Shown piece by piece: positions 1 through 55,893 of a stretch of 55,893 nt of DNA. Under the pieces are notes generated by a model. That model made no database searches, was not told where the DNA came from, and saw nothing but the letters and a program-made list of their open reading frames with translations. The translations under genes were made by a program, and so were the position numbers. Source of the stretch: a candidate division FCPU426 bacterium (GTDB lineage: Bacteria; Oederibacteriota; Muellerivitia; Muellerivitales; Muellerivitaceae); NCBI GenBank assembly GCA_030041545.1, contig JASHNQ010000021.1:1-55893 (forward strand), read 5' to 3'. Within the stretch, counting starts at the first letter, position 1; each line of letters starts with the position of its first letter.

Positions 1-243
1 GATTCGGGGTTGGATATCGACGCCTTGAAGGTCGTCGCTGACGGGGTCAATGCCCTGCGCCGCAAGGACAGGTCCTTCCTCCTGGTCACCCATTACCAGC
101 GCCTCTTGGATTACATCGTGCCGGACCAGGTGCACGTCCTGGTCAACGGCCGGATCGTGAAGACCGGCGGCAAGGAATTGGCCCTTGAGTTGGAAGAAAA
201 AGGCTACGGTTGGATTACGGGGACCGAGAAGGTGAAGGCGTAA
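1..243 (+). CDS. sufC: SufC, Fe-S assembly ABC ATPase (3' end only)
   Basis: The gene is cut by the window edge; only the last 80 residues are visible, open from base 1. They begin just after the Walker B aspartate region (DSGLDIDAL, the D-loop) and continue into the H-loop histidine in [10 protein letters not shown] and the typical SufC tail ending in a GYGW motif. SufC is the cytosolic ATPase that works with SufB and SufD to build Fe-S clusters. Its stop lies 5 bases before sufD, so the two are co-transcribed. sufB is presumably upstream, outside the window. The family call is firm because of the tail motifs and the sufD-sufS-sufU-sufT neighbours. Confidence 0.93.
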
Positions 244-248
244 CTCCA

Positions 249-1574
249 ATGGTTGAATTAAGAGAAAATTACCTTAAGACCTTTGAAAAATTGTCGACAG
301 CGGCCGGCAAAGAGGCCGCTTGGCTGAAATCCTTGAGGGAAAGGGCTTTGTCGTCCTTCAAGGAAACCGGATTTCCCACGCCGAAGGATGAATATTGGAG
401 ATATACCGACCTCAGCACGAACCTTCTTAAAACTTCCTTTGGGTTCGAAGCCGAGACCGCGGCAAAAACAGACATCCAAGCCCGTCTGAAGTCATTGGGT
501 TTCGAAATCCAAAATGCCGATGTTCTTGTTTTTGTGAACGGTCATTTTTTCGGTCAGGCCTTTTCCGGGACGAATAACCGGGTGAAATTCCTTGAGATAA
601 AAAAATTAACAGGCGCTTTGTCCGGAGGCATTCCACAACAATCGCTTGGAACCGTTCTGCCTTTCGAAAAACGTCCTTTTGCCGCTTTAAATACCGCTTT
701 CTTTACGGACGGCTTGTTTTTAAAAGTTCCGGAGGGGCAACAAGTTCCAAACCCTATTCACGTTGTTTATTTGTCGACCAATGGAAATCAAGCGACCCAA
801 TCCCATGTCCGCAACTTGGTGGTGATGGAAAATGACAGCCGTGCGACCGTGGTCGAGCATTACCTGGGCGACGCTGTCAGCCCCTATTTGACCAATGCCG
901 TCACCGAAGTGAGGCTTTCCCGGGGCGCGGAATTGGAGCACGCCAAAATCGAACAAGAGGACCCAAAAGCCTACCACATCGGTACCCTGGCCGTGAAACA
1001 GGAGGAAGGAAGCCGTTTCGTCTCCCGCACTTTTTCCCTCGGCGGGTTTTTGGCCCGCAACGAGGTGGAAACGTCCCTGGAGGGGAAAAAGGCGGAATGC
1101 TCCCTGGAGGGCCTTTTCCTAGTAAAGGGCAAACAACATTCGGACAACCGCACCTTCATTGACCATAAATCACCCGCCTGCAAGAGCGAGGAATTCTTCA
1201 AGGGCGTGCTGGACGGCGAGGGCACGGGCATCATGGACGGCCACATCCTGGTGCGGGAAAACGCCCAAAAGACCGACGCCCGCCAAAGCGCCCACAACCT
1301 GCAGCTTTCCAACGCCACCAAGCTTTATTCCAAGCCCCAGCTTCATATCTACGCCGACGATGTGAAATGCTCCCATGGCTCGGCCACGGGCCAGCTGGCG
1401 GAGGAAGCCCTTTTCTACCTGCAATCGCGCGGCATCGGCCGGAAAGAGGCCAAAAGCCTGTTGGTGTACGCCTTCGCGGACGAGATGGTGGAGCGTATCA
1501 CGACGGAATACTTGAAGGCGCCTTTACGGGGGATGGTCCAAAAATGGATGGGGCCAGAAGGGAATAAACCATGA
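249..1574 (+). CDS. sufD: SufD, Fe-S cluster scaffold subunit
   Basis: The protein has 441 residues, the usual SufD length. The N-terminal part (about 1-150) has the SufD-type helical region with the PTPKDEYWRYTDL motif. The C-terminal part is the SufB/SufD beta-helix core (about 160-420), with LEGLFLVKGKQHSDNRTFIDH and the conserved CSHGSATGQL stretch near the end. It forms the SufBC2D scaffold with SufC. I chose the ATG at 249, 5 bases after the sufC stop; an in-frame start at 210 would overlap sufC and adds nothing family-like. The stop overlaps the sufS start by 4 bases (ATGA), which suggests translational coupling. Confidence 0.95.
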   Translation: MVELRENYLKTFEKLSTAAGKEAAWLKSLRERALSSFKETGFPTPKDEYWRYTDLSTNLLKTSFGFEAETAAKTDIQARLKSLGFEIQNADVLVFVNGHFFGQAFSGTNNRVKFLEIKKLTGALSGGIPQQSLGTVLPFEKRPFAALNTAFFTDGLFLKVPEGQQVPNPIHVVYLSTNGNQATQSHVRNLVVMENDSRATVVEHYLGDAVSPYLTNAVTEVRLSRGAELEHAKIEQEDPKAYHIGTLAVKQEEGSRFVSRTFSLGGFLARNEVETSLEGKKAECSLEGLFLVKGKQHSDNRTFIDHKSPACKSEEFFKGVLDGEGTGIMDGHILVRENAQKTDARQSAHNLQLSNATKLYSKPQLHIYADDVKCSHGSATGQLAEEALFYLQSRGIGRKEAKSLLVYAFADEMVERITTEYLKAPLRGMVQKWMGPEGNKP

Positions 1575-2854
1575 AAACTAAAACAAAACCCCCGAAACCC
1601 ATCCGGCTCCTTAATGGCCGGCAGGGAAGAGCAACAACGTCTGATATTGCGAAAATCCGCAAGGACTTTCCCATCCTGAAGGAAAAAGTCCATGGGAAAC
1701 CCCTGGTTTACCTGGACAACGCGGCTACCACCCAAAAACCCCTATCCGTTATCGAAGCCCTGGACCGCTATTACCGGAAGTACAATTCCAACATTCACCG
1801 GGGGCTCCATCTTCTAAGTGAAAAGGCCACGGAAGCCTATGAAGCCTCCCGGGTCAAGGCCCAAAAATTCCTCAACGCGGCTGACTCGCGGGAAATCATC
1901 TTTACACGGGGCGCCACCGAAGGCATCAACCTGGTGGCCCAAACCTGGGGACGGCAAAACGTGAAGTCCGGGGACGAAGTGCTGGTCACCCACATGGAGC
2001 ATCACTCCAACATCGTGCCCTGGCAGATGCTTTGCGAGGAAAAGGGCGCGACCCTGAAAGTGGCGCCCATCAGCGACGCCGGCGAGTTGGTGATGGAAGA
2101 ATTTTATAAACTTCTCACGGCTAAAACCAAAATTTTGGCCGTTACCCACGTTTCCAATGCCTTGGGCACGGTCAACGATATCGAGGAAATTGTCAAAGTC
2201 GCCCATGTTTGCGGGGCCAAGGTTTTGGTGGACGGCGCCCAATCCATCCCCCACATGGCCGTGAACGTGCAGGGAATGGATTGTGATTTTTTAGTTTTCT
2301 CTGGTCACAAGATCTACGGCCCCACGGGTATCGGAGTGTTGTACGGGAAATACGCTTTGTTGGATTCCATGCCACCCTACCAGGGAGGGGGCGACATGAT
2401 TTCCTCGGTTACCTTCGAGAAAACCCTTTATAAAAAACCTCCCCATAAGTTCGAGGCGGGGACGCCCCATATCGCGGGCGTGATCGGCCTGGGGGCCGCG
2501 CTGGATTACGTCTCCCAAATCGGCCTAGGAAATATTGCCGCCCATGAGCACGACCTCTTGGTTTATGGGACGAAAATTCTTAAAGAAATACCTGGACTTA
2601 CGTTGGTGGGGACGGCCGCCCATAAGGCGGGAGTGCTGTCGTTCACGCTGGAGGATATCCACCCCCACGACATCGGCACCATCCTGGACCGGCAAGGGAT
2701 AGCCATTCGCGCCGGGCACCATTGCGCCCAACCCGTGATGGACCGGTTCCAGATCCCCGCCACGGCACGGGCCTCCCTGGCGCTTTACAACACCCGGGAG
2801 GAAATCGACGTTTTGGCGAAAGCCATTCACAAAGTTTTGGAGGTCTTCAAATAA
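1571..2854 (+). CDS. sufS: SufS, cysteine desulfurase (group II)
   Basis: This 427-residue PLP enzyme releases sulfur from cysteine to feed cluster assembly. The N-terminus carries YLDNAATTQKP. Lys247 in SGHKIYGPTG is the expected PLP-binding lysine. Cys385 in RAGHHCAQP is the catalytic persulfide cysteine, in the short active-site loop typical of SufS rather than IscS. About 25 basic residues precede the usual N-terminus. It overlaps sufD by 4 bases. With the SufU-type protein next downstream, sulfur transfer probably goes SufS to SufU, as in Firmicutes; that last step is inference from the neighbours. Confidence 0.95.
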   Translation: MKTKTKPPKPIRLLNGRQGRATTSDIAKIRKDFPILKEKVHGKPLVYLDNAATTQKPLSVIEALDRYYRKYNSNIHRGLHLLSEKATEAYEASRVKAQKFLNAADSREIIFTRGATEGINLVAQTWGRQNVKSGDEVLVTHMEHHSNIVPWQMLCEEKGATLKVAPISDAGELVMEEFYKLLTAKTKILAVTHVSNALGTVNDIEEIVKVAHVCGAKVLVDGAQSIPHMAVNVQGMDCDFLVFSGHKIYGPTGIGVLYGKYALLDSMPPYQGGGDMISSVTFEKTLYKKPPHKFEAGTPHIAGVIGLGAALDYVSQIGLGNIAAHEHDLLVYGTKILKEIPGLTLVGTAAHKAGVLSFTLEDIHPHDIGTILDRQGIAIRAGHHCAQPVMDRFQIPATARASLALYNTREEIDVLAKAIHKVLEVFK

Positions 2855-2863
2855 TAATTTTGA

Positions 2864-2946
2864 ATTGTTGTGAATTTCAATCCTAAATATGGATAGAAAT
2901 TTTCCATAATTTAAAATTAAACATTAAGAATTTAAAATTCGCGACC
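2864..2946. repeat. AT-rich imperfect palindromic intergenic repeat, family A
   Basis: This AT-rich block fills the sufS-sufU gap. Read on the minus strand it closely matches 55008-55078 in front of scpB; shared words include TTTAATTTTAAATTATGGAA and AATTCTTAAT, followed by a GGATTGAAA-type segment. Shorter relatives sit at 11160-11192 and 16149-16192. The block has inverted-repeat character (AATTTAAAATT). No coding potential is visible. It may hold the sufU promoter or may be a neutral dispersed repeat. Confidence 0.6.
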
Positions 2947-2963
2947 GATTTTTAGGAGAGCAC

Positions 2964-3428
2964 ATGTCCGAATTCAGCGACCTTTACCAGGATTTAATCC
3001 TGGATCACCAGAAAAACCCCCGCAACTTCGGGGAATTGGCCGGCGCCAACCACCACGCGGACGGCTATAACCCATTATGCGGGGACAAAATCGCGCTGGA
3101 CCTAAAGGTGAACGGGCAAGGCGTGATCGAGGACGTGAAGTTCAAGGGATCGGGCTGCGCCATTTCCAAAGCCTCGGCTTCCATGATGACGGTGGCTTTG
3201 AAGGGAAAAAAGACCGCCGAGGTGGAAAAGATGTTCACCCAATTCCACGACATGGTCATGGGCAAGGAAGGGGCCCCCATGTCCGACCTGGGCAAACTGA
3301 AGGTTTTCGCCGGAGTACGGGACTATCCCGCGCGCGTCAAATGCGCCAGCTTGGCCTGGCACACCCTGGAAGCCGCCCTGCACGACCAAAAAGAGGTCGT
3401 TTCCACCGAGAGCGGGGAGGAGAGCTGA
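2964..3428 (+). CDS. sufU: SufU/IscU-type Fe-S scaffold or sulfur-transfer protein
   Basis: The protein has 154 residues with the NifU_N/IscU fold. The three conserved cysteines are visible: Cys39 in NPLCGDK (with Asp41), Cys65 in GSGCAISKAS, and Cys127 in RVKCASLAWH. The spacing between the second and third cysteines is long, and the length and operon position next to sufS fit SufU, the zinc-dependent sulfurtransferase that accepts sulfur from SufS, better than IscU. A clear AGGAG lies just before the ATG. It is followed 1 base later by sufT, so the two are translationally linked. Confidence 0.93.
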   Translation: MSEFSDLYQDLILDHQKNPRNFGELAGANHHADGYNPLCGDKIALDLKVNGQGVIEDVKFKGSGCAISKASASMMTVALKGKKTAEVEKMFTQFHDMVMGKEGAPMSDLGKLKVFAGVRDYPARVKCASLAWHTLEAALHDQKEVVSTESGEES

Positions 3429-3429
3429 G

Positions 3430-3996
3430 ATGGCCTACGAACTTGTCACCCTCACGCGCGACTGCAAGGCCATCACCATCCCTTATGGCACCGAAACCGT
3501 TGTGTTCAAGGATGAGAAGGCCTACATCACCCAGACCCTGGGCGGCAGTTTCACCCTCCAGCGCGATAATGGCCAATTGGTGCGCATCGACGGCCATGAC
3601 GCGGACGCCTTGGGGAAGGAGGTGCCCCACGAAGCCAAGGTTTTCAAGATCGAGTATCATGACGAAGTGCAGCGCGAGGACAAGGACATTGAGAAGGACG
3701 TCTGGGACCGCCTCAAGACCTGCTACGACCCCGAAATTCCCGTGGACATCGTGGAACTGGGGCTCATCTATAGCTGCAAGATCACGCCCCACCCCCAAGG
3801 CGGCAAAAAGGTTGAAATCGTCATGACCCTGACCGCCCCGGGCTGCGGCATGTCCACGGTCCTGAAAACCGAGATCGAGCAAAAGCTCAGCCGCATCCCG
3901 GGCGTCAAGGAAGCCGTCGTGGACGTCACTTTCGACCCGCCCTGGAACCAGTCCCTCATGAGCGAAGCCGCCCGGCTGCAACTGGGGATGATGTAA
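3430..3996 (+). CDS. sufT: SufT, DUF59/MIP18-family Fe-S maturation factor
   Basis: The protein has 188 residues. The N-terminal half carries the SufT-specific region (LTRDCKAITIPYG ... QTLGGSFTLQ ... LVRIDGHDADALG). The C-terminal half is the DUF59/MIP18 domain (WDRLKTCYDPEIPVDIVELGLIY) with the conserved TAPGCGM cysteine and the final DPPWNQSLMSEAARLQLGM motif. Members of this family help mature Fe-S proteins, but the exact chemistry is not settled. It is the last gene of the suf operon here, starting 1 base after sufU. Confidence 0.92.
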   Translation: MAYELVTLTRDCKAITIPYGTETVVFKDEKAYITQTLGGSFTLQRDNGQLVRIDGHDADALGKEVPHEAKVFKIEYHDEVQREDKDIEKDVWDRLKTCYDPEIPVDIVELGLIYSCKITPHPQGGKKVEIVMTLTAPGCGMSTVLKTEIEQKLSRIPGVKEAVVDVTFDPPWNQSLMSEAARLQLGMM

Positions 3997-4137
3997 AAAA
4001 TCGACAAGCGTTTTCCCCGCCCTAAATCCCGCCTTTCAGGCCTGTTGCGGCTCCTGCCAAGCTCCACCTCCCTGGCAACCTCCTGAGCCCAGGCGTACAC
4101 TTTAAGTAAGCAAGAAACTTTGAAAAAGGAGGCTGCC

Positions 4138-4407
4138 ATGGCATCTTTCTTCTTGTTTCTTTTAGTGGGTATCGGTTTGGGTTTTATCGCGGGAGCCATG
4201 AAACACGACGACTGGATTGATTTCGTCGCCGACATTGAAACCAGCCTTTTAGGCGCCATCATCGGGGGAATGACCTTCGTGGTGGCGGGGCACCATGTCG
4301 GCAACGACCTCGCGGGCTGCCTGTTGGTTTCCCTGGTGACGGCGTTGGTATTTCTGGGGATTCTCCGGCGGTTTGTCGGCAAGGGCCCCATGCCCGTTCA
4401 CCGTTAA
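4138..4407 (+). CDS. Small membrane protein, GlsB/YeaQ/YmgE-like
   Basis: This 89-residue, very hydrophobic protein has three predicted membrane helices (about 2-20, 38-56 and 62-83), with glycine-rich pairs GIGLGFIAGA and LLGAIIGGM. That is the pattern of the transglycosylase-associated (GlsB/YeaQ/YmgE) family of small stress-related inner-membrane proteins, whose function is poorly known. The ATG at 4138 is chosen because AAAGGAGG sits 6 bases upstream; an in-frame TTG at 4120 lies upstream of that ribosome site. The family assignment is by pattern only. Confidence 0.7.
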   Translation: MASFFLFLLVGIGLGFIAGAMKHDDWIDFVADIETSLLGAIIGGMTFVVAGHHVGNDLAGCLLVSLVTALVFLGILRRFVGKGPMPVHR

Positions 4408-4435
4408 ACTAAGAGACTGTAACAAAACCCAGGAA

Positions 4436-4478
4436 TTTCTCACCGCGAAGGCGCGAAGATCGCGAAGGAAAACCAGGT
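4436..4478. repeat. CGCGAAG-type heptamer repeat, family C
   Basis: The run CACCGCGAAGGCGCGAAG followed by ATCGCGAAGG is a short array of CGCGAAG-like heptamers. Related runs lie at 8689-8780, 19188-19342 and, in weaker form, 20849-20921 and 26048-26086. All but the one overlapping ruvC are intergenic or at gene starts. Confidence 0.6.
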
Positions 4479-4582
4479 TTTGTCCCGGATCCTAAATAAA
4501 GTAAAATGGGACCGCCCCGATTGGGCGGCAGGAGAGTTCTTTTAGTTTTTTAGTAGGAAGGTTTTAACCTTATCTATAAAAT

Positions 4583-4619
4583 AATCCCGCCTTCAACCCA
4601 TGTGGAAAGCGGGATTTTT
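4583..4619 (+). promoter_or_regulatory. Hairpin with T-run abutting a start codon
   Basis: A perfect 8-bp stem (AATCCCGC at 4583-4590, GCGGGATT at 4609-4616) runs into a short T-run, and the ATG of the next gene follows immediately at 4620. The only ribosome-site-like sequence, GGAAAG at 4604-4609, lies at the edge of the stem. It could be a terminator for the upstream transcript, or a structure that limits translation of the next gene. Confidence 0.5.
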
Positions 4620-5096
4620 ATGTCCGACCTCAATTGGAAATCCGCCCTGCGGATTGTTTTGATGAAAACCCTCGGTGTCCTGCTGGCGGTTATCTTCCTG
4701 CCGATCGCGCTTCTTTTCCTCGCCTACCCGGTGATCGCCCTTGCCACCACCCACGGCGGGGAGGACGCCAAGGTTGTTTCGGTTTCAGACCATTTCAACA
4801 AGATGAAGACCGGTTGCCGGATCGGGGGTTTGTTCACCGTGTCCACCGAACCCCAGGAGACCCAAAAAATTCTCAAACACAAAGCCGGCCCGGATAAAAA
4901 CATCTATTGCCTTTATCCGGTGTGGCCGGACCAATTACAACCCCTCAAGGGGGACATCATCCGCGTTTGGCCGGTTAAGAAGCCCCTTCTGGGGGCTCCT
5001 TCCACCGAGGGGTGGGGATGGTTTATTGCAGGAACGATTTTCGTCCTGGGCCTGGTCATGCTGGAATTCATGTTTTTAGCCATCACCCTCGCCTGA
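4620..5096 (+). CDS. Hypothetical two-helix membrane protein
   Basis: The protein has 158 residues and no family I recognise. It has a membrane helix at about 13-45, a soluble middle segment of about 90 residues with a CRIGG...CLYPVW pair of cysteines, and a second helix at about 138-157. The middle segment is probably outside the cytoplasm and has a beta-rich look. The ATG at 4620 is the natural start; a GTG at 4602 would fall inside the hairpin described just upstream. There is no close operon partner; cspA follows after about 90 bases. Confidence 0.65.
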   Translation: MSDLNWKSALRIVLMKTLGVLLAVIFLPIALLFLAYPVIALATTHGGEDAKVVSVSDHFNKMKTGCRIGGLFTVSTEPQETQKILKHKAGPDKNIYCLYPVWPDQLQPLKGDIIRVWPVKKPLLGAPSTEGWGWFIAGTIFVLGLVMLEFMFLAITLA

Positions 5097-5130
5097 TTTT
5101 ATTAGGAAATGAGGGTCACGGTTCACCTTT

Positions 5131-5145
5131 TGGGCCGAAGGCCCA
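5131..5145 (+). promoter_or_regulatory. Short perfect hairpin in the cspA leader
   Basis: TGGGCC, a 3-base loop, and GGCCCA form a compact stem about 40 bases before the cspA start, inside an 87-base leader. Cold-shock mRNAs commonly have structured leaders, so a regulatory role is possible, but nothing here proves it. Confidence 0.35.
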
Positions 5146-5183
5146 TGGGGAACTGTGTACATTTTATTTGCGAGGTTAGTAGA

Positions 5184-5384
5184 ATGGCCCAAGGGACTGT
5201 GAAGTGGTTTAAGAACGAAAAAGGATTCGGCTTTATCTCCCAGGACGGCGGCGAGGACGTGTTCGTGCACTATTCCGCCATTCAGTCCGATGGCTTCAAG
5301 ACTTTGAACGAGGGCGACCGCGTGGAATTCGACGTCACCCAAGGGCAAAAGGGTTTAAAGGCTGAAAACGTCCGCAAAATCTGA
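5184..5384 (+). CDS. cspA: Cold-shock protein, CspA family
   Basis: This 66-residue single cold-shock domain is full length. It has both RNA-binding motifs, KGFGFI (RNP1) and DVFVHYSAI (RNP2), and begins with [16 protein letters not shown], the standard start of the family. An upstream in-frame start at 5109 would add 25 residues unlike any CspA and is rejected. These proteins bind single-stranded RNA and act as RNA chaperones. The gene appears to be monocistronic, with a leader hairpin upstream and a strong terminator just after the stop. Confidence 0.95.
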
Positions 5385-5398
5385 AGTTCGCGGCCTTT

Positions 5399-5430
5399 AA
5401 AGCCCCTGAGAAATCAGGGGCTTTTTTTTT
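5399..5430 (+). terminator. Intrinsic terminator of cspA
   Basis: AGCCCCTGA at 5401-5409 pairs perfectly with TCAGGGGCT at 5414-5422 across a 4-base loop, followed by eight T residues. It lies 16 bases after the cspA stop. Confidence 0.9.
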
Positions 5431-5443
5431 GGGGAAAATCCAC

Positions 5444-7642
5444 ATGGATTCCAAATTTACAATCCGCCGCAACCTCCGGATAGGCACAGCCGTTATGGTG
5501 GGTCTCTTGGGCGAAGAGCTTTTAGCCCGCCGTGAAATACCATGGACCCTGTGGGGAGGCGCGGCCCTCTTGGCCATCTCGGCCGGAGTCCTTGGGAACG
5601 GGAGATACGCCCCCGGACCCCCCGCCCCCCAGAAGATGGCGGGTGAATGGGCCTGGGTGATCCTGGCACTGGGCATTGGGGCGTTTTTTCGATGGTATCA
5701 ATTGGACCGGATCCCTTCCGGCATTTTCTTGGATCAGGGGAGCTGGGGTTGGGGGGCGGAACGGATCCTTTATGACGGATGGCGGCCGTTTTACGACCGC
5801 CAGTTACGGCCCTTTTATGAAACCGCCCGTTTAGCCGTTTGGGAAATCCAGAGTTACTATCAATTGGCCCTTTGGTTCTGGCTCTTTGGCCCCTCGAAAC
5901 TGTCCCTGTTTTCTTTTTCCAATTTTATTTCCCTCCTCGGTTCCCTCCTGGCTTATTGGGCTTTCCGCCAATGGGGAATTCCCCGTGCCTCCTGTATCGC
6001 GCTTTTTTTCATGGTGACCATGCGGTGGTATCTCAACTTCAGCCGTTGCGCCCATCCCGCCTACGACGCCCCTTTCTACCTATGCGGCACCCTGGCGTTA
6101 TGGCTTTACGCCCACGAAACCGGCAAGCCGTGGGCTTGGCTGGGTTGCGCCCTTTGTCTTTCAGCCGAGTTTTACGCCTATCCCTCACTCCTCATTACGC
6201 CCTTGTTGGTGGCTTTTTGGGCCGTTTATGAATGGCGCAAGCGGCCCCTGGAAAGAAGCCGGCTGTCGCGCTGGTACTCCCTGGGTTTCCTCCTGACGGC
6301 GCTCCTGAGCCTGCCGGTTTGGGGGCATATGATCATGGCCCACAGTTTCGGCAGGAGGGAACAAGAGGACTGGCTTTTCTCAAGCATCCATTCGGCGGTG
6401 GTCCCGGCCGTGGCAAGGCACATCGCAGCGTTTATCCTGATGTGGGACCGGCAAGGGGATGGCTGGCCCATCCATAATTGGCCTTATGACCGCACCTTGG
6501 ACCCCGTGACGGGTTTCCTTCTTCTCATCGGGTTGATTTCCGCCGCCGGGAATTGGCGGCACAGGCCTTTTTTCTACTGCTTGAGCGGGTTGGGAATCAT
6601 GGCCCTGCCGGGCCTTTTAACCGCCGCGGACGCCCCCGCCAGCCATGTCACCGGAATGGTTCCCTTCATCGCCTATCTCGCGGCCGTGGCTTTCTCGCGT
6701 TTGTGGGACTCCTTGGACCTGGCCGGCCCTTTTCGCCGCAAGGCGGCTTTGGCGGGAGCCGCCTTGCTTTTGGGGGGCATGGCTTGGAGCAATTTTGACG
6801 AATATTTTTACCGGCAGGCGCAGGACCCGGCCGTTGGGTCCGCTTTTTACCCAGGCGAAACAGCCGTGGGCGAAAGGCTGGAACAAAGCACCGAAATGGA
6901 ATATTACCTGTCCCCGAAATATTTCGGGAACTTCGATGTGGAGTTTTTGGCTTACCGGAGGTCCGCCGACTTCCGGAAATTGAGCTTTTGGAACCTTCCT
7001 TTCGAGGAGGCCAAGACGGTCCCCCGGGACTCGCTTTTCGTCCTCGATGAGGGAAAAACCGGCTTTCTCCAATGGTTGCAAAAAATATATCCCGGCGGCC
7101 AGGTTGAAACCTACGAATACTTCCGGGGATGGCCCCTGGTTTATTTTTACCGGGTGCCGGCCGGAAGTCCCCGGGAAGGGAAGGGTTGGGGCGGGCTGCG
7201 GGGCACCTACTGGTTTTCGGACGATCGTAGCGGACGGCCGGTTATGACGCGCACCGATCCCCTCCTCAACTTCACCTTCCGCGATGATTTCGGCTTAGCG
7301 GACTTCAAGACCCTTTCGGCCCAGTGGACGGGGTATGTCTTGGCCCCCCAAAAAGGCCCTTATACCTTCCTGGCCCTCACCACCGACGAGGCGGCGGCCT
7401 GGGTGGATGGCCGTAAGGTTTTGGGAGGGCCGGGCACCCAGCAAGGGACCTTAAACTTGTCGGCGGGGCGCCATCGAATCCTCGTTGATTTTCGGAAATC
7501 GTCAGGCGTGGATACGGCCCTCAACTTTTTATGGAAAACACCGGAAAGCCAGGGCTACCGGGTTGTCCCCTTTTGGCAATGGACGGTTCCGCCCAAACCC
7601 AGCCCTAAACCCGCTCATTCCAAGGAAAACAGGGCATTTTAA
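5444..7642 (+). CDS. GT-C family glycosyltransferase with C-terminal PA14 domain
   Basis: The protein has 732 residues. Residues about 10-470 are a polytopic membrane domain with roughly a dozen hydrophobic helices, like ArnT/PMT-type GT-C enzymes that take sugars from polyprenyl-phosphate donors. The first long loop carries acidic residues (IFLDQGSWGWGAERI) where GT-C enzymes keep their catalytic Asp. A soluble region follows, and residues about 583-710 match a PA14 domain (GLRGTYWFSD ... AQWTGYVLAP ... YTFLALTTDEAAAWVDG), a beta-barrel that often binds carbohydrate. The ATG at 5444 is preceded by GGGGA. The combination suggests a surface glycosylation enzyme with a built-in sugar-binding module; donor and acceptor are unknown. 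Confidence 0.8.
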   Translation: MDSKFTIRRNLRIGTAVMVGLLGEELLARREIPWTLWGGAALLAISAGVLGNGRYAPGPPAPQKMAGEWAWVILALGIGAFFRWYQLDRIPSGIFLDQGSWGWGAERILYDGWRPFYDRQLRPFYETARLAVWEIQSYYQLALWFWLFGPSKLSLFSFSNFISLLGSLLAYWAFRQWGIPRASCIALFFMVTMRWYLNFSRCAHPAYDAPFYLCGTLALWLYAHETGKPWAWLGCALCLSAEFYAYPSLLITPLLVAFWAVYEWRKRPLERSRLSRWYSLGFLLTALLSLPVWGHMIMAHSFGRREQEDWLFSSIHSAVVPAVARHIAAFILMWDRQGDGWPIHNWPYDRTLDPVTGFLLLIGLISAAGNWRHRPFFYCLSGLGIMALPGLLTAADAPASHVTGMVPFIAYLAAVAFSRLWDSLDLAGPFRRKAALAGAALLLGGMAWSNFDEYFYRQAQDPAVGSAFYPGETAVGERLEQSTEMEYYLSPKYFGNFDVEFLAYRRSADFRKLSFWNLPFEEAKTVPRDSLFVLDEGKTGFLQWLQKIYPGGQVETYEYFRGWPLVYFYRVPAGSPREGKGWGGLRGTYWFSDDRSGRPVMTRTDPLLNFTFRDDFGLADFKTLSAQWTGYVLAPQKGPYTFLALTTDEAAAWVDGRKVLGGPGTQQGTLNLSAGRHRILVDFRKSSGVDTALNFLWKTPESQGYRVVPFWQWTVPPKPSPKPAHSKENRAF

Positions 7643-7712
7643 GCTTGTCCGGCACTAGTAAATCCCTTATGTTAAATTTTCTGTTTTTCCATTCAAAATT
7701 CGGCTTGGACCC

Positions 7713-8645
7713 ATGGCGAACTCATTACAAGATTTAATCCTCACCTTGGACCGGTATTGGAGCCGCCAGGGTTGCGTGATCCAGCAGCCCTATGACCTGG
7801 AAAAAGGCGCGGGCACCTTCAATCCCGCAACTTTTTTCCGCGTCCTGGGCCCCGAACCTTACAACGTGGCCTACGTGGATCCCTGCCGCCGACCCAAGGA
7901 CGGCCGTTACGGCGAAAACCCCAACCGCATGCAGCATTATTACCAATACCAGATCATTCTCAAGCCTTCCCCGGAAAACATGGTGGAGATGTACCTGGAA
8001 AGCCTGGAGGAAATCGGTATCCGGCAGGATGAGCACGACATCCGCTTCGTGGAGGACGACTGGGAATCCCCCACCCTGGGGGCGTCCGGGTTGGGCTGGC
8101 AGGTCTGGATGGATGGCATCGAAATCACCCAGTTCACCTTTTTCCAGACCACCGGCGGGCTGGAGTTGAAGCCCGTTTCGGGAGAAATCACCTTTGGCCT
8201 GGAGCGCATCGCCACCGTCGTCCAGGGCGTCAACAGCGTCTGGGACCTCCACTACGGCGGCAAGGACATCACCTATCGGGATATTTTCCACCAAAGCGAA
8301 AAGCAGTTCTCCGCATTCAACTTCGAGCACGCCAACACCAAGATGCTCCTCCGGCATTTCAAGGATTATGAAGGAGAAGTCCGGCGCCTTTTGGAACTCA
8401 AGCTGACGGCCCCCGCTTACGATTACGTCATCCAGGCTTCCCATGCCTTCAACCTGCTGGACGCCCGGGGCGCCATTTCGGTGACGGAACGCACCAATTA
8501 CATCGCTCGGGTAAGAGGAATGGCCAAGGCTGTGGCCACGGCCTACGTGAAGGAAAGGGAAGATCTTGGTTTTCCCCTCTTGAAAAAGGCCCTAAAGAAG
8601 GAAAAAGACGGCCAGCAACTGGCCCCGTATTTTGAGAATGCCTGA
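7713..8645 (+). CDS. glyQ: Glycyl-tRNA synthetase alpha subunit
   Basis: The protein has 310 residues, slightly longer than usual. It contains the class II catalytic core of the bacterial alpha2beta2 enzyme, with [25 protein letters not shown] at the start, the [20 protein letters not shown] block, and [26 protein letters not shown]-type sequence. It activates glycine and works with the beta subunit encoded 148 bases downstream. The gap between them holds a family C repeat rather than a promoter that I can identify. Confidence 0.97.
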
Positions 8646-8688
8646 TTTCCACCGCGCCCCATTGGCCCCAGCCAAGGACTATCAAAGT

Positions 8689-8780
8689 CACGAGGCGCGA
8701 AAGGCGCGAAGAAGGCGAAAACGATTGTTTTTACCGGAATGAAATTATTTTGCGGTCCCCGCGCCTTCGCGGTAAAAAAT
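8689..8780. repeat. Family C heptamer repeat forming an inverted pair
   Basis: The glyQ-glyS gap has GAGGCGCGAAAGGCGCGAAG at the left and CGCGCCTTCGCGGTAAAAAA at the right, which are roughly reverse-complementary. The transcript could therefore form a long imperfect hairpin between the two synthetase genes. It has the same heptamer motif as 4436-4478. Confidence 0.6.
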
Positions 8781-8793
8781 CTTAGGGGTTTCC

Positions 8794-10902
8794 ATGATTT
8801 TAAAAGACGCCATACTTGAGATCGGGTGCGAGGAACTGCCTTCCTCCTATATCCGTCCGGCCATTGACCAGATGATGACGGCCGCGGAAGCCTCCCTCAA
8901 GGACCACAGGATTTCCTGCCAGCGTCTCTATACCTACTACACGCCCCGCCGCTTGGCCCTCTTCTTCAAGGGACTGCCCGAAATGCAGCAAGACACCAGC
9001 AAGGAAGTCACGGGCCCCCTGGTTTCGGTGGCCTTCGACGAGCACGGCCTGCCCACCCGCGCCGGGGAGGGGTTCGCCAAGGCCCAGGGTGTCTCGGCCG
9101 CGTCCCTGAAGCGAAAAATGACCCCCAAGGGCGAGGTGGTGGTGGCCCTGAAAAAAGGCGGAGGACGGCTGACCTCCGAGATCCTGGCCGAGGTTTTCCC
9201 GGAGGTGATCAAGGAGATCCGCTTTCCCAAGGTGCAGCGCTGGGGCAACAGCGATTTCCTTTTCGCCCGGCCCATCCGTTGGGTCTGCGCGGTGTTTTCC
9301 CGTTCCGTCATTCCCTTTGAGATCGCAGGCCTTTACAGTAGCCGCGAGACGCGGGGCCTGAGGGCCTTAAAACAGGGTCCCTTGGACGTGGTGGAGGCGG
9401 GGGACTACCTGGAGGTCCTCAAACAGGCGGGCGTGGTCGCGGACCCGGACGAGCGCCGGCAGATGATCTGGAACAAGGTGCAGCTGGCCGCGGCGGAAAG
9501 GGGAACCCGCGTCATTCCCGATCCGGAACTCTTGAACGACGTGAACAACCTCATCGAATCGCCCGACGTGGTCATGGGCTCCTTCGATCCCGAGTACCTG
9601 GAGCTTCCCGAGCAGGTGATCGTGACCGCCATGCGAGAGCACCAAAAATATTTCGCCGTGCGAGACCGGGAAGGGAAATTGGCGCCTTATTTCGTCGGCG
9701 TCATCAATGGCACGCCGCGCGACAAGGGCGTGGTCATCCGCGCCAACGAGGGGGTTTTGAAGGCCCGATTGGAAGACGCCAAGTTTTTCGTCGCCGAGGA
9801 CATGAAAATGCCCCTGGAAACCTGGGCGGAAAAACTTTCGGGCATCACATGGTTGGAGGGCATGGGAACCATAGCCGATAAGGCCCAACGGCTTGAGGGC
9901 TTGGTCCAAAAGATCGGCGCGCTTTGCCGGACTCCTAATGAAGTTGTCAAAATCGCCCATAAGGCGGCGCTCCTATGCAAGGCCGACCTAGTAACCAATA
10001 TCATCCGCGAGAAGGAATTCAACAGCCTGCAGGGCATTATGGGCGGCATCTACGCCGCCAAGCACGGAATGCCTGAAGTCGGAGAGGCTATCCAGTACCA
10101 CTATTACCCCCGCTTCGCAGGAGATCAGCTGCCCCTGACGGCCGCGGCTTCTTTATTGAGTATGGCGGACAAACTGGACACGATCGTAGGCTGCTTCAAG
10201 GCCCGCATCATTCCAACCGGTTCCCAGGATCCTTTCGCGCTGCGGCGCCAGGCTCTGGGGGTTCTACAGATCCTTTTGGCGCATAAGTACCATGTTGCCT
10301 TGAAGGATTTGATCGAAGTTGTGGAGAAACAATATGGGGGAAAAGCCAAGCCCAAGGAAAAGGACGAAATCCTGGAATTCTTCAAGGGCCGCCTGCAGAC
10401 CGTATTGGAAGCAAGGGGCCTTTCCTACGACGTGATCAACGCCGTGACCGCCACGGAGGCGCCTACCCTGATCGACATGATTTCGAAGGCCGAAACGGTT
10501 CAGAAGGCCAAGATGGACGAGGACTTCCAGAAATTGGTGACGGCCGCGGGCCGAGTGTTACGCATCCTGCCGGAAAAAAAGGTTTCGGACAAGGTTTCCA
10601 AACCCCTCCTGAAACTGCAGGAAGAGAAGGATTTGTTCGATAAGATCCAGTTCGCCCGAAAACTGGTGGAGGACACGGATCGGGACAGTGAGGACTTTTA
10701 CGGCCAAATGGCGGGACACCTGGAAACATTGGTGGCCCCCATCCACGCCTTTTTTGAGAAGGTCATGGTGATGGACAAGGATGCCAAGGCCCGTAACAAC
10801 CGACTGGCGCTCCTCAAGCAAGCGGCGGATCTTCTCTTGTTGCTTTGTGACTTCAGGAAGTTGGTTTACGCTTCCGAAGCGGCTTCCGTCCCCTCCGCTT
10901 AA
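8794..10902 (+). CDS. glyS: Glycyl-tRNA synthetase beta subunit
   Basis: The 702-residue beta subunit is near the usual length. It begins with ILEIGCEELPSSYIRPA, has the FPKVQRWG...FARPIRWV motif, the HD-like core around EHQKYFAVRD and NGTPRDKGVVIRANEGVLKARLEDAKFF, and a C-terminal DALR-like anticodon-binding region (about 590-700, ending LLLLCDFRKLV). It binds tRNA-Gly and supports the alpha subunit. The ATG at 8794 has TAGGGG upstream. No clear terminator follows the gene. Confidence 0.97.
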   Translation: MILKDAILEIGCEELPSSYIRPAIDQMMTAAEASLKDHRISCQRLYTYYTPRRLALFFKGLPEMQQDTSKEVTGPLVSVAFDEHGLPTRAGEGFAKAQGVSAASLKRKMTPKGEVVVALKKGGGRLTSEILAEVFPEVIKEIRFPKVQRWGNSDFLFARPIRWVCAVFSRSVIPFEIAGLYSSRETRGLRALKQGPLDVVEAGDYLEVLKQAGVVADPDERRQMIWNKVQLAAAERGTRVIPDPELLNDVNNLIESPDVVMGSFDPEYLELPEQVIVTAMREHQKYFAVRDREGKLAPYFVGVINGTPRDKGVVIRANEGVLKARLEDAKFFVAEDMKMPLETWAEKLSGITWLEGMGTIADKAQRLEGLVQKIGALCRTPNEVVKIAHKAALLCKADLVTNIIREKEFNSLQGIMGGIYAAKHGMPEVGEAIQYHYYPRFAGDQLPLTAAASLLSMADKLDTIVGCFKARIIPTGSQDPFALRRQALGVLQILLAHKYHVALKDLIEVVEKQYGGKAKPKEKDEILEFFKGRLQTVLEARGLSYDVINAVTATEAPTLIDMISKAETVQKAKMDEDFQKLVTAAGRVLRILPEKKVSDKVSKPLLKLQEEKDLFDKIQFARKLVEDTDRDSEDFYGQMAGHLETLVAPIHAFFEKVMVMDKDAKARNNRLALLKQAADLLLLLCDFRKLVYASEAASVPSA

Positions 10903-10999
10903 CGGTTTGAACGTCCCGCCATTCAAAACTCACCCGCTTTACTCCGCCTTGGCATCCAAATTTCCATTGTTTCTAGGCTGTTTATTGTGACAGCTTTCA

Positions 11000-11027
11000 T
11001 TGCATTCAAAAACCGCTTTGCTACAAT
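11000..11027 (+). promoter_or_regulatory. Candidate sigma70 promoter of ppdK
   Basis: TTGCAT, a 16-base spacer and TACAAT lie about 185 bases upstream of ppdK in the 309-base gap after glyS. The -10 box is good and the -35 box moderate. The leader it would produce contains the repeat and hairpin listed next. Confidence 0.4.
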
Positions 11028-11042
11028 AAGGCCCCTTTTAAC

Positions 11043-11082
11043 TGCGGTCCGCCGTCGACAGTTCGCAGTCGGCAGTAAAACA
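11043..11082. repeat. Short GTCGACAGT/CGCAGTCGGCAG palindromic repeat
   Basis: The words CCGTCGACAGTT and CGCAGTCGGCAGT resemble 45133-45190 after rpsP (CAGTCGACAGTCGGCAG and its partial inverse CCGCCGACTG). It is another small palindrome family confined to gaps. Confidence 0.45.
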
Positions 11083-11132
11083 ATTCAATACACCCTTGAA
11101 AGATTTTAAGTTTTGAATGTTGAGATAACGTT

Positions 11133-11160
11133 ATTTTCCGGCTGGATTTGGCCGGAAAAT
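11133..11160 (+). promoter_or_regulatory. Perfect 10-bp hairpin in the ppdK leader
   Basis: ATTTTCCGGC at 11133-11142 is exactly complementary to GCCGGAAAAT at 11151-11160, with an 8-base loop. No T-run follows, so it is not a terminator. It may be an operator or an mRNA structure 50 bases before ppdK. The rest of the glyS-ppdK gap shows only the repeat, the candidate promoter and an AT-rich family A fragment. Confidence 0.45.
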
Positions 11161-11211
11161 TTCCGGAATTCACAATTTTAAATTCATAATTGCTTTTCTT
11201 AGGAGGAAGCC

Positions 11212-14001
11212 ATGCCGAAAGTCGCCGAGAGAAAAAAAACATCTTCGAGGTCCAAACCCGCCGGGAAGGCCAAAGGAAAGAAATTCGTTTACTTCTTCGG
11301 CAATGGCAAGGCCGAGGGAACCGGCACCATGAAGGCCGAATTGGGCGGCAAGGGAGCGGGTTTGGCAGAGATGACCAACGCGGGGGTGCCCGTCCCCCCG
11401 GGCTTCACCATCACCACCGAAACCTGCCGCATTTATTATGAGGGCGGCAGGAAGGTGCCTGATTCCATCGATAAGGAGATGCAGGAACACCTGGCCCGCC
11501 TGGAAAAGGCCCTGGGCAAGAAATTCGGGGATAAGAACAACCCCCTGCTCGTTTCGGTGCGCTCCGGCGCCAAGTTCTCCATGCCCGGCATGATGGATAC
11601 CATCTTGAACCTGGGTTTGAACGACGAAACCATCAAGGGATTGATCGCCTCGACCAACAACGAGCGTTTCGCCTGGGATTCCTACCGCCGCTTCATCCAG
11701 ATGTACGGAAACGTGGTCCTGGATATGGGCAAGGAAGCCTTCGAGCGCGTGATCGACAAGGTGAAGGAGGAGAAGGGCGTGAAGCTCGACACCCAGCTTT
11801 CCGCCGCCGACTTGAAGGAACTGGTCGAGAAGTTCAAGAAACTCATCCGGGAGAAAACCGGCAAGGAATTTCCCCAGGACGTCATGGCGCAGCTGCGGGG
11901 GGCCCGCGACGCGGTATTCCGCTCCTGGATGAACGACCGGGCCATCTATTACCGCAAGCAAAACGACATCCCCAACGATATCGGAACCGCGGTCAACGTG
12001 CAGTCCATGGTGTTCGGCAACATGGGCGACGACTCGGGCACGGGAGTGGGCTTTACGCGCAACCCGGCCACGGGCGAGAAGAAATTCTACGGGGAGTACC
12101 TCCTCAACGCGCAGGGCGAGGACGTGGTGGCGGGCATCCGCACCCCCCAGCCCATCAACAACCTGGAAAAAGACATGCCCAGCGTCTTTAAGCAGCTTTA
12201 CGAGACCACCAAGAAGCTGGAAAAGCACTACCGGGACGTGCAGGATTTCGAGTTCACCATTGAGAAAAAAAAGCTCTTCATGCTCCAGACCCGCACGGGC
12301 AAGCGCACGGCGGCGGCGGCGGTGAAAATCGCGGTGGACATGGTGGCGGAAAAGCTCATCACCAAGGAAGAGGCCATCCAGCGCGTGGAACCCATCCAGC
12401 TCGACCAACTGCTGCACCCGGTGTTCGACCCCAAGGCTCCCAAGGAAACCATCGCCAAGGGCCTGCCGGCCTCGCCCGGCGCCGCCAGCGGCCAGGCGGT
12501 CTTCACGGCGGAGGACGCGGTGAACTTCCGCGGCGAGGGCAAGAAGTCCATCCTGGTGCGCTTGGAAACCTCCCCCGACGACATCCACGGCATGGACGCG
12601 GCCGAGGGCATCCTCACCGCGCGCGGCGGCATGACCAGCCACGCGGCGGTCGTGGCCCGGGGCATGGGCAAGACCTGCGTGGCGGGCTGCGAGGCCATCA
12701 AGGTGGACGAGCACAACAAGCGGTTTTCGGTCAACGGCACTGTCATTAATGAAGGGGATTGGATTTCCCTTAACGGCTCCACGGGCGAAGTTATCAAGGG
12801 CAAGGTGCCCACGATGGACCCGGAACTTTCCGGCGATTTCGCCACCCTCATGGGCTGGGCGGACGCGGCCCGAACCCTCAAAGTGCGCGCCAACGCCGAC
12901 ATTCCCCGCGACGCCAAGGTGGCCCGCGGCTTCGGGGCCGAGGGCATCGGCCTTTGCCGCACCGAGCACATGTTTTTCGACGAGGACCGCCTGCCCCATA
13001 TGCAGGCCATGATCCTGGCCACCGACGAGGCCTCCCGCCGGGAAGCCCTCAAAAAGCTGCTTCCCATGCAGAAGTCGGATTTTTTGGGGTTGTTCGAGGC
13101 CATGGAAGGGCACCCGGTGACGGTTCGGTTCTTAGACCCGCCCTTGCACGAGTTCCTTCCCAAGCGCGAGGAACTGATGGTGGAGATCGCCCGCATGGAG
13201 GCCACCAACAAGAACACCACCTCCAACGAGATGATCAAGAAGGCCCTGGAACTGGTGAAGGAGGAAGGCTCGGACCTGCACAAGGCCAAGAAACTCCTGC
13301 ACCGCGTGGAGGAACTGCATGAGTTCAACCCCATGTTGGGGCACCGAGGATGCCGCTTAGGGATCACCTACCCCGAGATCACCGAGATGCAGACCGAGGC
13401 TGTCATTTCGGCGGCCTGCGAACTGGCGCAGAAGGGCAAGAAGATCGTGCCGGAGATCATGATCCCGCTCGTGGGAGACGTGGCCGAGCTCAAGAACCAG
13501 AAGGCCATCGTGATCAAGAAAGCCGGTGAGACCATCGCTCGGTACGGGGTCAAGCTGGAATACCTGATCGGCACCATGATCGAGCTTCCGAGGGCGGCCG
13601 TGACCGCCGACAAGATCGGCGGGGAGGCCGACTTTTTCAGCTTCGGCACCAACGACCTGACCCAGACCACTTTCGGGTTCTCTCGCGACGATACGGCCAA
13701 GATCATCCGCTACTACCAGGACAACGGCATTTACGAGAAAGACCCCTTCCAAGTCCTGGACCGGGGCGGCGTGGGCCAGTTGGTGAAGATGGGCGTGGAG
13801 AAGGGCCGTAGCGTGAAACCCAAGCTCAAGGTGGGCATCTGCGGGGAGCACGGCGGCGATCCCAACTCCGTGGAATTCTGCCACATGGCGGGGTTGAACT
13901 ATGTTTCCTGCTCGCCCTACCGCGTTCCCATCGCCCGACTGGCGGCGGCGCAGGCCGCCATCCGGCATACGGGCAAGGGAAAAGAGTATTCGTCGAAGTA
14001 A
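11212..14001 (+). CDS. ppdK: Pyruvate, phosphate dikinase
   Basis: This 929-residue enzyme interconverts pyruvate + ATP + Pi with phosphoenolpyruvate + AMP + PPi. After a basic lysine-rich start (residues 1-25) come the ATP-grasp nucleotide domain (GGKGAGLAEMTNAGVPVPPGF), the swivelling domain with phospho-acceptor His477 in GGMTSHAAVVARGMG, and the PEP-binding TIM barrel with Cys877 in GICGEHGGDP near the end. Full length and all key residues are present. AGGAGG lies 7 bases before the ATG. A strong terminator follows, so the gene is probably monocistronic. It implies PPi-linked glycolysis or gluconeogenesis. Confidence 0.97.
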   Translation: MPKVAERKKTSSRSKPAGKAKGKKFVYFFGNGKAEGTGTMKAELGGKGAGLAEMTNAGVPVPPGFTITTETCRIYYEGGRKVPDSIDKEMQEHLARLEKALGKKFGDKNNPLLVSVRSGAKFSMPGMMDTILNLGLNDETIKGLIASTNNERFAWDSYRRFIQMYGNVVLDMGKEAFERVIDKVKEEKGVKLDTQLSAADLKELVEKFKKLIREKTGKEFPQDVMAQLRGARDAVFRSWMNDRAIYYRKQNDIPNDIGTAVNVQSMVFGNMGDDSGTGVGFTRNPATGEKKFYGEYLLNAQGEDVVAGIRTPQPINNLEKDMPSVFKQLYETTKKLEKHYRDVQDFEFTIEKKKLFMLQTRTGKRTAAAAVKIAVDMVAEKLITKEEAIQRVEPIQLDQLLHPVFDPKAPKETIAKGLPASPGAASGQAVFTAEDAVNFRGEGKKSILVRLETSPDDIHGMDAAEGILTARGGMTSHAAVVARGMGKTCVAGCEAIKVDEHNKRFSVNGTVINEGDWISLNGSTGEVIKGKVPTMDPELSGDFATLMGWADAARTLKVRANADIPRDAKVARGFGAEGIGLCRTEHMFFDEDRLPHMQAMILATDEASRREALKKLLPMQKSDFLGLFEAMEGHPVTVRFLDPPLHEFLPKREELMVEIARMEATNKNTTSNEMIKKALELVKEEGSDLHKAKKLLHRVEELHEFNPMLGHRGCRLGITYPEITEMQTEAVISAACELAQKGKKIVPEIMIPLVGDVAELKNQKAIVIKKAGETIARYGVKLEYLIGTMIELPRAAVTADKIGGEADFFSFGTNDLTQTTFGFSRDDTAKIIRYYQDNGIYEKDPFQVLDRGGVGQLVKMGVEKGRSVKPKLKVGICGEHGGDPNSVEFCHMAGLNYVSCSPYRVPIARLAAAQAAIRHTGKGKEYSSK

Positions 14002-14014
14002 AATATTTTGAACC

Positions 14015-14043
14015 GGGGGCGGGGATTTCCCCGCCCCTTTTTT
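14015..14043 (+). terminator. Intrinsic terminator of ppdK
   Basis: GGGGCGGGGA at 14016-14025 pairs perfectly with TCCCCGCCCC at 14028-14037, followed by six T residues. It starts 14 bases after the stop codon. Confidence 0.93.
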
Positions 14044-14144
14044 ATTTCACCGGCTCCAAACGTTTTTTGTTATAGTATGCGGGCTTCCCACTGATTTTCG
14101 CCGTACCTCTTCTTATCATTCACCGAGAGGTCATCAAGCCGTCC

Positions 14145-16148
14145 ATGAAACGAAATGCCCTGATCCCCCTGTTTTTCCTCTCCTCCTTCGCCTTCGCCTC
14201 CACCAACGTCCCCAACAGCCTTTCCGGCGACACCCAATGGAACGCCGACGGTAATCCCTATGTCCTCCAAGGAAAAGTGGTGATCCCCAAGGACGCGACG
14301 CTGCGCATTGGCCCCAACGTGAAGGTCATCTTCCAAGGACCGGCGGCCTTGGAAGTGGACGGCACCCTGGATGTTTCGGCCTCGGCCGCGGCCCCTGCGG
14401 TCTTCAATATGACCCAGGGAGGACTTCAAAACGAGCTTTTCCTCAACGGCGCCAAGGCCGACATCACCAACGCCAGGTTCCGGGGCGGCGTTTTCCTCAT
14501 CCAGGATACGGACCTGCGTTTGCAGTGGTTTGAGGCCACCGGGGGAAGCGGCCTTTACCTGAGAGGATCCACCACGGCGGTGGTGAAGGACGGCAAGATT
14601 TACGGGAATGCCACCGGGGTGGTGTTGGACGGACAAGCCAACGCCGTTCTTGAGTTCAATACCATCACCCAGAACACCTACGGCCTTTACCTCAAGGGCT
14701 ACTCAGGGCTGGAATTCAAGAACAACAGCGTCCACGACAACGATAAGGAAGTGGTCAACAACACTCCGGCCCTTAACTTGGGCAACAACTATTGGGGGAC
14801 GGAGGACGCTAAGGACGTCCAGGCCAAGGTCCAGGGCTCGGTGGACCTGATGCCCTTGATCTCCCTGAAGGACCTCCTTCGCTATTACGTGAGGACCCAG
14901 TTGCCGGAAATCACCAGGGAAATGGCGTCGGACTTGGCCCGGAAGGAAAAACAGGAAGCCCTGGAAGAGTCGAAAAAGGAAAAAGAAGAGGCCGCCGAGG
15001 CTGCCGTAACGGCCGCCGCCCCGGCTCCTGTCGCCGCGGCTTCGTCCCCCCTTGCGCCGCCCCCCGAACAGAACGCGCCCGAGGCGGTTTCGGCAGGCTC
15101 ACCGCAAGCCGCGCCTCCTCCTCCCGAGGCGGCTCCTGAGGCGGCAGCGCCATCCGCTGGGGAACAGGTCCCGGCTGGTGCGATCCAAACCGCCAAAGTT
15201 CAGGCCCTGCCGCCCGCGCCCCATGCCTTAAAACCCCTGGCCAACCTGCCCCCGGACCAAGGCGACTTGTCCGAAGAGCCGGGTGCGGCTCCCCCGGCCG
15301 GGGCCAGTGCTTCCACTGCGCCGGCGGCTGAAAATCCTGCCGCCCCGCCTGCGGAACCCGCCGCAGTCGCTCCGGCGCCGCCGGAGGCGGAAATGCCTCC
15401 CGCCCCCGCGGGCAATGAAAACAACGCCCAGCCTCCCGCGCCTCCTGAGGCTCCCGAGCTGCCTGCGCCTGCCGAGGCCACGTCTTCCCCACAGGCCCCC
15501 CTTCCCCCCGCTTCGGCGACGGCGTCCACCGAAGCTGCGCCGCCACCGCCGGCTGCCGCTGAAAACAACGTTCCGGTTCCACCCGAGGTGACGGGTTCGA
15601 CCCCGGCCGCGGCTCCCCCGGCGCCGCCCCCCGTGACCGAAACCAATCCTCCGATGCTTCCCGAAGGTCCGGCTTCCTCAACCAATCCGCCCCAGGCCTC
15701 TTCCGAATCGGTCCCCGCGCCGCCAGACTTGAATGAGCAAGTAACACCTGCCGCCGGGGTGACCACCACTTCTCCACCCGTTCCGGTCATCCCCGAGGCT
15801 TCCGAACCCCAAGCCCCTCCTCCGGCCGCCGCTCAACCTGCCGCTCCGCCGGCCAACACCCAGCCCACCCAAAGCCAGGAGCAAGGCGTCCAAGCCTTGC
15901 AGGGCGTCAACGGTGACATTGACGGAATGCAGGCCCCTCCCTTGGATATCGATGTACCGGGTTCCACCAACTCGGGGGCGACTTCCACCAGCTCCCAACC
16001 CGCAAGCCAGGCCCAAACGCAGAATTCCGACAATTCGGGCGTCGCGCTGCCGCCCATCAAGGACTCGGACGTGGCTCCGCCCAAGGACCTGGACTTGCCG
16101 CCCACCGACGACCTCGGCAACGTCAACCTCGACTCCCAAAACAAATAA
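14145..16148 (+). CDS. Secreted beta-helix protein with long Pro/Ala-rich region
   Basis: The protein has 667 residues. Residues 1-18 form a signal peptide (LIPLFFLSSFAFA). Residues about 25-235 look like a right-handed parallel beta-helix of the NosD/pectate-lyase type, with repeating short G-x-N turns such as GNATGVVLDGQANAVLEFN and NTYGLYLKGYSGLEFKNN, closing with the NNYWGTED motif common in these helices. A charged helical segment (about 255-285) leads into about 330 residues that are mostly Pro, Ala and Glu, with many PPP runs. The C-terminus is acidic. It probably sits in the periplasm or at the surface. No enzyme activity can be assigned. Confidence 0.75.
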   Translation: MKRNALIPLFFLSSFAFASTNVPNSLSGDTQWNADGNPYVLQGKVVIPKDATLRIGPNVKVIFQGPAALEVDGTLDVSASAAAPAVFNMTQGGLQNELFLNGAKADITNARFRGGVFLIQDTDLRLQWFEATGGSGLYLRGSTTAVVKDGKIYGNATGVVLDGQANAVLEFNTITQNTYGLYLKGYSGLEFKNNSVHDNDKEVVNNTPALNLGNNYWGTEDAKDVQAKVQGSVDLMPLISLKDLLRYYVRTQLPEITREMASDLARKEKQEALEESKKEKEEAAEAAVTAAAPAPVAAASSPLAPPPEQNAPEAVSAGSPQAAPPPPEAAPEAAAPSAGEQVPAGAIQTAKVQALPPAPHALKPLANLPPDQGDLSEEPGAAPPAGASASTAPAAENPAAPPAEPAAVAPAPPEAEMPPAPAGNENNAQPPAPPEAPELPAPAEATSSPQAPLPPASATASTEAAPPPPAAAENNVPVPPEVTGSTPAAAPPAPPPVTETNPPMLPEGPASSTNPPQASSESVPAPPDLNEQVTPAAGVTTTSPPVPVIPEASEPQAPPPAAAQPAAPPANTQPTQSQEQGVQALQGVNGDIDGMQAPPLDIDVPGSTNSGATSTSSQPASQAQTQNSDNSGVALPPIKDSDVAPPKDLDLPPTDDLGNVNLDSQNK

Positions 16149-16192
16149 AATCCTAAATTCAAAATTCATAATTGAGAATTCATAATTCCTGC
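16149..16192. repeat. Short AT-rich palindromic repeat, family A fragment
   Basis: The block contains TTCAAAATTCATAATTG and AGAATTCATAATTC, near-copies of each other and of words in the 2864-2946 repeat and at 11165-11192. It lies directly after the stop of the beta-helix gene. Confidence 0.5.
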
Positions 16193-16266
16193 TGTAGCTT
16201 GAGTTGCGCCTGAAACTGTTTGGAACTTTTTTCCCCGAGGGGAAAGCTTAACGAGGAGTCTTAAAG

Positions 16267-16746
16267 ATGGCAATCCAAGTGGCTCTTTTCACCGTCGGCG
16301 ACCGCTTTGTTTCGGGCGGAGCCAAGGACGAGGCGGGGGACAACCTCAGCGCTTCCTGCCTGAAGATGGGCTGGGAAATCACTTCGCGCCAAACCTTGGG
16401 GGACGACGAACAGGCCCTGGCCGGCCACCTGGTCCAAACCGCGGACAGCGGCACCGTCGACATCATCTTCACTGTGGACGGAATCGGCTTGAGGCCCCAC
16501 GATCGGGTACCGGAGGCCATGTACCAGGTCTGCGAAAAGTGGCTTCCGGGGCTGTCCGAACTGATCCGCAACAAGGCTTATGAGAAGACTCCCTTGGTTT
16601 CCCTGACCCGGGGCGTGGCGGGCGTCCGGGGCCGAACCCTCATCATCAACCTGCCGGGCACCCCCACCGCCGTCAAGGACGCCATGGAGGTCTTAAGGCC
16701 CGTGCTCCGCCTGGCCGTGGAACAGGCCAAGGGAGTCGCACCCTGA
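16267..16746 (+). CDS. MoaB/MogA-like protein with altered GGTG motif
   Basis: The 159 residues match the MoaB/MogA molybdopterin-binding fold: N-terminal VALFTVGDRFVSGGAKDEAG, a central beta-strand and loop, and the typical end LIINLPGTPTAVKDAMEVL. The family hallmark TTGGTG loop, which holds the molybdopterin substrate in true adenylyltransferases, reads TVDGIG here (residues 69-74), although the following PHD-x-x-PEA element is kept. The enzyme may be altered or inactive, or the loop may tolerate this. No other molybdenum-cofactor gene is visible in the window. A GAGGAG ribosome site precedes the ATG. Confidence 0.8.
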   Translation: MAIQVALFTVGDRFVSGGAKDEAGDNLSASCLKMGWEITSRQTLGDDEQALAGHLVQTADSGTVDIIFTVDGIGLRPHDRVPEAMYQVCEKWLPGLSELIRNKAYEKTPLVSLTRGVAGVRGRTLIINLPGTPTAVKDAMEVLRPVLRLAVEQAKGVAP

Positions 16747-16763
16747 ACGGCCGGGAATGAAAA

Positions 16764-17495
16764 ATGCGGCGGCTTTTCGGTTTTCTCATTTTCTTTTTCT
16801 CCCCTTTGGCCGTTTATCCTATTGCCGCGGATGAACCAACTCCGGACACCGGCCTTCGAACCGTTCAACCTCATTCCCCGGCGGAATCCATGAAACAAGT
16901 CGAAAAGGACCCCAGCTTCGTCGACATTTCCACCTTTCCCCACGTGCTCATCGACTTAAGGTACGCCGGCATCAACAACTTCATGAGGACGGATTTGTAC
17001 GGCCCCATCTACGGATCCAATCCCAAGGTCTTCCTGCATAAGGACGCGGCAGCCAAGCTCCTGAAGGCCGTCAAGTTCCTTCAAAAAGAAAAACCCGGTT
17101 GGTCTTTCTTGATTTTCGACGCCTTGAGGCCCCGCTCGGTCCAGTGGAAGATGTGGGAGAAGGTGAAGGACACCCCCCAGAGGAAGTACGTGGCCGACCC
17201 GGCCATCGGCTCGCCCCATAACTACGGCATGGCCGTGGATATCGGCTTGACGGACGGTAAGCACGGGGAATTGGACATGGGCACGGGTTTTGATTCCTTT
17301 ACGCCCCTGGCGGAACCCCGGCTCGAAAAAAAGTTGCTGAAGATGGGAAAGTTGACCCAGCAGCAGGTGGCCAACCGCCTGATCCTGCACAAAGTGATGA
17401 CCGACGCGGGATTCCTCCCGATTTCCCATGAGTGGTGGCACTTCAACGCCCTTCCGGAGCCGGAAATAAGGAAGAAGTACAGGATCGTGGAATAA
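16764..17495 (+). CDS. Secreted D-Ala-D-Ala dipeptidase, VanX/DdpX-like
   Basis: The 243 residues match peptidase family M15D. Key motifs are DLRYAGINNFMRTDLYG, FDALRPRSVQWKMW (substrate-binding Arg), SPHNYGMAVDIGL (zinc ligands His and Asp) and HEWWHFN (catalytic Glu and zinc His). Residues 1-22 (LFGFLIFFFSPLAVYPIAA) form a signal peptide, so unlike vancomycin-resistance VanX the enzyme is expected in the periplasm. It would then serve peptidoglycan turnover or dipeptide scavenging rather than resistance; that is inference. No vanHA-type genes are nearby. Confidence 0.88.
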   Translation: MRRLFGFLIFFFSPLAVYPIAADEPTPDTGLRTVQPHSPAESMKQVEKDPSFVDISTFPHVLIDLRYAGINNFMRTDLYGPIYGSNPKVFLHKDAAAKLLKAVKFLQKEKPGWSFLIFDALRPRSVQWKMWEKVKDTPQRKYVADPAIGSPHNYGMAVDIGLTDGKHGELDMGTGFDSFTPLAEPRLEKKLLKMGKLTQQQVANRLILHKVMTDAGFLPISHEWWHFNALPEPEIRKKYRIVE

Positions 17496-17644
17496 CATCC
17501 CCTGAATTTTCCTTCCAAAAAGACCTGTGGGCGGGGAGGGGTGACAGGTTACAATCATCGGCGAAAACAAGCGGGAGGGGACGCCTTAAGGAGCATCCTC
17601 CTCGCTGCGGGTGTTTTCGCCCGAATTTTAAAGGCGGTTTCTTC

Positions 17645-19174
17645 ATGCCAACCCCATCGGGGCGCGGTTTACCCCAACCCAACTGCCGTGGAAGAAACCG
17701 GGCTTGTTTGGCTCTCGTCCTGGGATTCCTCCTTTTAACCCCCACGGCCTTCTCCTTCGCCGGACAGGACCCCCTCCGCAAATCGCTCGTCAAGATTTTC
17801 ACGACCATCCAGCGGCCCAGCGGTTCCGAGCCGTGGAGGGTAGGGCCGGAGGAAAACGTCAGCGGCAGCGGCTGCATCCTGCCCGGCCACCGCATCCTCA
17901 CCAACGCCCACGTGGTTTCGGACCAAATCTTCGTCCAGGTGCTCAAGGACGGGGACACCCAAAAATACACGGCCAAGGTCGTGTCCGTGGCGCACGATTG
18001 CGACCTGGCCCTCTTGAAAGTCGAAGACCCGGATTTCTTCAAGGGCACCCGGCCCGTCACCTTCGGAGACCTGCCTTTCCTGAGGGACAAAGTCTATGTT
18101 TACGGCTACCCGGTGGGGGGCGAAGAACTTTCCATCACCGACGGGGTGGTGTCCCGCATCGAAGTGGTCACCTACAGCCATTCCATGAGGACCCTCCTGG
18201 GCGTGCAGACGGACGCCCCCATCAACCCCGGAAATTCGGGAGGGCCCGTTTTCAACAGGAACAGGAAAATGGTGGGGGTGGCCTTCCAGGGCTACAACGC
18301 CATCGTGGCCCAGAACACGGGCTACATCATCCCCACCCTTTTCATCCAAAAGTTCCTCACGGAAGTGAAGGCGGGTAGGGTCTACCGGGTGCCGGCCCTG
18401 GGGCTTTACGCCGAATCCATGGAAAACGAACCCTTGAGGGCCTATTACGGGATGAAAGGGGGACAGACCGGCGTCCTGGTGGCCCAAACCGTCTATGGCT
18501 CCTCATCGTGGGGGAAGGTGAAGGATAACGATGTGCTGCTTTCCATCGACGGCTATCCCATCGCCAACGACGGCACCATCCCCTTCCGCAATGGGGAGAG
18601 GTTGAACTTCCAATACCCCCTGGACCTGCACCTCGTGGGCGACGCGATCAAGCTCAAGGTCTTGAGGGATAGGAGGATCAAGACCCTGGTCCTCCGCCTG
18701 AAGGGTGAGGTCCGCCTGGTGCCTTTCCCCGTCTATGACCGCAAGCCGAGCTATTTCATTTTTGACGGCATCGTCTTCACCGAACTGGGGTGGGATTATT
18801 TCGAATCCGCCAAGAATCCCGACCCCCAATTCCTGGCCCTTTATTATTCCGGCCTGCCCTCGCCGCAACGCAAGCGCGTGGTACTGGTGGACCATATCAT
18901 TCCCCACGCCATCAACAAGGGCTACGGCGAGGACTATACGGACCTGATCGTGACCAAGGTGAACGGCGTCCCGATTTCCGAATTAAAGGACCTGCTCACC
19001 GCCTTCCAAAAGCCGGTGGGGGGCGTGCACGTCATCGAAATCGACAAGGCCTGGGACCTGGGCACCAAGATCGTCCTGAAGGCGGAGGGTTCCCAGCAGG
19101 CTACGGCCGAAATCCTAAAGCAAAACGACATTCCCAGCGACCGCTCGCCGGATTTGATGGGGGCGGCGAAATGA
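17645..19174 (+). CDS. Deg9-type HtrA serine protease (active copy)
   Basis: The protein has 509 residues. A signal sequence (about 20-40, LALVLGFLLLTPTAFS) leads to a trypsin-like domain with a complete triad: His89 in TNAHVV, Asp120 in CDLALLKV, Ser198 in PGNSGGP. Then come a PDZ domain (about 240-350; GVLVAQTVYGSSSWGKVKDNDVLLSIDGYPIA) and a second, divergent PDZ-like domain (about 360-500) of the kind found in plant Deg2/Deg9 proteases. The domain order and wording (GYIIP, IANDGTIPFRNGERL, NKGY) are strikingly like plant Deg9. The ATG at 17645 gives a proper signal peptide. Its stop overlaps the next gene by 4 bases. Role: periplasmic protein quality control, by family. Confidence 0.88.
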   Translation: MPTPSGRGLPQPNCRGRNRACLALVLGFLLLTPTAFSFAGQDPLRKSLVKIFTTIQRPSGSEPWRVGPEENVSGSGCILPGHRILTNAHVVSDQIFVQVLKDGDTQKYTAKVVSVAHDCDLALLKVEDPDFFKGTRPVTFGDLPFLRDKVYVYGYPVGGEELSITDGVVSRIEVVTYSHSMRTLLGVQTDAPINPGNSGGPVFNRNRKMVGVAFQGYNAIVAQNTGYIIPTLFIQKFLTEVKAGRVYRVPALGLYAESMENEPLRAYYGMKGGQTGVLVAQTVYGSSSWGKVKDNDVLLSIDGYPIANDGTIPFRNGERLNFQYPLDLHLVGDAIKLKVLRDRRIKTLVLRLKGEVRLVPFPVYDRKPSYFIFDGIVFTELGWDYFESAKNPDPQFLALYYSGLPSPQRKRVVLVDHIIPHAINKGYGEDYTDLIVTKVNGVPISELKDLLTAFQKPVGGVHVIEIDKAWDLGTKIVLKAEGSQQATAEILKQNDIPSDRSPDLMGAAK

Positions 19175-20808
19175 CCAACTTCCAATTTTTTTACCGCGAA
19201 GGCGCGAAGACCGCCAACAAAAAAATGAACCCCAATGGCAAAGAAAAAAGGATTGGTCTTTTGGCGATTTGGTTTCGGAATTTTGTTCTTCAAATCGTCG
19301 AGCCTTTCTTCGCGTTCTTCGGGACTTCGCGGTTAACGGCCCTTTTTGCCCGTTGGGTTGTTCTTGCCTTTTGCCTGGTTCTCCTGCCGGCCTGCCAGTT
19401 CATGCCGCTCAAGCCCCCGCCGCCTCCGGTGAAAAACATCGAAAAATCGGTCGTCAAGGTCTTCGCCACCTCCCAAAACGTGGATTTCGCCGAGCCCTGG
19501 AAGCCGGGTTCGGAGTTCTCCTTGGAAGGCTGCGGGACCCTATTGCTCGGGGGGCGGGTGTTGACCACCGCCCACTTGGTGGACAAGGCCAACTACATCG
19601 AAGTGCAGAAATTCGGGGAAACCAGGCGATACGTGGCCAAGGTCGAAAAACTGGCCTGCGACCTGGACCTGGCCCTGTTGTCCGTGGAAGACAAGGACTT
19701 TCCCGTTGGCGCCGAGCCGGTGGAATTCGGCGAACTGCCCCAACCCGGGGATAAGGTCGTCCTCCAGGGCGGGGACGAGCTTTCCAAAAAGGAAGACACG
19801 GTCTCGGGGCTGGACATGGTCTGGTCCTGGGAAGCGGAAACGGGAGTCCCGGCCCTTTTGACCGGGTCCGAAATCGGTGAAAAACTGCAGGGGTGCCCGG
19901 TGTTCAAAAACGGAAAGTTCGTGGGCCTGCCCTTTTCAGCCTGGCACAAGGATGAAAAGGTGGGCACGCTGGTTCCCGTCACCCTGGTGGCGGAATTCCT
20001 CAGGGCTGTTGAGGGCGGCCGGGACTATCCCGGCTTGGCGGACTTAGGCCTGGACACGCAAAACCTGAAAAGCCCCGACCTGAGGGCCTTTTACCAACTG
20101 CCGCCGGAAAAATCGGGTGTGGTGGTCACCCAGGTGCTTTATGGGGGATCCTCGGCGGGGGTTTTAAAAGAAGGCGACGTTATCACGGCCGTGGACGGCC
20201 ACACGGTGGACAACGAGGGCTATACCTTTTTGGACAAATTGGGGCGGGTTTCGGTGGACTACGTCATTTCGCTTAAACTGCCGGGGGAAACGGCCGATAT
20301 GGACGTCTCCCGGGGCGGCCAGCCCCTGAAGCTTCAGGTGCCCATCGGGACGGAACCCAAACTGGTACCTTACCGGCCGGACAACCGACACCCCACCTAT
20401 TACATGAACGCTGGCTTCGTCTTCGTCCCCTTGACCTACAACTACCTTTCGATGGATTGGAACAATATGAAGCCGGAACTGAAGGACATTTCCAACCGGG
20501 GCGTCTTGGGCCCGGAAAGGAAGCAAGTGGTGGTTTTAAGCCATGTCCTTCCCGCCGATATCAACGAGGGATACCACTATTTCGCCAACATCATCGTGGA
20601 CAAGGTGAACGGGCGACCCGTCGCCGGGATGAAGGACTTGGTCGAGGATTTCGCCCATCCGGAGGGCCGGTACGACGTCATCGAGTTCGACGACCACTCC
20701 TGGACCGGGTCCATGATCGTTTTTGACGCGAGGAAGGCCAAAAAAGCCACCCGGGAGATCATGCGGGACCTCAGCATCCCCGCTGACCGCTCGGAGGATT
20801 TGAAATAG
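19171..20808 (+). CDS. Deg9-like lipoprotein pseudoprotease (catalytic Ser lost)
   Basis: This is a paralogue of the preceding gene, 545 residues from the overlapping ATG. His135 (TTAHLV) and Asp166 (DLALL) are kept, but the GNSGGP motif has become KLQGCP, so the nucleophile is Gln240. It should not work as a serine protease. PDZ (about 290-380) and the Deg9-type C-terminal domain (about 395-540) remain intact. A lipobox LLPAC puts the lipid anchor at Cys75, far too deep for a normal signal peptide. Residues 1-55 are encoded largely by a family C repeat, and no standard start codon lies close before the hydrophobic segment, so the true start is uncertain. It may be a substrate-binding adaptor for its neighbour. 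Confidence 0.8.
   Translation: MTNFQFFYREGAKTANKKMNPNGKEKRIGLLAIWFRNFVLQIVEPFFAFFGTSRLTALFARWVVLAFCLVLLPACQFMPLKPPPPPVKNIEKSVVKVFATSQNVDFAEPWKPGSEFSLEGCGTLLLGGRVLTTAHLVDKANYIEVQKFGETRRYVAKVEKLACDLDLALLSVEDKDFPVGAEPVEFGELPQPGDKVVLQGGDELSKKEDTVSGLDMVWSWEAETGVPALLTGSEIGEKLQGCPVFKNGKFVGLPFSAWHKDEKVGTLVPVTLVAEFLRAVEGGRDYPGLADLGLDTQNLKSPDLRAFYQLPPEKSGVVVTQVLYGGSSAGVLKEGDVITAVDGHTVDNEGYTFLDKLGRVSVDYVISLKLPGETADMDVSRGGQPLKLQVPIGTEPKLVPYRPDNRHPTYYMNAGFVFVPLTYNYLSMDWNNMKPELKDISNRGVLGPERKQVVVLSHVLPADINEGYHYFANIIVDKVNGRPVAGMKDLVEDFAHPEGRYDVIEFDDHSWTGSMIVFDARKAKKATREIMRDLSIPADRSEDLK
19188..19342. repeat. Family C heptamer inverted repeat at a gene start
   Basis: The left arm ACCGCGAAGGCGCGAAGACC and the right arm, which reads TTAACCGCGAAGTCCCGAAG on the other strand, form an imperfect inverted repeat about 150 bases across. 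It lies within the apparent 5' end of the Deg9-like lipoprotein gene. Confidence 0.6.
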
Positions 20809-20848
20809 GAACGGTGGGCTGGGTTAGAACCTGTTTCAAAATCTCTTT

Positions 20849-20921
20849 CACCACGAAGTACACGAAGTAAAGACAATGCTTTTTCAAGACATCTCTGACT
20901 TACTTTGTGTACTTTGTGCCG
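20849..20921. repeat. CACGAAG inverted repeat between convergent genes
   Basis: CACGAAGTACACGAAGTAA near 20852 and, on the opposite strand near 20917, CACAAAGTACACAAAGTAA form arms with two mismatches. The repeat sits between the Deg9-like gene and the convergent PBP1A gene, where it could also act as a two-way transcription barrier. The rest of the 223-base gap shows nothing else. Confidence 0.6.
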
Positions 20922-21031
20922 ATTCACCTTACAAGAAGTTAATGAAATCGGTACTATACCGGCCTCTTTAACAGCTTTATGGAAGGTCGGCATGTGCCCT
21001 TTGTGGTAAGAGGTTGCTTTTGAAATGGCTT

Positions 21032-23245
21032 CTAGAAACCCTCGTCCGGGTAGGCTTCCTGGGCGCCGGTAGCCTTGGGGGCTTCCTCCTCGGCGCCCGG
21101 CGTGGTAGAGGCGCTGGCGGGGGCGGATTTGACCACGGGCTCGTCCATCTCCAGGATGTCACCGCCGGGTTGGGCTGAAACGCCGCCCGCGCCCGTCTCA
21201 CCCGGTACGGCCTCCTCGCCGCCGGATTCCGTGTGGAGGTTGCAGTAGCGGGTGGGCGCCGTTTCCTTCCTGAAAATCTCCTCGCGGGTGCGGGGGCAGT
21301 AGGTCGTGGCCAGTAGCCCCGAATCCAGGCAGATGCGCTTATAAACGAAATCGTTCTCCAGGCCCTTGGGCGGCTGGAAATCATCCGCGGGTTTTCCCTG
21401 CATGGCGGCCTTCATGAACTCCGCCCAGATGGGCGCGGCGGCTTCCCCGCCCGTCTGCTTTTTCCCAAGGCTTTCCCGCTCGTCATAGCCCAGCCACACG
21501 CCGCAGGCCAGGCTGGGGGTGAAGCCGATGAACCAGGCGTCCACGTTGTCATTGGTGGTGCCGGTCTTGCCGGCGGCGGGATAGGTGAACCCCAAGCGGC
21601 GGATGACCCGGCCCGTGCCCTGGTCAATGACGTCCTTCATTGTGTGTACCATGATGTAGGCCACCTCGGGGTCCAGCACCGGCTCGCCCGCGGGCGTGTT
21701 GTTTTCCAGGACCCGACCCGAGGCGTCCTTGACCGTCAGGATGGCGAAGGGTTCCACGCGCACCCCCGCGTTGTCGAAGGCCGAAAAGGCACGCACCATC
21801 TCCTCCAGCGTCACCTCGGAGGTCCCGAGCCCTAAGGTCAGGTTGGGCTTGATGGGAGTGGTTATCCCCAGGCGCCTCGCCACGCTGACCACGGGCTGGA
21901 TGCCGAGTTTTTCCAGGAGCTTGATGGTCACCACGTTGATGGAATACATGAGGGCCGTGTGGAGCGTGGTGGGTCCCCGGAACTTGCCGGAGAAATTCGT
22001 GGGACGCCAAGGCTGGCCCGTGATGGGGTCCGGGTAAACCACGGGCGTGTCCAGGAAGACGTCGGCCATGGTGTAGCCGTTTTCGATGGCGGCGGCGTAG
22101 ATGAAGGGCTTAAAGGCCGAGCCGGGTTGGCGGTGGGCCTGCATGGCGCGGTTGAACACGCTCTTGCGGTAGTCGATGCCGCCGATCATGGCGCGGATGG
22201 CGCCCGTGTGGGGGTCCATGGCCAGGAGCGCGCCCTGGATGGGCTGGTCCACGGGGATATTGGTGAGGCGGTTCTTCTGGGCCACGATCTCGGCGTTTGC
22301 CACGCCCTGGGAAAGGGACTGTTGGGCCGCTTCCTGCATCTTCAGGTCCAGGGTCGTGTAAACCGAAAGTCCTCCCTTATAGACCGCGTTGTCCCCGTAG
22401 CGGGCCACCAGCTGATCCCGGACATACTCCACGAAATAGGGGGCGTTCTGGACCTCGATCTTATTGAGCTCGATGGGGGTATTTCGGGCGTCGGTGGCAT
22501 CCTGTTGGGTGATGAACCCGTGGTCGGCCATGGTTTCCAAGACCAGGTTGCGGCGGGCCAGGGCCTCCAGGGGGTGCTTGTAGGCGTCGTATTCATTCGG
22601 CGCCTTGGGAAGGCTGGCCAGGTAGGCGCACTCCGGAAGGGTCAGGTCTTCCACGTGCTTGCCGAAATAGCTGCGGGCCGCCGATTCCACCCCATAGGCG
22701 CCCTCGCCCAGGTAAATCTGGTTCAGGTACATCTCCAGGATTTCCTTCTTGGTGTAATTGCGCTCGATCTGCAGGGCCAGGAGGATCTCGCGGATTTTCC
22801 GGGAAAAGGTCTTTTCGTGGGTCAGGAAGAGGTTGCGCGCCAGCTGCTGGGTCAGGGTGCTTCCACCCTGCAGCCGCTCGCCGCCCGAGCGGATGTTCTC
22901 GATGAAGGCCCGGACCATGCCGATGGGGTCCACCCCGATGTGGCGGTAGAAACGGTCGTCCTCAATGGCGATAAAGGCGTCCTGGAGGGTCTGGGGGATT
23001 TGTTGGAGGGGCACCAGGGTGCGCTGCTCCAGCCACAGCTGGCTGATGAGGTCGCCGTTGACGTCGTAAATGCGCGTGGCCTGGGAAGGGCTGGTGGTTT
23101 GCAAGAGTTTGATGTCGGGCAACTGCTGCAGTTGGGCGTAAAGGAAGCCGATGCCCACGCCGGCCAGGGCGAAGCCAACGGCGAATACCACTTTCAAGAA
23201 CGTGGTGAAAGGCCGGCGGGCCTTTTCGATTTTCTCGGTGGACAA
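21032..23245 (-). CDS. Penicillin-binding protein 1A
   Basis: This 737-residue bifunctional peptidoglycan synthase has a membrane anchor (about 15-37) and a GT51 transglycosylase domain (about 55-235) with catalytic Glu95 in EDDRFYRH and the GGSTLTQQLARN and RKIREILLALQIE motifs. The transpeptidase domain has Ser376 in SAFK, YSINVVT (SxN) and AGKTGTTND (KTG). The C-terminal 90 residues carry several cysteines (CLDSG, YCPRTR, YCNLH) and an Ala/Pro/Glu-rich tail. The start is a TTG with GAGGAAAG just upstream; no ATG fits. It is transcribed divergently from tyrS. Confidence 0.95.
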   Translation of the reverse strand: MSTEKIEKARRPFTTFLKVVFAVGFALAGVGIGFLYAQLQQLPDIKLLQTTSPSQATRIYDVNGDLISQLWLEQRTLVPLQQIPQTLQDAFIAIEDDRFYRHIGVDPIGMVRAFIENIRSGGERLQGGSTLTQQLARNLFLTHEKTFSRKIREILLALQIERNYTKKEILEMYLNQIYLGEGAYGVESAARSYFGKHVEDLTLPECAYLASLPKAPNEYDAYKHPLEALARRNLVLETMADHGFITQQDATDARNTPIELNKIEVQNAPYFVEYVRDQLVARYGDNAVYKGGLSVYTTLDLKMQEAAQQSLSQGVANAEIVAQKNRLTNIPVDQPIQGALLAMDPHTGAIRAMIGGIDYRKSVFNRAMQAHRQPGSAFKPFIYAAAIENGYTMADVFLDTPVVYPDPITGQPWRPTNFSGKFRGPTTLHTALMYSINVVTIKLLEKLGIQPVVSVARRLGITTPIKPNLTLGLGTSEVTLEEMVRAFSAFDNAGVRVEPFAILTVKDASGRVLENNTPAGEPVLDPEVAYIMVHTMKDVIDQGTGRVIRRLGFTYPAAGKTGTTNDNVDAWFIGFTPSLACGVWLGYDERESLGKKQTGGEAAAPIWAEFMKAAMQGKPADDFQPPKGLENDFVYKRICLDSGLLATTYCPRTREEIFRKETAPTRYCNLHTESGGEEAVPGETGAGGVSAQPGGDILEMDEPVVKSAPASASTTPGAEEEAPKATGAQEAYPDEGF

Positions 23246-23278
23246 ATCTTTCCTCGGAACGGGTAAGTTGAGCGGCTT

Positions 23279-23284
23279 ATTATA
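23279..23284 (-). promoter_or_regulatory. TATAAT -10 box for the PBP1A gene
   Basis: On the minus strand a perfect TATAAT lies 34 bases before the TTG start of the PBP1A gene, with TTGAAA about 15 bases further upstream as a close-spaced -35 candidate. The -10 box is convincing; the spacing is short. Confidence 0.45.
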
Positions 23285-23353
23285 GCCACGCCCCTTTCAT
23301 TTCAATAGCCCGTTCATGGCGCAAAGGGAGGGCATTTGTTATGATGTGGCGCC

Positions 23354-24640
23354 ATGAAAACAACTTTTCCCAAATCACCGGAACAACAACTGGAGGAACT
23401 TCTTCAGGGAACCGCTGAAGCCATCTCGAAACAAGAGCTTTTGGAAAAGCTCAAGGAATCCTACAAAGAGGGAAGGTCGCTCAAAATCAAACTGGGCATG
23501 GATCCTTCGGCTCCCGACATCCACTTGGGCCACACGGTGGTGCTGCGCAAACTCCGCCAATTCCAGGACCTCGGTCACAAGGTGCAGTTCTTGATCGGGG
23601 ATTTTACCGCCATGATCGGCGATCCCACCGGTAAGTCCGCCACCCGCAAGCCCCTGAGCCGTGAGGAAGTTGAAACCAACGCCAAGACCTATTTGGAGCA
23701 AGTCTACCGGGTCCTGGACAAGGACCCCGCCAAGATAGAAGTGCGCCGTAACAGCGAATGGTGCCGGCCCATGGCCTTTGACGATGTCATCCGGTTGGCT
23801 TCCCAATACACTGTGGCCCGGATCCTGGAGCGGGATGATTTTACCAACCGCATGAAGGAACAGCGCCCCATCAGCCTGCATGAGCTGCTTTATCCCCTCA
23901 TCCAAGGATACGATTCGGTGGTGCTTCAGTCGGACGTGGAAACGTGCGGGACCGACCAGAAATTCAACTGCCTGGTGGGCCGGGCGCTTCAGGAAGAAGC
24001 CGGCCAAAAGCCCGAGGTCATCCTGGCCATGCCCATTTTGGAGGGTTTGGATGGGGTCAAGAAGATGTCCAAAAGCCTTGGGAATTACGTGGGGGTGACG
24101 GACCCGCCCAATGAAATGTTCTCCAAACTCATGAGCGTTTCGGATGAATTGATGTGGAAATACTACGAGTTGCTTTCCGATTTGCCCCCCCAAATTCGGC
24201 AGGAGAGAAAAACCAAGGTGGCCCAAGGCCAATACCACCCTAAACAAGCCAAACAAGAATTGGCCAAGGAGATCGCCCAAAGGTTTTACGGGGAGACCAA
24301 GGCCAAGGAGGCTTGGGATTACTTCGAGAACCGACATTACATGGATAAATCAATTGATTATCCCCAAGTAACCATTGAGCCAGGTTCTTACAAGGCGGCA
24401 GATTTTTTAGTGAAAGTTGGTATTGCAAAAACAAAAAGCGACGCAAAAAGATTAATACAGCAAGGATCTGTTGAGTGCAGGTGGGAGGGAGAACAAGGTG
24501 GTGGCGGGGCTAAAATAACGAATTTTAATGAAGAAATTTTGATTGGAAGGCGAAGCGTCGATAAAGTTTCAACAGGTGGAAAGAGTGGAACGCTAATCCT
24601 TCGATCAGGAAAAGTTTTTTTAAAAGTAACGACGACGTAA
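23354..24640 (+). CDS. tyrS: Tyrosyl-tRNA synthetase
   Basis: The 428-residue class I synthetase is full length. The HIGH motif is HLGH (57-60); the KMSKS motif is KMSKS (237-241). The Rossmann core (40-270) is followed by an anticodon region and an S4 RNA-binding domain (about 350-428, [26 protein letters not shown]). The S4 part is unusual: it has an extra glycine-rich stretch ([10 protein letters not shown]) and a long connecting segment. From about base 24335 the sequence becomes clearly AT-richer, with different codon preference, so the 3' quarter looks to be of separate origin. The reading frame stays open across the switch. Confidence 0.95.
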
Positions 24641-24654
24641 AAGCCTTTTCTATC

Positions 24655-24697
24655 TGTCATTGCGAGCCTCGAACTTTGAGGCGAAGCAACCCAGGTT
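24655..24697. repeat. REP-like hairpin (GTCATTGCGAG...GCGAAGCAA type)
   Basis: The block holds GTCATTGCGAGCCTCGAAC and TTGAGGCGAAGCAACCC, with a small stem CCTC/GAGG. It resembles the short GTCATTGCGAG-type palindromes scattered in many environmental genomes. It lies 13 bases before a GIY-YIG gene. Confidence 0.55.
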
Positions 24698-24709
24698 TAT
24701 GGGTGGTAT

Positions 24710-24949
24710 ATGCCTTACTTTGTTTACATTATGACAACGAAGCGTAACACGGCGCTCTATACTGGTGTGACAAACGACTTGAAAAAGCGAGCCGCCGAAC
24801 ATGCAATGGGAGTGACGAAAGGATTCACCAAGAAATACCATGTGAAAAAACTTGTTTATTACGAAATTTTTGAAGATGCAACTTCCGCTATAACAAGGGA
24901 GAAACAAATAAAAGGCGGATCACGTCAGAAAAAAATAAGTTCTTTTTGA
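24710..24949 (+). CDS. Small GIY-YIG endonuclease-domain protein
   Basis: The protein has 79 residues. The GIY-YIG core is complete in its first part: FVYIM, then LYTGVTNDLKKRAAEH with the conserved Tyr and Arg, and the REKQIKGGSRQKK signature with the metal-binding Glu. It is similar to YhbQ/UPF0213-type proteins. It stops soon after the RQKK motif, perhaps 10 or so residues shorter than many relatives, so it may be slightly truncated. It is AT-rich like the end of tyrS and follows a REP-like hairpin. The natural substrate is unknown. Confidence 0.8.
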   Translation: MPYFVYIMTTKRNTALYTGVTNDLKKRAAEHAMGVTKGFTKKYHVKKLVYYEIFEDATSAITREKQIKGGSRQKKISSF

Positions 24950-25245
24950 AGTTTATGGCTGCACAATAGGGAAAATCCTTAAATTCCCTCCTCGCTTAAA
25001 ACAAATAAAATCTCGTTTTTAGTAGCCTTCCTTCACGACCCTCCGTATAATTTTCACTAACAAAGGTTCGCTTTTTGGGAGATGCTTCCCCAAAAGCGGC
25101 CTTTTGTCGTTTTAGGGCCGATTTTTTCGCCGAAAAACCCTTGTTTTTCTGGCGTCCCGACCCATAAAAATTCCATCGAACGCCAAAAACAAAGAAATTT
25201 CAAAAAATTTCTTTTGTGAAGAAGACTTAAAACCGGGGTTTGAAA
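24950..25245. other. Intergenic region with several hairpins
   Basis: I see no convincing gene in these 296 bases. There is a near-perfect hairpin at about 25069-25096 (GCTTTTTGGG with CCCCAAAAGC) and another at about 25192-25217 (CAAAGAAATTT with AAATTTCTTTTG). They could belong to a terminator or to the yebC leader. Confidence 0.4.
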
Positions 25246-25998
25246 ATGAGCGGTCATAGCAAGTGGGCGAAGGTCAAAAGATATAAAGGCGCCCTGGACC
25301 AAAAACGAGGCCAGGTTTTTTCCCGCATTTCCAAGGAAATCCAAATCGCCGCCAAGGCCGGTGGGGGAGACCCGGATACTAACGTCCGGCTGCGGGCCAT
25401 CCTTCTGAAAGCCAAGGAAGTCAGCATGCCCGCGGACACCATCAAACGCGCCATCAACAAGGGAACGGGCGCGGAAGCCGCGGCTGCCTTGGAGGAAGTG
25501 GTTTACGAGGGTTATGGCCCGGCGGGCGTGGCCATCCTGGTGGAAGCGGTCACCGACAACCGCAACCGCACCGCCGCCGACATCCGCTCGATCTTCTCGA
25601 AGCACAATGGAAATATGGGGGAATCGGGCTCGGTGGGCTTCCTGTTCGAAAAAAAAGGGTTGATCACCGTCAAGAAGGAAGCCGTCGGGGAGGACGACCT
25701 CATGGGCCTGGCCCTGGACGCCGGGGCCGAGGATTTAAAGACCGACAAAGCCGACGTTTATGAGGTCACCACCCCGCTGGACGCCTTTGAAAAGGTGAAA
25801 AAAGCGATCGAGGACAGGAAGGTTCCTGCCGAAAGCGCCGAGGTCACCATGATTCCCAAGACCACGGTGCCACTGGACGAGAAAAAGGCCGAAGCGGTAC
25901 TCCGGCTTTACGACGCCCTGGACGAACACGACGACGTACAAAACGTTTACGCGAATTTCGAGATCAGCGACGAAATCATGGCGAAGCTTGAAAGATAA
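25246..25998 (+). CDS. yebC: YebC/TACO1-family translation factor
   Basis: The 250 residues are a full-length YebC: MSGHSKWAKVKRYKGALDQKRGQVFSRISKEI at the start, the NxxLRxILxKAKEVSMP region, the EGYGPAGVAILVEAVTDNRNRTAADIRSIFSKHNGN signature, and the C-terminal LDEHDDVQNVYANFEI. It was long annotated as a transcription regulator; recent work on the family points to a ribosome-bound factor that relieves stalling at proline runs, which is notable because this genome encodes very proline-rich exported proteins. It overlaps the longest ruvC reading frame by 11 bases. yebC-ruvC is a common gene pair. Confidence 0.95.
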   Translation: MSGHSKWAKVKRYKGALDQKRGQVFSRISKEIQIAAKAGGGDPDTNVRLRAILLKAKEVSMPADTIKRAINKGTGAEAAAALEEVVYEGYGPAGVAILVEAVTDNRNRTAADIRSIFSKHNGNMGESGSVGFLFEKKGLITVKKEAVGEDDLMGLALDAGAEDLKTDKADVYEVTTPLDAFEKVKKAIEDRKVPAESAEVTMIPKTTVPLDEKKAEAVLRLYDALDEHDDVQNVYANFEISDEIMAKLER

Positions 25999-26680
25999 AG
26001 GAAACATTTACCACCACCCGTTGTCCGCTGACGCGGCCAAGGGCGATAAAGGGAATCGAGACGCAAAGACGCCAAGGAAGGCTTTCATCAAGACAAAGCA
26101 GGGTTCTTTTGCAACATTCAAGGGTCAATCGGGTGCGAAAGTTATTTTAGGCATCGACCCGGGAATCGCGCGGATGGGGTATGGAGTGGTGGTGCAGGAA
26201 GGCCACCGGATGAGGGCCGGCCAGTATGGGACGCTGACCACCGAATCCCGCCGCCCCTTGGAACAAAGGCTGGCCGAGATATTTGGGAAGGTCCAAGAGG
26301 TGTTGAGAAAGACAAGGCCTCAGGCGGCGGCCATGGAGGAACTGTTCTTTTCCCGGAACGCCAAGACGGCCATCGCGGTGGGTCAGGCGAGGGGAGTGGC
26401 CCTTCTGGCCTGTGGCTTGGCGGGGCTTCCGGTTTATGAGTACCGCCCCATGGAGGTCAAGCAGGCCGTGGCCGGTTACGGCGGCGCGGACAAGCCACAG
26501 GTGCAGAAAATGGTGAAACTGCTTTTGGGGCTGGCCGAGGTTCCCCGGCCCGACGATACCGCGGACGCGCTGGCCATCGCCATCACGCACGCGCAGTGCG
26601 CGGGAACGCGGCTTTCGGAAATGGTCCGGCGGCTTTCGAAGCCGATCCCCCCGCTTCCTTCGCCGCTCAAGGGGGGGTGA
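25988..26680 (+). CDS. ruvC: Holliday junction resolvase RuvC, with unusual N-terminus
   Basis: The RuvC core starts at VILGIDPGIARMGYG and has the four acidic metal ligands: Asp in GIDPG, Glu in AMEELFF, and two Asp in RPDDTADALAIAITH. Normally the protein begins one or two residues before ILGIDPG, but no ATG, GTG or TTG is in frame near there. The only standard in-frame start I see is the TTG at 25988, which adds about 52 residues partly encoded by a repeat (26048-26086). An ATT at about 26143 is an alternative. A short proline-rich tail (PIPPLPSPLKGG) follows the core. Confidence 0.9.
   Translation: MKDKGNIYHHPLSADAAKGDKGNRDAKTPRKAFIKTKQGSFATFKGQSGAKVILGIDPGIARMGYGVVVQEGHRMRAGQYGTLTTESRRPLEQRLAEIFGKVQEVLRKTRPQAAAMEELFFSRNAKTAIAVGQARGVALLACGLAGLPVYEYRPMEVKQAVAGYGGADKPQVQKMVKLLLGLAEVPRPDDTADALAIAITHAQCAGTRLSEMVRRLSKPIPPLPSPLKGG
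26048..26086. repeat. Degenerate family C repeat inside the 5' part of ruvC
   Basis: GGGAATCGAGACGCAAAGACG followed by CCAAGGAAGG is a diverged member of the CGCGAAG heptamer family. It lies in the stretch between the yebC stop and the RuvC core. Confidence 0.4.
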
Positions 26681-26716
26681 AGGAGTTTTAGTCACCAATG
26701 AAGAGTCAGGAGAATT

Positions 26717-27286
26717 ATGTCCATGAAATGTAAGAATTGCCGCAACAAGCTTTTTGAGAACGCCCGGTACTGCCCCGAATGCGGCTATCCGGCGGACGAA
26801 AAATTCAACGTGACCGCCGAGGATTTTTTGCGCGACACGGTGAACAAGGGCAAGAGCGACAAGCTCAGCCCCGACAGCGGGAACCCCATGACGGTCCTGG
26901 AACACCAGGGCCACGAATACCTTTGGGATGAGGAATCCCTGGGGATCTGGGTGGACAAGAGCATCCTGGAGGGCATCGACCGGGAAGCCGCCCAAGTGGT
27001 GTTCGAGAACCTGAACGAGGACGACCAGAAATACTTCAACCAGGCCAAGGAGCACATCAAGCTGAAGGCTTCGGGCATGAAGAGCCCAGTGACAGACAAC
27101 GAGCTGGACGAGCATCATTACAAGGCCCTAGTGATCGACGAGGATTTTGAGAGCAAGGGGATCTGGCTGGACCAAAGCGTGATTTCCTTTTGGTACGCGG
27201 CCACGCAAAACAAGGAAGCCCCGGCCCTCACACAAGTCGAGGAGCTACTCCACATTCTCGTTCACCTTAAATTTTTGGAAGACTAA
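26717..27286 (+). CDS. Zinc-ribbon protein of unknown function
   Basis: The protein has 189 residues. The N-terminus is a treble-clef/zinc-ribbon knuckle with Cys5, Cys8, Cys19 and Cys22 (CKNC-x10-CPEC). The rest is acidic, with two similar blocks: YLWDEESLGIWVDKSILEGIDREAAQ and KALVIDEDFESKGIWLDQSVISFWY, both of the form D/E...GIW(L/V)D(K/Q)S. This looks like an internal duplication. I do not recognise the family. It lies between ruvC and ruvA, 36 bases after ruvC, so it may be co-transcribed with them. Confidence 0.7.
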   Translation: MSMKCKNCRNKLFENARYCPECGYPADEKFNVTAEDFLRDTVNKGKSDKLSPDSGNPMTVLEHQGHEYLWDEESLGIWVDKSILEGIDREAAQVVFENLNEDDQKYFNQAKEHIKLKASGMKSPVTDNELDEHHYKALVIDEDFESKGIWLDQSVISFWYAATQNKEAPALTQVEELLHILVHLKFLED

Positions 27287-27287
27287 C

Positions 27288-27373
27288 TTCCAACTAAAAG
27301 TTAGGAGTTAGGAATTGGAAGTTAGGAATTAAAGACCTTTAAACTCCTGACTTCTAACTCCTCACTCCTAACT
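27288..27373. repeat. AGTTAGGAG palindromic repeat upstream of ruvA
   Basis: The left half contains AGTTAGGAGTTAGGAATTGG and the right half ACTTCTAACTCCTCACTCC, which is largely its reverse complement, so the gap can fold on itself. The style is like the GTTC/GAAC repeats in the rpsP operon. Confidence 0.6.
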
Positions 27374-27391
27374 GGTTTGTGAGGTTCCGTT

Positions 27392-28003
27392 TTGATTGCC
27401 TTTTTGCAGGGTGTTTTGACCGGCAAATTTCCCGACCGGGTGGAACTGGACGTGAACGGGGTTGGCTACGAGGTCTTCGTCTCCCCCAAAACCTTGCACG
27501 CCGTTCCCGCCGTGGGCCAGAACGTCCTGCTGAAAACCTACCTCCATGTGCGGGAGGACCTTTTCCAACTTTACGGTTTCCTGAAGGACGCGGAAAAACA
27601 GGCCTTTCTTTTGGCCCTCACCGTTTCGGGCGTGGGCCCCAAGGCCGCCATGAACATCCTTTCCACCCTCGCTCCCGAGGTTTTTTACCAGGCCGTCCTC
27701 CATAACGACATCACCGCCTTGAGATCCGTGCCCGGCATCGGCCAAAAAACGGCCCAACACCTGGTCCTCGAGTTGAAGGACAAGGTCGCCAAACTAGCCG
27801 GACCCGGCGGGGAAACCGGCGAAGAAGGCGTTTTTAACGCTGAAACAAAGACCATCGCCGATTCGGTGCAGGCCTTGATGTCCCTGGGGTATTCGGCGGC
27901 CGAATCCCGCCGGGCGGTTTTGTCGGCGGTCCAAGGCGTGGGCCCGAAATCCACAGTTGAAGAAGTTTTGAGGTCTAGCTTAAAATCTATCGCCGCGCCT
28001 TGA
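27392..28003 (+). CDS. ruvA: Holliday junction branch-migration protein RuvA
   Basis: The 203 residues are full length. An N-terminal OB-fold domain (LTGKFPDRVELDVNGVGYEVFVS) is followed by tandem helix-hairpin-helix motifs (LTVSGVGPKAAMNIL and RSVPGIGQKTAQHLVLELKDK) and the C-terminal domain that contacts RuvB (SLGYSAAESRRAV). The start is TTG at 27392, giving the usual LIAFLQG N-terminus, with GAGG upstream. ruvB, which often follows directly, is not present in the next several kilobases. Confidence 0.95.
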   Translation: MIAFLQGVLTGKFPDRVELDVNGVGYEVFVSPKTLHAVPAVGQNVLLKTYLHVREDLFQLYGFLKDAEKQAFLLALTVSGVGPKAAMNILSTLAPEVFYQAVLHNDITALRSVPGIGQKTAQHLVLELKDKVAKLAGPGGETGEEGVFNAETKTIADSVQALMSLGYSAAESRRAVLSAVQGVGPKSTVEEVLRSSLKSIAAP

Positions 28004-28036
28004 GGAGGCGGCTTTGCCCTCGTTTTCATTTTTTAG

Positions 28037-28053
28037 ATCGGGCTATGCCCGAT
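28037..28053. promoter_or_regulatory. Perfect 7-bp palindrome after ruvA
   Basis: ATCGGGC, TAT, GCCCGAT lies in the gap between ruvA and the small membrane protein. It may be an operator or a minor hairpin; no T-run follows. Confidence 0.3.
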
Positions 28054-28152
28054 GAAGGTGATGAGGGCGTCACGGTTTTCCTTTCGGGGCCAGGGCCCAT
28101 TTTAAAAAGAAAACTGTGAGAGTTCTGAACCGAACTTAGAATTGGGGGTCTT

Positions 28153-28335
28153 ATGAAGGACTTCAGCCTTCCGCGCATGATACTGATCCTGTGGTTTTTG
28201 AATTACTCCCTTTTTTCCGTGGTCAGCTACGCCTTTGGGGGCGGCCGCCGTGAAATTTCTTATTTCATCGTTTTGGCCGCCGTTTGGATGGTGGTGGAAT
28301 TGATTTGCTTGGGACTCATCGACGATAAGCTTTAA
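28153..28335 (+). CDS. Small two-helix membrane protein
   Basis: The protein has 60 residues with two hydrophobic helices (about 8-28 and 37-56) separated by a short basic loop GGGRRE. No family is recognised. GGGGGTC lies before the ATG. It is followed 39 bases later by a secreted protein gene, with which it could share a transcript. Its small size keeps the confidence moderate. Confidence 0.55.
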   Translation: MKDFSLPRMILILWFLNYSLFSVVSYAFGGGRREISYFIVLAAVWMVVELICLGLIDDKL

Positions 28336-28374
28336 GTTCGATGGGTGAAGGAAAATTCGAGGAAGGAGATTGGG

Positions 28375-29475
28375 ATGAAAAAATTGATCGGTGTTTGGTT
28401 GGCCGCTTTGATGCTGCAGGCCTCCGCTGCCTTCGCCGCGGTTATCCAGGATTGGGCCTCTTTGGGCCCCGGGGCGGCGGGACCCTATAACGACAGCAAT
28501 GGAACGAAAGTGGATTTCAGCTTCGAGGACGGCCCCAAACCGGGCACCAAGGCCTTGAAGATCACCTCCAACATCGCTTCGGGGGGATACGCGGGGGTTT
28601 ATACCAACACCTCCGGCGACATCTCGAAAGCCGCAAACCTGGTGTTCATGGCCAAGTCCAGCGTGGCGGGCGACATCCAAATCGCCATCAAGGACGCTTT
28701 CAACGTGCAATACATTGAAAAGGTCACGGTCGCGGCGGGGGACTGGGCCCCGGTCACCGCTTCCTTGGCCGCCTTCACCAAGGATCCTTATTACACCCCG
28801 CCCGACGCCATCGCCGGGCACCCCATGGATTTCAGCAAGATCTCCAACCTGAATTTTTCCCCGCAGATGACCGGCGCCTCCGTGGTGGAGATCGGGCCGA
28901 TTGAGGCGTCGGGCACGGCAAGCGCTTCCGCGGCGTCCTCTTCTTCTTCCAGTTCCTCTTCGGCTTCGTTCAACCCCGGCGGACCTTCCGTACAGGTGTT
29001 GGACGCCTCCACGATCGACGCCAAAAGTGCAGGAACCTTCCAAGACAGCCAGGGCTCCAGCTTCACTTTTACGGCCGCATCGGGCGGTAAATACCTTTCG
29101 ATCACCTACGAGTTGAAACAGGGCGGTTATTGCGGCATGTGGTGCCGCGCCGGCGGCAGCGATTGGAGCGGGGCCAACTTAGCCAGCGCCAAGATCCTCA
29201 ACATCCAAGTCTATTCCAAAGCCGCCGTGGTCCTGGGAATCGCCTTGAAGGATAAAAACAACAACCAATACGTAGCCGACTCGCCTTCCACCAAGGGAAG
29301 TGGTTGGGAAACCGTGTCGATCCCCATGTCTTCCTTTATCTTGGACCCCTATTACACTCCGCCCGACGCGGTTAAGGGCGCGCCTAAGGACTTCAGTAAG
29401 GTGGCGACCTTCAACATCCAGCCGAAGACGGTGGGTAAGTTCACCATTGCGGTATCCAAGGTCGCCGCCCAGTAA
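28375..29475 (+). CDS. Secreted protein with two CBM-like repeats
   Basis: The protein has 366 residues. A signal peptide (1-22, LIGVWLAALMLQASAAFA) precedes two homologous domains of about 150 residues, joined by a serine-rich linker (SASAASSSSSSSSSASF). Each ends with the same block: DPYYTPPDAIAGHPMDFSK in the first, DPYYTPPDAVKGAPKDFSK in the second. The pattern of beta-strands with exposed aromatic residues resembles CIA30/CBM-type sugar-binding domains, but I cannot name the ligand. The ATG at 28375 has GGAAGGAGA upstream, which sets the start. A strong terminator follows. Confidence 0.75.
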   Translation: MKKLIGVWLAALMLQASAAFAAVIQDWASLGPGAAGPYNDSNGTKVDFSFEDGPKPGTKALKITSNIASGGYAGVYTNTSGDISKAANLVFMAKSSVAGDIQIAIKDAFNVQYIEKVTVAAGDWAPVTASLAAFTKDPYYTPPDAIAGHPMDFSKISNLNFSPQMTGASVVEIGPIEASGTASASAASSSSSSSSSASFNPGGPSVQVLDASTIDAKSAGTFQDSQGSSFTFTAASGGKYLSITYELKQGGYCGMWCRAGGSDWSGANLASAKILNIQVYSKAAVVLGIALKDKNNNQYVADSPSTKGSGWETVSIPMSSFILDPYYTPPDAVKGAPKDFSKVATFNIQPKTVGKFTIAVSKVAAQ

Positions 29476-29499
29476 TTAGCTGTTTTAAACCGGATTCCC

Positions 29500-29537
29500 C
29501 TCCCCGGATTTCTTACAAAATCCGGGGATTTTTTTTG
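29500..29537 (+). terminator. Intrinsic terminator after the secreted repeat protein
   Basis: TCCCCGGATT at 29501-29510 pairs with AATCCGGGGA at 29519-29528, followed by eight T residues. Confidence 0.9.
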
Positions 29538-29550
29538 CCGTCCTTCTTGA

Positions 29551-29579
29551 TTGACGCTGGAGAAGGGGCTGGTTAAACT
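29551..29579 (+). promoter_or_regulatory. Candidate promoter of tRNA-Thr
   Basis: TTGACG, a 17-base spacer and TAAACT lie about 90 bases upstream of the tRNA. Spacing is ideal and both boxes are good. It is the only clear promoter between the preceding terminator and the tRNA. Confidence 0.5.
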
Positions 29580-29669
29580 TTGCATCCTTATCGGTGCTGG
29601 TGCGCCAAATCTTTTTGATATATATATTGATTTGGCACTCCAAAAGCAGCCCTCGACTTGCGGTCTCGG

Positions 29670-29745
29670 GCTGGGGTAGCTCAGCTGGTAGAGCAGCTGT
29701 TTCGTAAACAGCAGGTCGCCGGTTCAAGCCCGGTCCCCAGCTCCA
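29670..29745 (+). tRNA. tRNA-Thr (anticodon CGT)
   Basis: A complete cloverleaf can be drawn: acceptor GCTGGGG/CCCCAGC, D-stem GCTC/GAGC, anticodon stem GCTGT/ACAGC with loop TTCGTAA (anticodon CGT, reading ACG), T-stem GCCGG/CCGGT with loop TTCAAGC, and an encoded CCA end. The 3' half, from the anticodon stem onward, is repeated at 44638-44688 with one difference in the T-loop. This marks the gene as the integration site of the island. Confidence 0.95.
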
Positions 29746-29747
29746 TT
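29697..29747 (+). repeat. Left direct repeat (attL-like) within tRNA-Thr
   Basis: A 51-base segment covering the anticodon arm, T-arm and CCA end of the tRNA plus two bases. It matches 44638-44688 at 50 of 51 positions; the mismatch is G here and A there in the T-loop. It is the left edge of the island. Confidence 0.85.
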
Positions 29748-29818
29748 TTTTCCCTTCGGTAGGGACGCAGTCTTTCGGTTGAAAAGCTGTAAAAAACATT
29801 GTCCCGTGCGAATTTTAG

Positions 29819-29861
29819 AAGCCTCCATCTGGAAAAATTTTTCCGGGTGGAGGCTTTTTTG
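29819..29861 (+). terminator. Strong terminator after tRNA-Thr
   Basis: AAGCCTCCATCTGG at 29819-29832 pairs with CCGGGTGGAGGCTT (one G-T or mismatch position inside), across a loop of A and T runs, and ends in a T-run near 29855-29861. It probably ends the tRNA transcript. No gene is apparent between the tRNA and 30049. Confidence 0.75.
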
Positions 29862-30049
29862 TTTGGATGGTCAGGGATGGTCTTGGGATGAAAAAGAGTG
29901 TCGAAAATGGGGTTGAATGACAACCTTATGACAGCAAAAAACATCTGCTCGGTCTTTTTTGAGCACTTGTGTGGCAATCATCTGCTCGTTTGATTCAGTT
30001 GTAAGGTTTCGATTTTAAAATTTATAACATTGAATTCGTCAAATTAGGT

Positions 30050-30358
30050 TTAGCCCCGAACATCTCTTGCGTTGAACGGGAGGAAATGGGGGCCCATATA
30101 GCCTCGGAATCGAAAATAACCTTGGATGTTTGGTTTGGCGGGCATTCTACTTTTGGTTCTTAAATTGGCGTATTGAAATAAGTAATACAGCCGATTTTCG
30201 TTGCAAATTGTCCCGAGATAAACACCTTTTCGATCTACGACATGAAGTAAATGTGGTATTGGAAACCACCCGATGTAATCGCTGTTTTTATCGTAAATGA
30301 ATTGATCGTATCGGTATGCGATCCATTCACCTTTTGAATTGAATAAATAAAGACTCAT
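30050..30358 (-). CDS. 4-fold beta flower-like protein
   Basis: The protein has 102 residues. The sequence shows repeated short units of the form G-x-(Y/W)-(I/L)-G, e.g. SLYLFNSKGEWIAYRYDQFIYDKNSDYIGWF and VVDRKGVYLGTICNENRLYYLF, the pattern of the small 4-fold beta flower proteins, whose function is unknown. The stop is in the AT-rich left part of the island. No strong ribosome site is seen before the ATG. The call rests on pattern alone. Confidence 0.55.
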   Translation of the reverse strand: MSLYLFNSKGEWIAYRYDQFIYDKNSDYIGWFPIPHLLHVVDRKGVYLGTICNENRLYYLFQYANLRTKSRMPAKPNIQGYFRFRGYMGPHFLPFNARDVRG

Positions 30359-30582
30359 TGGGTTACCCGGTTAATTATGCGGTAGCCATAAATGGTAATG
30401 GGATTTTGAAAATTGAACAACGATTCACTGTTTTCCAAATCCAAAGATATATCATGTTTTTTAAAATGTGTTTAAAGAGCCCGATTCGATTTATGTAAAT
30501 TTAATAATATAGTCTAAAAGTAGTCTTGAAACTCCAAGTAGAAAAGTTAAAATTATGATACGTTATTCTAATGGAGGTTAAA

Positions 30583-31041
30583 GTGACCGAAGGGGAAAGG
30601 TTGGCGCAATTCTCGGAACTGGTCCGTGGATCCAGCCTCAAAAGGTTCAAGCAAGTTGTGGTCGAGGATCGCGGGTGGCAGCCTTTTACCGGACAATTGA
30701 ACTTTGTGGACTTATTAAAACACCTAGTGGATGCCGATCGCTGGGTGATGGCCATCCTTAAAAATGAAAAGCAAATCCCGAGGCCCATTATTAAACCCGG
30801 GGATGGGAAACCCGAGGAATGGGACCGGTACTTTCGGGAATTTGAAAACCTCGGGAAGGAAAAGACTGAAATCATTAAAAGGCTGCCTGAAAGCGAATGG
30901 TCCCAAGATGTGGAGGATACGCAAGTTATGGGAAAAACAAGCAAATGGCTGATCCTTGTGCGAGGCAACTTGGATCATGAAATTCACCACAGGGGATCGC
31001 TTCAAACTATGCTGAATCTAAAATACAAAACGGCGAAATAA
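30583..31041 (+). CDS. DinB/YfiT-family protein
   Basis: The 152 residues look like a four-helix DinB-like fold. The putative metal ligands are a His in LLKHLVDADRW and the histidines of NLDHEIHHRGSLQTML, the typical HxxxH end motif. Members are metal-dependent enzymes, some using thiols such as bacillithiol, but most have no known substrate. I favour the GTG at 30583, because GGAGG lies 5 bases before it; an ATG at 30571 would place that ribosome site inside the gene. It stands alone in the island, with about 220 AT-rich bases upstream that show no other gene. Confidence 0.7.
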   Translation: MTEGERLAQFSELVRGSSLKRFKQVVVEDRGWQPFTGQLNFVDLLKHLVDADRWVMAILKNEKQIPRPIIKPGDGKPEEWDRYFREFENLGKEKTEIIKRLPESEWSQDVEDTQVMGKTSKWLILVRGNLDHEIHHRGSLQTMLNLKYKTAK

Positions 31042-31084
31042 ATTGGTTGTTTTAACGATAGGAAGTCTTCTCGACCCCCGATTT

Positions 31085-32239
31085 TTATTTATATCTCAAT
31101 TTAAAAATCATTTCATCGCCTTCTTTAATAACTCCGACGTTCAAATGCCCCCGTAAAGCTTTATATAGATAATCAGTGTCGTTTAACATCACCTCTGAAG
31201 AAACACTTATTGTAAAAATCAGGTGTAAAAAATCTGCTATCCGTAATTGTTCGTGAACAAAGGTCATCAGATCATCCCATAAAAGACAACGCCAGATGTC
31301 CAATGAAAAGGAGGATTCAAATTGTTTTGTTCGAAAAAAAGTTTTTAACCCTATCAGGGACCATTGCCCTTGGCCAGGATACAAGGGGCCTTGGTGGGAA
31401 ATAAACCCGGAAGACTTATTTTGCCCCCAAAAAATGCTTTTATCCCCCTTTTCAGGGAGAGAAGTTTGGAGGTACCGGCTTATCTCCAACTTCGGCAAAT
31501 CCCGGCTCAGAATTTTTTTATAGTAACGGGCTTTCCCGGCAGCTATGACCGGCGGATCCAAGAAAGATAGCTCGACGTCAAAATATGGTTTTTCAATTAG
31601 GAATTTCATTCGATCGGGTTCTCTGGACGGCGAAGCAAGGCTAGGAAGGTGTCGGGAAACAACTCGGTTCTGATACTTAATTTGTCCGGCTCTGTTTCGA
31701 TCCAATGGATTATGAAAAACTATTCGTTGGAATAGGGTTTGTGGATCGTTGTATTCAACCGTCAGGTTTTCGTCCATTATTTTTCCCTTGGCCAACAGGA
31801 TTGAGGATGGTTTAACGAGTGGCCACCAATAACCGGATGGAATCCCTTCCTTGGCCAAGATGGCCATTTCATTTTCCCTAGTGTCACGGCCGTAGGTTGG
31901 GTCAGTCGCATCTTTTAGCGAGGGTACGTTCTCCGACAAATAAACGTGGGTTTGGGGGTCCAAATAGCATGCTTTAACGGTTTTAAAATCGACCCAAATC
32001 GGATTTTGGGAAAAGAAAATTTTACGAAATGCCTTCCCACGAATAATTCGAAGAAGGCGCCCGCTCAACGCTATTGGATCACGATATAAAATCGGCTTTC
32101 CATTGGAAATCTCCATGGTTTTTCCGGGCAATAAAAAGTGAAATGAAAATGGGGCTTTATCACTGGTAATTTCCCGGATCAACCTTGCTGAACAGCCGGT
32201 ATAACATTCGTCAATAAGGATGATGGCTGGAATCTTCAT
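31085..32239 (-). CDS. Unknown protein paired with a glycosyltransferase
   Basis: The protein has 384 residues and no family I can name. It has no signal peptide or membrane segments, so it is probably cytosolic. The start (KIPAIILIDECYTGCSARLI) reads like the first strand of an alpha/beta fold, and KPSSILLAKGKIMDENLTVEYNDP suggests a beta-rich middle. It has many aromatic and basic residues and few recognisable motifs. It starts 9 bases after the GT2 gene on the same strand, so the two form an operon. A role in processing or transferring the sugar product is possible but is inference from position only. Confidence 0.7.
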   Translation of the reverse strand: MKIPAIILIDECYTGCSARLIREITSDKAPFSFHFLLPGKTMEISNGKPILYRDPIALSGRLLRIIRGKAFRKIFFSQNPIWVDFKTVKACYLDPQTHVYLSENVPSLKDATDPTYGRDTRENEMAILAKEGIPSGYWWPLVKPSSILLAKGKIMDENLTVEYNDPQTLFQRIVFHNPLDRNRAGQIKYQNRVVSRHLPSLASPSREPDRMKFLIEKPYFDVELSFLDPPVIAAGKARYYKKILSRDLPKLEISRYLQTSLPEKGDKSIFWGQNKSSGFISHQGPLYPGQGQWSLIGLKTFFRTKQFESSFSLDIWRCLLWDDLMTFVHEQLRIADFLHLIFTISVSSEVMLNDTDYLYKALRGHLNVGVIKEGDEMIFKLRYK

Positions 32240-32248
32240 TGTATTTTT

Positions 32249-33475
32249 TTAATTGCCTTGTTTTTTATAAAGGATCGTTTGGCGGCCGTTGTTGCGGCTT
32301 GCATTGAAAACAAAACCATTATTTTTTAATAAAGTTGTTATCAGGCGCGTTAAAACACTGTTCGAAGGGTAAAAAAGCCTGACCTTATCCGCGACACGGT
32401 CAAGCTCCTTCAATAAAACCGGAATATCCTCCAACAAGTACAAATCCAGGCAATCCTTGACTAGGCAATTCCTAAAAACCTTGTCATCGTATGGAAGAAG
32501 AAGCCCCAACAAACTATATTCCCTAGGCTCCCCTTGGATAAAACAGGTCATTGATCCCAGATTCGGTCCCAGGACTAAATCATAAGGTTGGATCGACCCG
32601 GTATTAGAGTCCTTCGGAAACCGATTCGGGAGGATAAGGTTCCGGTAATATCGAATCCGCCTAAGAAATTCGCGCCCGAAATAAGCAATCACCAATTCTA
32701 TCTCGAAACTGGGATATTTTTTTAGCATGTATTTTGCGTTTTGGATGAGCTCCACATGGTTCACCTTGGCGTTCCGATAATGGGCCGCATGCATACAGCT
32801 GAATTCGTTCCAATATTTGACTTTCGCCTCCGGTACCGTCTGAAGCACCCTATAGGCCAATTCGATATCCTCAACCCCCCACCCCTTGAAATTCTCATCG
32901 AAGCCGCCGGCCCTGTTAATCATCCATTTCGGAATGGAGGCATGGCAGGTTCCTAAAAAAAACCAGGGTTCTATTTCGAAGGCGCTTCTGTATTGAGAGT
33001 CGGAAAGGATAAATTCACGGAAATCCCGTATATGTAAACCCGAATACGGGGAAAAAATACTTTTTTGGGGGGAATCATTCATTGCAGGCCAATCAGTTTT
33101 ATGGCGAAGCCCCCAAAGGAATGTATTTTTATTGCTCCTGTGATAATCCTCGTGGGCTGATAGCAATTCAGGGGGCGAAATAATGTCGGAGTCGATAAAT
33201 ACGATAATTTCTCCCCGGGCTTCTTTAATTCCTAAGTTTCTAGCGTAGGACCGGCCTTTGTTTCTTGAATACTTAATGTACCGAAAATTTGAGTGGTCAC
33301 CGTACTTTCTGAGCGAGTCCTTGATGGAATAGGGGCTTCCGTCATTGATTAAGAGAACTTCGTAATCCTTTTTTTTAAAAGTTTGGTTCTTGATAGAGAC
33401 GAGACATACATCGAGGGTTTGAACGTCTTTGTAAAAGGGAATAATCACGCTGATTTTTTTCCGGGAGGAATTCAA
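32249..33475 (-). CDS. Family 2 glycosyltransferase (galactosyl/GalNAc-transferase-like)
   Basis: The protein has 408 residues. A GT-A domain occupies about 5-270: ISVIIPFYKDVQTLDVCL, LLINDGSPYS, the metal-binding FIDSDII (DxD), and the acceptor-side GGFDENFKGWGVEDIELAYR motif typical of chondroitin-synthase and polypeptide GalNAc-transferase relatives. Residues about 280-408 form an extra domain I cannot assign. It has no membrane helices. The start codon is TTG at 33475 with AAGG upstream. Together with the downstream 384-residue protein it makes a two-gene minus-strand operon facing away from the cluster that begins at 33995. Confidence 0.85.
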   Translation of the reverse strand: MNSSRKKISVIIPFYKDVQTLDVCLVSIKNQTFKKKDYEVLLINDGSPYSIKDSLRKYGDHSNFRYIKYSRNKGRSYARNLGIKEARGEIIVFIDSDIISPPELLSAHEDYHRSNKNTFLWGLRHKTDWPAMNDSPQKSIFSPYSGLHIRDFREFILSDSQYRSAFEIEPWFFLGTCHASIPKWMINRAGGFDENFKGWGVEDIELAYRVLQTVPEAKVKYWNEFSCMHAAHYRNAKVNHVELIQNAKYMLKKYPSFEIELVIAYFGREFLRRIRYYRNLILPNRFPKDSNTGSIQPYDLVLGPNLGSMTCFIQGEPREYSLLGLLLPYDDKVFRNCLVKDCLDLYLLEDIPVLLKELDRVADKVRLFYPSNSVLTRLITTLLKNNGFVFNASRNNGRQTILYKKQGN

Positions 33476-33994
33476 TGGTAAACCTTTTTAGATGGGTTGA
33501 AAGAGATTGGGGATATTTTTTTAGAATGGTTTTTTAAATGATTTTTTTAAAACGGGAAAACCACTAAATCTGATTTAAGTTTTATACTCCCAATCGATAA
33601 GGGATTATTGGTATTTTTCCAAAAAAGAACGTCTTATCTGAAAGTTGATTGCTTTTTTCACTTCTTGGTTAAAATAATGTAAATTTTTGAAACGAGTCAG
33701 TATTTATGCAAAAAGTCAGTTGATAATGATTTTTTAAATAGAAAGCTTTTGTTTTAACGAAAAAAATTGATTAGAAGTAAATCCCTAAATATAAGCCGTT
33801 TTTCCTTTAAATTTAAAAGGTTCTCTTTTAACTAAAGATTTTGTTGCCAATGCTTTATCAGGTCACTATTTGTGCAAATAATTTTTATTTTGTCTTTAAT
33901 CTTGAAAAATCAATTCTTTAGAAATACTCTTTCATCCCAGAAATTAAATTTTAATTGTGCTTCTAAATTTTTTAAGGAAATTTATTAACCAGTG
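33476..33994. other. AT-rich divergent intergenic region
   Basis: This 519-base stretch is the most AT-rich part of the window, separating the minus-strand GT2 operon from the plus-strand cluster. I find no coding frame of useful length on either strand. It probably carries promoters for both directions (for example TTGATT and TAAAAT boxes near 33646-33675), but the composition makes chance matches likely. It is the best place to look for a very small precursor gene; I found none. Confidence 0.5.
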
Positions 33995-34570
33995 ATGGCC
34001 TCTAGGTCCAAAATCCACCTTAAACGTTTCAAGATAAACGCGATGGACTATTCAAAGCTTTCCATGGAATCTATCCGGTTTAACGGTGGTCTTTTATGTA
34101 CTGTCGATAAAAAGGGTCGGCCAAATATCATGACAATCGGTTGGCTTTTATCAGGTGTGGCTTGGTACCGTCCGGTTTTGTCGGTTTTTGTACGGAAATT
34201 AAGGAAAAGTTATTTCAACTTGGAAGAAAGCGGTGAGTTTACTGTCAACATCGTGAACGAAAAATGTGGAAAATTAGTCCATTTCTGCGGAGAAATAACC
34301 GGCCATAAAGTCGACAAACTTAAATACCTAAAAGTAGGTTTAATCCCCTCCGAAACGGTTCAAGCCCCCACTCTTCAAAAAAGCGTCATCAGTTATGAAT
34401 GTAAAACCATCCAAGTTACGGATGTGCCACCCGCTTACATCCATGCACAGGAGGATCTCAAACTTTTTGACCCGAACTTGTTTTGGCGGGCTTATTTCGG
34501 GGAAGTTACCGCTGCTTATGCTGTTCGAAATCCGGAAAAATACTTTTCAAGATGGGCGTATCCGCTTTAG
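33995..34570 (+). CDS. Flavin reductase-like (FMN-binding split barrel) protein
   Basis: The protein has 191 residues. The pattern fits the flavin reductase/FMN-binding split-barrel family: LLCTVDKKGRPNIMTIGWLLSGVAWYRPVLSVFVRK, SGEFTVNIV, and LKVGLIPSETVQAPTLQKSVISYECK. Such proteins bind FMN and either reduce free flavin or act on small molecules. The ATG at 33995 follows AAGGAAA at a rather long distance; ATG 34043 (MDYSKLSMES) is a possible shorter start. It is 48 bases upstream of the methyltransferase gene, so it may be the first gene of the large cluster and could supply reduced flavin. Confidence 0.75.
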   Translation: MASRSKIHLKRFKINAMDYSKLSMESIRFNGGLLCTVDKKGRPNIMTIGWLLSGVAWYRPVLSVFVRKLRKSYFNLEESGEFTVNIVNEKCGKLVHFCGEITGHKVDKLKYLKVGLIPSETVQAPTLQKSVISYECKTIQVTDVPPAYIHAQEDLKLFDPNLFWRAYFGEVTAAYAVRNPEKYFSRWAYPL

Positions 34571-34618
34571 AAAGCGGCCGGAGCTTAGGAAATCAAAATA
34601 ATTTTAAGGAGGCGTGAG

Positions 34619-35614
34619 ATGTCAAAATTGGAGCAACACCAGTTGAAGGAAACAAAGTGGTTCGAAAAGGAAAAATGGGGGGCTTTTTGGGAGAAAGGCT
34701 ACAGCGATTTGAATGTTTCCTGCATGGGAGGGCCTAGTTTCGAAGTGGTTGAAATAGTACCAGCACTTCCTAAAAACGCGAAAGTCCTGGACCTTGCTTG
34801 TGGGGAAGGAAGGAATTCTCTTTATCTGGCAACTAAGGGTTTTGACGTGACCGCGATTGACCGTTCGGTGGCCGGTATCAACAAACTTCTCCACTTCGCC
34901 CAAAAAGCGAACGTCAAGGTGACGGGAATCGTTTCGGATATCGTCAACCTCGATATTCTCGAGGATTATGATTTGGTCATGGCCCACGGCTGCCTTTATT
35001 ACCTTTCCAATGAGGAATGGCGGGCCCTTCTTTCCGACGTCAAAGATCACACAAAACCCGGCGGATTCAACATCTATTCCGTTTTCATCTTCAATAGCAA
35101 ATACCCCAAACCTCATGAATTTAAATCGGCCCGTTACATGGCTTCTTTCGCACCAAACGAATTGAAGGAATTCTACGAGGGTTGGGAACAGTACCGGTAC
35201 GACGTTTACGACAAATGGGACTCGCACCCTGGTATTCCGATCCATTGTCATCCCGTCGAAAAACTCGTTGCGCGAAAGCCCGGGGGAGCGAAATTGAATA
35301 TCCAGGTCGAGGAGGTCCCGACCAAATTAAACATGACGGAAGAACAGCTTTTATCCATCCAAATGGGCATTCCGGCAGGCGATGTCGTCAAGAAATTCGG
35401 GATTCCGGACCAAAAGGATAAAATCACAGCTGAGGGTCTCCAATTCGGTGCGGTTACGGTTGCGAGGGAGGGAAAACCGGTTGCCACGGTCCAAAACTAC
35501 GATTTGGAACTTTGGTACTACGGAAAGAAATGTGTTGTTTACATCATGAACGGGGAAGCGTGGGGGTTAGCCTACCACACTTCGCCTCCGGTCAGGGTCA
35601 GGGTCAATCCTTAA
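34619..35614 (+). CDS. TehB-like SAM methyltransferase with BamE-like C-terminal domain
   Basis: The protein has 331 residues. Residues about 20-220 are a class I methyltransferase: motif I VLDLACGEGRNS (56-67), acidic residue at the end of strand 2 in VTAIDRS, and HGCLYYLSNEEW, as in TehB-like enzymes. Residues about 235-331 (NMTEEQLLSIQMGIPAGDVVKKFGIPDQ ... LELWYYGKKCVVYIMNGEAWGL) look like the small SmpA/OmlA (BamE) or lipoprotein-attached module, normally found in the periplasm, here without any signal peptide. This pairing is unusual. AAGGAGG lies 7 bases before the ATG. The HAD gene follows at once. Confidence 0.8.
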   Translation: MSKLEQHQLKETKWFEKEKWGAFWEKGYSDLNVSCMGGPSFEVVEIVPALPKNAKVLDLACGEGRNSLYLATKGFDVTAIDRSVAGINKLLHFAQKANVKVTGIVSDIVNLDILEDYDLVMAHGCLYYLSNEEWRALLSDVKDHTKPGGFNIYSVFIFNSKYPKPHEFKSARYMASFAPNELKEFYEGWEQYRYDVYDKWDSHPGIPIHCHPVEKLVARKPGGAKLNIQVEEVPTKLNMTEEQLLSIQMGIPAGDVVKKFGIPDQKDKITAEGLQFGAVTVAREGKPVATVQNYDLELWYYGKKCVVYIMNGEAWGLAYHTSPPVRVRVNP

Positions 35615-35647
35615 CGGGTGAATGCTGCAACGGGGGGCAGTAAGAGG

Positions 35648-36373
35648 ATGCGAAACAGGGAAAAAAGGCCAGGAGCCGCCAAGCCCTATCTTGGTGTCGT
35701 CTTCGATTTATTCGGCACCCTGGTCCCCGTGTTTTCATATCAAAAACATGACGCCGTGATGCGAAAGATCGCGAAAGCCCTTGATATCGACTACTACAAA
35801 TTTGAGAAAGGCTGGGTGGGTTCCTATAAGTATCGGATTCTTGGGAAATTCAAGAGCACTGAGGAAAATATCGGTTGGATCGGGACCAGGAATGATGTCA
35901 AGTTTGAAAACGACCGGATCAAGACCGCGATGTCTCTACTAAGTTCCTTCGTGACCGACTCCCTGGTCCCACAGCCGGGAGCTCTCAAGACATTGAAAGT
36001 GTTGAAGGACAAGGGGTATAAAGTCGGCCTTATTTCGGATTGCGCCCCGACAGTACCGGTCAAATGGCCTCTAACCCCTTTTTACAACCTGATCCAAGCC
36101 CCCTTTTTTTCCTGCCTTGAAAAGACTTGCAAACCGAATCCCCGGATTTACCGGCGTTGCGCAAAGAAGTTGGAGCTGAGTCCGGACAGGTGTCTTTACA
36201 TTGGCGATGGAAGCAGTAACGAATTGCAGGGTGCTTTGAACGTCGGAATGGATCCGGTGCTGATTACAACCGATTTTAAAGACACATATGATTCGAACCG
36301 CCGCGACGTTCAAAGGTGGAAAGGAAAGAAGATCAAAAACCTGAGAGAGGTACTGAAATTTCTCAAAGCCTGA
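35648..36373 (+). CDS. HAD-superfamily hydrolase
   Basis: The protein has 241 residues from the ATG at 35648. HAD motif I is VVFDLFGTL (nucleophile Asp20), motif II is LISDCA, motif III lysine is in KTCKPNPRIY, and motif IV is YIGDGSSNELQGA. A helical cap sits between motifs I and II. It is likely a phosphatase or dehalogenase-type hydrolase acting on a small phosphorylated compound. A GTG at 35618, 4 bases after the methyltransferase stop, is an alternative start; the ATG has AGAGG very close, so neither is certain. Confidence 0.83.
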   Translation: MRNREKRPGAAKPYLGVVFDLFGTLVPVFSYQKHDAVMRKIAKALDIDYYKFEKGWVGSYKYRILGKFKSTEENIGWIGTRNDVKFENDRIKTAMSLLSSFVTDSLVPQPGALKTLKVLKDKGYKVGLISDCAPTVPVKWPLTPFYNLIQAPFFSCLEKTCKPNPRIYRRCAKKLELSPDRCLYIGDGSSNELQGALNVGMDPVLITTDFKDTYDSNRRDVQRWKGKKIKNLREVLKFLKA

Positions 36374-36476
36374 ATTTGAGCCTCGATTTTGACCACCTTG
36401 ATTTTACCCTGGCCGGCCAAACAACACTGAGACTCAATCAAAACTTTTATTTTTCATTTATTCAAGGAGATGTCAT

Positions 36477-37838
36477 ATGACCGTTGTGGAATTATTCGAG
36501 CAAAAGGATCTTTTTGAAACCAGGTTGATGGAAAAGATAAACAACAGGCATTACGAACCTTATATTTACACCTATCCCCCAAAGGGTGCTTTCCGACCAA
36601 ATACCGATTCTGAAAAAGTGCAGCAAAGTTGGAGAACGGTAAGGGGTCCGATTTCACTGTATCTCCACATTCCCTTTTGTGAGATGAAATGCAGTTTTTG
36701 CACACTTTTTACAACTGTCAATCAACCAAAGGAATTGATTCAAACCTATGTGAAGGCCTTGGAGAAGGAATTCGAGATATCCACGACTTTGATGAAAACC
36801 AGCTCAATAACGGTCAATTCCATTTATTTTGGAGGTGGGACTCCGACCCTGATGACTTTTGAACAGATGGGAGGCCTACTCAAACGGATAAAGAACAAGT
36901 TCCGGCTCTCCGAAAATGCCGAAATAGGGCTGGAAGGCGCTCCTAATTCCATTGGCGATGAAAAAATAAGGGAAATCCAAGAACTGGGGTTCAACCGTTT
37001 GAGCATTGGCATCCAGAGTTTTGATGAAACCTTGTTGAGGAACATGGGTCGCCATTACGGAGCGGCCTTGGGGATCGAAACGATCAAAAAAGCTGTCAAG
37101 GCGGGTATCCCGAATGTTAATTTCGACCTGATATATGGAATCCCCGGGCAAACATTTGGCCAATGGAAGGCGCATTTGGAGACGGCGGTTCAATTCGGGA
37201 ACAAGACGATCACAATTTATCCACTTGTAGTCCGAGATCGCGCCGCTTATGGGAAGAAGTACAAAATAGCGCCCGAAAAATTCCTGACCCCGGAAGAGGG
37301 CCAGAAATGGTACGACTTCACTCTGGATTATTTAGAGCAAAACGACTTTTCCCAGCACACTCTTGTTACCTTCGCTAGAAGGGGAGGGGGAAACCAGCAT
37401 GAGGAAAATGAGTTTCGTGGACTTCCGACTTTAGGACTGGGTGCGGGTGCCCGAAGCTATACTCCAAACTTTCACTATACCAACGACGATTATTTCGAGC
37501 CCATGTCCAACCAAAAGGTTATTGAAAGGTATCTCGCGGTTTTGGGTGGCGGGAGAATACCTGTTTTTTCGGGGGTTTCACTCGATGAGGATGAAACGAA
37601 AAGAAGATATTTTATCTTAAACCTCCTTTTTAAAGGGGTTGACGAAAGAGATTATCTTGATCGTTTCGACGAAGCGCCCGAGGAAACTTTCGGTTACGCC
37701 ATATATGTTCTCCGAAAGAATGGATTCATGGAGCAAAAAAACCTTCAATTGAATGAGGAAGGAAAGAAGTTTAGCAGTGTCATCGGGGCCTGCCTTTTCA
37801 GCGAAGCGGTCCAAAAACTGAACATCCGTTATAAATGA
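36477..37838 (+). CDS. Radical SAM protein, STM4012/HemW-like
   Basis: The protein has 453 residues. The Fe-S motif is CEMKCSFC (Cys68, Cys72, Cys75) in YLHIPFCEMKCSFCTLFTT, followed by IYFGGGTPTLM, the LSIGIQSFDE strand, the NFDLIYGIPGQT motif and a HemW-type LGLGAGARSYTP. The N-terminal extension (YEPYIYTYPPKGAFRP) and the CEMxCxFCxLFT wording are like the STM4012 family rather than true HemW or HemN. Such enzymes probably modify a substrate by radical chemistry, but no activity is established. An AAGGAGA ribosome site precedes the ATG. It sits between a HAD hydrolase and a membrane glycosyltransferase. Confidence 0.85.
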   Translation: MTVVELFEQKDLFETRLMEKINNRHYEPYIYTYPPKGAFRPNTDSEKVQQSWRTVRGPISLYLHIPFCEMKCSFCTLFTTVNQPKELIQTYVKALEKEFEISTTLMKTSSITVNSIYFGGGTPTLMTFEQMGGLLKRIKNKFRLSENAEIGLEGAPNSIGDEKIREIQELGFNRLSIGIQSFDETLLRNMGRHYGAALGIETIKKAVKAGIPNVNFDLIYGIPGQTFGQWKAHLETAVQFGNKTITIYPLVVRDRAAYGKKYKIAPEKFLTPEEGQKWYDFTLDYLEQNDFSQHTLVTFARRGGGNQHEENEFRGLPTLGLGAGARSYTPNFHYTNDDYFEPMSNQKVIERYLAVLGGGRIPVFSGVSLDEDETKRRYFILNLLFKGVDERDYLDRFDEAPEETFGYAIYVLRKNGFMEQKNLQLNEEGKKFSSVIGACLFSEAVQKLNIRYK

Positions 37839-37905
37839 CATTCCCCAGGACCAATCTGGGCCACCGTAATCTAGGATTGGCAAAAGGGGAAAAGGTACCA
37901 TATCT

Positions 37906-39561
37906 ATGAAGCGCCGTTATTCTCAACTTCATCTAATCCCCCTTATCGTAGTCGTTTTGGCCCTTTTTGGCTCTGTTACTTTCTGGCCGGTCGAAACTAT
38001 AGGCCGTGGGAAAGAGATTCTGGGCCACGGGAATCCAGAAACCATTCCATTGCTTTTTCTGATTTTCCAAAAGTGGTTGCATTACCTATGTCTCATCTCT
38101 TCAACCTTCAATCGGGAACCTGCCGTGGCGGTATTTCTTTCGATTTTTTCCATCTACAATTTTCTATTCATGTTCAACAACATCAGGAATTTCTATTTCT
38201 GGCCAATCGCGATCCTCGAATTGAACCGATTGAAGGAACAAAAGGCCCGGGCCAGGGTTCCAGATGACCCGCCCTTGGTCAGTGTGATTATTCCGGGAAA
38301 AAACGAGGTCAAAACGATCGTTCAAACCGTCAAATCGGCCTTGGTTCAAAATTACCCCCTCAACAAGATCGTCATCGTCGACGATGGCTCCGATGATGGA
38401 ATGTCCGATCTACTTATCCGAACCTTCGGTTTTGAGAACTCTCCTTCGGATATGGAATGCCTTCGGCAGAACCCGGACCTTCCCGTAAAGGGAGTCATCA
38501 AAAAGGTACTAAAAGCCCAGGGCCATTTATACCTTATCATCAAGGAAAATGCCGGTAAGGGTTATGCGATGAACGAGGGCATCAACTTTTGCAGGGAAGA
38601 AAAATTCGTTTGTGTCCTGGATGCGGACACTATTCCAGACACGGACGGAATCCTGTCGTTGGTTTTTCCCATGATCGAGGAACCCCGGCTGAAAATCGTT
38701 TCCGGCAGGAACCAGTTTATCAATGGATGTTCAGTCGATGAGGGGGTGGTTGTCCGCCAGGTCATCCCCAGGGGCTTCCTTTTAATTTTACAGGTCAGGC
38801 AGTTTTTCAGGGCAAACTGCAACAAGTCTTTCTTCAACTTCCTCAACGCTCAAAAGGTGCTGGTGGGTAATTTTTCTTGCTACAGCCGGGACTTGGTTGT
38901 CCATTTGAACGGTTTCGCGGAAAGGGGTTTGACCGAGGATTACGATTTCAACATGCACGCCCATCAATTAAACGGGCAAGGAGAGAAAATTCTCATCAAA
39001 TCCATCGTCACGGCCCGGGGATGGACCCAGGCACCGTATTCCCTGAAAGGAGTTTTCCACCAACGGGTGCGCTGGGCGGGTGGCATTCTGGCCAGCACCA
39101 TCAAGTACCGCAAAATGGCTTTCCAGGCTAATACGAAATTCATGGGCCTGTACGCCATTCCAGCCGATTGGTTCCGCTTCCTCATGTTCCCGATCAATTT
39201 CATCGTGAACTTTTTGATGACTCCTTTCATTCTTTACGTCGTTTTTTTCACCTCAACCGGTAAACCCGTGGTGTTGGACTTGTTTTATTATTTTTATCTT
39301 CCTGGTTTCGCCCTGTTTTTTATCTTCGATGTCATTGTCGTCAATTTTCTTGATTGGAAATTCATCCAGAGCTACCCCAAAAAAATCGACTATATCTTTA
39401 TGACCTTTTTCTGCATATTCACCGGATGGTTTTTCGAATCCATTATGATGGTTTGCAACCTCGTCGGTTATTGGAGGGCTTTGGCTGGGTATGGTTCCTG
39501 GGGGAAGTCGGAAAGAATGGCACTGCCCGTTACGACCGGTAGCGCGAAAACTTCTACCTAG
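37906..39561 (+). CDS. Processive membrane glycosyltransferase, GT2 (PgaC/hyaluronan-synthase-like)
   Basis: The protein has 551 residues. Two or three N-terminal helices (about 8-30, 60-80, 83-100) precede a GT2 domain: VSVIIPGKNEVKTI, IVIVDDGSDDG, DxD in VLDADT (Asp239, Asp241), LTEDYDFN (catalytic TED), and QRVRW (386-390), the QxxRW motif of processive polysaccharide synthases. Four C-terminal helices (about 415-540) complete the channel. It should build and export a beta-linked polysaccharide or glycosylate a lipid carrier. A long insert between the first two catalytic motifs (about residues 170-215) is unusual. Confidence 0.88.
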   Translation: MKRRYSQLHLIPLIVVVLALFGSVTFWPVETIGRGKEILGHGNPETIPLLFLIFQKWLHYLCLISSTFNREPAVAVFLSIFSIYNFLFMFNNIRNFYFWPIAILELNRLKEQKARARVPDDPPLVSVIIPGKNEVKTIVQTVKSALVQNYPLNKIVIVDDGSDDGMSDLLIRTFGFENSPSDMECLRQNPDLPVKGVIKKVLKAQGHLYLIIKENAGKGYAMNEGINFCREEKFVCVLDADTIPDTDGILSLVFPMIEEPRLKIVSGRNQFINGCSVDEGVVVRQVIPRGFLLILQVRQFFRANCNKSFFNFLNAQKVLVGNFSCYSRDLVVHLNGFAERGLTEDYDFNMHAHQLNGQGEKILIKSIVTARGWTQAPYSLKGVFHQRVRWAGGILASTIKYRKMAFQANTKFMGLYAIPADWFRFLMFPINFIVNFLMTPFILYVVFFTSTGKPVVLDLFYYFYLPGFALFFIFDVIVVNFLDWKFIQSYPKKIDYIFMTFFCIFTGWFFESIMMVCNLVGYWRALAGYGSWGKSERMALPVTTGSAKTST

Positions 39562-39577
39562 GGTTGGAAAATAAACA

Positions 39578-40240
39578 ATGGACAGTGTTTATCCTGATTT
39601 CGAACCATGGAAGCCTCTTAAAATCGGTGGATCCAATCACAACTTCTCGGGTCGATTGATAGTATTTGAAGGGGTGGACGGCTCCGGGAAGACGACTCAA
39701 ATCGAAACGTTGCTCCAAACCTACCGCGCCATCGGGAAAAAATACCTGTTCACGAAGACTCCAACCCCTGAGTTGCGCGAATTTAGCGAATGGAAAAAGT
39801 ACTATTCCGACGAGGATCGGGACCGAGGCATCGGTTTCGGTCTAGGCGTCATGGCCCTGGGGGACCGGTTCATCCATCAGCGTCGTGTGGTCATTCCAGC
39901 TCTCCAGGAGGGAATGGACGTGATCACGGACCGGTATATTCTGACATCGTTGATTCACGACAGCAGCCCCGCGCATGAGTATGTCCTGAACCTTCTCCTT
40001 CGCCCCAGTCTTGGAATTTTTTGCGATGCCTCGGAAGAAATCATCCTCAAGCGGCTGAAGGCACGAGATTTCGAAAAGACTTCCGGTGTCGAATTAACCA
40101 GTATCGGGGTTCAAATCCGCCGGATGCGGCAATTAGCGTCCCTTCACGGTTTTGTGGTTGTTCCGACAGCGACGGATCCAGAGGGAGCCTCGAAACTCGT
40201 CTGGAATGCGGTCAACTCTCTTGAAATTGCCCTTCCATGA
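39578..40240 (+). CDS. Thymidylate kinase-like P-loop protein
   Basis: The protein has 220 residues. The Walker A is EGVDGSGKTT (31-40), followed by a thymidylate-kinase-type DRY motif (ITDRYILTSLIHDSSPAHEYV) and a LID-like arginine region (KRLKARDFEKTSGVEL). The N-terminus is 20-25 residues longer than a standard Tmk. In an accessory cluster it is likely a kinase for a pathway intermediate, or supplies dTDP for sugar activation, rather than the housekeeping enzyme; that is inference. It starts 17 bases after the glycosyltransferase and overlaps the next gene by 4 bases (ATGA). Confidence 0.82.
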   Translation: MDSVYPDFEPWKPLKIGGSNHNFSGRLIVFEGVDGSGKTTQIETLLQTYRAIGKKYLFTKTPTPELREFSEWKKYYSDEDRDRGIGFGLGVMALGDRFIHQRRVVIPALQEGMDVITDRYILTSLIHDSSPAHEYVLNLLLRPSLGIFCDASEEIILKRLKARDFEKTSGVELTSIGVQIRRMRQLASLHGFVVVPTATDPEGASKLVWNAVNSLEIALP

Positions 40241-41415
40241 ACGTTTCAAAGGAATTTTTACTCTCATTCTTCGGGGGAAAAAGAAAACTATACCCATCCC
40301 ATGGCGTCCTCCTGGTAGGTTCGGCCTCCCGCGGCTACTCAACCAAGGCTTCCGATATCGACCTGATGGCGTTTTACAACTCCGGTTCTCAAATGAACCC
40401 AGACTCCGAATTTTGCGTGACAGGCGAAGGGCATGAAATCACTATTGAACACCACGATCTCTCCCGTTTCATCGATGAGGCCCTGGACCACCGGCACAAC
40501 CTTTCCTCCCTCCGCATGTTGAAAAAGGTGAGGGACGCGGTAGTGCTCGAGGCGGACCAGGAATTGATGGGGCTGATAGAACTTGCCAAACAGGCGCATT
40601 TGGACCTGACCGTTATGCTTTGGGCCTTCCGGGAGCTTTCCCGCCAATGGGAAGAAATCAAGTTGGCCAAGCCCGCCCTTCAGCGGCATTACATGATCCA
40701 ATGGGCCGAACTGCTTATCTCTTTGCGGTTGCTCTGCGATAAAAATGCGCCTTCCTATTCCAAACCAAAATGGTTGTACCGGAATCTTCGGGATGGGCAT
40801 TTTGAAGAGATGAAGTGCCTTTTGGACGATCTCTATCAAATTGGGGCGGCCCGCAACGCAGGAAAATTAGAAGCCCTTGAGGGGCTCGAACGCAAGTACC
40901 TGGCCTCCTTTCCGGAGGTCAACCGGGGTTTCATAAAATTCATGGGAACGGAATGCCGGGAAATGGCGGTCCAATTTCCGGAAGAGGCGGGCCCGGTATT
41001 TCGGTTTGCAGCGAATGCCTATTTCTGGCTGCTGTTCGCGAAAGATCCATTGGGATATTTGCGTAACCACGCCCCCTTCAGGGACGCCGAATTTGAGGTT
41101 TTTTATGAAAGAAAAACCCCTGAGAATTACCACCCTACCAGAACCTTGAGGAAATTCGGGTCTTTCATCCGGGAATTGGGACGATGGGTGGTTGCGGACA
41201 TTTCCCTCCATCGGCTGGGTTCAGTGATGAGCCGCAGATTTGTCCCTTATTTTTTAATCAATTACAACATGGCCAATATGCTGCCTTACGGCGGTAAGTC
41301 CACTGATATTATCCCTTCGCTCGGAAAATGTGATTGCCCCGATACGTGGCTTCCCGAAGTTGAAAATTTCCTGGAAATACTCGAATCCTCGGCTGTTTGC
41401 GGGGCGAATCCCTAA
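40237..41415 (+). CDS. Nucleotidyltransferase-domain protein
   Basis: The protein has 392 residues. The N-terminus carries the Pol-beta-type nucleotidyltransferase signature GSASRGYSTKASDIDLMAF, with GS at 28-29 and catalytic Asp40 and Asp42. The rest is mostly helical (about 90-390) with no family I can name; it has the look of a helical substrate-binding or HEPN-like partner region. Possible roles are transfer of a nucleotide to a small molecule, as in aminoglycoside adenylyltransferases, or to a protein. It is coupled to the kinase gene by a 4-base overlap. A small cysteine cluster (KCDCPDTW) lies near the C-terminus. Confidence 0.8.
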   Translation: MNVSKEFLLSFFGGKRKLYPSHGVLLVGSASRGYSTKASDIDLMAFYNSGSQMNPDSEFCVTGEGHEITIEHHDLSRFIDEALDHRHNLSSLRMLKKVRDAVVLEADQELMGLIELAKQAHLDLTVMLWAFRELSRQWEEIKLAKPALQRHYMIQWAELLISLRLLCDKNAPSYSKPKWLYRNLRDGHFEEMKCLLDDLYQIGAARNAGKLEALEGLERKYLASFPEVNRGFIKFMGTECREMAVQFPEEAGPVFRFAANAYFWLLFAKDPLGYLRNHAPFRDAEFEVFYERKTPENYHPTRTLRKFGSFIRELGRWVVADISLHRLGSVMSRRFVPYFLINYNMANMLPYGGKSTDIIPSLGKCDCPDTWLPEVENFLEILESSAVCGANP

Positions 41416-41445
41416 ATTCAACTTGAATGGAAAAACGGTTAAGAC

Positions 41446-43143
41446 ATGAAAGATCTTATATCCGAGCTAACCCAATTGAAGTCGGCGCTTACCTTGCTTT
41501 TCGTATCACTTTTCTTTGCCGCTTTGTCCCAATCCATCGTCCTTTTTATCTTCCCATTCCTCAACATCATCATTTATGACAACTTGATCATCACACTGGA
41601 CAAAAGATTATTGTTCGAATTCCTTCTAGTAATGGCCGTCTTGTTGTTTTCAATGGCTGCCTTTTCCCTGGTTTTAGACATTTCAGCTTCGCTTTTAAGA
41701 ACCAAGGTTTCTACCCTGATGCGGTCGGATTTGCTGGATAGGCTGTTGAAATACAAGTACAGCTTTTACATTGAGAATGAAACTGGCCGGTTGGTCCAAA
41801 AACTAATCCCCGATATGGATGTTGTCGCTGACGCTTCAGCAAAGTTGTTCCTTTCAATAGCCTACTTTTTCCAGTTGATTTTTCTTTTCGTCATCGTCGC
41901 CATGATCGATTCCCAAATATTAATAATTTACCTGGGCATGTTGGTCATCTACTGGTTGTGGTTGATTGTCTGGCGCCCTCATGTAGTTCAATCCAGTTCA
42001 AAAATTGGCGCGGAATACGGATCCTTTTACTCCTGCCTATACGAAGTTTTTCCCGGGATAAAAGAAATCAAATATCTCGGCCTGAATGAATATGTCAAAG
42101 GGCGGGTGCTGAAAAATCTTTTAAATATAAGGCGCTACCAATTACGGAACTCCATTTTTAATTCCTTCCTTTACATGAGCAACTCCATCATTCCTTGGGT
42201 GGGTTATTGCGCCATCCTGGTGGTGGGGCTTTTTAAAATCGGCGAGGGAAAATTCACCATCGGCTTATTTGTAGCCATTTTCAGCTTCATGTGGCGGATT
42301 TTCACACCCGTCGACAAGATTATGGAAGGCTACCTGGCTTCCCAGGAGGCGAAGATCGCAATTCAAAGGATCAACCAAGTCAGGGAAGATTACTTTGAAA
42401 ACAACGGTAAGGTCCATTTGAAAGGCTTCACCGATTCTATCGAGTACAGGAATTTGTATTTCCGATACAACGATGAAAGGGAAATCCTTAAAGGCGTCAA
42501 TTTGAGGATTTTGAAGGGTCAAAACGTGGCCTTCGTAGGTCATTCGGGATCGGGGAAGACAACCCTGGTTCACCTATTCATTAAGCTCTTCGACGGTTAC
42601 AAAGGGAAAATACTGTTGGACGGCAGGGAACTGTCCGAATTCGAGCTGACAAGCCTCCGGAAATTTGTAAGCATCGTTTCCCAGGACGTATACCTTTTCA
42701 ATGACACTATTCGTAGGAACATCGATTTTACCGAAACCATACCCGACGAAAAGATTTTGGAATATTGCCGGTATTCCCATTTGTGGGATCTTATTATAAA
42801 ACTCCCTGAAGGACTGGATACTATCATTGGAGAACGGGGGGTTAAGTTGTCCGGGGGAGAAAAACAACGCCTTGCCCTCGCCCGAACTTTCGCTAAAAAT
42901 TCGGAAATCATCATTTTTGATGAGGCCACATCGGCGCTCGATCCAAAGTTGGAGAAGGAGATCAAAGATAGCATCCTCTTGTTGAACAAGAACCGGACCA
43001 CAATCACGATCACCCATCGCCCCAGCACGGTCGTCGACTTGGACCATATCTTTGTGCTCAAAGACGGTGAGATTGTGGAAGAAGGGTCTCACGGAGAACT
43101 CATGAGCCACAAGGGGCATTATTATGAACTCTTTTACCATTGA
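41446..43143 (+). CDS. ABC exporter (fused membrane and ATPase domains)
   Basis: The protein has 565 residues. Six membrane helices occupy about 15-300. The ATPase domain has Walker A GHSGSGKTT (365-373), Q-loop SQDVYLFND, signature LSGGE (468-472), Walker B IIIFDEATSALD and the H-loop in TITITHRP. It is a homodimeric half-transporter of the lipid/peptide/drug exporter type. There is no N-terminal C39 peptidase domain, so a leader peptide would not be cut by this protein. Its end overlaps the start of the HlyD-like gene by 20 bases, so the two are made together. Confidence 0.92.
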   Translation: MKDLISELTQLKSALTLLFVSLFFAALSQSIVLFIFPFLNIIIYDNLIITLDKRLLFEFLLVMAVLLFSMAAFSLVLDISASLLRTKVSTLMRSDLLDRLLKYKYSFYIENETGRLVQKLIPDMDVVADASAKLFLSIAYFFQLIFLFVIVAMIDSQILIIYLGMLVIYWLWLIVWRPHVVQSSSKIGAEYGSFYSCLYEVFPGIKEIKYLGLNEYVKGRVLKNLLNIRRYQLRNSIFNSFLYMSNSIIPWVGYCAILVVGLFKIGEGKFTIGLFVAIFSFMWRIFTPVDKIMEGYLASQEAKIAIQRINQVREDYFENNGKVHLKGFTDSIEYRNLYFRYNDEREILKGVNLRILKGQNVAFVGHSGSGKTTLVHLFIKLFDGYKGKILLDGRELSEFELTSLRKFVSIVSQDVYLFNDTIRRNIDFTETIPDEKILEYCRYSHLWDLIIKLPEGLDTIIGERGVKLSGGEKQRLALARTFAKNSEIIIFDEATSALDPKLEKEIKDSILLLNKNRTTITITHRPSTVVDLDHIFVLKDGEIVEEGSHGELMSHKGHYYELFYH

Positions 43144-43801
43144 GCAATTCCTGGCCCACGCCCGGGGCAAGGAAAAAAAACTAGTATTTATCAGTCTTGG
43201 GGGGGGAGCGGCGTTCTTTTTCATGGTAGCCGTCCTTCTGAATTTTCCGTTTAAAAATTACATCACCTGCCCCGGCACCTTTGAGTACAAAAACGAGGTT
43301 GAAGTAATTTCAGAAACCGACGGCGTTGTGGATAAGATTCTCAAGAATAATTTTGATGAAATCGCTCAAGATCAGCCGCTCTTGGAATGCCATCTACTTT
43401 TGTTACAGAAATATCCTATGCTTTCACCTGCTTCGGGAAAAATTTACTACAACTCCGACCCCCTGTCCTTGATCGGGTCTTATTTAAGGAAAGGCCAGAT
43501 TGTCGCTTATATCTTCAACGGCGACAAAAAAATAGCGAAGGTCTACGCTTCATTGAACAACGTGGACATGTTCAACGTCGGCCAACAGGTCATTTTGTAT
43601 TACAGGAATCCACACACCCTTTTTAGTCAGAAGATCGAAAGCCGGGTTTCGGACATGTACGTCGATAAGGACAAGGATCAGGTTATTCTTTTTTGCGATT
43701 TCGACAACAAAATCATGGATCTGGAACAGAAATACCCCGGAACCTTGTTGAAAGCAAAAATTTTGATTAATGATAGAAGTCTGCTGAAAAGTCTTTTTTA
43801 G
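43124..43801 (+). CDS. Short HlyD-like periplasmic adaptor
   Basis: The protein has 225 residues. One membrane helix (about 21-40) follows a basic cytoplasmic start. The periplasmic part has two lipoyl-type half-motifs, EVEVISETDGVVDKIL and MLSPASGKIYYNSDP, and a beta-barrel-like region (KVYASLNNVDMFNVGQQVILYY). The long coiled-coil hairpin of normal HlyD/MacA adaptors is missing between the half-motifs; only a short linker is there. It may therefore not reach a TolC-type outer-membrane channel. It overlaps the ABC exporter gene by 20 bases. Confidence 0.78.
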   Translation: MNSFTIEQFLAHARGKEKKLVFISLGGGAAFFFMVAVLLNFPFKNYITCPGTFEYKNEVEVISETDGVVDKILKNNFDEIAQDQPLLECHLLLLQKYPMLSPASGKIYYNSDPLSLIGSYLRKGQIVAYIFNGDKKIAKVYASLNNVDMFNVGQQVILYYRNPHTLFSQKIESRVSDMYVDKDKDQVILFCDFDNKIMDLEQKYPGTLLKAKILINDRSLLKSLF

Positions 43802-43859
43802 GAGAGCTACACTCCGCCAATTTCAAGCCGAGGTCAATTTTTATAAAAAGGAAAATCTT

Positions 43860-44264
43860 ATGGAAAAGTTTAAAGATTTTAAAATCTTGCGAATATTTGT
43901 TGGTGAAGAAAAAAAATATGATGGGAAATTGGTTTATAAGTCTATCATGAATCGGCTCCAAGAATTGAAAGTGGCGGGCGCGACAGTATTTAAAGGTATC
44001 GAAGGATTTGGTTCCTCATTCCGGCTTCATTCTTCGAGAATTATCGAAATTTCAGAAAATCTACCTATAATGATTGAAGTGGTGGACAAGCCCAAAGAAA
44101 TCCATAGGGCTCTGAAAGCTCTTAAACCCATACTTCTAACCAACTGCCTGGTTACGATGCAGAATATTCAAGTCCTTCCTTACAATCAGAACAAAAAAAG
44201 GAATTATCAAACTAAAATCCCCGAAAAAAAATTTAATATGCTGAAGAAGTTGTTTATCCGTTGA
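43860..44264 (+). CDS. DUF190 protein (PII-like fold)
   Basis: The 134 residues match DUF190: LRIFVGEEKKYDGKLVYKSIMNRLQELKVAGATVFKGIEGFG, then SSRIIEISENLPIMIEVVDKPKEI. Family members are small trimeric proteins resembling PII signal proteins and are often next to CrcB fluoride channels. No crcB is nearby here. The basic tail (QNKKRNYQTKIPEKKFNMLKKLF) is longer than usual. It follows the HlyD-like gene by 58 bases and may or may not belong to that operon. Confidence 0.8.
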   Translation: MEKFKDFKILRIFVGEEKKYDGKLVYKSIMNRLQELKVAGATVFKGIEGFGSSFRLHSSRIIEISENLPIMIEVVDKPKEIHRALKALKPILLTNCLVTMQNIQVLPYNQNKKRNYQTKIPEKKFNMLKKLFIR

Positions 44265-44270
44265 GGAAAT

Positions 44271-44357
44271 CGTAAAGGAGGTCCTTCTTTCACATCAGAA
44301 GATTTTCAAGGCGCTATTGTTTATGCGGCGAAGCTGGCGAGTTTGAGAAGGATATGA
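44271..44357 (+). pseudogene. Remnant of a DUF433-type antitoxin
   Basis: The frame reads FTSEDFQGAIVYAAKLASL before a TGA at 44355-44357. This matches the end of DUF433 (VapB-like) antitoxins, whose last helix reads like L-T-x-E-D-I-x-A-A-I-x-Y-A-A-x-L. No start codon, no N-terminal part and no PIN-like toxin gene are present. It lies in the same frame directly after the DUF190 stop. It looks like debris of a toxin-antitoxin pair. Confidence 0.5.
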
Positions 44358-44637
44358 CAAGAGGCACGGAAAACGACCGATTTTTTTGACTTCCTCCCAT
44401 GCAGGACAGGAGATTTAGGCTTGTCCTTCCAGGCCATCGTTTGGTGTCATATACGTGTCAAACTCAACCCTCGAAATCGGGTTTTGACCGTCGCCAAGTG
44501 TCCTTGACCGTCACGTCAAAAAAATAGCCCTTGCCCGTTTGGGTCGTGAAACCCTTACAGGCAAAGGCCTTTGAAACTGTGCTGGGGACTAGTTAATTTT
44601 TTGAAACAGACTTCATGAAGCTGGTAAACTGCCGTTC

Positions 44638-44688
44638 CTGTTTCGTAAACAGCAGGTCGCCGGTTCAAACCCGGTCCCCAGCTCCATT
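44638..44688 (+). repeat. Right direct repeat (attR-like), 3' half of tRNA-Thr
   Basis: The 51 bases run from the anticodon stem to CCATT, matching 29697-29747 with one change in the T-loop. The 5' half of the tRNA is not intact here, so it should not be a functional tRNA. It marks the right edge of the island; the rpsP promoter begins 68 bases further on. Confidence 0.85.
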
Positions 44689-44755
44689 CTTCGCTCCCTT
44701 GGCCGCGTTGTTCCATCCTCGGAACCCGAATTTTGGCCCTTTTCGGCCTATTTCC

Positions 44756-44784
44756 TTGACAAGGAAGGAGCGGGTTTTTAAAAT
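44756..44784 (+). promoter_or_regulatory. Strong sigma70 promoter of the rpsP operon
   Basis: A perfect TTGACA, a 17-base spacer and TAAAAT form a near-consensus promoter about 100 bases upstream of rpsP. The predicted leader has two small hairpins (CCCCAG...TTGGGG and GGGCCTT...AAGGGCC), a possible site of ribosomal-protein feedback. Confidence 0.75.
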
Positions 44785-44881
44785 CCTTTTCCCCCAGCCT
44801 CTCTTGGGGCTAGGACAATGGGCCTTCAAGGGCCTGTGAAACCAGATATATTCATCAAGTTAAGCCGGTTGAGGAGGCTTT

Positions 44882-45136
44882 GTGTCCGTCAAGATCCGTT
44901 TGAAACGCATGGGAAACAACAAAAAAGCCAGTTACCGTATCGTGGTGCTGGATTCCACAATGTCCGGCAAAGGCCGCCGGGTGGAAGACCTGGGGACCTA
45001 TAACCCTCGGGCCAAGGAAGAGAACCAGGTCCTGAACCTTAAAAAGGAAGCGGCCCTGGCGTGGATGAAAAAAGGGGCGATTCCTTCCGAAACCGTCCAA
45101 GGCATCCTGAAAAAGGCCGGGGTGAAAGTCAGCTGA
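44882..45136 (+). CDS. rpsP: Ribosomal protein S16
   Basis: The 84 residues are full length, starting VKIRLKRMGNNKKASYRIVVLDS with the conserved RxGxKxxxxYRIVV signature and EDLGTYNP. It is a small-subunit assembly protein. The start is GTG at 44882, with GAGGAGG 6 bases upstream. It is first in the conserved order rpsP-khpA-rimM-trmD-rplS. ffh, which often precedes rpsP, is not here; the genomic island ends just upstream instead. Confidence 0.97.
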   Translation: MSVKIRLKRMGNNKKASYRIVVLDSTMSGKGRRVEDLGTYNPRAKEENQVLNLKKEAALAWMKKGAIPSETVQGILKKAGVKVS

Positions 45137-45190
45137 CAGCTTACAGTCGACAGTCGGCAGCTAATTTTTAAGACCGATAACCGCCGACTG
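45133..45190. repeat. GTCGACAGTCGGCAG palindromic repeat after rpsP
   Basis: CAGTCGACAGTCGGCAG and, 25 bases on, CCGCCGACTG can pair. It is related to 11043-11082 upstream of ppdK. Confidence 0.5.
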
Positions 45191-45222
45191 TGGACATGAA
45201 CCGATTCCAAAGAAGGTGGAGC

Positions 45223-45453
45223 ATGAAGGAACTCATTGAATACGTGGCGAAGTCGCTGGTGGACAAGCCCGAGAGCGTGGCGATCCAGCAAAGGCTGGAG
45301 GGAAACCTGACGGTACTGGAACTGCGGGTTTCCAAGGACGACTACGGCAAGGTCATCGGAAAGCAGGGGCGCACCATCAAGGCCCTGCGCACCCTCGTTT
45401 CCGCCTCCTGCGCCAAGCACGGTTTGAAGTACTCCCTCGAAGTCGTTGAATAA
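45223..45453 (+). CDS. khpA: KH-domain RNA-binding protein KhpA
   Basis: The protein has 76 residues, the standard length. A single KH domain with the GxxG loop (VIGKQGRTIKALR) starts with MKELIEYVAKSLVDKPESV, typical of KhpA. It binds RNA, often with KhpB, and affects division and small-RNA function in some bacteria. The ATG at 45223 has AAGGTGGA upstream. Its place between rpsP and rimM is the conserved one. Confidence 0.95.
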   Translation: MKELIEYVAKSLVDKPESVAIQQRLEGNLTVLELRVSKDDYGKVIGKQGRTIKALRTLVSASCAKHGLKYSLEVVE

Positions 45454-45469
45454 ATATCCGAAAAAAAGT

Positions 45470-45572
45470 TCTAAGTTCGCAGTTCGTAGTTCGAAGTTAA
45501 TGTGTGTTTTTGAACCAAAGGTTCAAAAACTTCCGCAACTTAAAACTCAAAACTTAAAACTTCGAACTTCTT
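45470..45572. repeat. Family B palindromic repeat upstream of rimM
   Basis: The centre GTTTTTGAACC-AAAG-GTTCAAAAAC is a near-perfect hairpin, flanked by inverted arms of GTTCG/CGAAC and AACTTAAAACTC words. It is clearly related to 46999-47097 upstream of rplS, where the same layout with TTAATGTGAGTTCTTGAACC appears. Confidence 0.75.
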
Positions 45573-45606
45573 TCGATCTCCATTCAACGAAACCGGCGTT
45601 TGTGCC

Positions 45607-46152
45607 ATGAACCGCCCGCCCCAGCCATCAGGGGATTTTGTCGTATTAGCGACCATCGTCCGGCCGCATGGCCTCAAGGGCGAGGTGAAGGTGTCTTTGT
45701 CTTGCCCAGGGCTGGAGCGCTTGGTGGCTTGTAAAACACTGCGCCTGATAAAGGACGGGGTGGAGTTAAAAAAGGTGACGGTCATCCGCTCCTTCCCGCA
45801 TCCCGATGGCGACGCAGTGGTCCGCCTAAAGGAAGTGGGGGGGGTGGAAGAAGCGGAATCCCTCCGAGGCGCCTACCTGGCGGTTTTGGAGGATGAGAAG
45901 CCCGGCCTCCCGCCCGATAGCTATTACCTGGACGACCTGGTGGGTTTGGCCGTGGCAACCACGGCAGGTGAGAACCTGGGCCTCATTGAGGAAGTGATGG
46001 AGGGCCTGGCCAACGGGGTTTGCGTGGTGCGCAAGGGTGAAAAGGAAATCCTGATCCCGGCCCTGAAATCCGTGATCAAGGCAGTGGACTTGAAGGCCCG
46101 GCGCATGACCGTCGAGCTTCCGGAAGAGATCGATGCGGACACCGCGGATTGA
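45607..46152 (+). CDS. rimM: Ribosome maturation factor RimM
   Basis: The 181 residues are full length. The N-terminal RimM domain has VVLATIVRPHGLKGEVKV and the C-terminal PRC-barrel domain has SYYLDDLVGLAV and ILIPALKSVIKAVDLKARRMTVELPE. RimM helps mature the 30S head region by binding S19. An ATG at 45607 gives a short N-terminal leader. trmD follows and overlaps or nearly overlaps its end. Confidence 0.96.
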   Translation: MNRPPQPSGDFVVLATIVRPHGLKGEVKVSLSCPGLERLVACKTLRLIKDGVELKKVTVIRSFPHPDGDAVVRLKEVGGVEEAESLRGAYLAVLEDEKPGLPPDSYYLDDLVGLAVATTAGENLGLIEEVMEGLANGVCVVRKGEKEILIPALKSVIKAVDLKARRMTVELPEEIDADTAD

Positions 46153-46159
46153 TACTTTG

Positions 46160-47002
46160 ATGGCGCCAAACCTTAATGTAAAAAAGACAACCAAGGCGCC
46201 CCTCAGTACGAGCGCGGCTCGTCCTGAGCAAGGCCCCTTGGCCAAAGGGGGATGTCGAAGGATTGACATCCTGACCCTCTTCCCCGGCTACTTCGAGGGG
46301 CCCTTCGCCGTGAGCATGGTGAAGCGGGCGACGGCCAAAAAGGCGGTGGACCTCCGCCTACACGATTTGAGGAAGTACACCACCGACAAGCGCCATACGG
46401 CGGACGACGTGCTTTACGGGGGCGGCGCGGGCATGGTGATGAAACCCGAACCCCTGGTCAAGGCCCTTTCCGCCATACGGCGGGGCCGCAAAAAGGTGAA
46501 GACGCTCCTGATGTCGCCCCAGGGCCGACGGTTCAACCATGCCATGGCGATGGATCTGTCCCGCGAGAAATCCCTCCTCTTAGTTTGCGGCCATTACGAG
46601 GGCGTGGACGAGCGGGCGATGAAATGGATCGACGGCGAGGTAAGCCTGGGCGACTATGTCCTGACCGGCGGGGAGCCGGCCGCTGCGGTGATTGTGGACG
46701 CTTTGGTGCGCTTCCTACCGGGAGTTGTGGGGGACCGCCAGTCGGTTGAAAAAGACAGCTTTTTTAATGGATTATTGGATTATCCGCACTATACTCGTCC
46801 CCGCTCTTTTAAGGGGATGAAGGTGCCGGAGGTCCTGTTGTCGGGCAACCACGCCCAGATCGAAAGGTGGAGAAAAAAAGAATCCCTGAAGAACACCCTA
46901 GCCAAGAGGCCAGACCTCTTGGGGGGGGTGGCATTGTCCGAGGGGGACCTCGAACTTCTGCGGGAAGCCAGGGAAGAACTTGAACAAAAAAAGAAGTTAT
47001 GA
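46160..47002 (+). CDS. trmD: tRNA (guanine-N1)-methyltransferase TrmD, with extended N-terminus
   Basis: The core begins RRIDILTLFPGYFEGPFAVSMVKRA and has the SPOUT-knot motifs VDDVLYGGGAGMVMKPEPLV, VCGHYEGVDERAMKWID and SLGDYVLTGGEPAAAVIVDA that bind SAM in the knot. It makes m1G37 in tRNAs. TrmD usually starts one or two residues before IDILTLFP, but no standard in-frame start is there. The ATG at 46160 (8 bases after rimM) adds about 40 residues, of which roughly half are encoded by a CCTTCGACA-type repeat (46197-46262). An upstream GTG/ATG inside rimM at 46133 is less likely. Confidence 0.94.
   Translation: MAPNLNVKKTTKAPLSTSAARPEQGPLAKGGCRRIDILTLFPGYFEGPFAVSMVKRATAKKAVDLRLHDLRKYTTDKRHTADDVLYGGGAGMVMKPEPLVKALSAIRRGRKKVKTLLMSPQGRRFNHAMAMDLSREKSLLLVCGHYEGVDERAMKWIDGEVSLGDYVLTGGEPAAAVIVDALVRFLPGVVGDRQSVEKDSFFNGLLDYPHYTRPRSFKGMKVPEVLLSGNHAQIERWRKKESLKNTLAKRPDLLGGVALSEGDLELLREAREELEQKKKL
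46197..46262. repeat. Family D repeat inside the 5' end of trmD
   Basis: On the minus strand this reads CCTTCGACATC...GCTCAGGACGAGC, with inner palindromes CTTGGCCAAAGGGG and GAGCGCGGCTC. It resembles the CCTTCGACAAGCTCAGGA-type palindromes scattered in many environmental genomes. A relative is at 49497-49575. Confidence 0.6.
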
Positions 47003-47097
47003 GTTGGCAGTTATGAGTTTTGAGTTAATGTGAGTTCTTGAACCAAGGGCTCAAGAACTTCCAAAACTCAGGACTCAACACCCAGAACTCAAAACTG
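46999..47097. repeat. Family B palindromic repeat upstream of rplS
   Basis: The centre GTTCTTGAACC-AAG-GGCTCAAGAAC is a near-perfect hairpin with flanking GAGTT/AACTC arms. It is a homologue of 45470-45572 over about 95 bases, ending just before the rplS ribosome site. Confidence 0.75.
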
Positions 47098-47117
47098 TAT
47101 TTAGGGAGTTTGCAGTC

Positions 47118-47618
47118 ATGAACGCGACGATTCGGAAAATCGAGGATGGCCAGGTCATCCGGAAAAACGTGCCCTTCAAGGTGGGGGACACAGTCAAGGT
47201 TTCCTTGAGGATCAAGGAAGGCGAGAAAGAACGCATCCAGGCCTACGAGGGCCTGGTGACCGGCATCCAAGGTTCGGGCGGCAAGATGAAGTTCACCGTG
47301 CGCAAGATCTCCTACGGCGTGGGGGTGGAGAAGACCTTTTACTACCATTCGCCCATGATCAAGGAGGTCAAGGTCAGCCGCTCCGGCAAGGTGCGCCGGG
47401 CCAAACTGTTCTACCTGCGCGGCAAGTTGAACAAGAAGGACGCCCGCATCCAGGAGGGCAAGAAGGCCCTCCAAGTGCACAGCGAGGGCGCGCTGGAAAC
47501 CGCCACCGCCGCCAACGTTGAAACGGCTCCGGCGGAGCCGGCCACGGCCGCCGAGTCCCCCAAGACCGAGCCGGCCGCACCGCCGAAAACGGAACAAGCC
47601 AAGGGTGAAAAGGCCTGA
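47118..47618 (+). CDS. rplS: Ribosomal protein L19 with Ala/Pro/Glu-rich tail
   Basis: Residues 1-118 are standard L19: [51 protein letters not shown] and [13 protein letters not shown]. The protein is 166 residues; the last 45 or so ([20 protein letters not shown] and onward) form a low-complexity acidic tail not found in typical L19 of about 115 residues. L19 lies at the subunit interface. It is the last gene of the rpsP operon, with a clear terminator 17 bases after the stop. Confidence 0.95.
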
Positions 47619-47634
47619 CGTCTCCTTCCTTTCC

Positions 47635-47669
47635 AACCGCCCAGGCTTCCGCCTGGGCGGTTTTTTGTT
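47635..47669 (+). terminator. Intrinsic terminator of the rpsP-rplS operon
   Basis: AACCGCCCAGGC at 47635-47646 pairs perfectly with GCCTGGGCGGTT at 47651-47662 across TTCC, ending in a T-run. Confidence 0.93.
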
Positions 47670-47719
47670 TTAAGGGGCCCACCTTGCGGGGGTTCCACGT
47701 CCTAAGGTAGGATACGGAA

Positions 47720-49648
47720 ATGAACCTTTTCCCGCGTTTGGCCTTGCTTCGCTTAGGGCAGGGGCCTCAAGGCTCTGCGCCGAGGCTCAGGCCCGCCCAT
47801 CCTTCCGCCGCTCCCAGGATCCCCCGCCGCTTGGGCATCAAGGGCCTATCTCGGGCCTTCCTGGCCCTCACCGCCCTTGGCCTATTGGCCGCGGGCTGCA
47901 CGGGCAGCGGCGCTGTCAACCCCTTAAGCCCCGCCGCGGCCTCCAAACCCGACGCCTCCGCCGCCGCGGAGGAGGATTCGGATGTGATTTACTGGACCGC
48001 CTTCCCCGTCACCTTCACGGCCACCGACTCCTTGAACGGCATATGCCTGGTCGACAAGAAATTCGGATGGGCCTGCGGAAACAACGGCCTGCTGCTCGAG
48101 TGGGACGGCACAACGTGGTCCAAGGTGGAAACCGGCCTGGCCCAAAACGAAAACCTCATGGCGGTGGCTTTCGCCGACGAAAACGAGGGCTGGGCCATGG
48201 GGACCCAGGGCATCATCCTGCACTACCTCAACGGCACTTGGACGTTGGACAATTCCCCCACCCAACAGCTCCTTTACAGCGCCGTGGTGACCCCTGCCCG
48301 CACGGTTTGGGCCATGGGGGCCAATGGCACGATCCTTACCTATAACGGCCTCAGTTGGGGGATGGTCTACGCGGTATCGCAGTCCGGCGGGGCCTCCACG
48401 ACCGTGACGCAGGATATTTACGGCGTCGGGATGTACGGGCAGAACAACGGCTGGGCGGTCGGCAACCTGGGGCTTATCCTCAGTTTTGACGGCCAAAAGT
48501 GGACTCCCTTCTCCGCCAGCCCCACCACCGAAAGGCTCAACTCGGTGTCGGTCATCAACGAGGTCCAGGCCTGGATCGTGGGGGCCTTCGGCACCATCCT
48601 GGCGTACAACGGCACCACCTGGACCAAGATGACCAGCGCCTTTTCGGGGTTTGATTTTTACGGGGTTGCCATGAAAAGCGAAGACGACGGCTGGGCCGTG
48701 GGCCAGGACGGCACCATCGTTTACTACGACGGAAGCCGGTGGATCAACCACCAAAAGCCGGAAGGGAAGCCTTCGCTAAACGCCATCGCTTTTTATAAAG
48801 ATTTAGGCTTCATGGTGGGCCAAAACGGGACCATCCTCAAGTTCCAGCCCAACGGCGAAATGGCCCAGTTCAACTTCCTGTTCAAAGGGTCCTTCAAACA
48901 GCCGTCCAAGGAAAACCCTTACTGGAATGTCACCTATACCTTGATGAACCAAAGCCCCAAAGCCTCCCCCCTCGTTACCCTTGAGCTGCCTATCCCCACG
49001 GGTTTAGAACCCTACTTCCCCAAACCTACGCCCACCGCGACGCCCGCAGGCACGGTAACCCCCGGCGCTTCCGCCGCTACCCCTACGCCTACCGCGCCCT
49101 CGAATCCCACGACCGCAGCCTCGGCTGCGGGTTCGCTCACCACGCCCTCCGCCTCCTCCCGTGCCGCTTCAACCGCTTCGTCCGCCGCGGTTTCTTGGAC
49201 GGTGAAAGACAACAACTTGGAGGGGGAGATCGGGAATATCGCCTCCTCGGAGCTCAAGACTGTCACCGTTTTACTTCAGGATAAAAAAGGGGAGAAAAAA
49301 GAATACCCGGTCATCCTCAAGGCCGTATTAAAATCAACGGATAAAACCATCGCGGAGGCGGCCCCCGTGACCCTAATGGCCTCGGAGCCGAAGCCGGGCG
49401 CCCAAGCGGCCCCGGCCAACCCGACCGCGACCGTCGCTCCTGCTCCTCCGGCAAAACCCACCGCCTCTTCGAGCGGCTCTATAAGCCCATCGGGGCAGGC
49501 CCCTTCGGCGGGTTCGACCCCTTCGACAAGCCCAGGGCAGACAGGCTCACCGCAGGCAAGCCCAGGGCAGGCTACCCCCGGGGGCTCGGGCGGCTCACAG
49601 GAAGGCGGCGCCGCGAATGTCCAACCCACACCCTCTCCAGGAAATTGA
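47720..49648 (+). CDS. Lipoprotein with YCF48/BNR-like beta-propeller and Pro/Ser/Thr-rich tail
   Basis: The protein has 642 residues. A lipobox LLAAGC lies about 60 residues in, after a long basic leader (LRPAHPSAAPRIPRRLG). Residues about 90-370 contain six or seven blade repeats of the form GWA(M/V)G..G.I(L/I).Y.(G/N)..W (e.g. EGWAMGTQGIILHYLNGTW, DDGWAVGQDGTIVYYDGSRW), a propeller like YCF48/BNR-type proteins. A short beta-domain is followed by a low-complexity tail. It is likely anchored at the outer membrane or cell surface. The 3' end contains a family D repeat read in frame and overlaps rnhB by 32 bases. Confidence 0.78.
   Translation: MNLFPRLALLRLGQGPQGSAPRLRPAHPSAAPRIPRRLGIKGLSRAFLALTALGLLAAGCTGSGAVNPLSPAAASKPDASAAAEEDSDVIYWTAFPVTFTATDSLNGICLVDKKFGWACGNNGLLLEWDGTTWSKVETGLAQNENLMAVAFADENEGWAMGTQGIILHYLNGTWTLDNSPTQQLLYSAVVTPARTVWAMGANGTILTYNGLSWGMVYAVSQSGGASTTVTQDIYGVGMYGQNNGWAVGNLGLILSFDGQKWTPFSASPTTERLNSVSVINEVQAWIVGAFGTILAYNGTTWTKMTSAFSGFDFYGVAMKSEDDGWAVGQDGTIVYYDGSRWINHQKPEGKPSLNAIAFYKDLGFMVGQNGTILKFQPNGEMAQFNFLFKGSFKQPSKENPYWNVTYTLMNQSPKASPLVTLELPIPTGLEPYFPKPTPTATPAGTVTPGASAATPTPTAPSNPTTAASAAGSLTTPSASSRAASTASSAAVSWTVKDNNLEGEIGNIASSELKTVTVLLQDKKGEKKEYPVILKAVLKSTDKTIAEAAPVTLMASEPKPGAQAAPANPTATVAPAPPAKPTASSSGSISPSGQAPSAGSTPSTSPGQTGSPQASPGQATPGGSGGSQEGGAANVQPTPSPGN
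49497..49575. repeat. Family D-like repeat in the 3' end of the propeller lipoprotein gene
   Basis: The segment contains CCCTTCGACAAGCCCAGGGC and two further AAGCCCAGGGCAG words plus CAGGCTCACCGCAGG. It is read in frame as a Ser/Pro/Gly-rich stretch (TPSTSPGQTGSPQASPGQ). Confidence 0.5.
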
Positions 49649-50594
49649 GGCCGAAGCCCTCAAGGAAAAAACGCCTTCCCAATCCCTGGATTACCTGAGA
49701 CACCGGCTGAAGGACGACCCGCGGACCGGCGCCAAGCGGCTATTGGCGAAGTTCGAGAAGTCCGTCCTACGGGAGGAAAGGGAAAAAGCGCGACTGGAAT
49801 CCCTTTGGCAGCATGAAAGGAAAGCCTTGGAAGAGGGGTTCAGCCATGTGGCGGGCGTGGACGAGGCGGGCCGGGGCCCCTTGGCCGGCCCGGTGGTGGC
49901 CGCCGCGGTCATCCTTACGCCCGACCGCCTTATCCCGGGGGTCGACGACTCCAAGAAAATCCCCGCCGCCAAGCGCGAGGAGCTTTTCGCCCGCATCCGG
50001 GCGGCGGCTGTGGCGGTCGGCGTGGGCCAGGCCAGCGTGCGGGAGATCGACGGGCTTAATATCTACCGGGCCGCCCAACTGGCCATGGAAAGGGCCGTCG
50101 TGGCGCTCGCACCAAAACCCGATTACCTCTTAACCGACGCCATGCCCCTTCCCGCGTTCAAAGCGGTTCCCCAAAAGCCCCTGGTTCACGGAGATGCCCT
50201 TTCCTTGAGCATCGCGGCGGCCTCCATCATCGCCAAGGTGACGCGGGACAGGCTGATGGGCGAATTGCACCGCCAATACCCGGCTTACGGCTTTGAGGGC
50301 CACAAGGGATACGGCACGGAGGAGCACCTGAAGGCCTTGGAAACCCACGGCCCCTGCCCCGAACACCGCCTGAGCTTCGGACCGGTGATGGAAACTTCGG
50401 CCCGCAAGTCGCCGGAAGGGCCCCTCGGTTTTTGGAAGGAAAGACTTTCGAGCGCGGCGAACCACGAGGAATTGAACCAGGTAGGCGTTCAAATCAAGCG
50501 GGTAGCTTTATCCCGCTTATCGTCTTCGGAATTGGAATCCTTGAGGGAACTTTTTCGGGTGAAACGAAACCAATGGAAAAGCGAAAAAGCGTAA
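49617..50594 (+). CDS. rnhB: Ribonuclease HII
   Basis: The protein has 325 residues. The catalytic [13 protein letters not shown] motif has Asp82 and Glu83; further acidic residues are in [10 protein letters not shown], and [17 protein letters not shown] and [11 protein letters not shown] are typical. It cleaves RNA in RNA-DNA hybrids and at single ribonucleotides. A helical N-terminal extension of about 75 residues resembles the one seen in long RNase HII forms, and the C-terminus carries an extra helical segment of about 60 residues. It overlaps the propeller gene by 32 bases and yraN by 22 bases. Confidence 0.94.
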
Positions 50595-50974
50595 GCACGC
50601 ACGAAAAAGGCAAGTGGGGGGAGGAAAGGGCCGCTGTTTTCTTGCGGCTCAAGGGTTACCGCATCTTGGAGACGAATTACCGGGTCCCGGTGGGTGAGAT
50701 CGACCTCATTGCCTGGAAGAAGGGGACCCTGGTTTTTGTGGAGGTGAAGGCCCGTAAGGGAAAAACCCAGGGTACGCCCTTGGAGGCGGTATCGCCGCAC
50801 AAAGTCCGAAGGATTTCGGCCGCCGCGGCCCTTTACCTTGCCCAAAGGCGGGAACTTCCCGCCGCCTGCCGCTTCGACGTGGTGACGCTTGGCCCGGAGA
50901 AAAATTGGGTGGGTTTGGGGAAACTGCGGCATTTTGAGAACGCCTTTTCCATCGAGGGCTTTTTCAACGTTTGA
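50573..50974 (+). CDS. YraN family (UPF0102) nuclease-like protein
   Basis: The protein has 133 residues. It has the YraN restriction-nuclease-like fold: KGKWGEERAAVFLRLKGYRILETNYRVPVGEIDLIAWKKGTLVFVEVKARKG, with the Glu-Asp-ExK metal site (GEIDLI, VEVKAR). The function is unsettled. The ATG at 50573 gives a standard N-terminus and overlaps the end of rnhB by 22 bases; rnhB-yraN is a conserved pair. Longer in-frame starts lie inside rnhB and are rejected. Confidence 0.92.
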   Translation: MEKRKSVSTHEKGKWGEERAAVFLRLKGYRILETNYRVPVGEIDLIAWKKGTLVFVEVKARKGKTQGTPLEAVSPHKVRRISAAAALYLAQRRELPAACRFDVVTLGPEKNWVGLGKLRHFENAFSIEGFFNV

Positions 50975-51063
50975 AAAAGGACTTTTTTTGAATTTATCCC
51001 CGCTCCCTTGACGGGAGAGGGTGATCCTTTAGGCAAACTGTAACAGTACTAAAAGGAGGCCTG

Positions 51064-52329
51064 ATGAGAACTTTCCAATTCCAGATACCACCCAAAACTA
51101 AAAGCTTGCTCACGAAAGTCGGCCAACTGGCCGACGAGCGGGGGGAGGCGGCCTACGCGGTGGGAGGCTTCGTGAGGGACCTCTTTTTAAGGCGGCCCGG
51201 CATGGACATCGACATCACCGTGGAGGGGGACGGCCTGACCTTCGCGGAAAAGCTGGCCAAGCTCACCGGCTCAGAAGTGGAGGCCTTCACCCAGTTCGGC
51301 ACTTCGATTGTGGTAATTCCCGGTTTCGGGAAAGTGGACGTGGCCACAGCCCGCACCGAAAGTTACGAGAAGCCCGGCGCCTTGCCGAAAGTCGAAAAAA
51401 GCGGCATTGTCCAAGACCTTTACCGGCGGGATTTCACCATCAACGCCATGGCTTTGAGCCTCACTCCAGGCTATTTCCTGAAGCTCCTGGACCCCTTCGG
51501 CGGCCTGGAGGATTTGAAAAAAGGGCGGGTCCGGGCCCTGCATGAAAAAAGTTTCATCGACGATCCCACCCGGATTTTCCGCGCCGTCCGGTTCGAACAA
51601 AGGTTCAAGACCCGGATCGAGGAAAAGACCCAGAAATGGCTCCTGGAGGCTGTGAAGGGGGACTATATCCAAAAAGTCTCCGGCGAGCGGCTGCGCAACG
51701 AGCTGAGGCTGATTTTCCAGGAACCCCATCCCGAAAGGGCGGTCCTGCGGTTGGAGGAACTGGGCGTCTTGCCGCGTATCCATCCCGCCTTGGGCGTTCC
51801 GCTGGAGGCGAAAAAAGCCCTGCCCCAAATCGACGCCGCCATCGGGTTTTTCCGGCGCAACCAGATCACCTTGGAAGAGGAAAAAATGGTCTGGTTCCAG
51901 GCCCTTCTTTCCAACCCCTCCGTCCATGAGGCGGAATCCCTGTCCAAGCGCCTTATGCTTTCCCGGCCGGAACAAAAAATCGTAACCCAGTGCGCCACGG
52001 TCCACCCGGCGATTTATGGGGAACTGTCCGGCGAGGGGGTGATGGTCAGCCGCATGTACAAACTGCTTTGCCCCCTGAAGTCCGAGATCCAATGCTTTTT
52101 GATGGCCGCGGCGCCCACGCCCGTCTTGCGCCAAAAATTGGCCGGATATTTCTCAAAAATCCAAAAGTCAAAACCCTGGATACGGGGCCGGGACCTGCAG
52201 GCCATGGGCATTGCCCCGGGTTTCCGCTACTCCTTCATCCTGCTGGAGGCCCTCAACGCCCAGTTGGACGGCAAATTCAAGAACCGCAAGGAAACGCTGG
52301 AATGGGTCAAGAAAACCTTCGTGGCTTGA
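51064..52329 (+). CDS. CCA tRNA nucleotidyltransferase / poly(A) polymerase family
   Basis: The protein has 421 residues. The class II nucleotidyltransferase head has YAVGGFVRDLFL (33-44) and the catalytic MDIDITV (Asp48, Asp50), followed by the RRDFTINAMA motif, the LDPFGGLEDLKKGRVRALHEKSFIDDPTRIFRAVRF neck motif and a helical body and tail. It adds or repairs the CCA end of tRNAs. Since the one tRNA here already encodes CCA, repair is the likelier use; A-adding or poly(A) activity cannot be excluded. AAAGGAGG sits before the ATG. Confidence 0.92.
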   Translation: MRTFQFQIPPKTKSLLTKVGQLADERGEAAYAVGGFVRDLFLRRPGMDIDITVEGDGLTFAEKLAKLTGSEVEAFTQFGTSIVVIPGFGKVDVATARTESYEKPGALPKVEKSGIVQDLYRRDFTINAMALSLTPGYFLKLLDPFGGLEDLKKGRVRALHEKSFIDDPTRIFRAVRFEQRFKTRIEEKTQKWLLEAVKGDYIQKVSGERLRNELRLIFQEPHPERAVLRLEELGVLPRIHPALGVPLEAKKALPQIDAAIGFFRRNQITLEEEKMVWFQALLSNPSVHEAESLSKRLMLSRPEQKIVTQCATVHPAIYGELSGEGVMVSRMYKLLCPLKSEIQCFLMAAAPTPVLRQKLAGYFSKIQKSKPWIRGRDLQAMGIAPGFRYSFILLEALNAQLDGKFKNRKETLEWVKKTFVA

Positions 52330-52449
52330 ACTCTTTCTTTCAACTCCCGATACTCAAGCAGGGCCCAAGCTGGAATTTTTTTGTTTTTTACCGCCGTCGA
52401 ATCCGTTATAGTCCGAATCCAACCCAACCACCGAGGGACCAGGTGAAAA

Positions 52450-53049
52450 ATGGATGATGCGAGGATCGTGGATGCCGTCATGAAGCTCGGTGTGCTGGTT
52501 TTTTCCCTCTGCCTGCACGAATTCGGGCACGCCTACGCGGCCTACCGCCTGGGGGACCCCACGGCCAAGCTGCTGGGGCGCATGACTATCGACCCCCGGG
52601 CCCACGTGGACCCGGTGGGCACGATTCTTTTCCCGTTGATGATGTTCCTTTTCCCCAGCCTTTTCCTGTTCGGCTGGGCCAAGCCGGTTCCCGTCACCGT
52701 GGAAAACCTCAAAAGACCGCGCCGCGACGGGGCCCTGGTGGCCTTGGCGGGCCCGGCGATGAATTTCCTTTTAACCCTTCTTTCCCTCGGCGCCTTGTTC
52801 TTGCTGGAAAATTTTTCCTTCCTTGGAATGGAAGAGAGCATGGCCGAAACCGTGCTGGGATTCGTCCAATTCTTCCTTTTCCTGAACATCGGGCTTGCGG
52901 TATTCAACCTCGTTCCCATTTATCCCCTGGACGGCTCTTGGATCTTAAAGTCGATCTTGCCGCCCCCATGGGCCTACCAAGTTTCCCGGTTCGACCGTTA
53001 CGGTTTTATCGCCCTTTTCGCGATTTTCTTTTTGCTGCGCCATTTTTAA
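52450..53049 (+). CDS. Site-2 protease family (M50) membrane peptidase
   Basis: The protein has 199 residues. HEFGH (23-27) is the zinc-binding HExxH within the first membrane helix, and NLVPIYPLDGSWIL near residue 157 supplies the third ligand Asp, the pattern of the compact Rv/YwhC-type S2P-like proteases. There are about five membrane helices. Substrates are unknown. It sits 23 bases before trpS, in the order M50-trpS-scpA-scpB seen in several bacterial phyla. Confidence 0.92.
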   Translation: MDDARIVDAVMKLGVLVFSLCLHEFGHAYAAYRLGDPTAKLLGRMTIDPRAHVDPVGTILFPLMMFLFPSLFLFGWAKPVPVTVENLKRPRRDGALVALAGPAMNFLLTLLSLGALFLLENFSFLGMEESMAETVLGFVQFFLFLNIGLAVFNLVPIYPLDGSWILKSILPPPWAYQVSRFDRYGFIALFAIFFLLRHF

Positions 53050-53072
53050 CTTCAACAACCAAGGCGATTTCG

Positions 53073-54128
53073 ATGCCAGAACCCCCCAAAACGCCGATGC
53101 GTTACCTGTCCGGCGTCCAATCCAGCGGACGGCTTCACCTGGGCAACTACTTCGGCGCCATCCAAAACCACATCCGGCTCCAGGATGAGGGAGACTGCTT
53201 TTATTTCATCGCCAATTACCATGCCCTGACCACGGTCCAGGCTGCCAAGGAACTGGAAAAATTCACCTTCATGGTGGCCGCGGATTACCTGGCCCTGGGG
53301 CTGGACCCCAACAAGGCCCTCCTTTTCCGCCAAAGCGATGTCCCGGAAGTCAACGAATTAGCCTGGATTTTGAGCACCGTGACCGGCATGGGGCTCATGG
53401 AAAGGGCCCATTCTTATAAAGATAAGGTGGCCAAAGGGATCGCCCCCAGCCTGGGCCTGTTCTATTATCCCGCCCTCATGGCGGCGGATATCCTCATCTA
53501 CCAAAGCGACAAGGTTCCCGTGGGCCAGGACCAGATCCAGCATATCGAGATGTGCCGGGACATGGCCGGTTATTTCAACAACACCTTTAAAAAGGAAGTG
53601 TTTAAGCTGCCGGAAGGAGTTTTAAGCGAAGCTCCCAAGGTGATCGGCCTCACCGGCGGTAAAATGAGCAAGAGCGACGAGGACAGCGTGATCCCCATCT
53701 TCGGCGAACCGGCGGAGATCAAGAAGAAAGTGATGAGCATCGTGACCGATTCCAAGGGTGTCCACGAGCCCAAGGACCCGGATCAAAACGTGATCTACCT
53801 TTTGTATAAGCTGGTGGCTAAACCGGAAGAAGCCGCCCAAATGGAAAAAGGCTTCCGGCAGGGCGGCATGGGTTATGGGGACGCGAAAAAACTCCTCATC
53901 GGCAAACTGGAAGAGGTTTTCGGCGGCGAAAGACGGGAAAAGCGGAAAAAGATGGAGGAAAAGCCCGGCATGGTGGAGGATACCCTGGTGGCCTCGGCCC
54001 GTAAGGCGAGGCGGACCGCCGCCTCCACGATGGAAGCGGTTTACGCGGCCACGGGCATACCCTGTTCCAGGGTCAAAAAAGAAATTTTAGAACTTAAAAC
54101 TCAAAATTCCGGCGGAAGTAGCGGATAA
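53073..54128 (+). CDS. trpS: Tryptophanyl-tRNA synthetase
   Basis: The 351-residue class I synthetase is full length. HIGH is HLGN (22-25) in SGVQSSGRLHLGNYFGA, and KMSKS is in GGKMSKSDEDS. The N-terminal RYLSGVQSSG and the GxDQxxHxE motif (PVGQDQIQHIEMCRDMA) are family-specific. I chose the ATG at 53073; in-frame starts further upstream lie inside the M50 gene and have no family similarity. scpA starts 17 bases after its stop. Confidence 0.97.
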   Translation: MPEPPKTPMRYLSGVQSSGRLHLGNYFGAIQNHIRLQDEGDCFYFIANYHALTTVQAAKELEKFTFMVAADYLALGLDPNKALLFRQSDVPEVNELAWILSTVTGMGLMERAHSYKDKVAKGIAPSLGLFYYPALMAADILIYQSDKVPVGQDQIQHIEMCRDMAGYFNNTFKKEVFKLPEGVLSEAPKVIGLTGGKMSKSDEDSVIPIFGEPAEIKKKVMSIVTDSKGVHEPKDPDQNVIYLLYKLVAKPEEAAQMEKGFRQGGMGYGDAKKLLIGKLEEVFGGERREKRKKMEEKPGMVEDTLVASARKARRTAASTMEAVYAATGIPCSRVKKEILELKTQNSGGSSG

Positions 54129-54145
54129 ATCCAAGTGGGGGGAAA

Positions 54146-54997
54146 TTGAGCGAATCGAACCAGCCATCTAGCGGGAAAAAAGCGGTCGAGATCACCCTTT
54201 CGCCGGCCGTTGCCAGCGTGGTCATCAGGGAAATCATCAACCAGGAGGACCATCGCCCCACCTACCAGATCACCCTGCCTTCCTTCGACGGGCCCATGGA
54301 CCTGCTGCTACACCTCATCAAAGAGCATGAGCTGGACATCTACGACATCCCCATCTCCAAGATCACCAAGGAATACCTGGATTACCTGGAGATGATGCGG
54401 TCCCTCAACCTGGAAATCGCGGGGGATTTCCTGGTGATGGCCGCCACCCTCATGCAGATCAAAAGCCGGATGCTCCTACCGGTGGACCCCTCGCCGGACG
54501 ATCCGCAGGAAGATCCCCGGGTTGAATTGATGCGGCGCCTGATCGAGTATAAAAAGTTCAAGGACGCGGCTGAGCAGCTTTCGGGCTTGGAAAAAAACCG
54601 CGCTTACCTGCTGCCGCGCAACATTCCCGGGGACTTAAAACAAGTCGGGGAGGAGGAACACCTGGAGGAAGTCACCCTTTTCGGGCTTTTGGCGGCCTTC
54701 AAGGACGTCTTGATCCACACCCAGGAGGATGTCTCGGCGGAACTGGCCCGGCCCGAAATCACCGTCAGCCAAAAGATCAACGACCTGATGGACGTGCTGC
54801 AAAGCCAGCAAAAGATCGTGTTCCGGCCCTTCCTGACGGCTTGCCGCACCAAAATCGAGAAGATCGTGGCCCTGCTCGCCCTTTTGGAACTGATCCGCCT
54901 CAAGCTGGTGAGGGCCGTGCAGGATAAAATCTTCGGCGAAATCGAGGTCCACCTGGTTTCCAACATCGTGCCGGGCAACGCGCCGGAGGCGGTTTAA
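54146..54997 (+). CDS. scpA: Segregation and condensation protein A
   Basis: The protein has 283 residues. After a 45-residue leader the ScpA kleisin core starts with YQITLPSFDGPMDLLLHLIKEHELDIYDIPISKITKEYLDYL and ends with the winged-helix RVALLALLELIRLKLVRAVQ-type region. It links the SMC ATPase heads and works with ScpB in chromosome organisation. The start is TTG at 54146 with a run GGGGGG just upstream; no better ATG exists. It is the third gene of the M50-trpS-scpA-scpB group. Confidence 0.95.
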   Translation: MSESNQPSSGKKAVEITLSPAVASVVIREIINQEDHRPTYQITLPSFDGPMDLLLHLIKEHELDIYDIPISKITKEYLDYLEMMRSLNLEIAGDFLVMAATLMQIKSRMLLPVDPSPDDPQEDPRVELMRRLIEYKKFKDAAEQLSGLEKNRAYLLPRNIPGDLKQVGEEEHLEEVTLFGLLAAFKDVLIHTQEDVSAELARPEITVSQKINDLMDVLQSQQKIVFRPFLTACRTKIEKIVALLALLELIRLKLVRAVQDKIFGEIEVHLVSNIVPGNAPEAV

Positions 54998-55007
54998 TAC
55001 AAGAGCC

Positions 55008-55078
55008 AATTTTGAATTCTTAATTTTTAATTTTAAATTATGGAAAGTTTTCAATCCCGGATTGAAAATTTCATTTGC
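55008..55078. repeat. AT-rich repeat, family A, before scpB
   Basis: It matches the 2864-2946 repeat in opposite orientation: ATTCTTAATTTTTAATTTTAAATTATGGAAA, shown here only by its words ATTCTTAAT, TTAATTTTAAATTATGGAA and a final GGATTGAAAATTTCA. It fills most of the 100-base scpA-scpB gap. Confidence 0.6.
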
Positions 55079-55097
55079 ATAAAGGGAGATTTGGAAC

Positions 55098-55781
55098 GTG
55101 GAAACCGAAAAACTCAAAAAAATCCTGGAAAGCCTGCTGTTCGTCAGCGAAACGCCGCTTTCCCCCAAAAAGATCGCGTCGTTCCTGAGGGACACGCCCG
55201 AGAGCGGGATCCAAACCGCCCTCGCGGACCTGAAAGGGGAAATCAACGGGATGGACCGCAGCTTCCAGGTGGTGGAGGTCGCCGAGGGGTTCCAGCTGGT
55301 CACCCGGCCGGAATACCACAAGTGGGCCAAGGAGCTTTACAAGATCATCTCCAAGACCCGCCTTTCCAAAGCGTCCATGGAGGCCCTGGCCATCATCGCC
55401 TACAAGCAGCCCGTGACCCGCGCCGAGGTGGAGGCCATCCGCGGAGTGGAAGTCAGCAACCTCATCCAGTCCTTGCTGGAGAAAAAGATGGTGCGCATCC
55501 TGGGCCGCGCCGAAACCCCGGGAAGGCCCCTGCTTTACGGGACGACCCACGAATTCCTCATCCATTTCGGCCTGAAAGACCTCTCCGACCTGCCCAAAGT
55601 TTCCGAAATCCAGGAACTGGCCGGGGACAAACCCTCCCCGGAGTTCCTGAGGGAAATGGAGGGGGAACTGCGCCGCCGGGAATCCAAGCTGGGCTTGGGG
55701 ACCGCTCCCGACGGGGAGGCGGCCTCCGACGCCCAGGAACCCCCACCCGCGCCGGATATCGTTACGGAAACGCCCTCTTAA
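55098..55781 (+). CDS. scpB: Segregation and condensation protein B
   Basis: The protein has 227 residues. It has two winged-helix domains typical of ScpB: KKILESLLFVSETPLSPKKIASFL, EGFQLVTRPEYHKWAKEL, then LSKASMEALAIIAYKQPVTRAEVEAIRGVEVSNLIQSLLEK and GRPLLYGTTHEFLIHFGL. The C-terminal 50 residues are acidic and proline-rich. It partners ScpA and SMC. The start is GTG at 55098 with AAAGGGAGA upstream. The last 112 bases of the window hold no gene, only a small CCCGA...TCGGG hairpin at the very end. Confidence 0.95.
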   Translation: METEKLKKILESLLFVSETPLSPKKIASFLRDTPESGIQTALADLKGEINGMDRSFQVVEVAEGFQLVTRPEYHKWAKELYKIISKTRLSKASMEALAIIAYKQPVTRAEVEAIRGVEVSNLIQSLLEKKMVRILGRAETPGRPLLYGTTHEFLIHFGLKDLSDLPKVSEIQELAGDKPSPEFLREMEGELRRRESKLGLGTAPDGEAASDAQEPPPAPDIVTETPS

Positions 55782-55893
55782 ACCCCTTGCCGCCGATCCC
55801 CAAAAGGTAAAAGTTCCCAGGAAGGCCCACTTAGTCTCTTAGTCGTGAAATTTTATACAAAAAGCCGAAAATTTCCCGACCTAAGGGATCGGG

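Follow-up and report, generated by a model that had tools for sequence, protein, structure and literature searches.

The 55,893-nt stretch of DNA analysed here, hereafter the window, derives from a candidate division FCPU426 bacterium and carries two paralogous genes on its forward strand, both with open reading frames, which overlap by the sequence ATGA (19171-19174) at the start of the second and the stop of the first. The first gene, A (17645-19174), encodes a 509-aa Deg9-type HtrA protease which, according to its open reading frame, Pfam and structure-database matches, consists of a signal peptide, a trypsin-like domain, a first PDZ domain (PDZ1) and a PDZ_3 domain (PF17815; 18719-19153). 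Its catalytic residues His89 (17909-17911), Asp120 (18002-18004) and Ser198 (18236-18238, within GNSGGP) form an intact triad, as in active Deg9/Deg2-type HtrA enzymes, and the alignment identifies a Pro63-Trp64 motif at 17831-17836. The second gene, I (19171-20808; 545 aa counted from the overlapping ATG), retains His135 (19573-19575), Asp166 (19666-19668), a Pro109-Trp110 motif (19495-19500) and a PDZ_3 domain (20365-20799), and it carries KLQGCP where A has GNSGGP, with Gln240 (19888-19890) replacing the catalytic Ser, so that the triad is no longer intact. A lipobox, LPAC (19384-19395), predicts lipidation at Cys75. The overlap, the residues and the lipobox all agree with the original prediction for this locus. 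Judged by these features, I is a pseudoprotease homologue outside the active enzyme family, predicted to have no serine-protease catalytic machinery and to have kept an export signal, the Deg9 layout and the Pro-Trp motif.

Pfam finds Trypsin_2, PDZ and PDZ_3 in that order in both proteins, in line with the two PDZ domains expected for each; the middle PDZ scores at the cut-off in I and slightly under it in A. The best solved relatives are the plant proteins Deg9 and Deg2 (E about 1e-94 and 8e-63 in the searches with A and I, respectively), and the full-length similarity of both proteins to Deg9/Deg2 exceeds that to other HtrA proteins. The earlier description of the second PDZ as best known from plants therefore holds for the closest solved relatives, but PDZ_3 proteins proved commoner in bacteria than it implied. 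A and I share 36% identity across 463 positions, and apart from two DegP-like proteins no further Deg9-type copy was found in the genome. The structure model of I, a single chain built from six sequences, is fairly confident in the protease domain (pLDDT 70-90 in most blocks) and weak in the PDZ parts; its top PDB matches are Deg2 and Deg9, with a TM score of 0.79 against the Deg9 protease domain. Mean pLDDT of the single-chain models, which come from shallow alignments, was 54.6 and 67.1.

The signal-peptide region of I in the window contains a palindromic repeat element (19190-19336) with 32-nt arms (19190-19221 and 19305-19336), an in-frame insertion that lengthens the N-terminus of this copy. 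The element is missing from a 91%-identical relative, and the rest of the genome contains about 55 partial matches to it. A stretch resembling it ('caccacgaag...ctttgtg'-like) lies at 20850-20930, between I and the PBP1A-type gene downstream.

The pair occurs in five genomes of the FCPU426 family in identical gene order, with an overlap of 4 nt in four of them and of 1 nt in the fifth; the two named records L035 and L036 represent relatives of 91% and 70% identity. Every second copy has lost the catalytic Ser, which is replaced by Q, Q, D, Y or H, the other Gln being that of a same-genus relative, whereas Asp is kept in all five and His in three (R or Y in the other two). All five also lack four residues that read GYPx in A (junction at 19767-19768 in I) and contain two invariant cysteines, Cys121 (EGCG; 19531-19533) and Cys242 (GCP; 19894-19896). 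Neither site is a Cys in the FCPU426 active copies, and among all active rows of the alignment Cys is absent from the first site and occurs once at the second. A disulfide between Cys121 and Cys242 is possible, although this is a guess from their joint occurrence. The pair is not universal within the family, since no Deg9 copy was found in one genome (G006) and three others (G003, G001 and G004) hold an additional, unpaired Deg9 copy, which reads His-Glu-Ser where readable. These unpaired copies are L053 (G003:C62), L049/L050 (G001) and L054 (G004); G137 likewise has Glu at the Asp position.

These relatives, together with the selection estimates, bear on whether I is a functional gene. A functionless gene would be expected to approach a dN/dS of 1. 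Between genomes G000 and G002, A gave a dN/dS of 0.112 (bootstrap 0.079-0.152) and I one of 0.088 (bootstrap 0.061-0.134), or 0.070 when only its protease domain was considered, and the unsaturated estimates from other close pairs gave 0.00-0.12 for I. We conclude from these substitution rates that I is evidently under strong purifying selection, to a similar degree as A. The original prediction had named an assembly error behind the Ser-to-Gln change, or frameshifts elsewhere in the second gene, as outcomes that would undo it. The change is real, and I contains neither stops nor frameshifts; the same state recurs in independent assemblies and in a finished Akkermansia muciniphila chromosome. 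With a dN/dS of about 0.09 and nothing found in its favour, a pseudogene or assembly error has a negligible probability, and we rejected it.

That I might have kept enzymatic activity through a rebuilt active site, perhaps one based on the FCPU426-specific Cys242, derives some appeal from the three FCPU426 copies in which His and Asp are both present and from the invariance of this cysteine, but Cys242 sits two residues away from where the nucleophile would be, neither the GNSGGP oxyanion motif nor the GYPx loop survives, and two of the five copies have Arg or Tyr for His. Outside FCPU426, moreover, Cys242 is absent and usually all three catalytic residues have been lost. Cys242 as a substitute nucleophile was rejected for its wrong position and its restriction to one lineage, and a rebuilt enzyme of any kind appears very improbable.

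The same arrangement extends well beyond this family. A search for PF17815 in 384 genomes returned 36 carriers, among them five distant carriers with tandem copies, the second of which was dead in all five. In the phylum of genome G259 the domain is found in 26 of 58 genomes, and in the set around G314 in 370 of 387, with two copies in nearly all carriers of either group. The family TIGR02147, first seen in Fibrobacter, is present in several members of the G259 phylum and in G232, but is missing from three genomes of a single genus that had been suspected to be Fibrobacter. We read 61 contiguous pairs from 59 genomes, counts that represent descendants and not independent events. The first gene has the His/Asp/Ser triad in all 60 readable cases, the remaining one being truncated by a contig end, and the catalytic Ser is present in none of the 61 second genes; its position is occupied by Trp in 12. 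By comparison, all 27 non-paired copies read retain Ser and His. Two genomes, G737 (L147/L148) and G788 (L149/L150), contain two active/dead pairs each. The finished chromosome of A. muciniphila ATCC BAA-835 (G513), in which the species primer AM1 occurs three times, carries one pair: the first gene has the intact triad and the second reads N/N/A at these positions, follows at a spacing of 5 nt and has a lipobox, LGGC.

This distribution speaks to whether I acts together with A or has an independent function, as an exported chaperone or a peptide- or metal-binding protein that is co-regulated with A and makes no contact with it. HtrA proteins can be chaperones without proteolysis, and the protease domain of MamO, the dead HtrA protein of magnetotactic bacteria, has been repurposed toward metal binding, both of which count for such a role. 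However, the 27 non-paired copies are all active; in the only genome read in which a dead copy is the sole match (G491), it is positioned at a contig edge. Gene order is also the same in both lineages of the pair. We consider an independent function rather improbable. Against a fixed partnership stand two genomes (G527 and G655), both with a second PF17815 match, in which no active copy adjoins the dead one within the stretch examined.

The history of the dead copies was addressed with three trees, one of 95 rows (without bootstrap) and two more careful ones of 39 and 55 rows. In all three, the FCPU426 dead copies fall beside the FCPU426 active copies, and the other dead copies fall elsewhere. 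A single clade of dead copies was recovered in 0% of bootstrap trees. The AU test did not formally reject the placement of all dead rows, which are long-branched, in one clade (p 0.093 and 0.087), but it rejected a single clade for the partner A genes alone, whose branch lengths are ordinary (p 0.026; a single test of a group defined after the first tree was known). Long-branch attraction would be expected to cluster all dead copies, so the position of the FCPU426 dead copies beside their active relatives is the opposite of what this artefact would produce. The non-FCPU426 active partners form one clade in the 55-row tree (99/96), which fits one old origin and a second in FCPU426. We therefore disfavour a single common origin of all dead copies, given the bootstrap result and the AU test on the A genes; two origins, one old and widespread and the second inside FCPU426, are favoured by these trees.

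What the dead copies have kept is informative. Nearly every aligned copy has the Trp of the Pro-Trp motif: 65 of 66 dead rows, with a gap in the last, and 92 of 93 active rows; since this residue lies outside the triad, it probably contributes to structure or assembly. Within the G259 phylum, identity among protease domains is 29% for dead copies and 59% for active ones, whereas the PDZ_3 domains are equally conserved (33% dead, 34% active); PDZ_3 has evidently stayed under constraint, and the active site has been released from it. The distance matrices of A and I are correlated overall (r = 0.85; 0 of 5000 permutations) and within FCPU426 (r = 0.97; 42 of 5000 permutations), although much of this parallel divergence is expected from shared genome history alone. 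The genes overlap in 29 of the first 32 pairs, most often by exactly 4 nt, whereas in the 29 pairs read later, which come largely from the order containing Akkermansia, the gap ranges from -50 to +75 nt; the two genes thus overlap in some lineages and closely adjoin in others. The dead copies start with signal-peptide-like sequences. A plausible lipobox was seen in four of the five FCPU426 dead copies and in the eight complete dead copies read from the genus Akkermansia, whereas the FCPU426 copy in G003 and most other dead copies have an ordinary signal peptide and lipoboxes elsewhere are sporadic, in a pattern search that also produced a few false matches. The proposed lipid anchor is accordingly plausible for these two groups and is not a defining feature of the dead copies.

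In the window the pair is flanked by genes with envelope functions, a D-Ala-D-Ala dipeptidase-like M15 peptidase (16764-17495) and a PBP1A-type transglycosylase/transpeptidase (21032-23245). Relatives do not share this neighbourhood: the link between A and I is the only one conserved among the compared genomes, and we dropped the neighbours as a clue to function. Several genomes of the G259 phylum have a gene of about 830 aa close to the pair (L091 2050-4563, L094 7832-10324, L096 6968-9478 and L098 9304-11805); the two that were scanned have no Pfam match, and a gene of about 370-410 aa lies adjacent (a PAS histidine kinase in L096).

The closest functional precedent comes from magnetotactic bacteria, in which active/dead HtrA pairs arose repeatedly and the dead HtrA protein MamO is needed for MamE-dependent proteolysis (PMC4794232). 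The pair described here resembles MamE/MamO and MamE1/MamE2 in that an active HtrA and a dead trypsin-like partner lie within one gene cluster and in that the active site was lost independently more than once. A bulky Trp has been reported in the dead L1 loop of MamO, and here Trp stands at the Ser position in some of the dead copies. Unlike MamE/MamO, the present pair belongs to the Deg9/PDZ_3 subfamily and forms a free two-gene unit in lineages such as Akkermansia. The NCBIfam cut-offs for MamE and MamO (800 bits) are missed by A (57 and 47 bits) and by I (24 and 18 bits); Pfam finds no MamO-type C-terminal TauE domain in I, which ends with PDZ_3. As for a magnetosome gene cluster, the immediate neighbours of the window pair are unrelated genes. 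Moreover, the TauE domain of MamO is required for activation and no direct MamE-MamO binding was detected (PMC4794232), so that this precedent backs the function more than the mechanism.

Other HtrA systems share parts of the arrangement. Plant Deg9 and Deg2 have the same Trypsin_2, PDZ and PDZ_3 architecture but are listed as PD-PDZ-PDZ proteases without a dead partner, whereas here the proteins are exported by bacteria and the active one has a dead paralogue as its partner. In plant Deg7 an inactive, degenerate HtrA domain is involved in trimerization (PMC3473262), which indicates that such a domain can serve oligomerization. As in Deg7, one active and one degenerate HtrA domain would work together here; in Deg7 and Nma111, however, they are fused in one chain, and here they are two open reading frames, each with its own export signal. 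Nma111 is the fungal counterpart of Deg7. The plant Deg5-Deg8 hetero-oligomer also joins two HtrA paralogues (PMC4877387), which are not described there as active and dead.

Taken together, our preferred reading, to which we assign a probability of roughly 0.58, is that A and I constitute one functional unit, a periplasmic or envelope Deg9-type protease with a dedicated non-catalytic partner derived from its duplicate. Most likely, I would be an exported and in places lipid-anchored partner subunit that shapes the assembly, substrate capture or activity of A. This reading is suggested by the fixed pairing, the retained PDZ domains and Pro-Trp motif, export and selection. It further accords with the tight layout, the apparent retention of the pair after both origins, the concentration of identity loss in the protease domain with PDZ_3 spared, and the MamO and Deg7 precedents. 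Several observations weigh against it: part of the parallel divergence reflects shared genome history, activation by MamO came from TauE and not from its protease domain, and in the old lineage the protease domain of I has diverged so strongly that an interface need not survive. In mechanistic terms, I may bind A through the retained protease-domain surface and form mixed oligomers, in which it would dock and place A, and its PDZ domains and, where present, its lipid anchor could bring substrate or membrane signals to A. Proteolysis by A would most likely be promoted or gated in this way; activation, gating and restraint are all possible, and of all steps in this model the direction of the effect is the least secure.

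In particular, I could instead be an inhibitor or decoy that fills subunit positions of A or occupies PDZ ligands and holds A off until a stress signal arrives. An inhibitor would leave the same genetic picture, with closely coupled genes that diverge in parallel and PDZ domains that are kept; sequence cannot separate inhibition from activation, and a dead twin in an operon is a simple way to dilute activity. MamO, the sole tested HtrA precedent, nevertheless promotes proteolysis, and we regard inhibition as unlikely, if less so than an independent function. The original prediction that the inactive copy may recruit substrates for, or tether and regulate, the active one is thus partly supported, being consistent with the retained pair, its fixed order and overlap or abutment, the parallel divergence, the selection on I and the two apparent origins.

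Earlier discussion of active/dead HtrA pairing has, to our knowledge, centred on magnetosome formation and on fused eukaryotic proteins. We found no earlier description of a Deg9-type active/dead pair in the open-access literature searched, in which MamO was the only close precedent among HtrA pseudoproteases, and subscription journals might hold one; the main text of one Akkermansia outer-membrane proteome paper does not mention HtrA, DegP or PDZ.

Finally, an active/dead pair that occurs in dozens of other bacteria, apparently with at least two origins, points to the dead copy as a functional partner of the active one. In a broader picture, which we hold only tentatively and at slightly below even odds, an active Deg9 and an obligate dead Deg9 would form a widespread envelope machine that evolved at least twice and is nearly universal in the Akkermansia-containing order, with the dead subunit controlling assembly, placement or switching. 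The second genes of such pairs are easily misannotated as proteases. That an ordered two-gene unit has apparently originated twice in another HtrA subfamily suggests that a dead partner is of recurrent benefit to this type of protease. Since A. muciniphila is a gut bacterium that is grown in culture and studied in medicine, the pair in its genome makes the purpose of the dead twin directly testable.

Follow-up and report, generated by a model that had tools for sequence, protein, structure and literature searches.

What raises a question at this locus is a tRNA-Thr(CGT) gene that is intact at one end of an interval of about 15 kb and present as a 3' half at the other. We asked whether the interval is one integrated unit and, if so, how it came to be there. 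The sequence analysed, referred to here as the window, is the whole stretch of 55,893 bp, which is contig 56 of a 3.8-Mb genome in 115 contigs. Our reading, to which we assign a probability of roughly 0.87, is that positions 29752-44637 are one site-specifically integrated tRNA-Thr element of 14.9 kb, CIME-like and without an integrase.

The tRNA-Thr gene and its repeated half

The sole tRNA of the window, found by both ARAGORN and Rfam, is the tRNA-Thr(CGT) at 29670-29745. An earlier note on this DNA had reported that its 3' half is repeated further along, and we find that positions 29697-29747 are indeed matched 14.9 kb away at 44638-44688, with 50 of 51 bases identical and one mismatch. The arrangement, an intact tRNA at one end (29670-29745) and a partial copy at the other (44638-44688), is also as described there. 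Chance can be excluded as the origin of the repeat because all 12 repeated 20-mers of the 55,893-bp window fall within this 51-bp pair. The sequence between the copies is AT-richer, as had been claimed, with a GC content of 44.4% vs 57.0% and 57.9% in the flanks, or, per 1-kb window, 0.445 +/- 0.044 between the copies vs 0.574 +/- 0.044 outside. Two GC outliers lie beyond the island, one at 24001-25000 (44%) and one at 15001-16000 (71%, with strong negative skew). The features of the repeat are the following:

29670-29745, plus strand: intact tRNA-Thr(CGT), the attL site, with a native 5' half and an element-donated 3' half (from ARAGORN, Rfam and the mismatch)
29697-29751, plus strand: left att core, from the anticodon stem-loop to just beyond the 3' end, with the element-type base (CAAGCCC)
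44638-44688, plus strand: right core copy, the displaced native tRNA-Thr 3' half; here the base is the native one (CAAACCC), shared with relatives G001 and G005

The assignment of the two halves comes from the lone mismatch of the repeat, which sits at a T-loop position that reads CAAACCC in the right copy and CAAGCCC in the intact tRNA. CAAACCC is also what G001 and G005 have in their own, native tRNA-Thr, and CAAGCCC is found in both element cores on contig C49 of the genome studied here. Since the right copy shares the native base and the intact tRNA shares the base of the element cores, the element supplied the present 3' half of the tRNA, and the native half is the one displaced to the right end. 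A donated 3' half together with a displaced native half is the outcome expected of attP x attB recombination.

The insertion locus in related genomes

The gene order around the insertion, ruvC-ruvA-CBM11-tRNA-Thr-rpsP-KH-rimM-trmD-rplS, is kept in relatives. The earlier note had predicted that an empty site would show tRNA-Thr next to rpsP, and this is what is present in three relatives from the same family (G005, G006 and G007), where the tRNA and rpsP are 170-330 bp apart with nothing between them. In the sister genome G001, a different insert of ~16 kb is located between tRNA-Thr and rpsP. There is no tRNA half near rpsP and no arm of the kind described below, so the locus must change by other means too. 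Judged by sequence alone, the G001 insert (contig C11, 24.5-40.7 kb; L052 and L068) contains an AraC-type regulator, repeat-rich surface proteins, among them long threonine/proline-rich repeat proteins, a response regulator and a kinase. In G003, two contigs terminate within tRNA-Thr, which we infer to be assembler behaviour at a repeated core.

Conserved ends of the island

Both ends of the island have the same architecture, in inverted orientation. From the core outward, it consists of a hairpin with a T-run, then GGTCA, exactly 49 bp, and TGACA-N6-TGACA:

29819-29863, plus strand: hairpin with a T-run, module 1 of the left arm; homologous blocks are found after tRNA-Met (C50) and tRNA-Phe (C35)
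29869-29933, plus strand: left arm, with GGTCA (29869), 49 bp, and TGACA-N6-TGACA (29918-29933)
44252-44359, plus strand: remnant, with a frameshift, of a DUF433-type gene of which contig C106 has an intact copy; a degenerate arm site (44342-44359) lies in the tail of the remnant
44444-44637, minus strand: right arm, with TGACA-N6-TGACA (44445-44460), 49 bp to GGTCA (44505-44509), and a hairpin (about 44527-44568)

TGACA-N6-TGACA occurs twice in the window, at 29918 and 44445, inverted and 167 and 176 bp from the core. Across the 3.8 Mb there are 15 occurrences, and none of the reversed-pattern control. The composite arm, GGTCA-N44-TGACA-N6-TGACA, is found in the window at the two island ends only, where by our own estimate, based on 15 fixed bases, about 1e-4 would be expected by chance per window. 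In the other DNA stretches examined, it occurs on C49, beside tRNA-Met (C50), beside tRNA-Arg (C114) and once in G001. At 10.3 bits, the site of the left arm is the weaker of the two (right arm, 31.5 bits). BLAST of the left arm against the right found no homology; the left arm was detected via the half-site pattern and via the C50 and C35 ends, being homologous to the sequence that follows tRNA-Met and tRNA-Phe there. The right arm (44444-44637) is 85% identical to C49 across 194 bp. With the core included (44444-44691), 248 bp match the terminus of a further element, on C49, at 87.5% identity, and the core of that element is the same tRNA-Thr half. The island ends are homologous to the integrase-bearing elements of C49, C106 and C114, and inside there is only the DUF433 remnant, which points to decay of the right end.

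These ends bear on three other explanations. An old tandem duplication of tRNA-Thr, in which only a 3' half of the right copy survived, would fit GCTGGGG (44581) and AGCTGGTA (44619), both present upstream of the right copy and suggested earlier to be traces of a second tRNA. However, they lie in the stretch that is shared, along with further upstream sequence, with the C49 element end, and since this homology continues past them, to about 190 bp from the core, we do not consider them tRNA remains. Composite arms flank both copies of the repeat, and in the three relatives with an empty site tRNA-Thr stands next to rpsP with no second copy, so we regard a duplication as hardly credible. The second explanation, two or more tandem elements whose internal junction has been lost, has parallels in the tandem arrangements of C49 and of C69, where there are three tRNA-Ser 5' halves, but 29934-44341 has no internal core and no TGACA pair, and we consider it quite improbable. 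The third is that the cargo entered by homologous recombination or another mechanism between pre-existing tRNA halves, much as the G001 locus gained 16 kb without att marks. Paired cores with arms already imply an earlier element of this kind, though, and such an arrival would therefore be a mere replacement of cargo, a course of events that we think very unlikely here.

Cargo

The open reading frames between the arms are listed below.

30050-30358, minus strand: ORF with a weak match, just below the cut-off, to 4-fold beta flower protein
30571-31041, plus strand: DinB_2 superfamily protein
31085-32239, minus strand: 384-aa protein with no family match
32249-33475, minus strand: GT2 glycosyltransferase
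33992-34570, plus strand: flavin reductase-like protein
34619-35614, plus strand: TehB-like SAM methyltransferase
35618-36373, plus strand: HAD hydrolase
36477-37838, plus strand: radical SAM protein, closest to the STM4012 family (328 bits; cut-off 380)
37906-39561, plus strand: membrane GT2 glycosyltransferase
39578-40240, plus strand: thymidylate kinase-like protein
40237-41415, plus strand: nucleotidyltransferase-like protein (weak match)
41446-43143, plus strand: MsbA-like ABC exporter
43124-43801, plus strand: possible exporter adaptor, with a weak match to RND periplasmic adaptors
43860-44264, plus strand: DUF190 protein

A reasonable guess is that this is a biosynthesis-and-export cluster. 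No precursor peptide was found in the AT-rich gap at 33475-33992, where the ORFs are at most 38 aa and none is convincing. A defence function was considered and set aside; PADLOC gave weak domain-level matches (methyltransferase, ABC ATPase, kinase) and no system. Among the island ORFs there is no match to a relaxase, a coupling protein or a T4SS.

The two cargo genes that we tested, for the radical SAM protein and the methyltransferase, lack close relatives both in the phylum and in the related genomes. For the radical SAM protein, relatives from the phylum give HemW-level matches only, 33% at best, and the TehB-like methyltransferase has no match in 18 relatives. In a Chlamydiae MAG, a homologue of the radical SAM protein (39%) adjoins a homologue of the methyltransferase (48% identity), and proteins of the STM4012 family occur on rhizobial plasmids. 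Together, the empty sites, the paired arms, the A/G mismatch, the right end homologous to C49 and the cargo missing from relatives bear out the earlier proposal that the approximately 15 kb are one integrated unit.

Integrases elsewhere in the genome

The island itself has no integrase by Pfam or tblastn, and tblastn with the C106 integrase found no integrase remnant within it. Its matching ends nevertheless place it in a mobile-element family present at several other tRNA genes of this genome. Four related tyrosine integrases are intact (C100, C106, C114 and C69), and each is encoded beside a tRNA or partial tRNA. The C106 integrase adjoins a tRNA-Asp half (45/45), with the intact tRNA-Asp 20.8 kb away, and that of C114 adjoins a tRNA-Arg(ACG) half (49/49), with the intact gene 15.4 kb away. 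The C100 integrase is next to a tRNA-Met half, and the C69 integrase is next to tRNA-Ser(TGA), which has 5'-half copies at 11393 and 35577. A fifth integrase, on C49, is 10 bp from a tRNA-Thr core and has suffered an in-frame loss of about 213 codons; this truncated gene is the sole integrase with a Thr core found in the genome.

We noted several further arrangements in these regions. The 20.8-kb tRNA-Asp element of C106 (L063 5232-12216, L102 8444-8521) has a TraG/TraD-type coupling protein as well as its integrase, so at least one member of the family looks mobilizable. It is followed by a small tandem segment with AbiEi/AbiEii-like and DUF433 genes, and C100 also carries a tRNA-Asp half of the C106 type. 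On C69 (L065 6068-11433, L097 5577-5616), the two 5'-half copies are located 5.3 and 29 kb upstream of tRNA-Ser(TGA), and these are tandem elements that use the tRNA 5' half, unlike the Thr, Asp and Arg elements, which are on the other side. The tRNA-Ser(GGA) region of C114 (L064 8081-8537) has a 265-bp near-identical tandem repeat containing the first 21 bases of the tRNA. On C49, the truncated integrase is at L009 14568-15101, and the adjacent tRNA-Thr 3' half is not part of a tRNA gene and seems to mark a secondary site within another gene, of which there is a C-terminal fragment without a relative in 11 genomes. Also on C49, at L009 9865-10285, a tRNA-Thr core is flanked by arms on both sides, which could be attP-like or mark where two tandem elements meet; the other end of the left one was not located.

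The arm site TGACACGKATATGACA is present in G001, G003, G004 and G005, all of which hold an integrase of the family. It is missing from G002, G007 and G008, as well as from G006, whose integrase is more distant (50% identity), and the single one-mismatch matches in G009 and G015 do not rise above control level. In G000, G001, G003 and G005, the site overlaps or abuts the 3' end of the integrase gene. Because of this position, and because near relatives have the sites only where they hold this integrase family, we take them to belong to the integrase system.

A model of integration

Tyrosine integrases dock on arm sites with their N-terminal domain, and the inverted arms at both ends of the island are most likely docking sites of this kind. 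In the model that we propose, a tyrosine integrase, from a family widespread in this bacterial family and probably a Thr-specific member of it, would have recombined an element-borne tRNA-Thr 3' half with the chromosomal tRNA-Thr(CGT). At the left (attL), the element-borne half would have made the tRNA whole again; the native half would have moved 14.9 kb to the right, before rpsP (attR). The crossover was most likely in the anticodon loop, since the identity with C49b starts at the loop's TTCGTAAAC. For renewed movement, a relative specific for Thr would have to act in trans or stand in tandem. Given that the only Thr-core integrase found is the truncated one of C49, the island, presumably mobile in the past, is probably stranded today.

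It is also conceivable that the island is a natural non-autonomous satellite, one that never had an integrase and that integrases of the family residing in the same genome mobilise regularly, in trans, via the shared arms. Hairpin-type arms without an integrase are also located beside tRNA-Met (C50), beside tRNA-Phe (C35) and at C49a, and the same arm type is found beside the integrase-bearing elements of C114 and C106. However, a second complete island without an integrase was not found: there is no partner half for the tRNA-Phe on C35, and the tRNA-Met half is on another contig, beside an integrase. The right end, with its DUF433 remnant, looks decayed, and because the cores differ by tRNA, cross-mobilisation would need a Thr-specific integrase, of which only the truncated one was found. 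A satellite origin thus seems unlikely to us. The broader notion of a trans-acting network, in which a single arm code serves integrases that target different tRNAs and integrase-less islands are satellites that borrow a core-matched integrase, is a tentative one, and we would sooner doubt it than adopt it.

Comparison with known elements

For an element that integrated at tRNA-Thr and has no integrase today, several known systems offer partial parallels. Tycheposons of marine and freshwater bacteria are cargo elements at tRNA genes that carry a tyrosine recombinase; the island is likewise cargo at a tRNA gene, but without a recombinase. With the tRNA-targeted islands of tyrosine integrases it shares the direct repeat from the anticodon loop to the tRNA end, the restored intact tRNA, an integrase family beside tRNA genes, and an empty site in relatives (G005, G006 and G007) where the tRNA is next to the right flank. 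It differs from them in having no integrase, and in that the arm sites are near-identical among integrases of one genome that target different tRNAs. An IME encodes its own integrase, whereas the island has none. The IME/ICE-like element of C106 has the same arm architecture, and its integrase is of the family and in the same genome; unlike the island, it has an integrase and a TraG/TraD-type coupling protein, and its core comes from tRNA-Asp.

The closest fit is with cis-mobilizable elements (CIMEs), remnants of ICEs or IMEs that have lost their genes for integration and transfer and keep attL and attR (PMC5704250), and that are mobilised in cis after accretion. They have been described in streptococci and others. 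The island keeps both att sites, each with a core and an inverted arm, and has its cargo between them in the 3' end of a tRNA. With no integrase gene and no recognisable transfer gene, it fits the structural part of the CIME definition, as an island that is either decayed or non-autonomous, and tandem remnants of its element family are found elsewhere in the genome. A difference is that its host belongs to a poorly sampled lineage.

Significance

The kind of element described here is already known, and as an example it is unusually complete. What is new is the conserved arm at both ends, the direction of integration read at the level of a base, the missing integrase, and the integrase family at other tRNA genes. 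The locus provides a tRNA island without an integrase whose limits are fully defined, in a bacterial lineage that has been little studied, together with a base-level record of which half of the tRNA the element brought. It also provides a testable arm code common to integrases that differ in their tRNA target. With the arm signature, one can locate the ends of elements that have no integrase, which are a usual blind spot of island finders that begin from the integrase.
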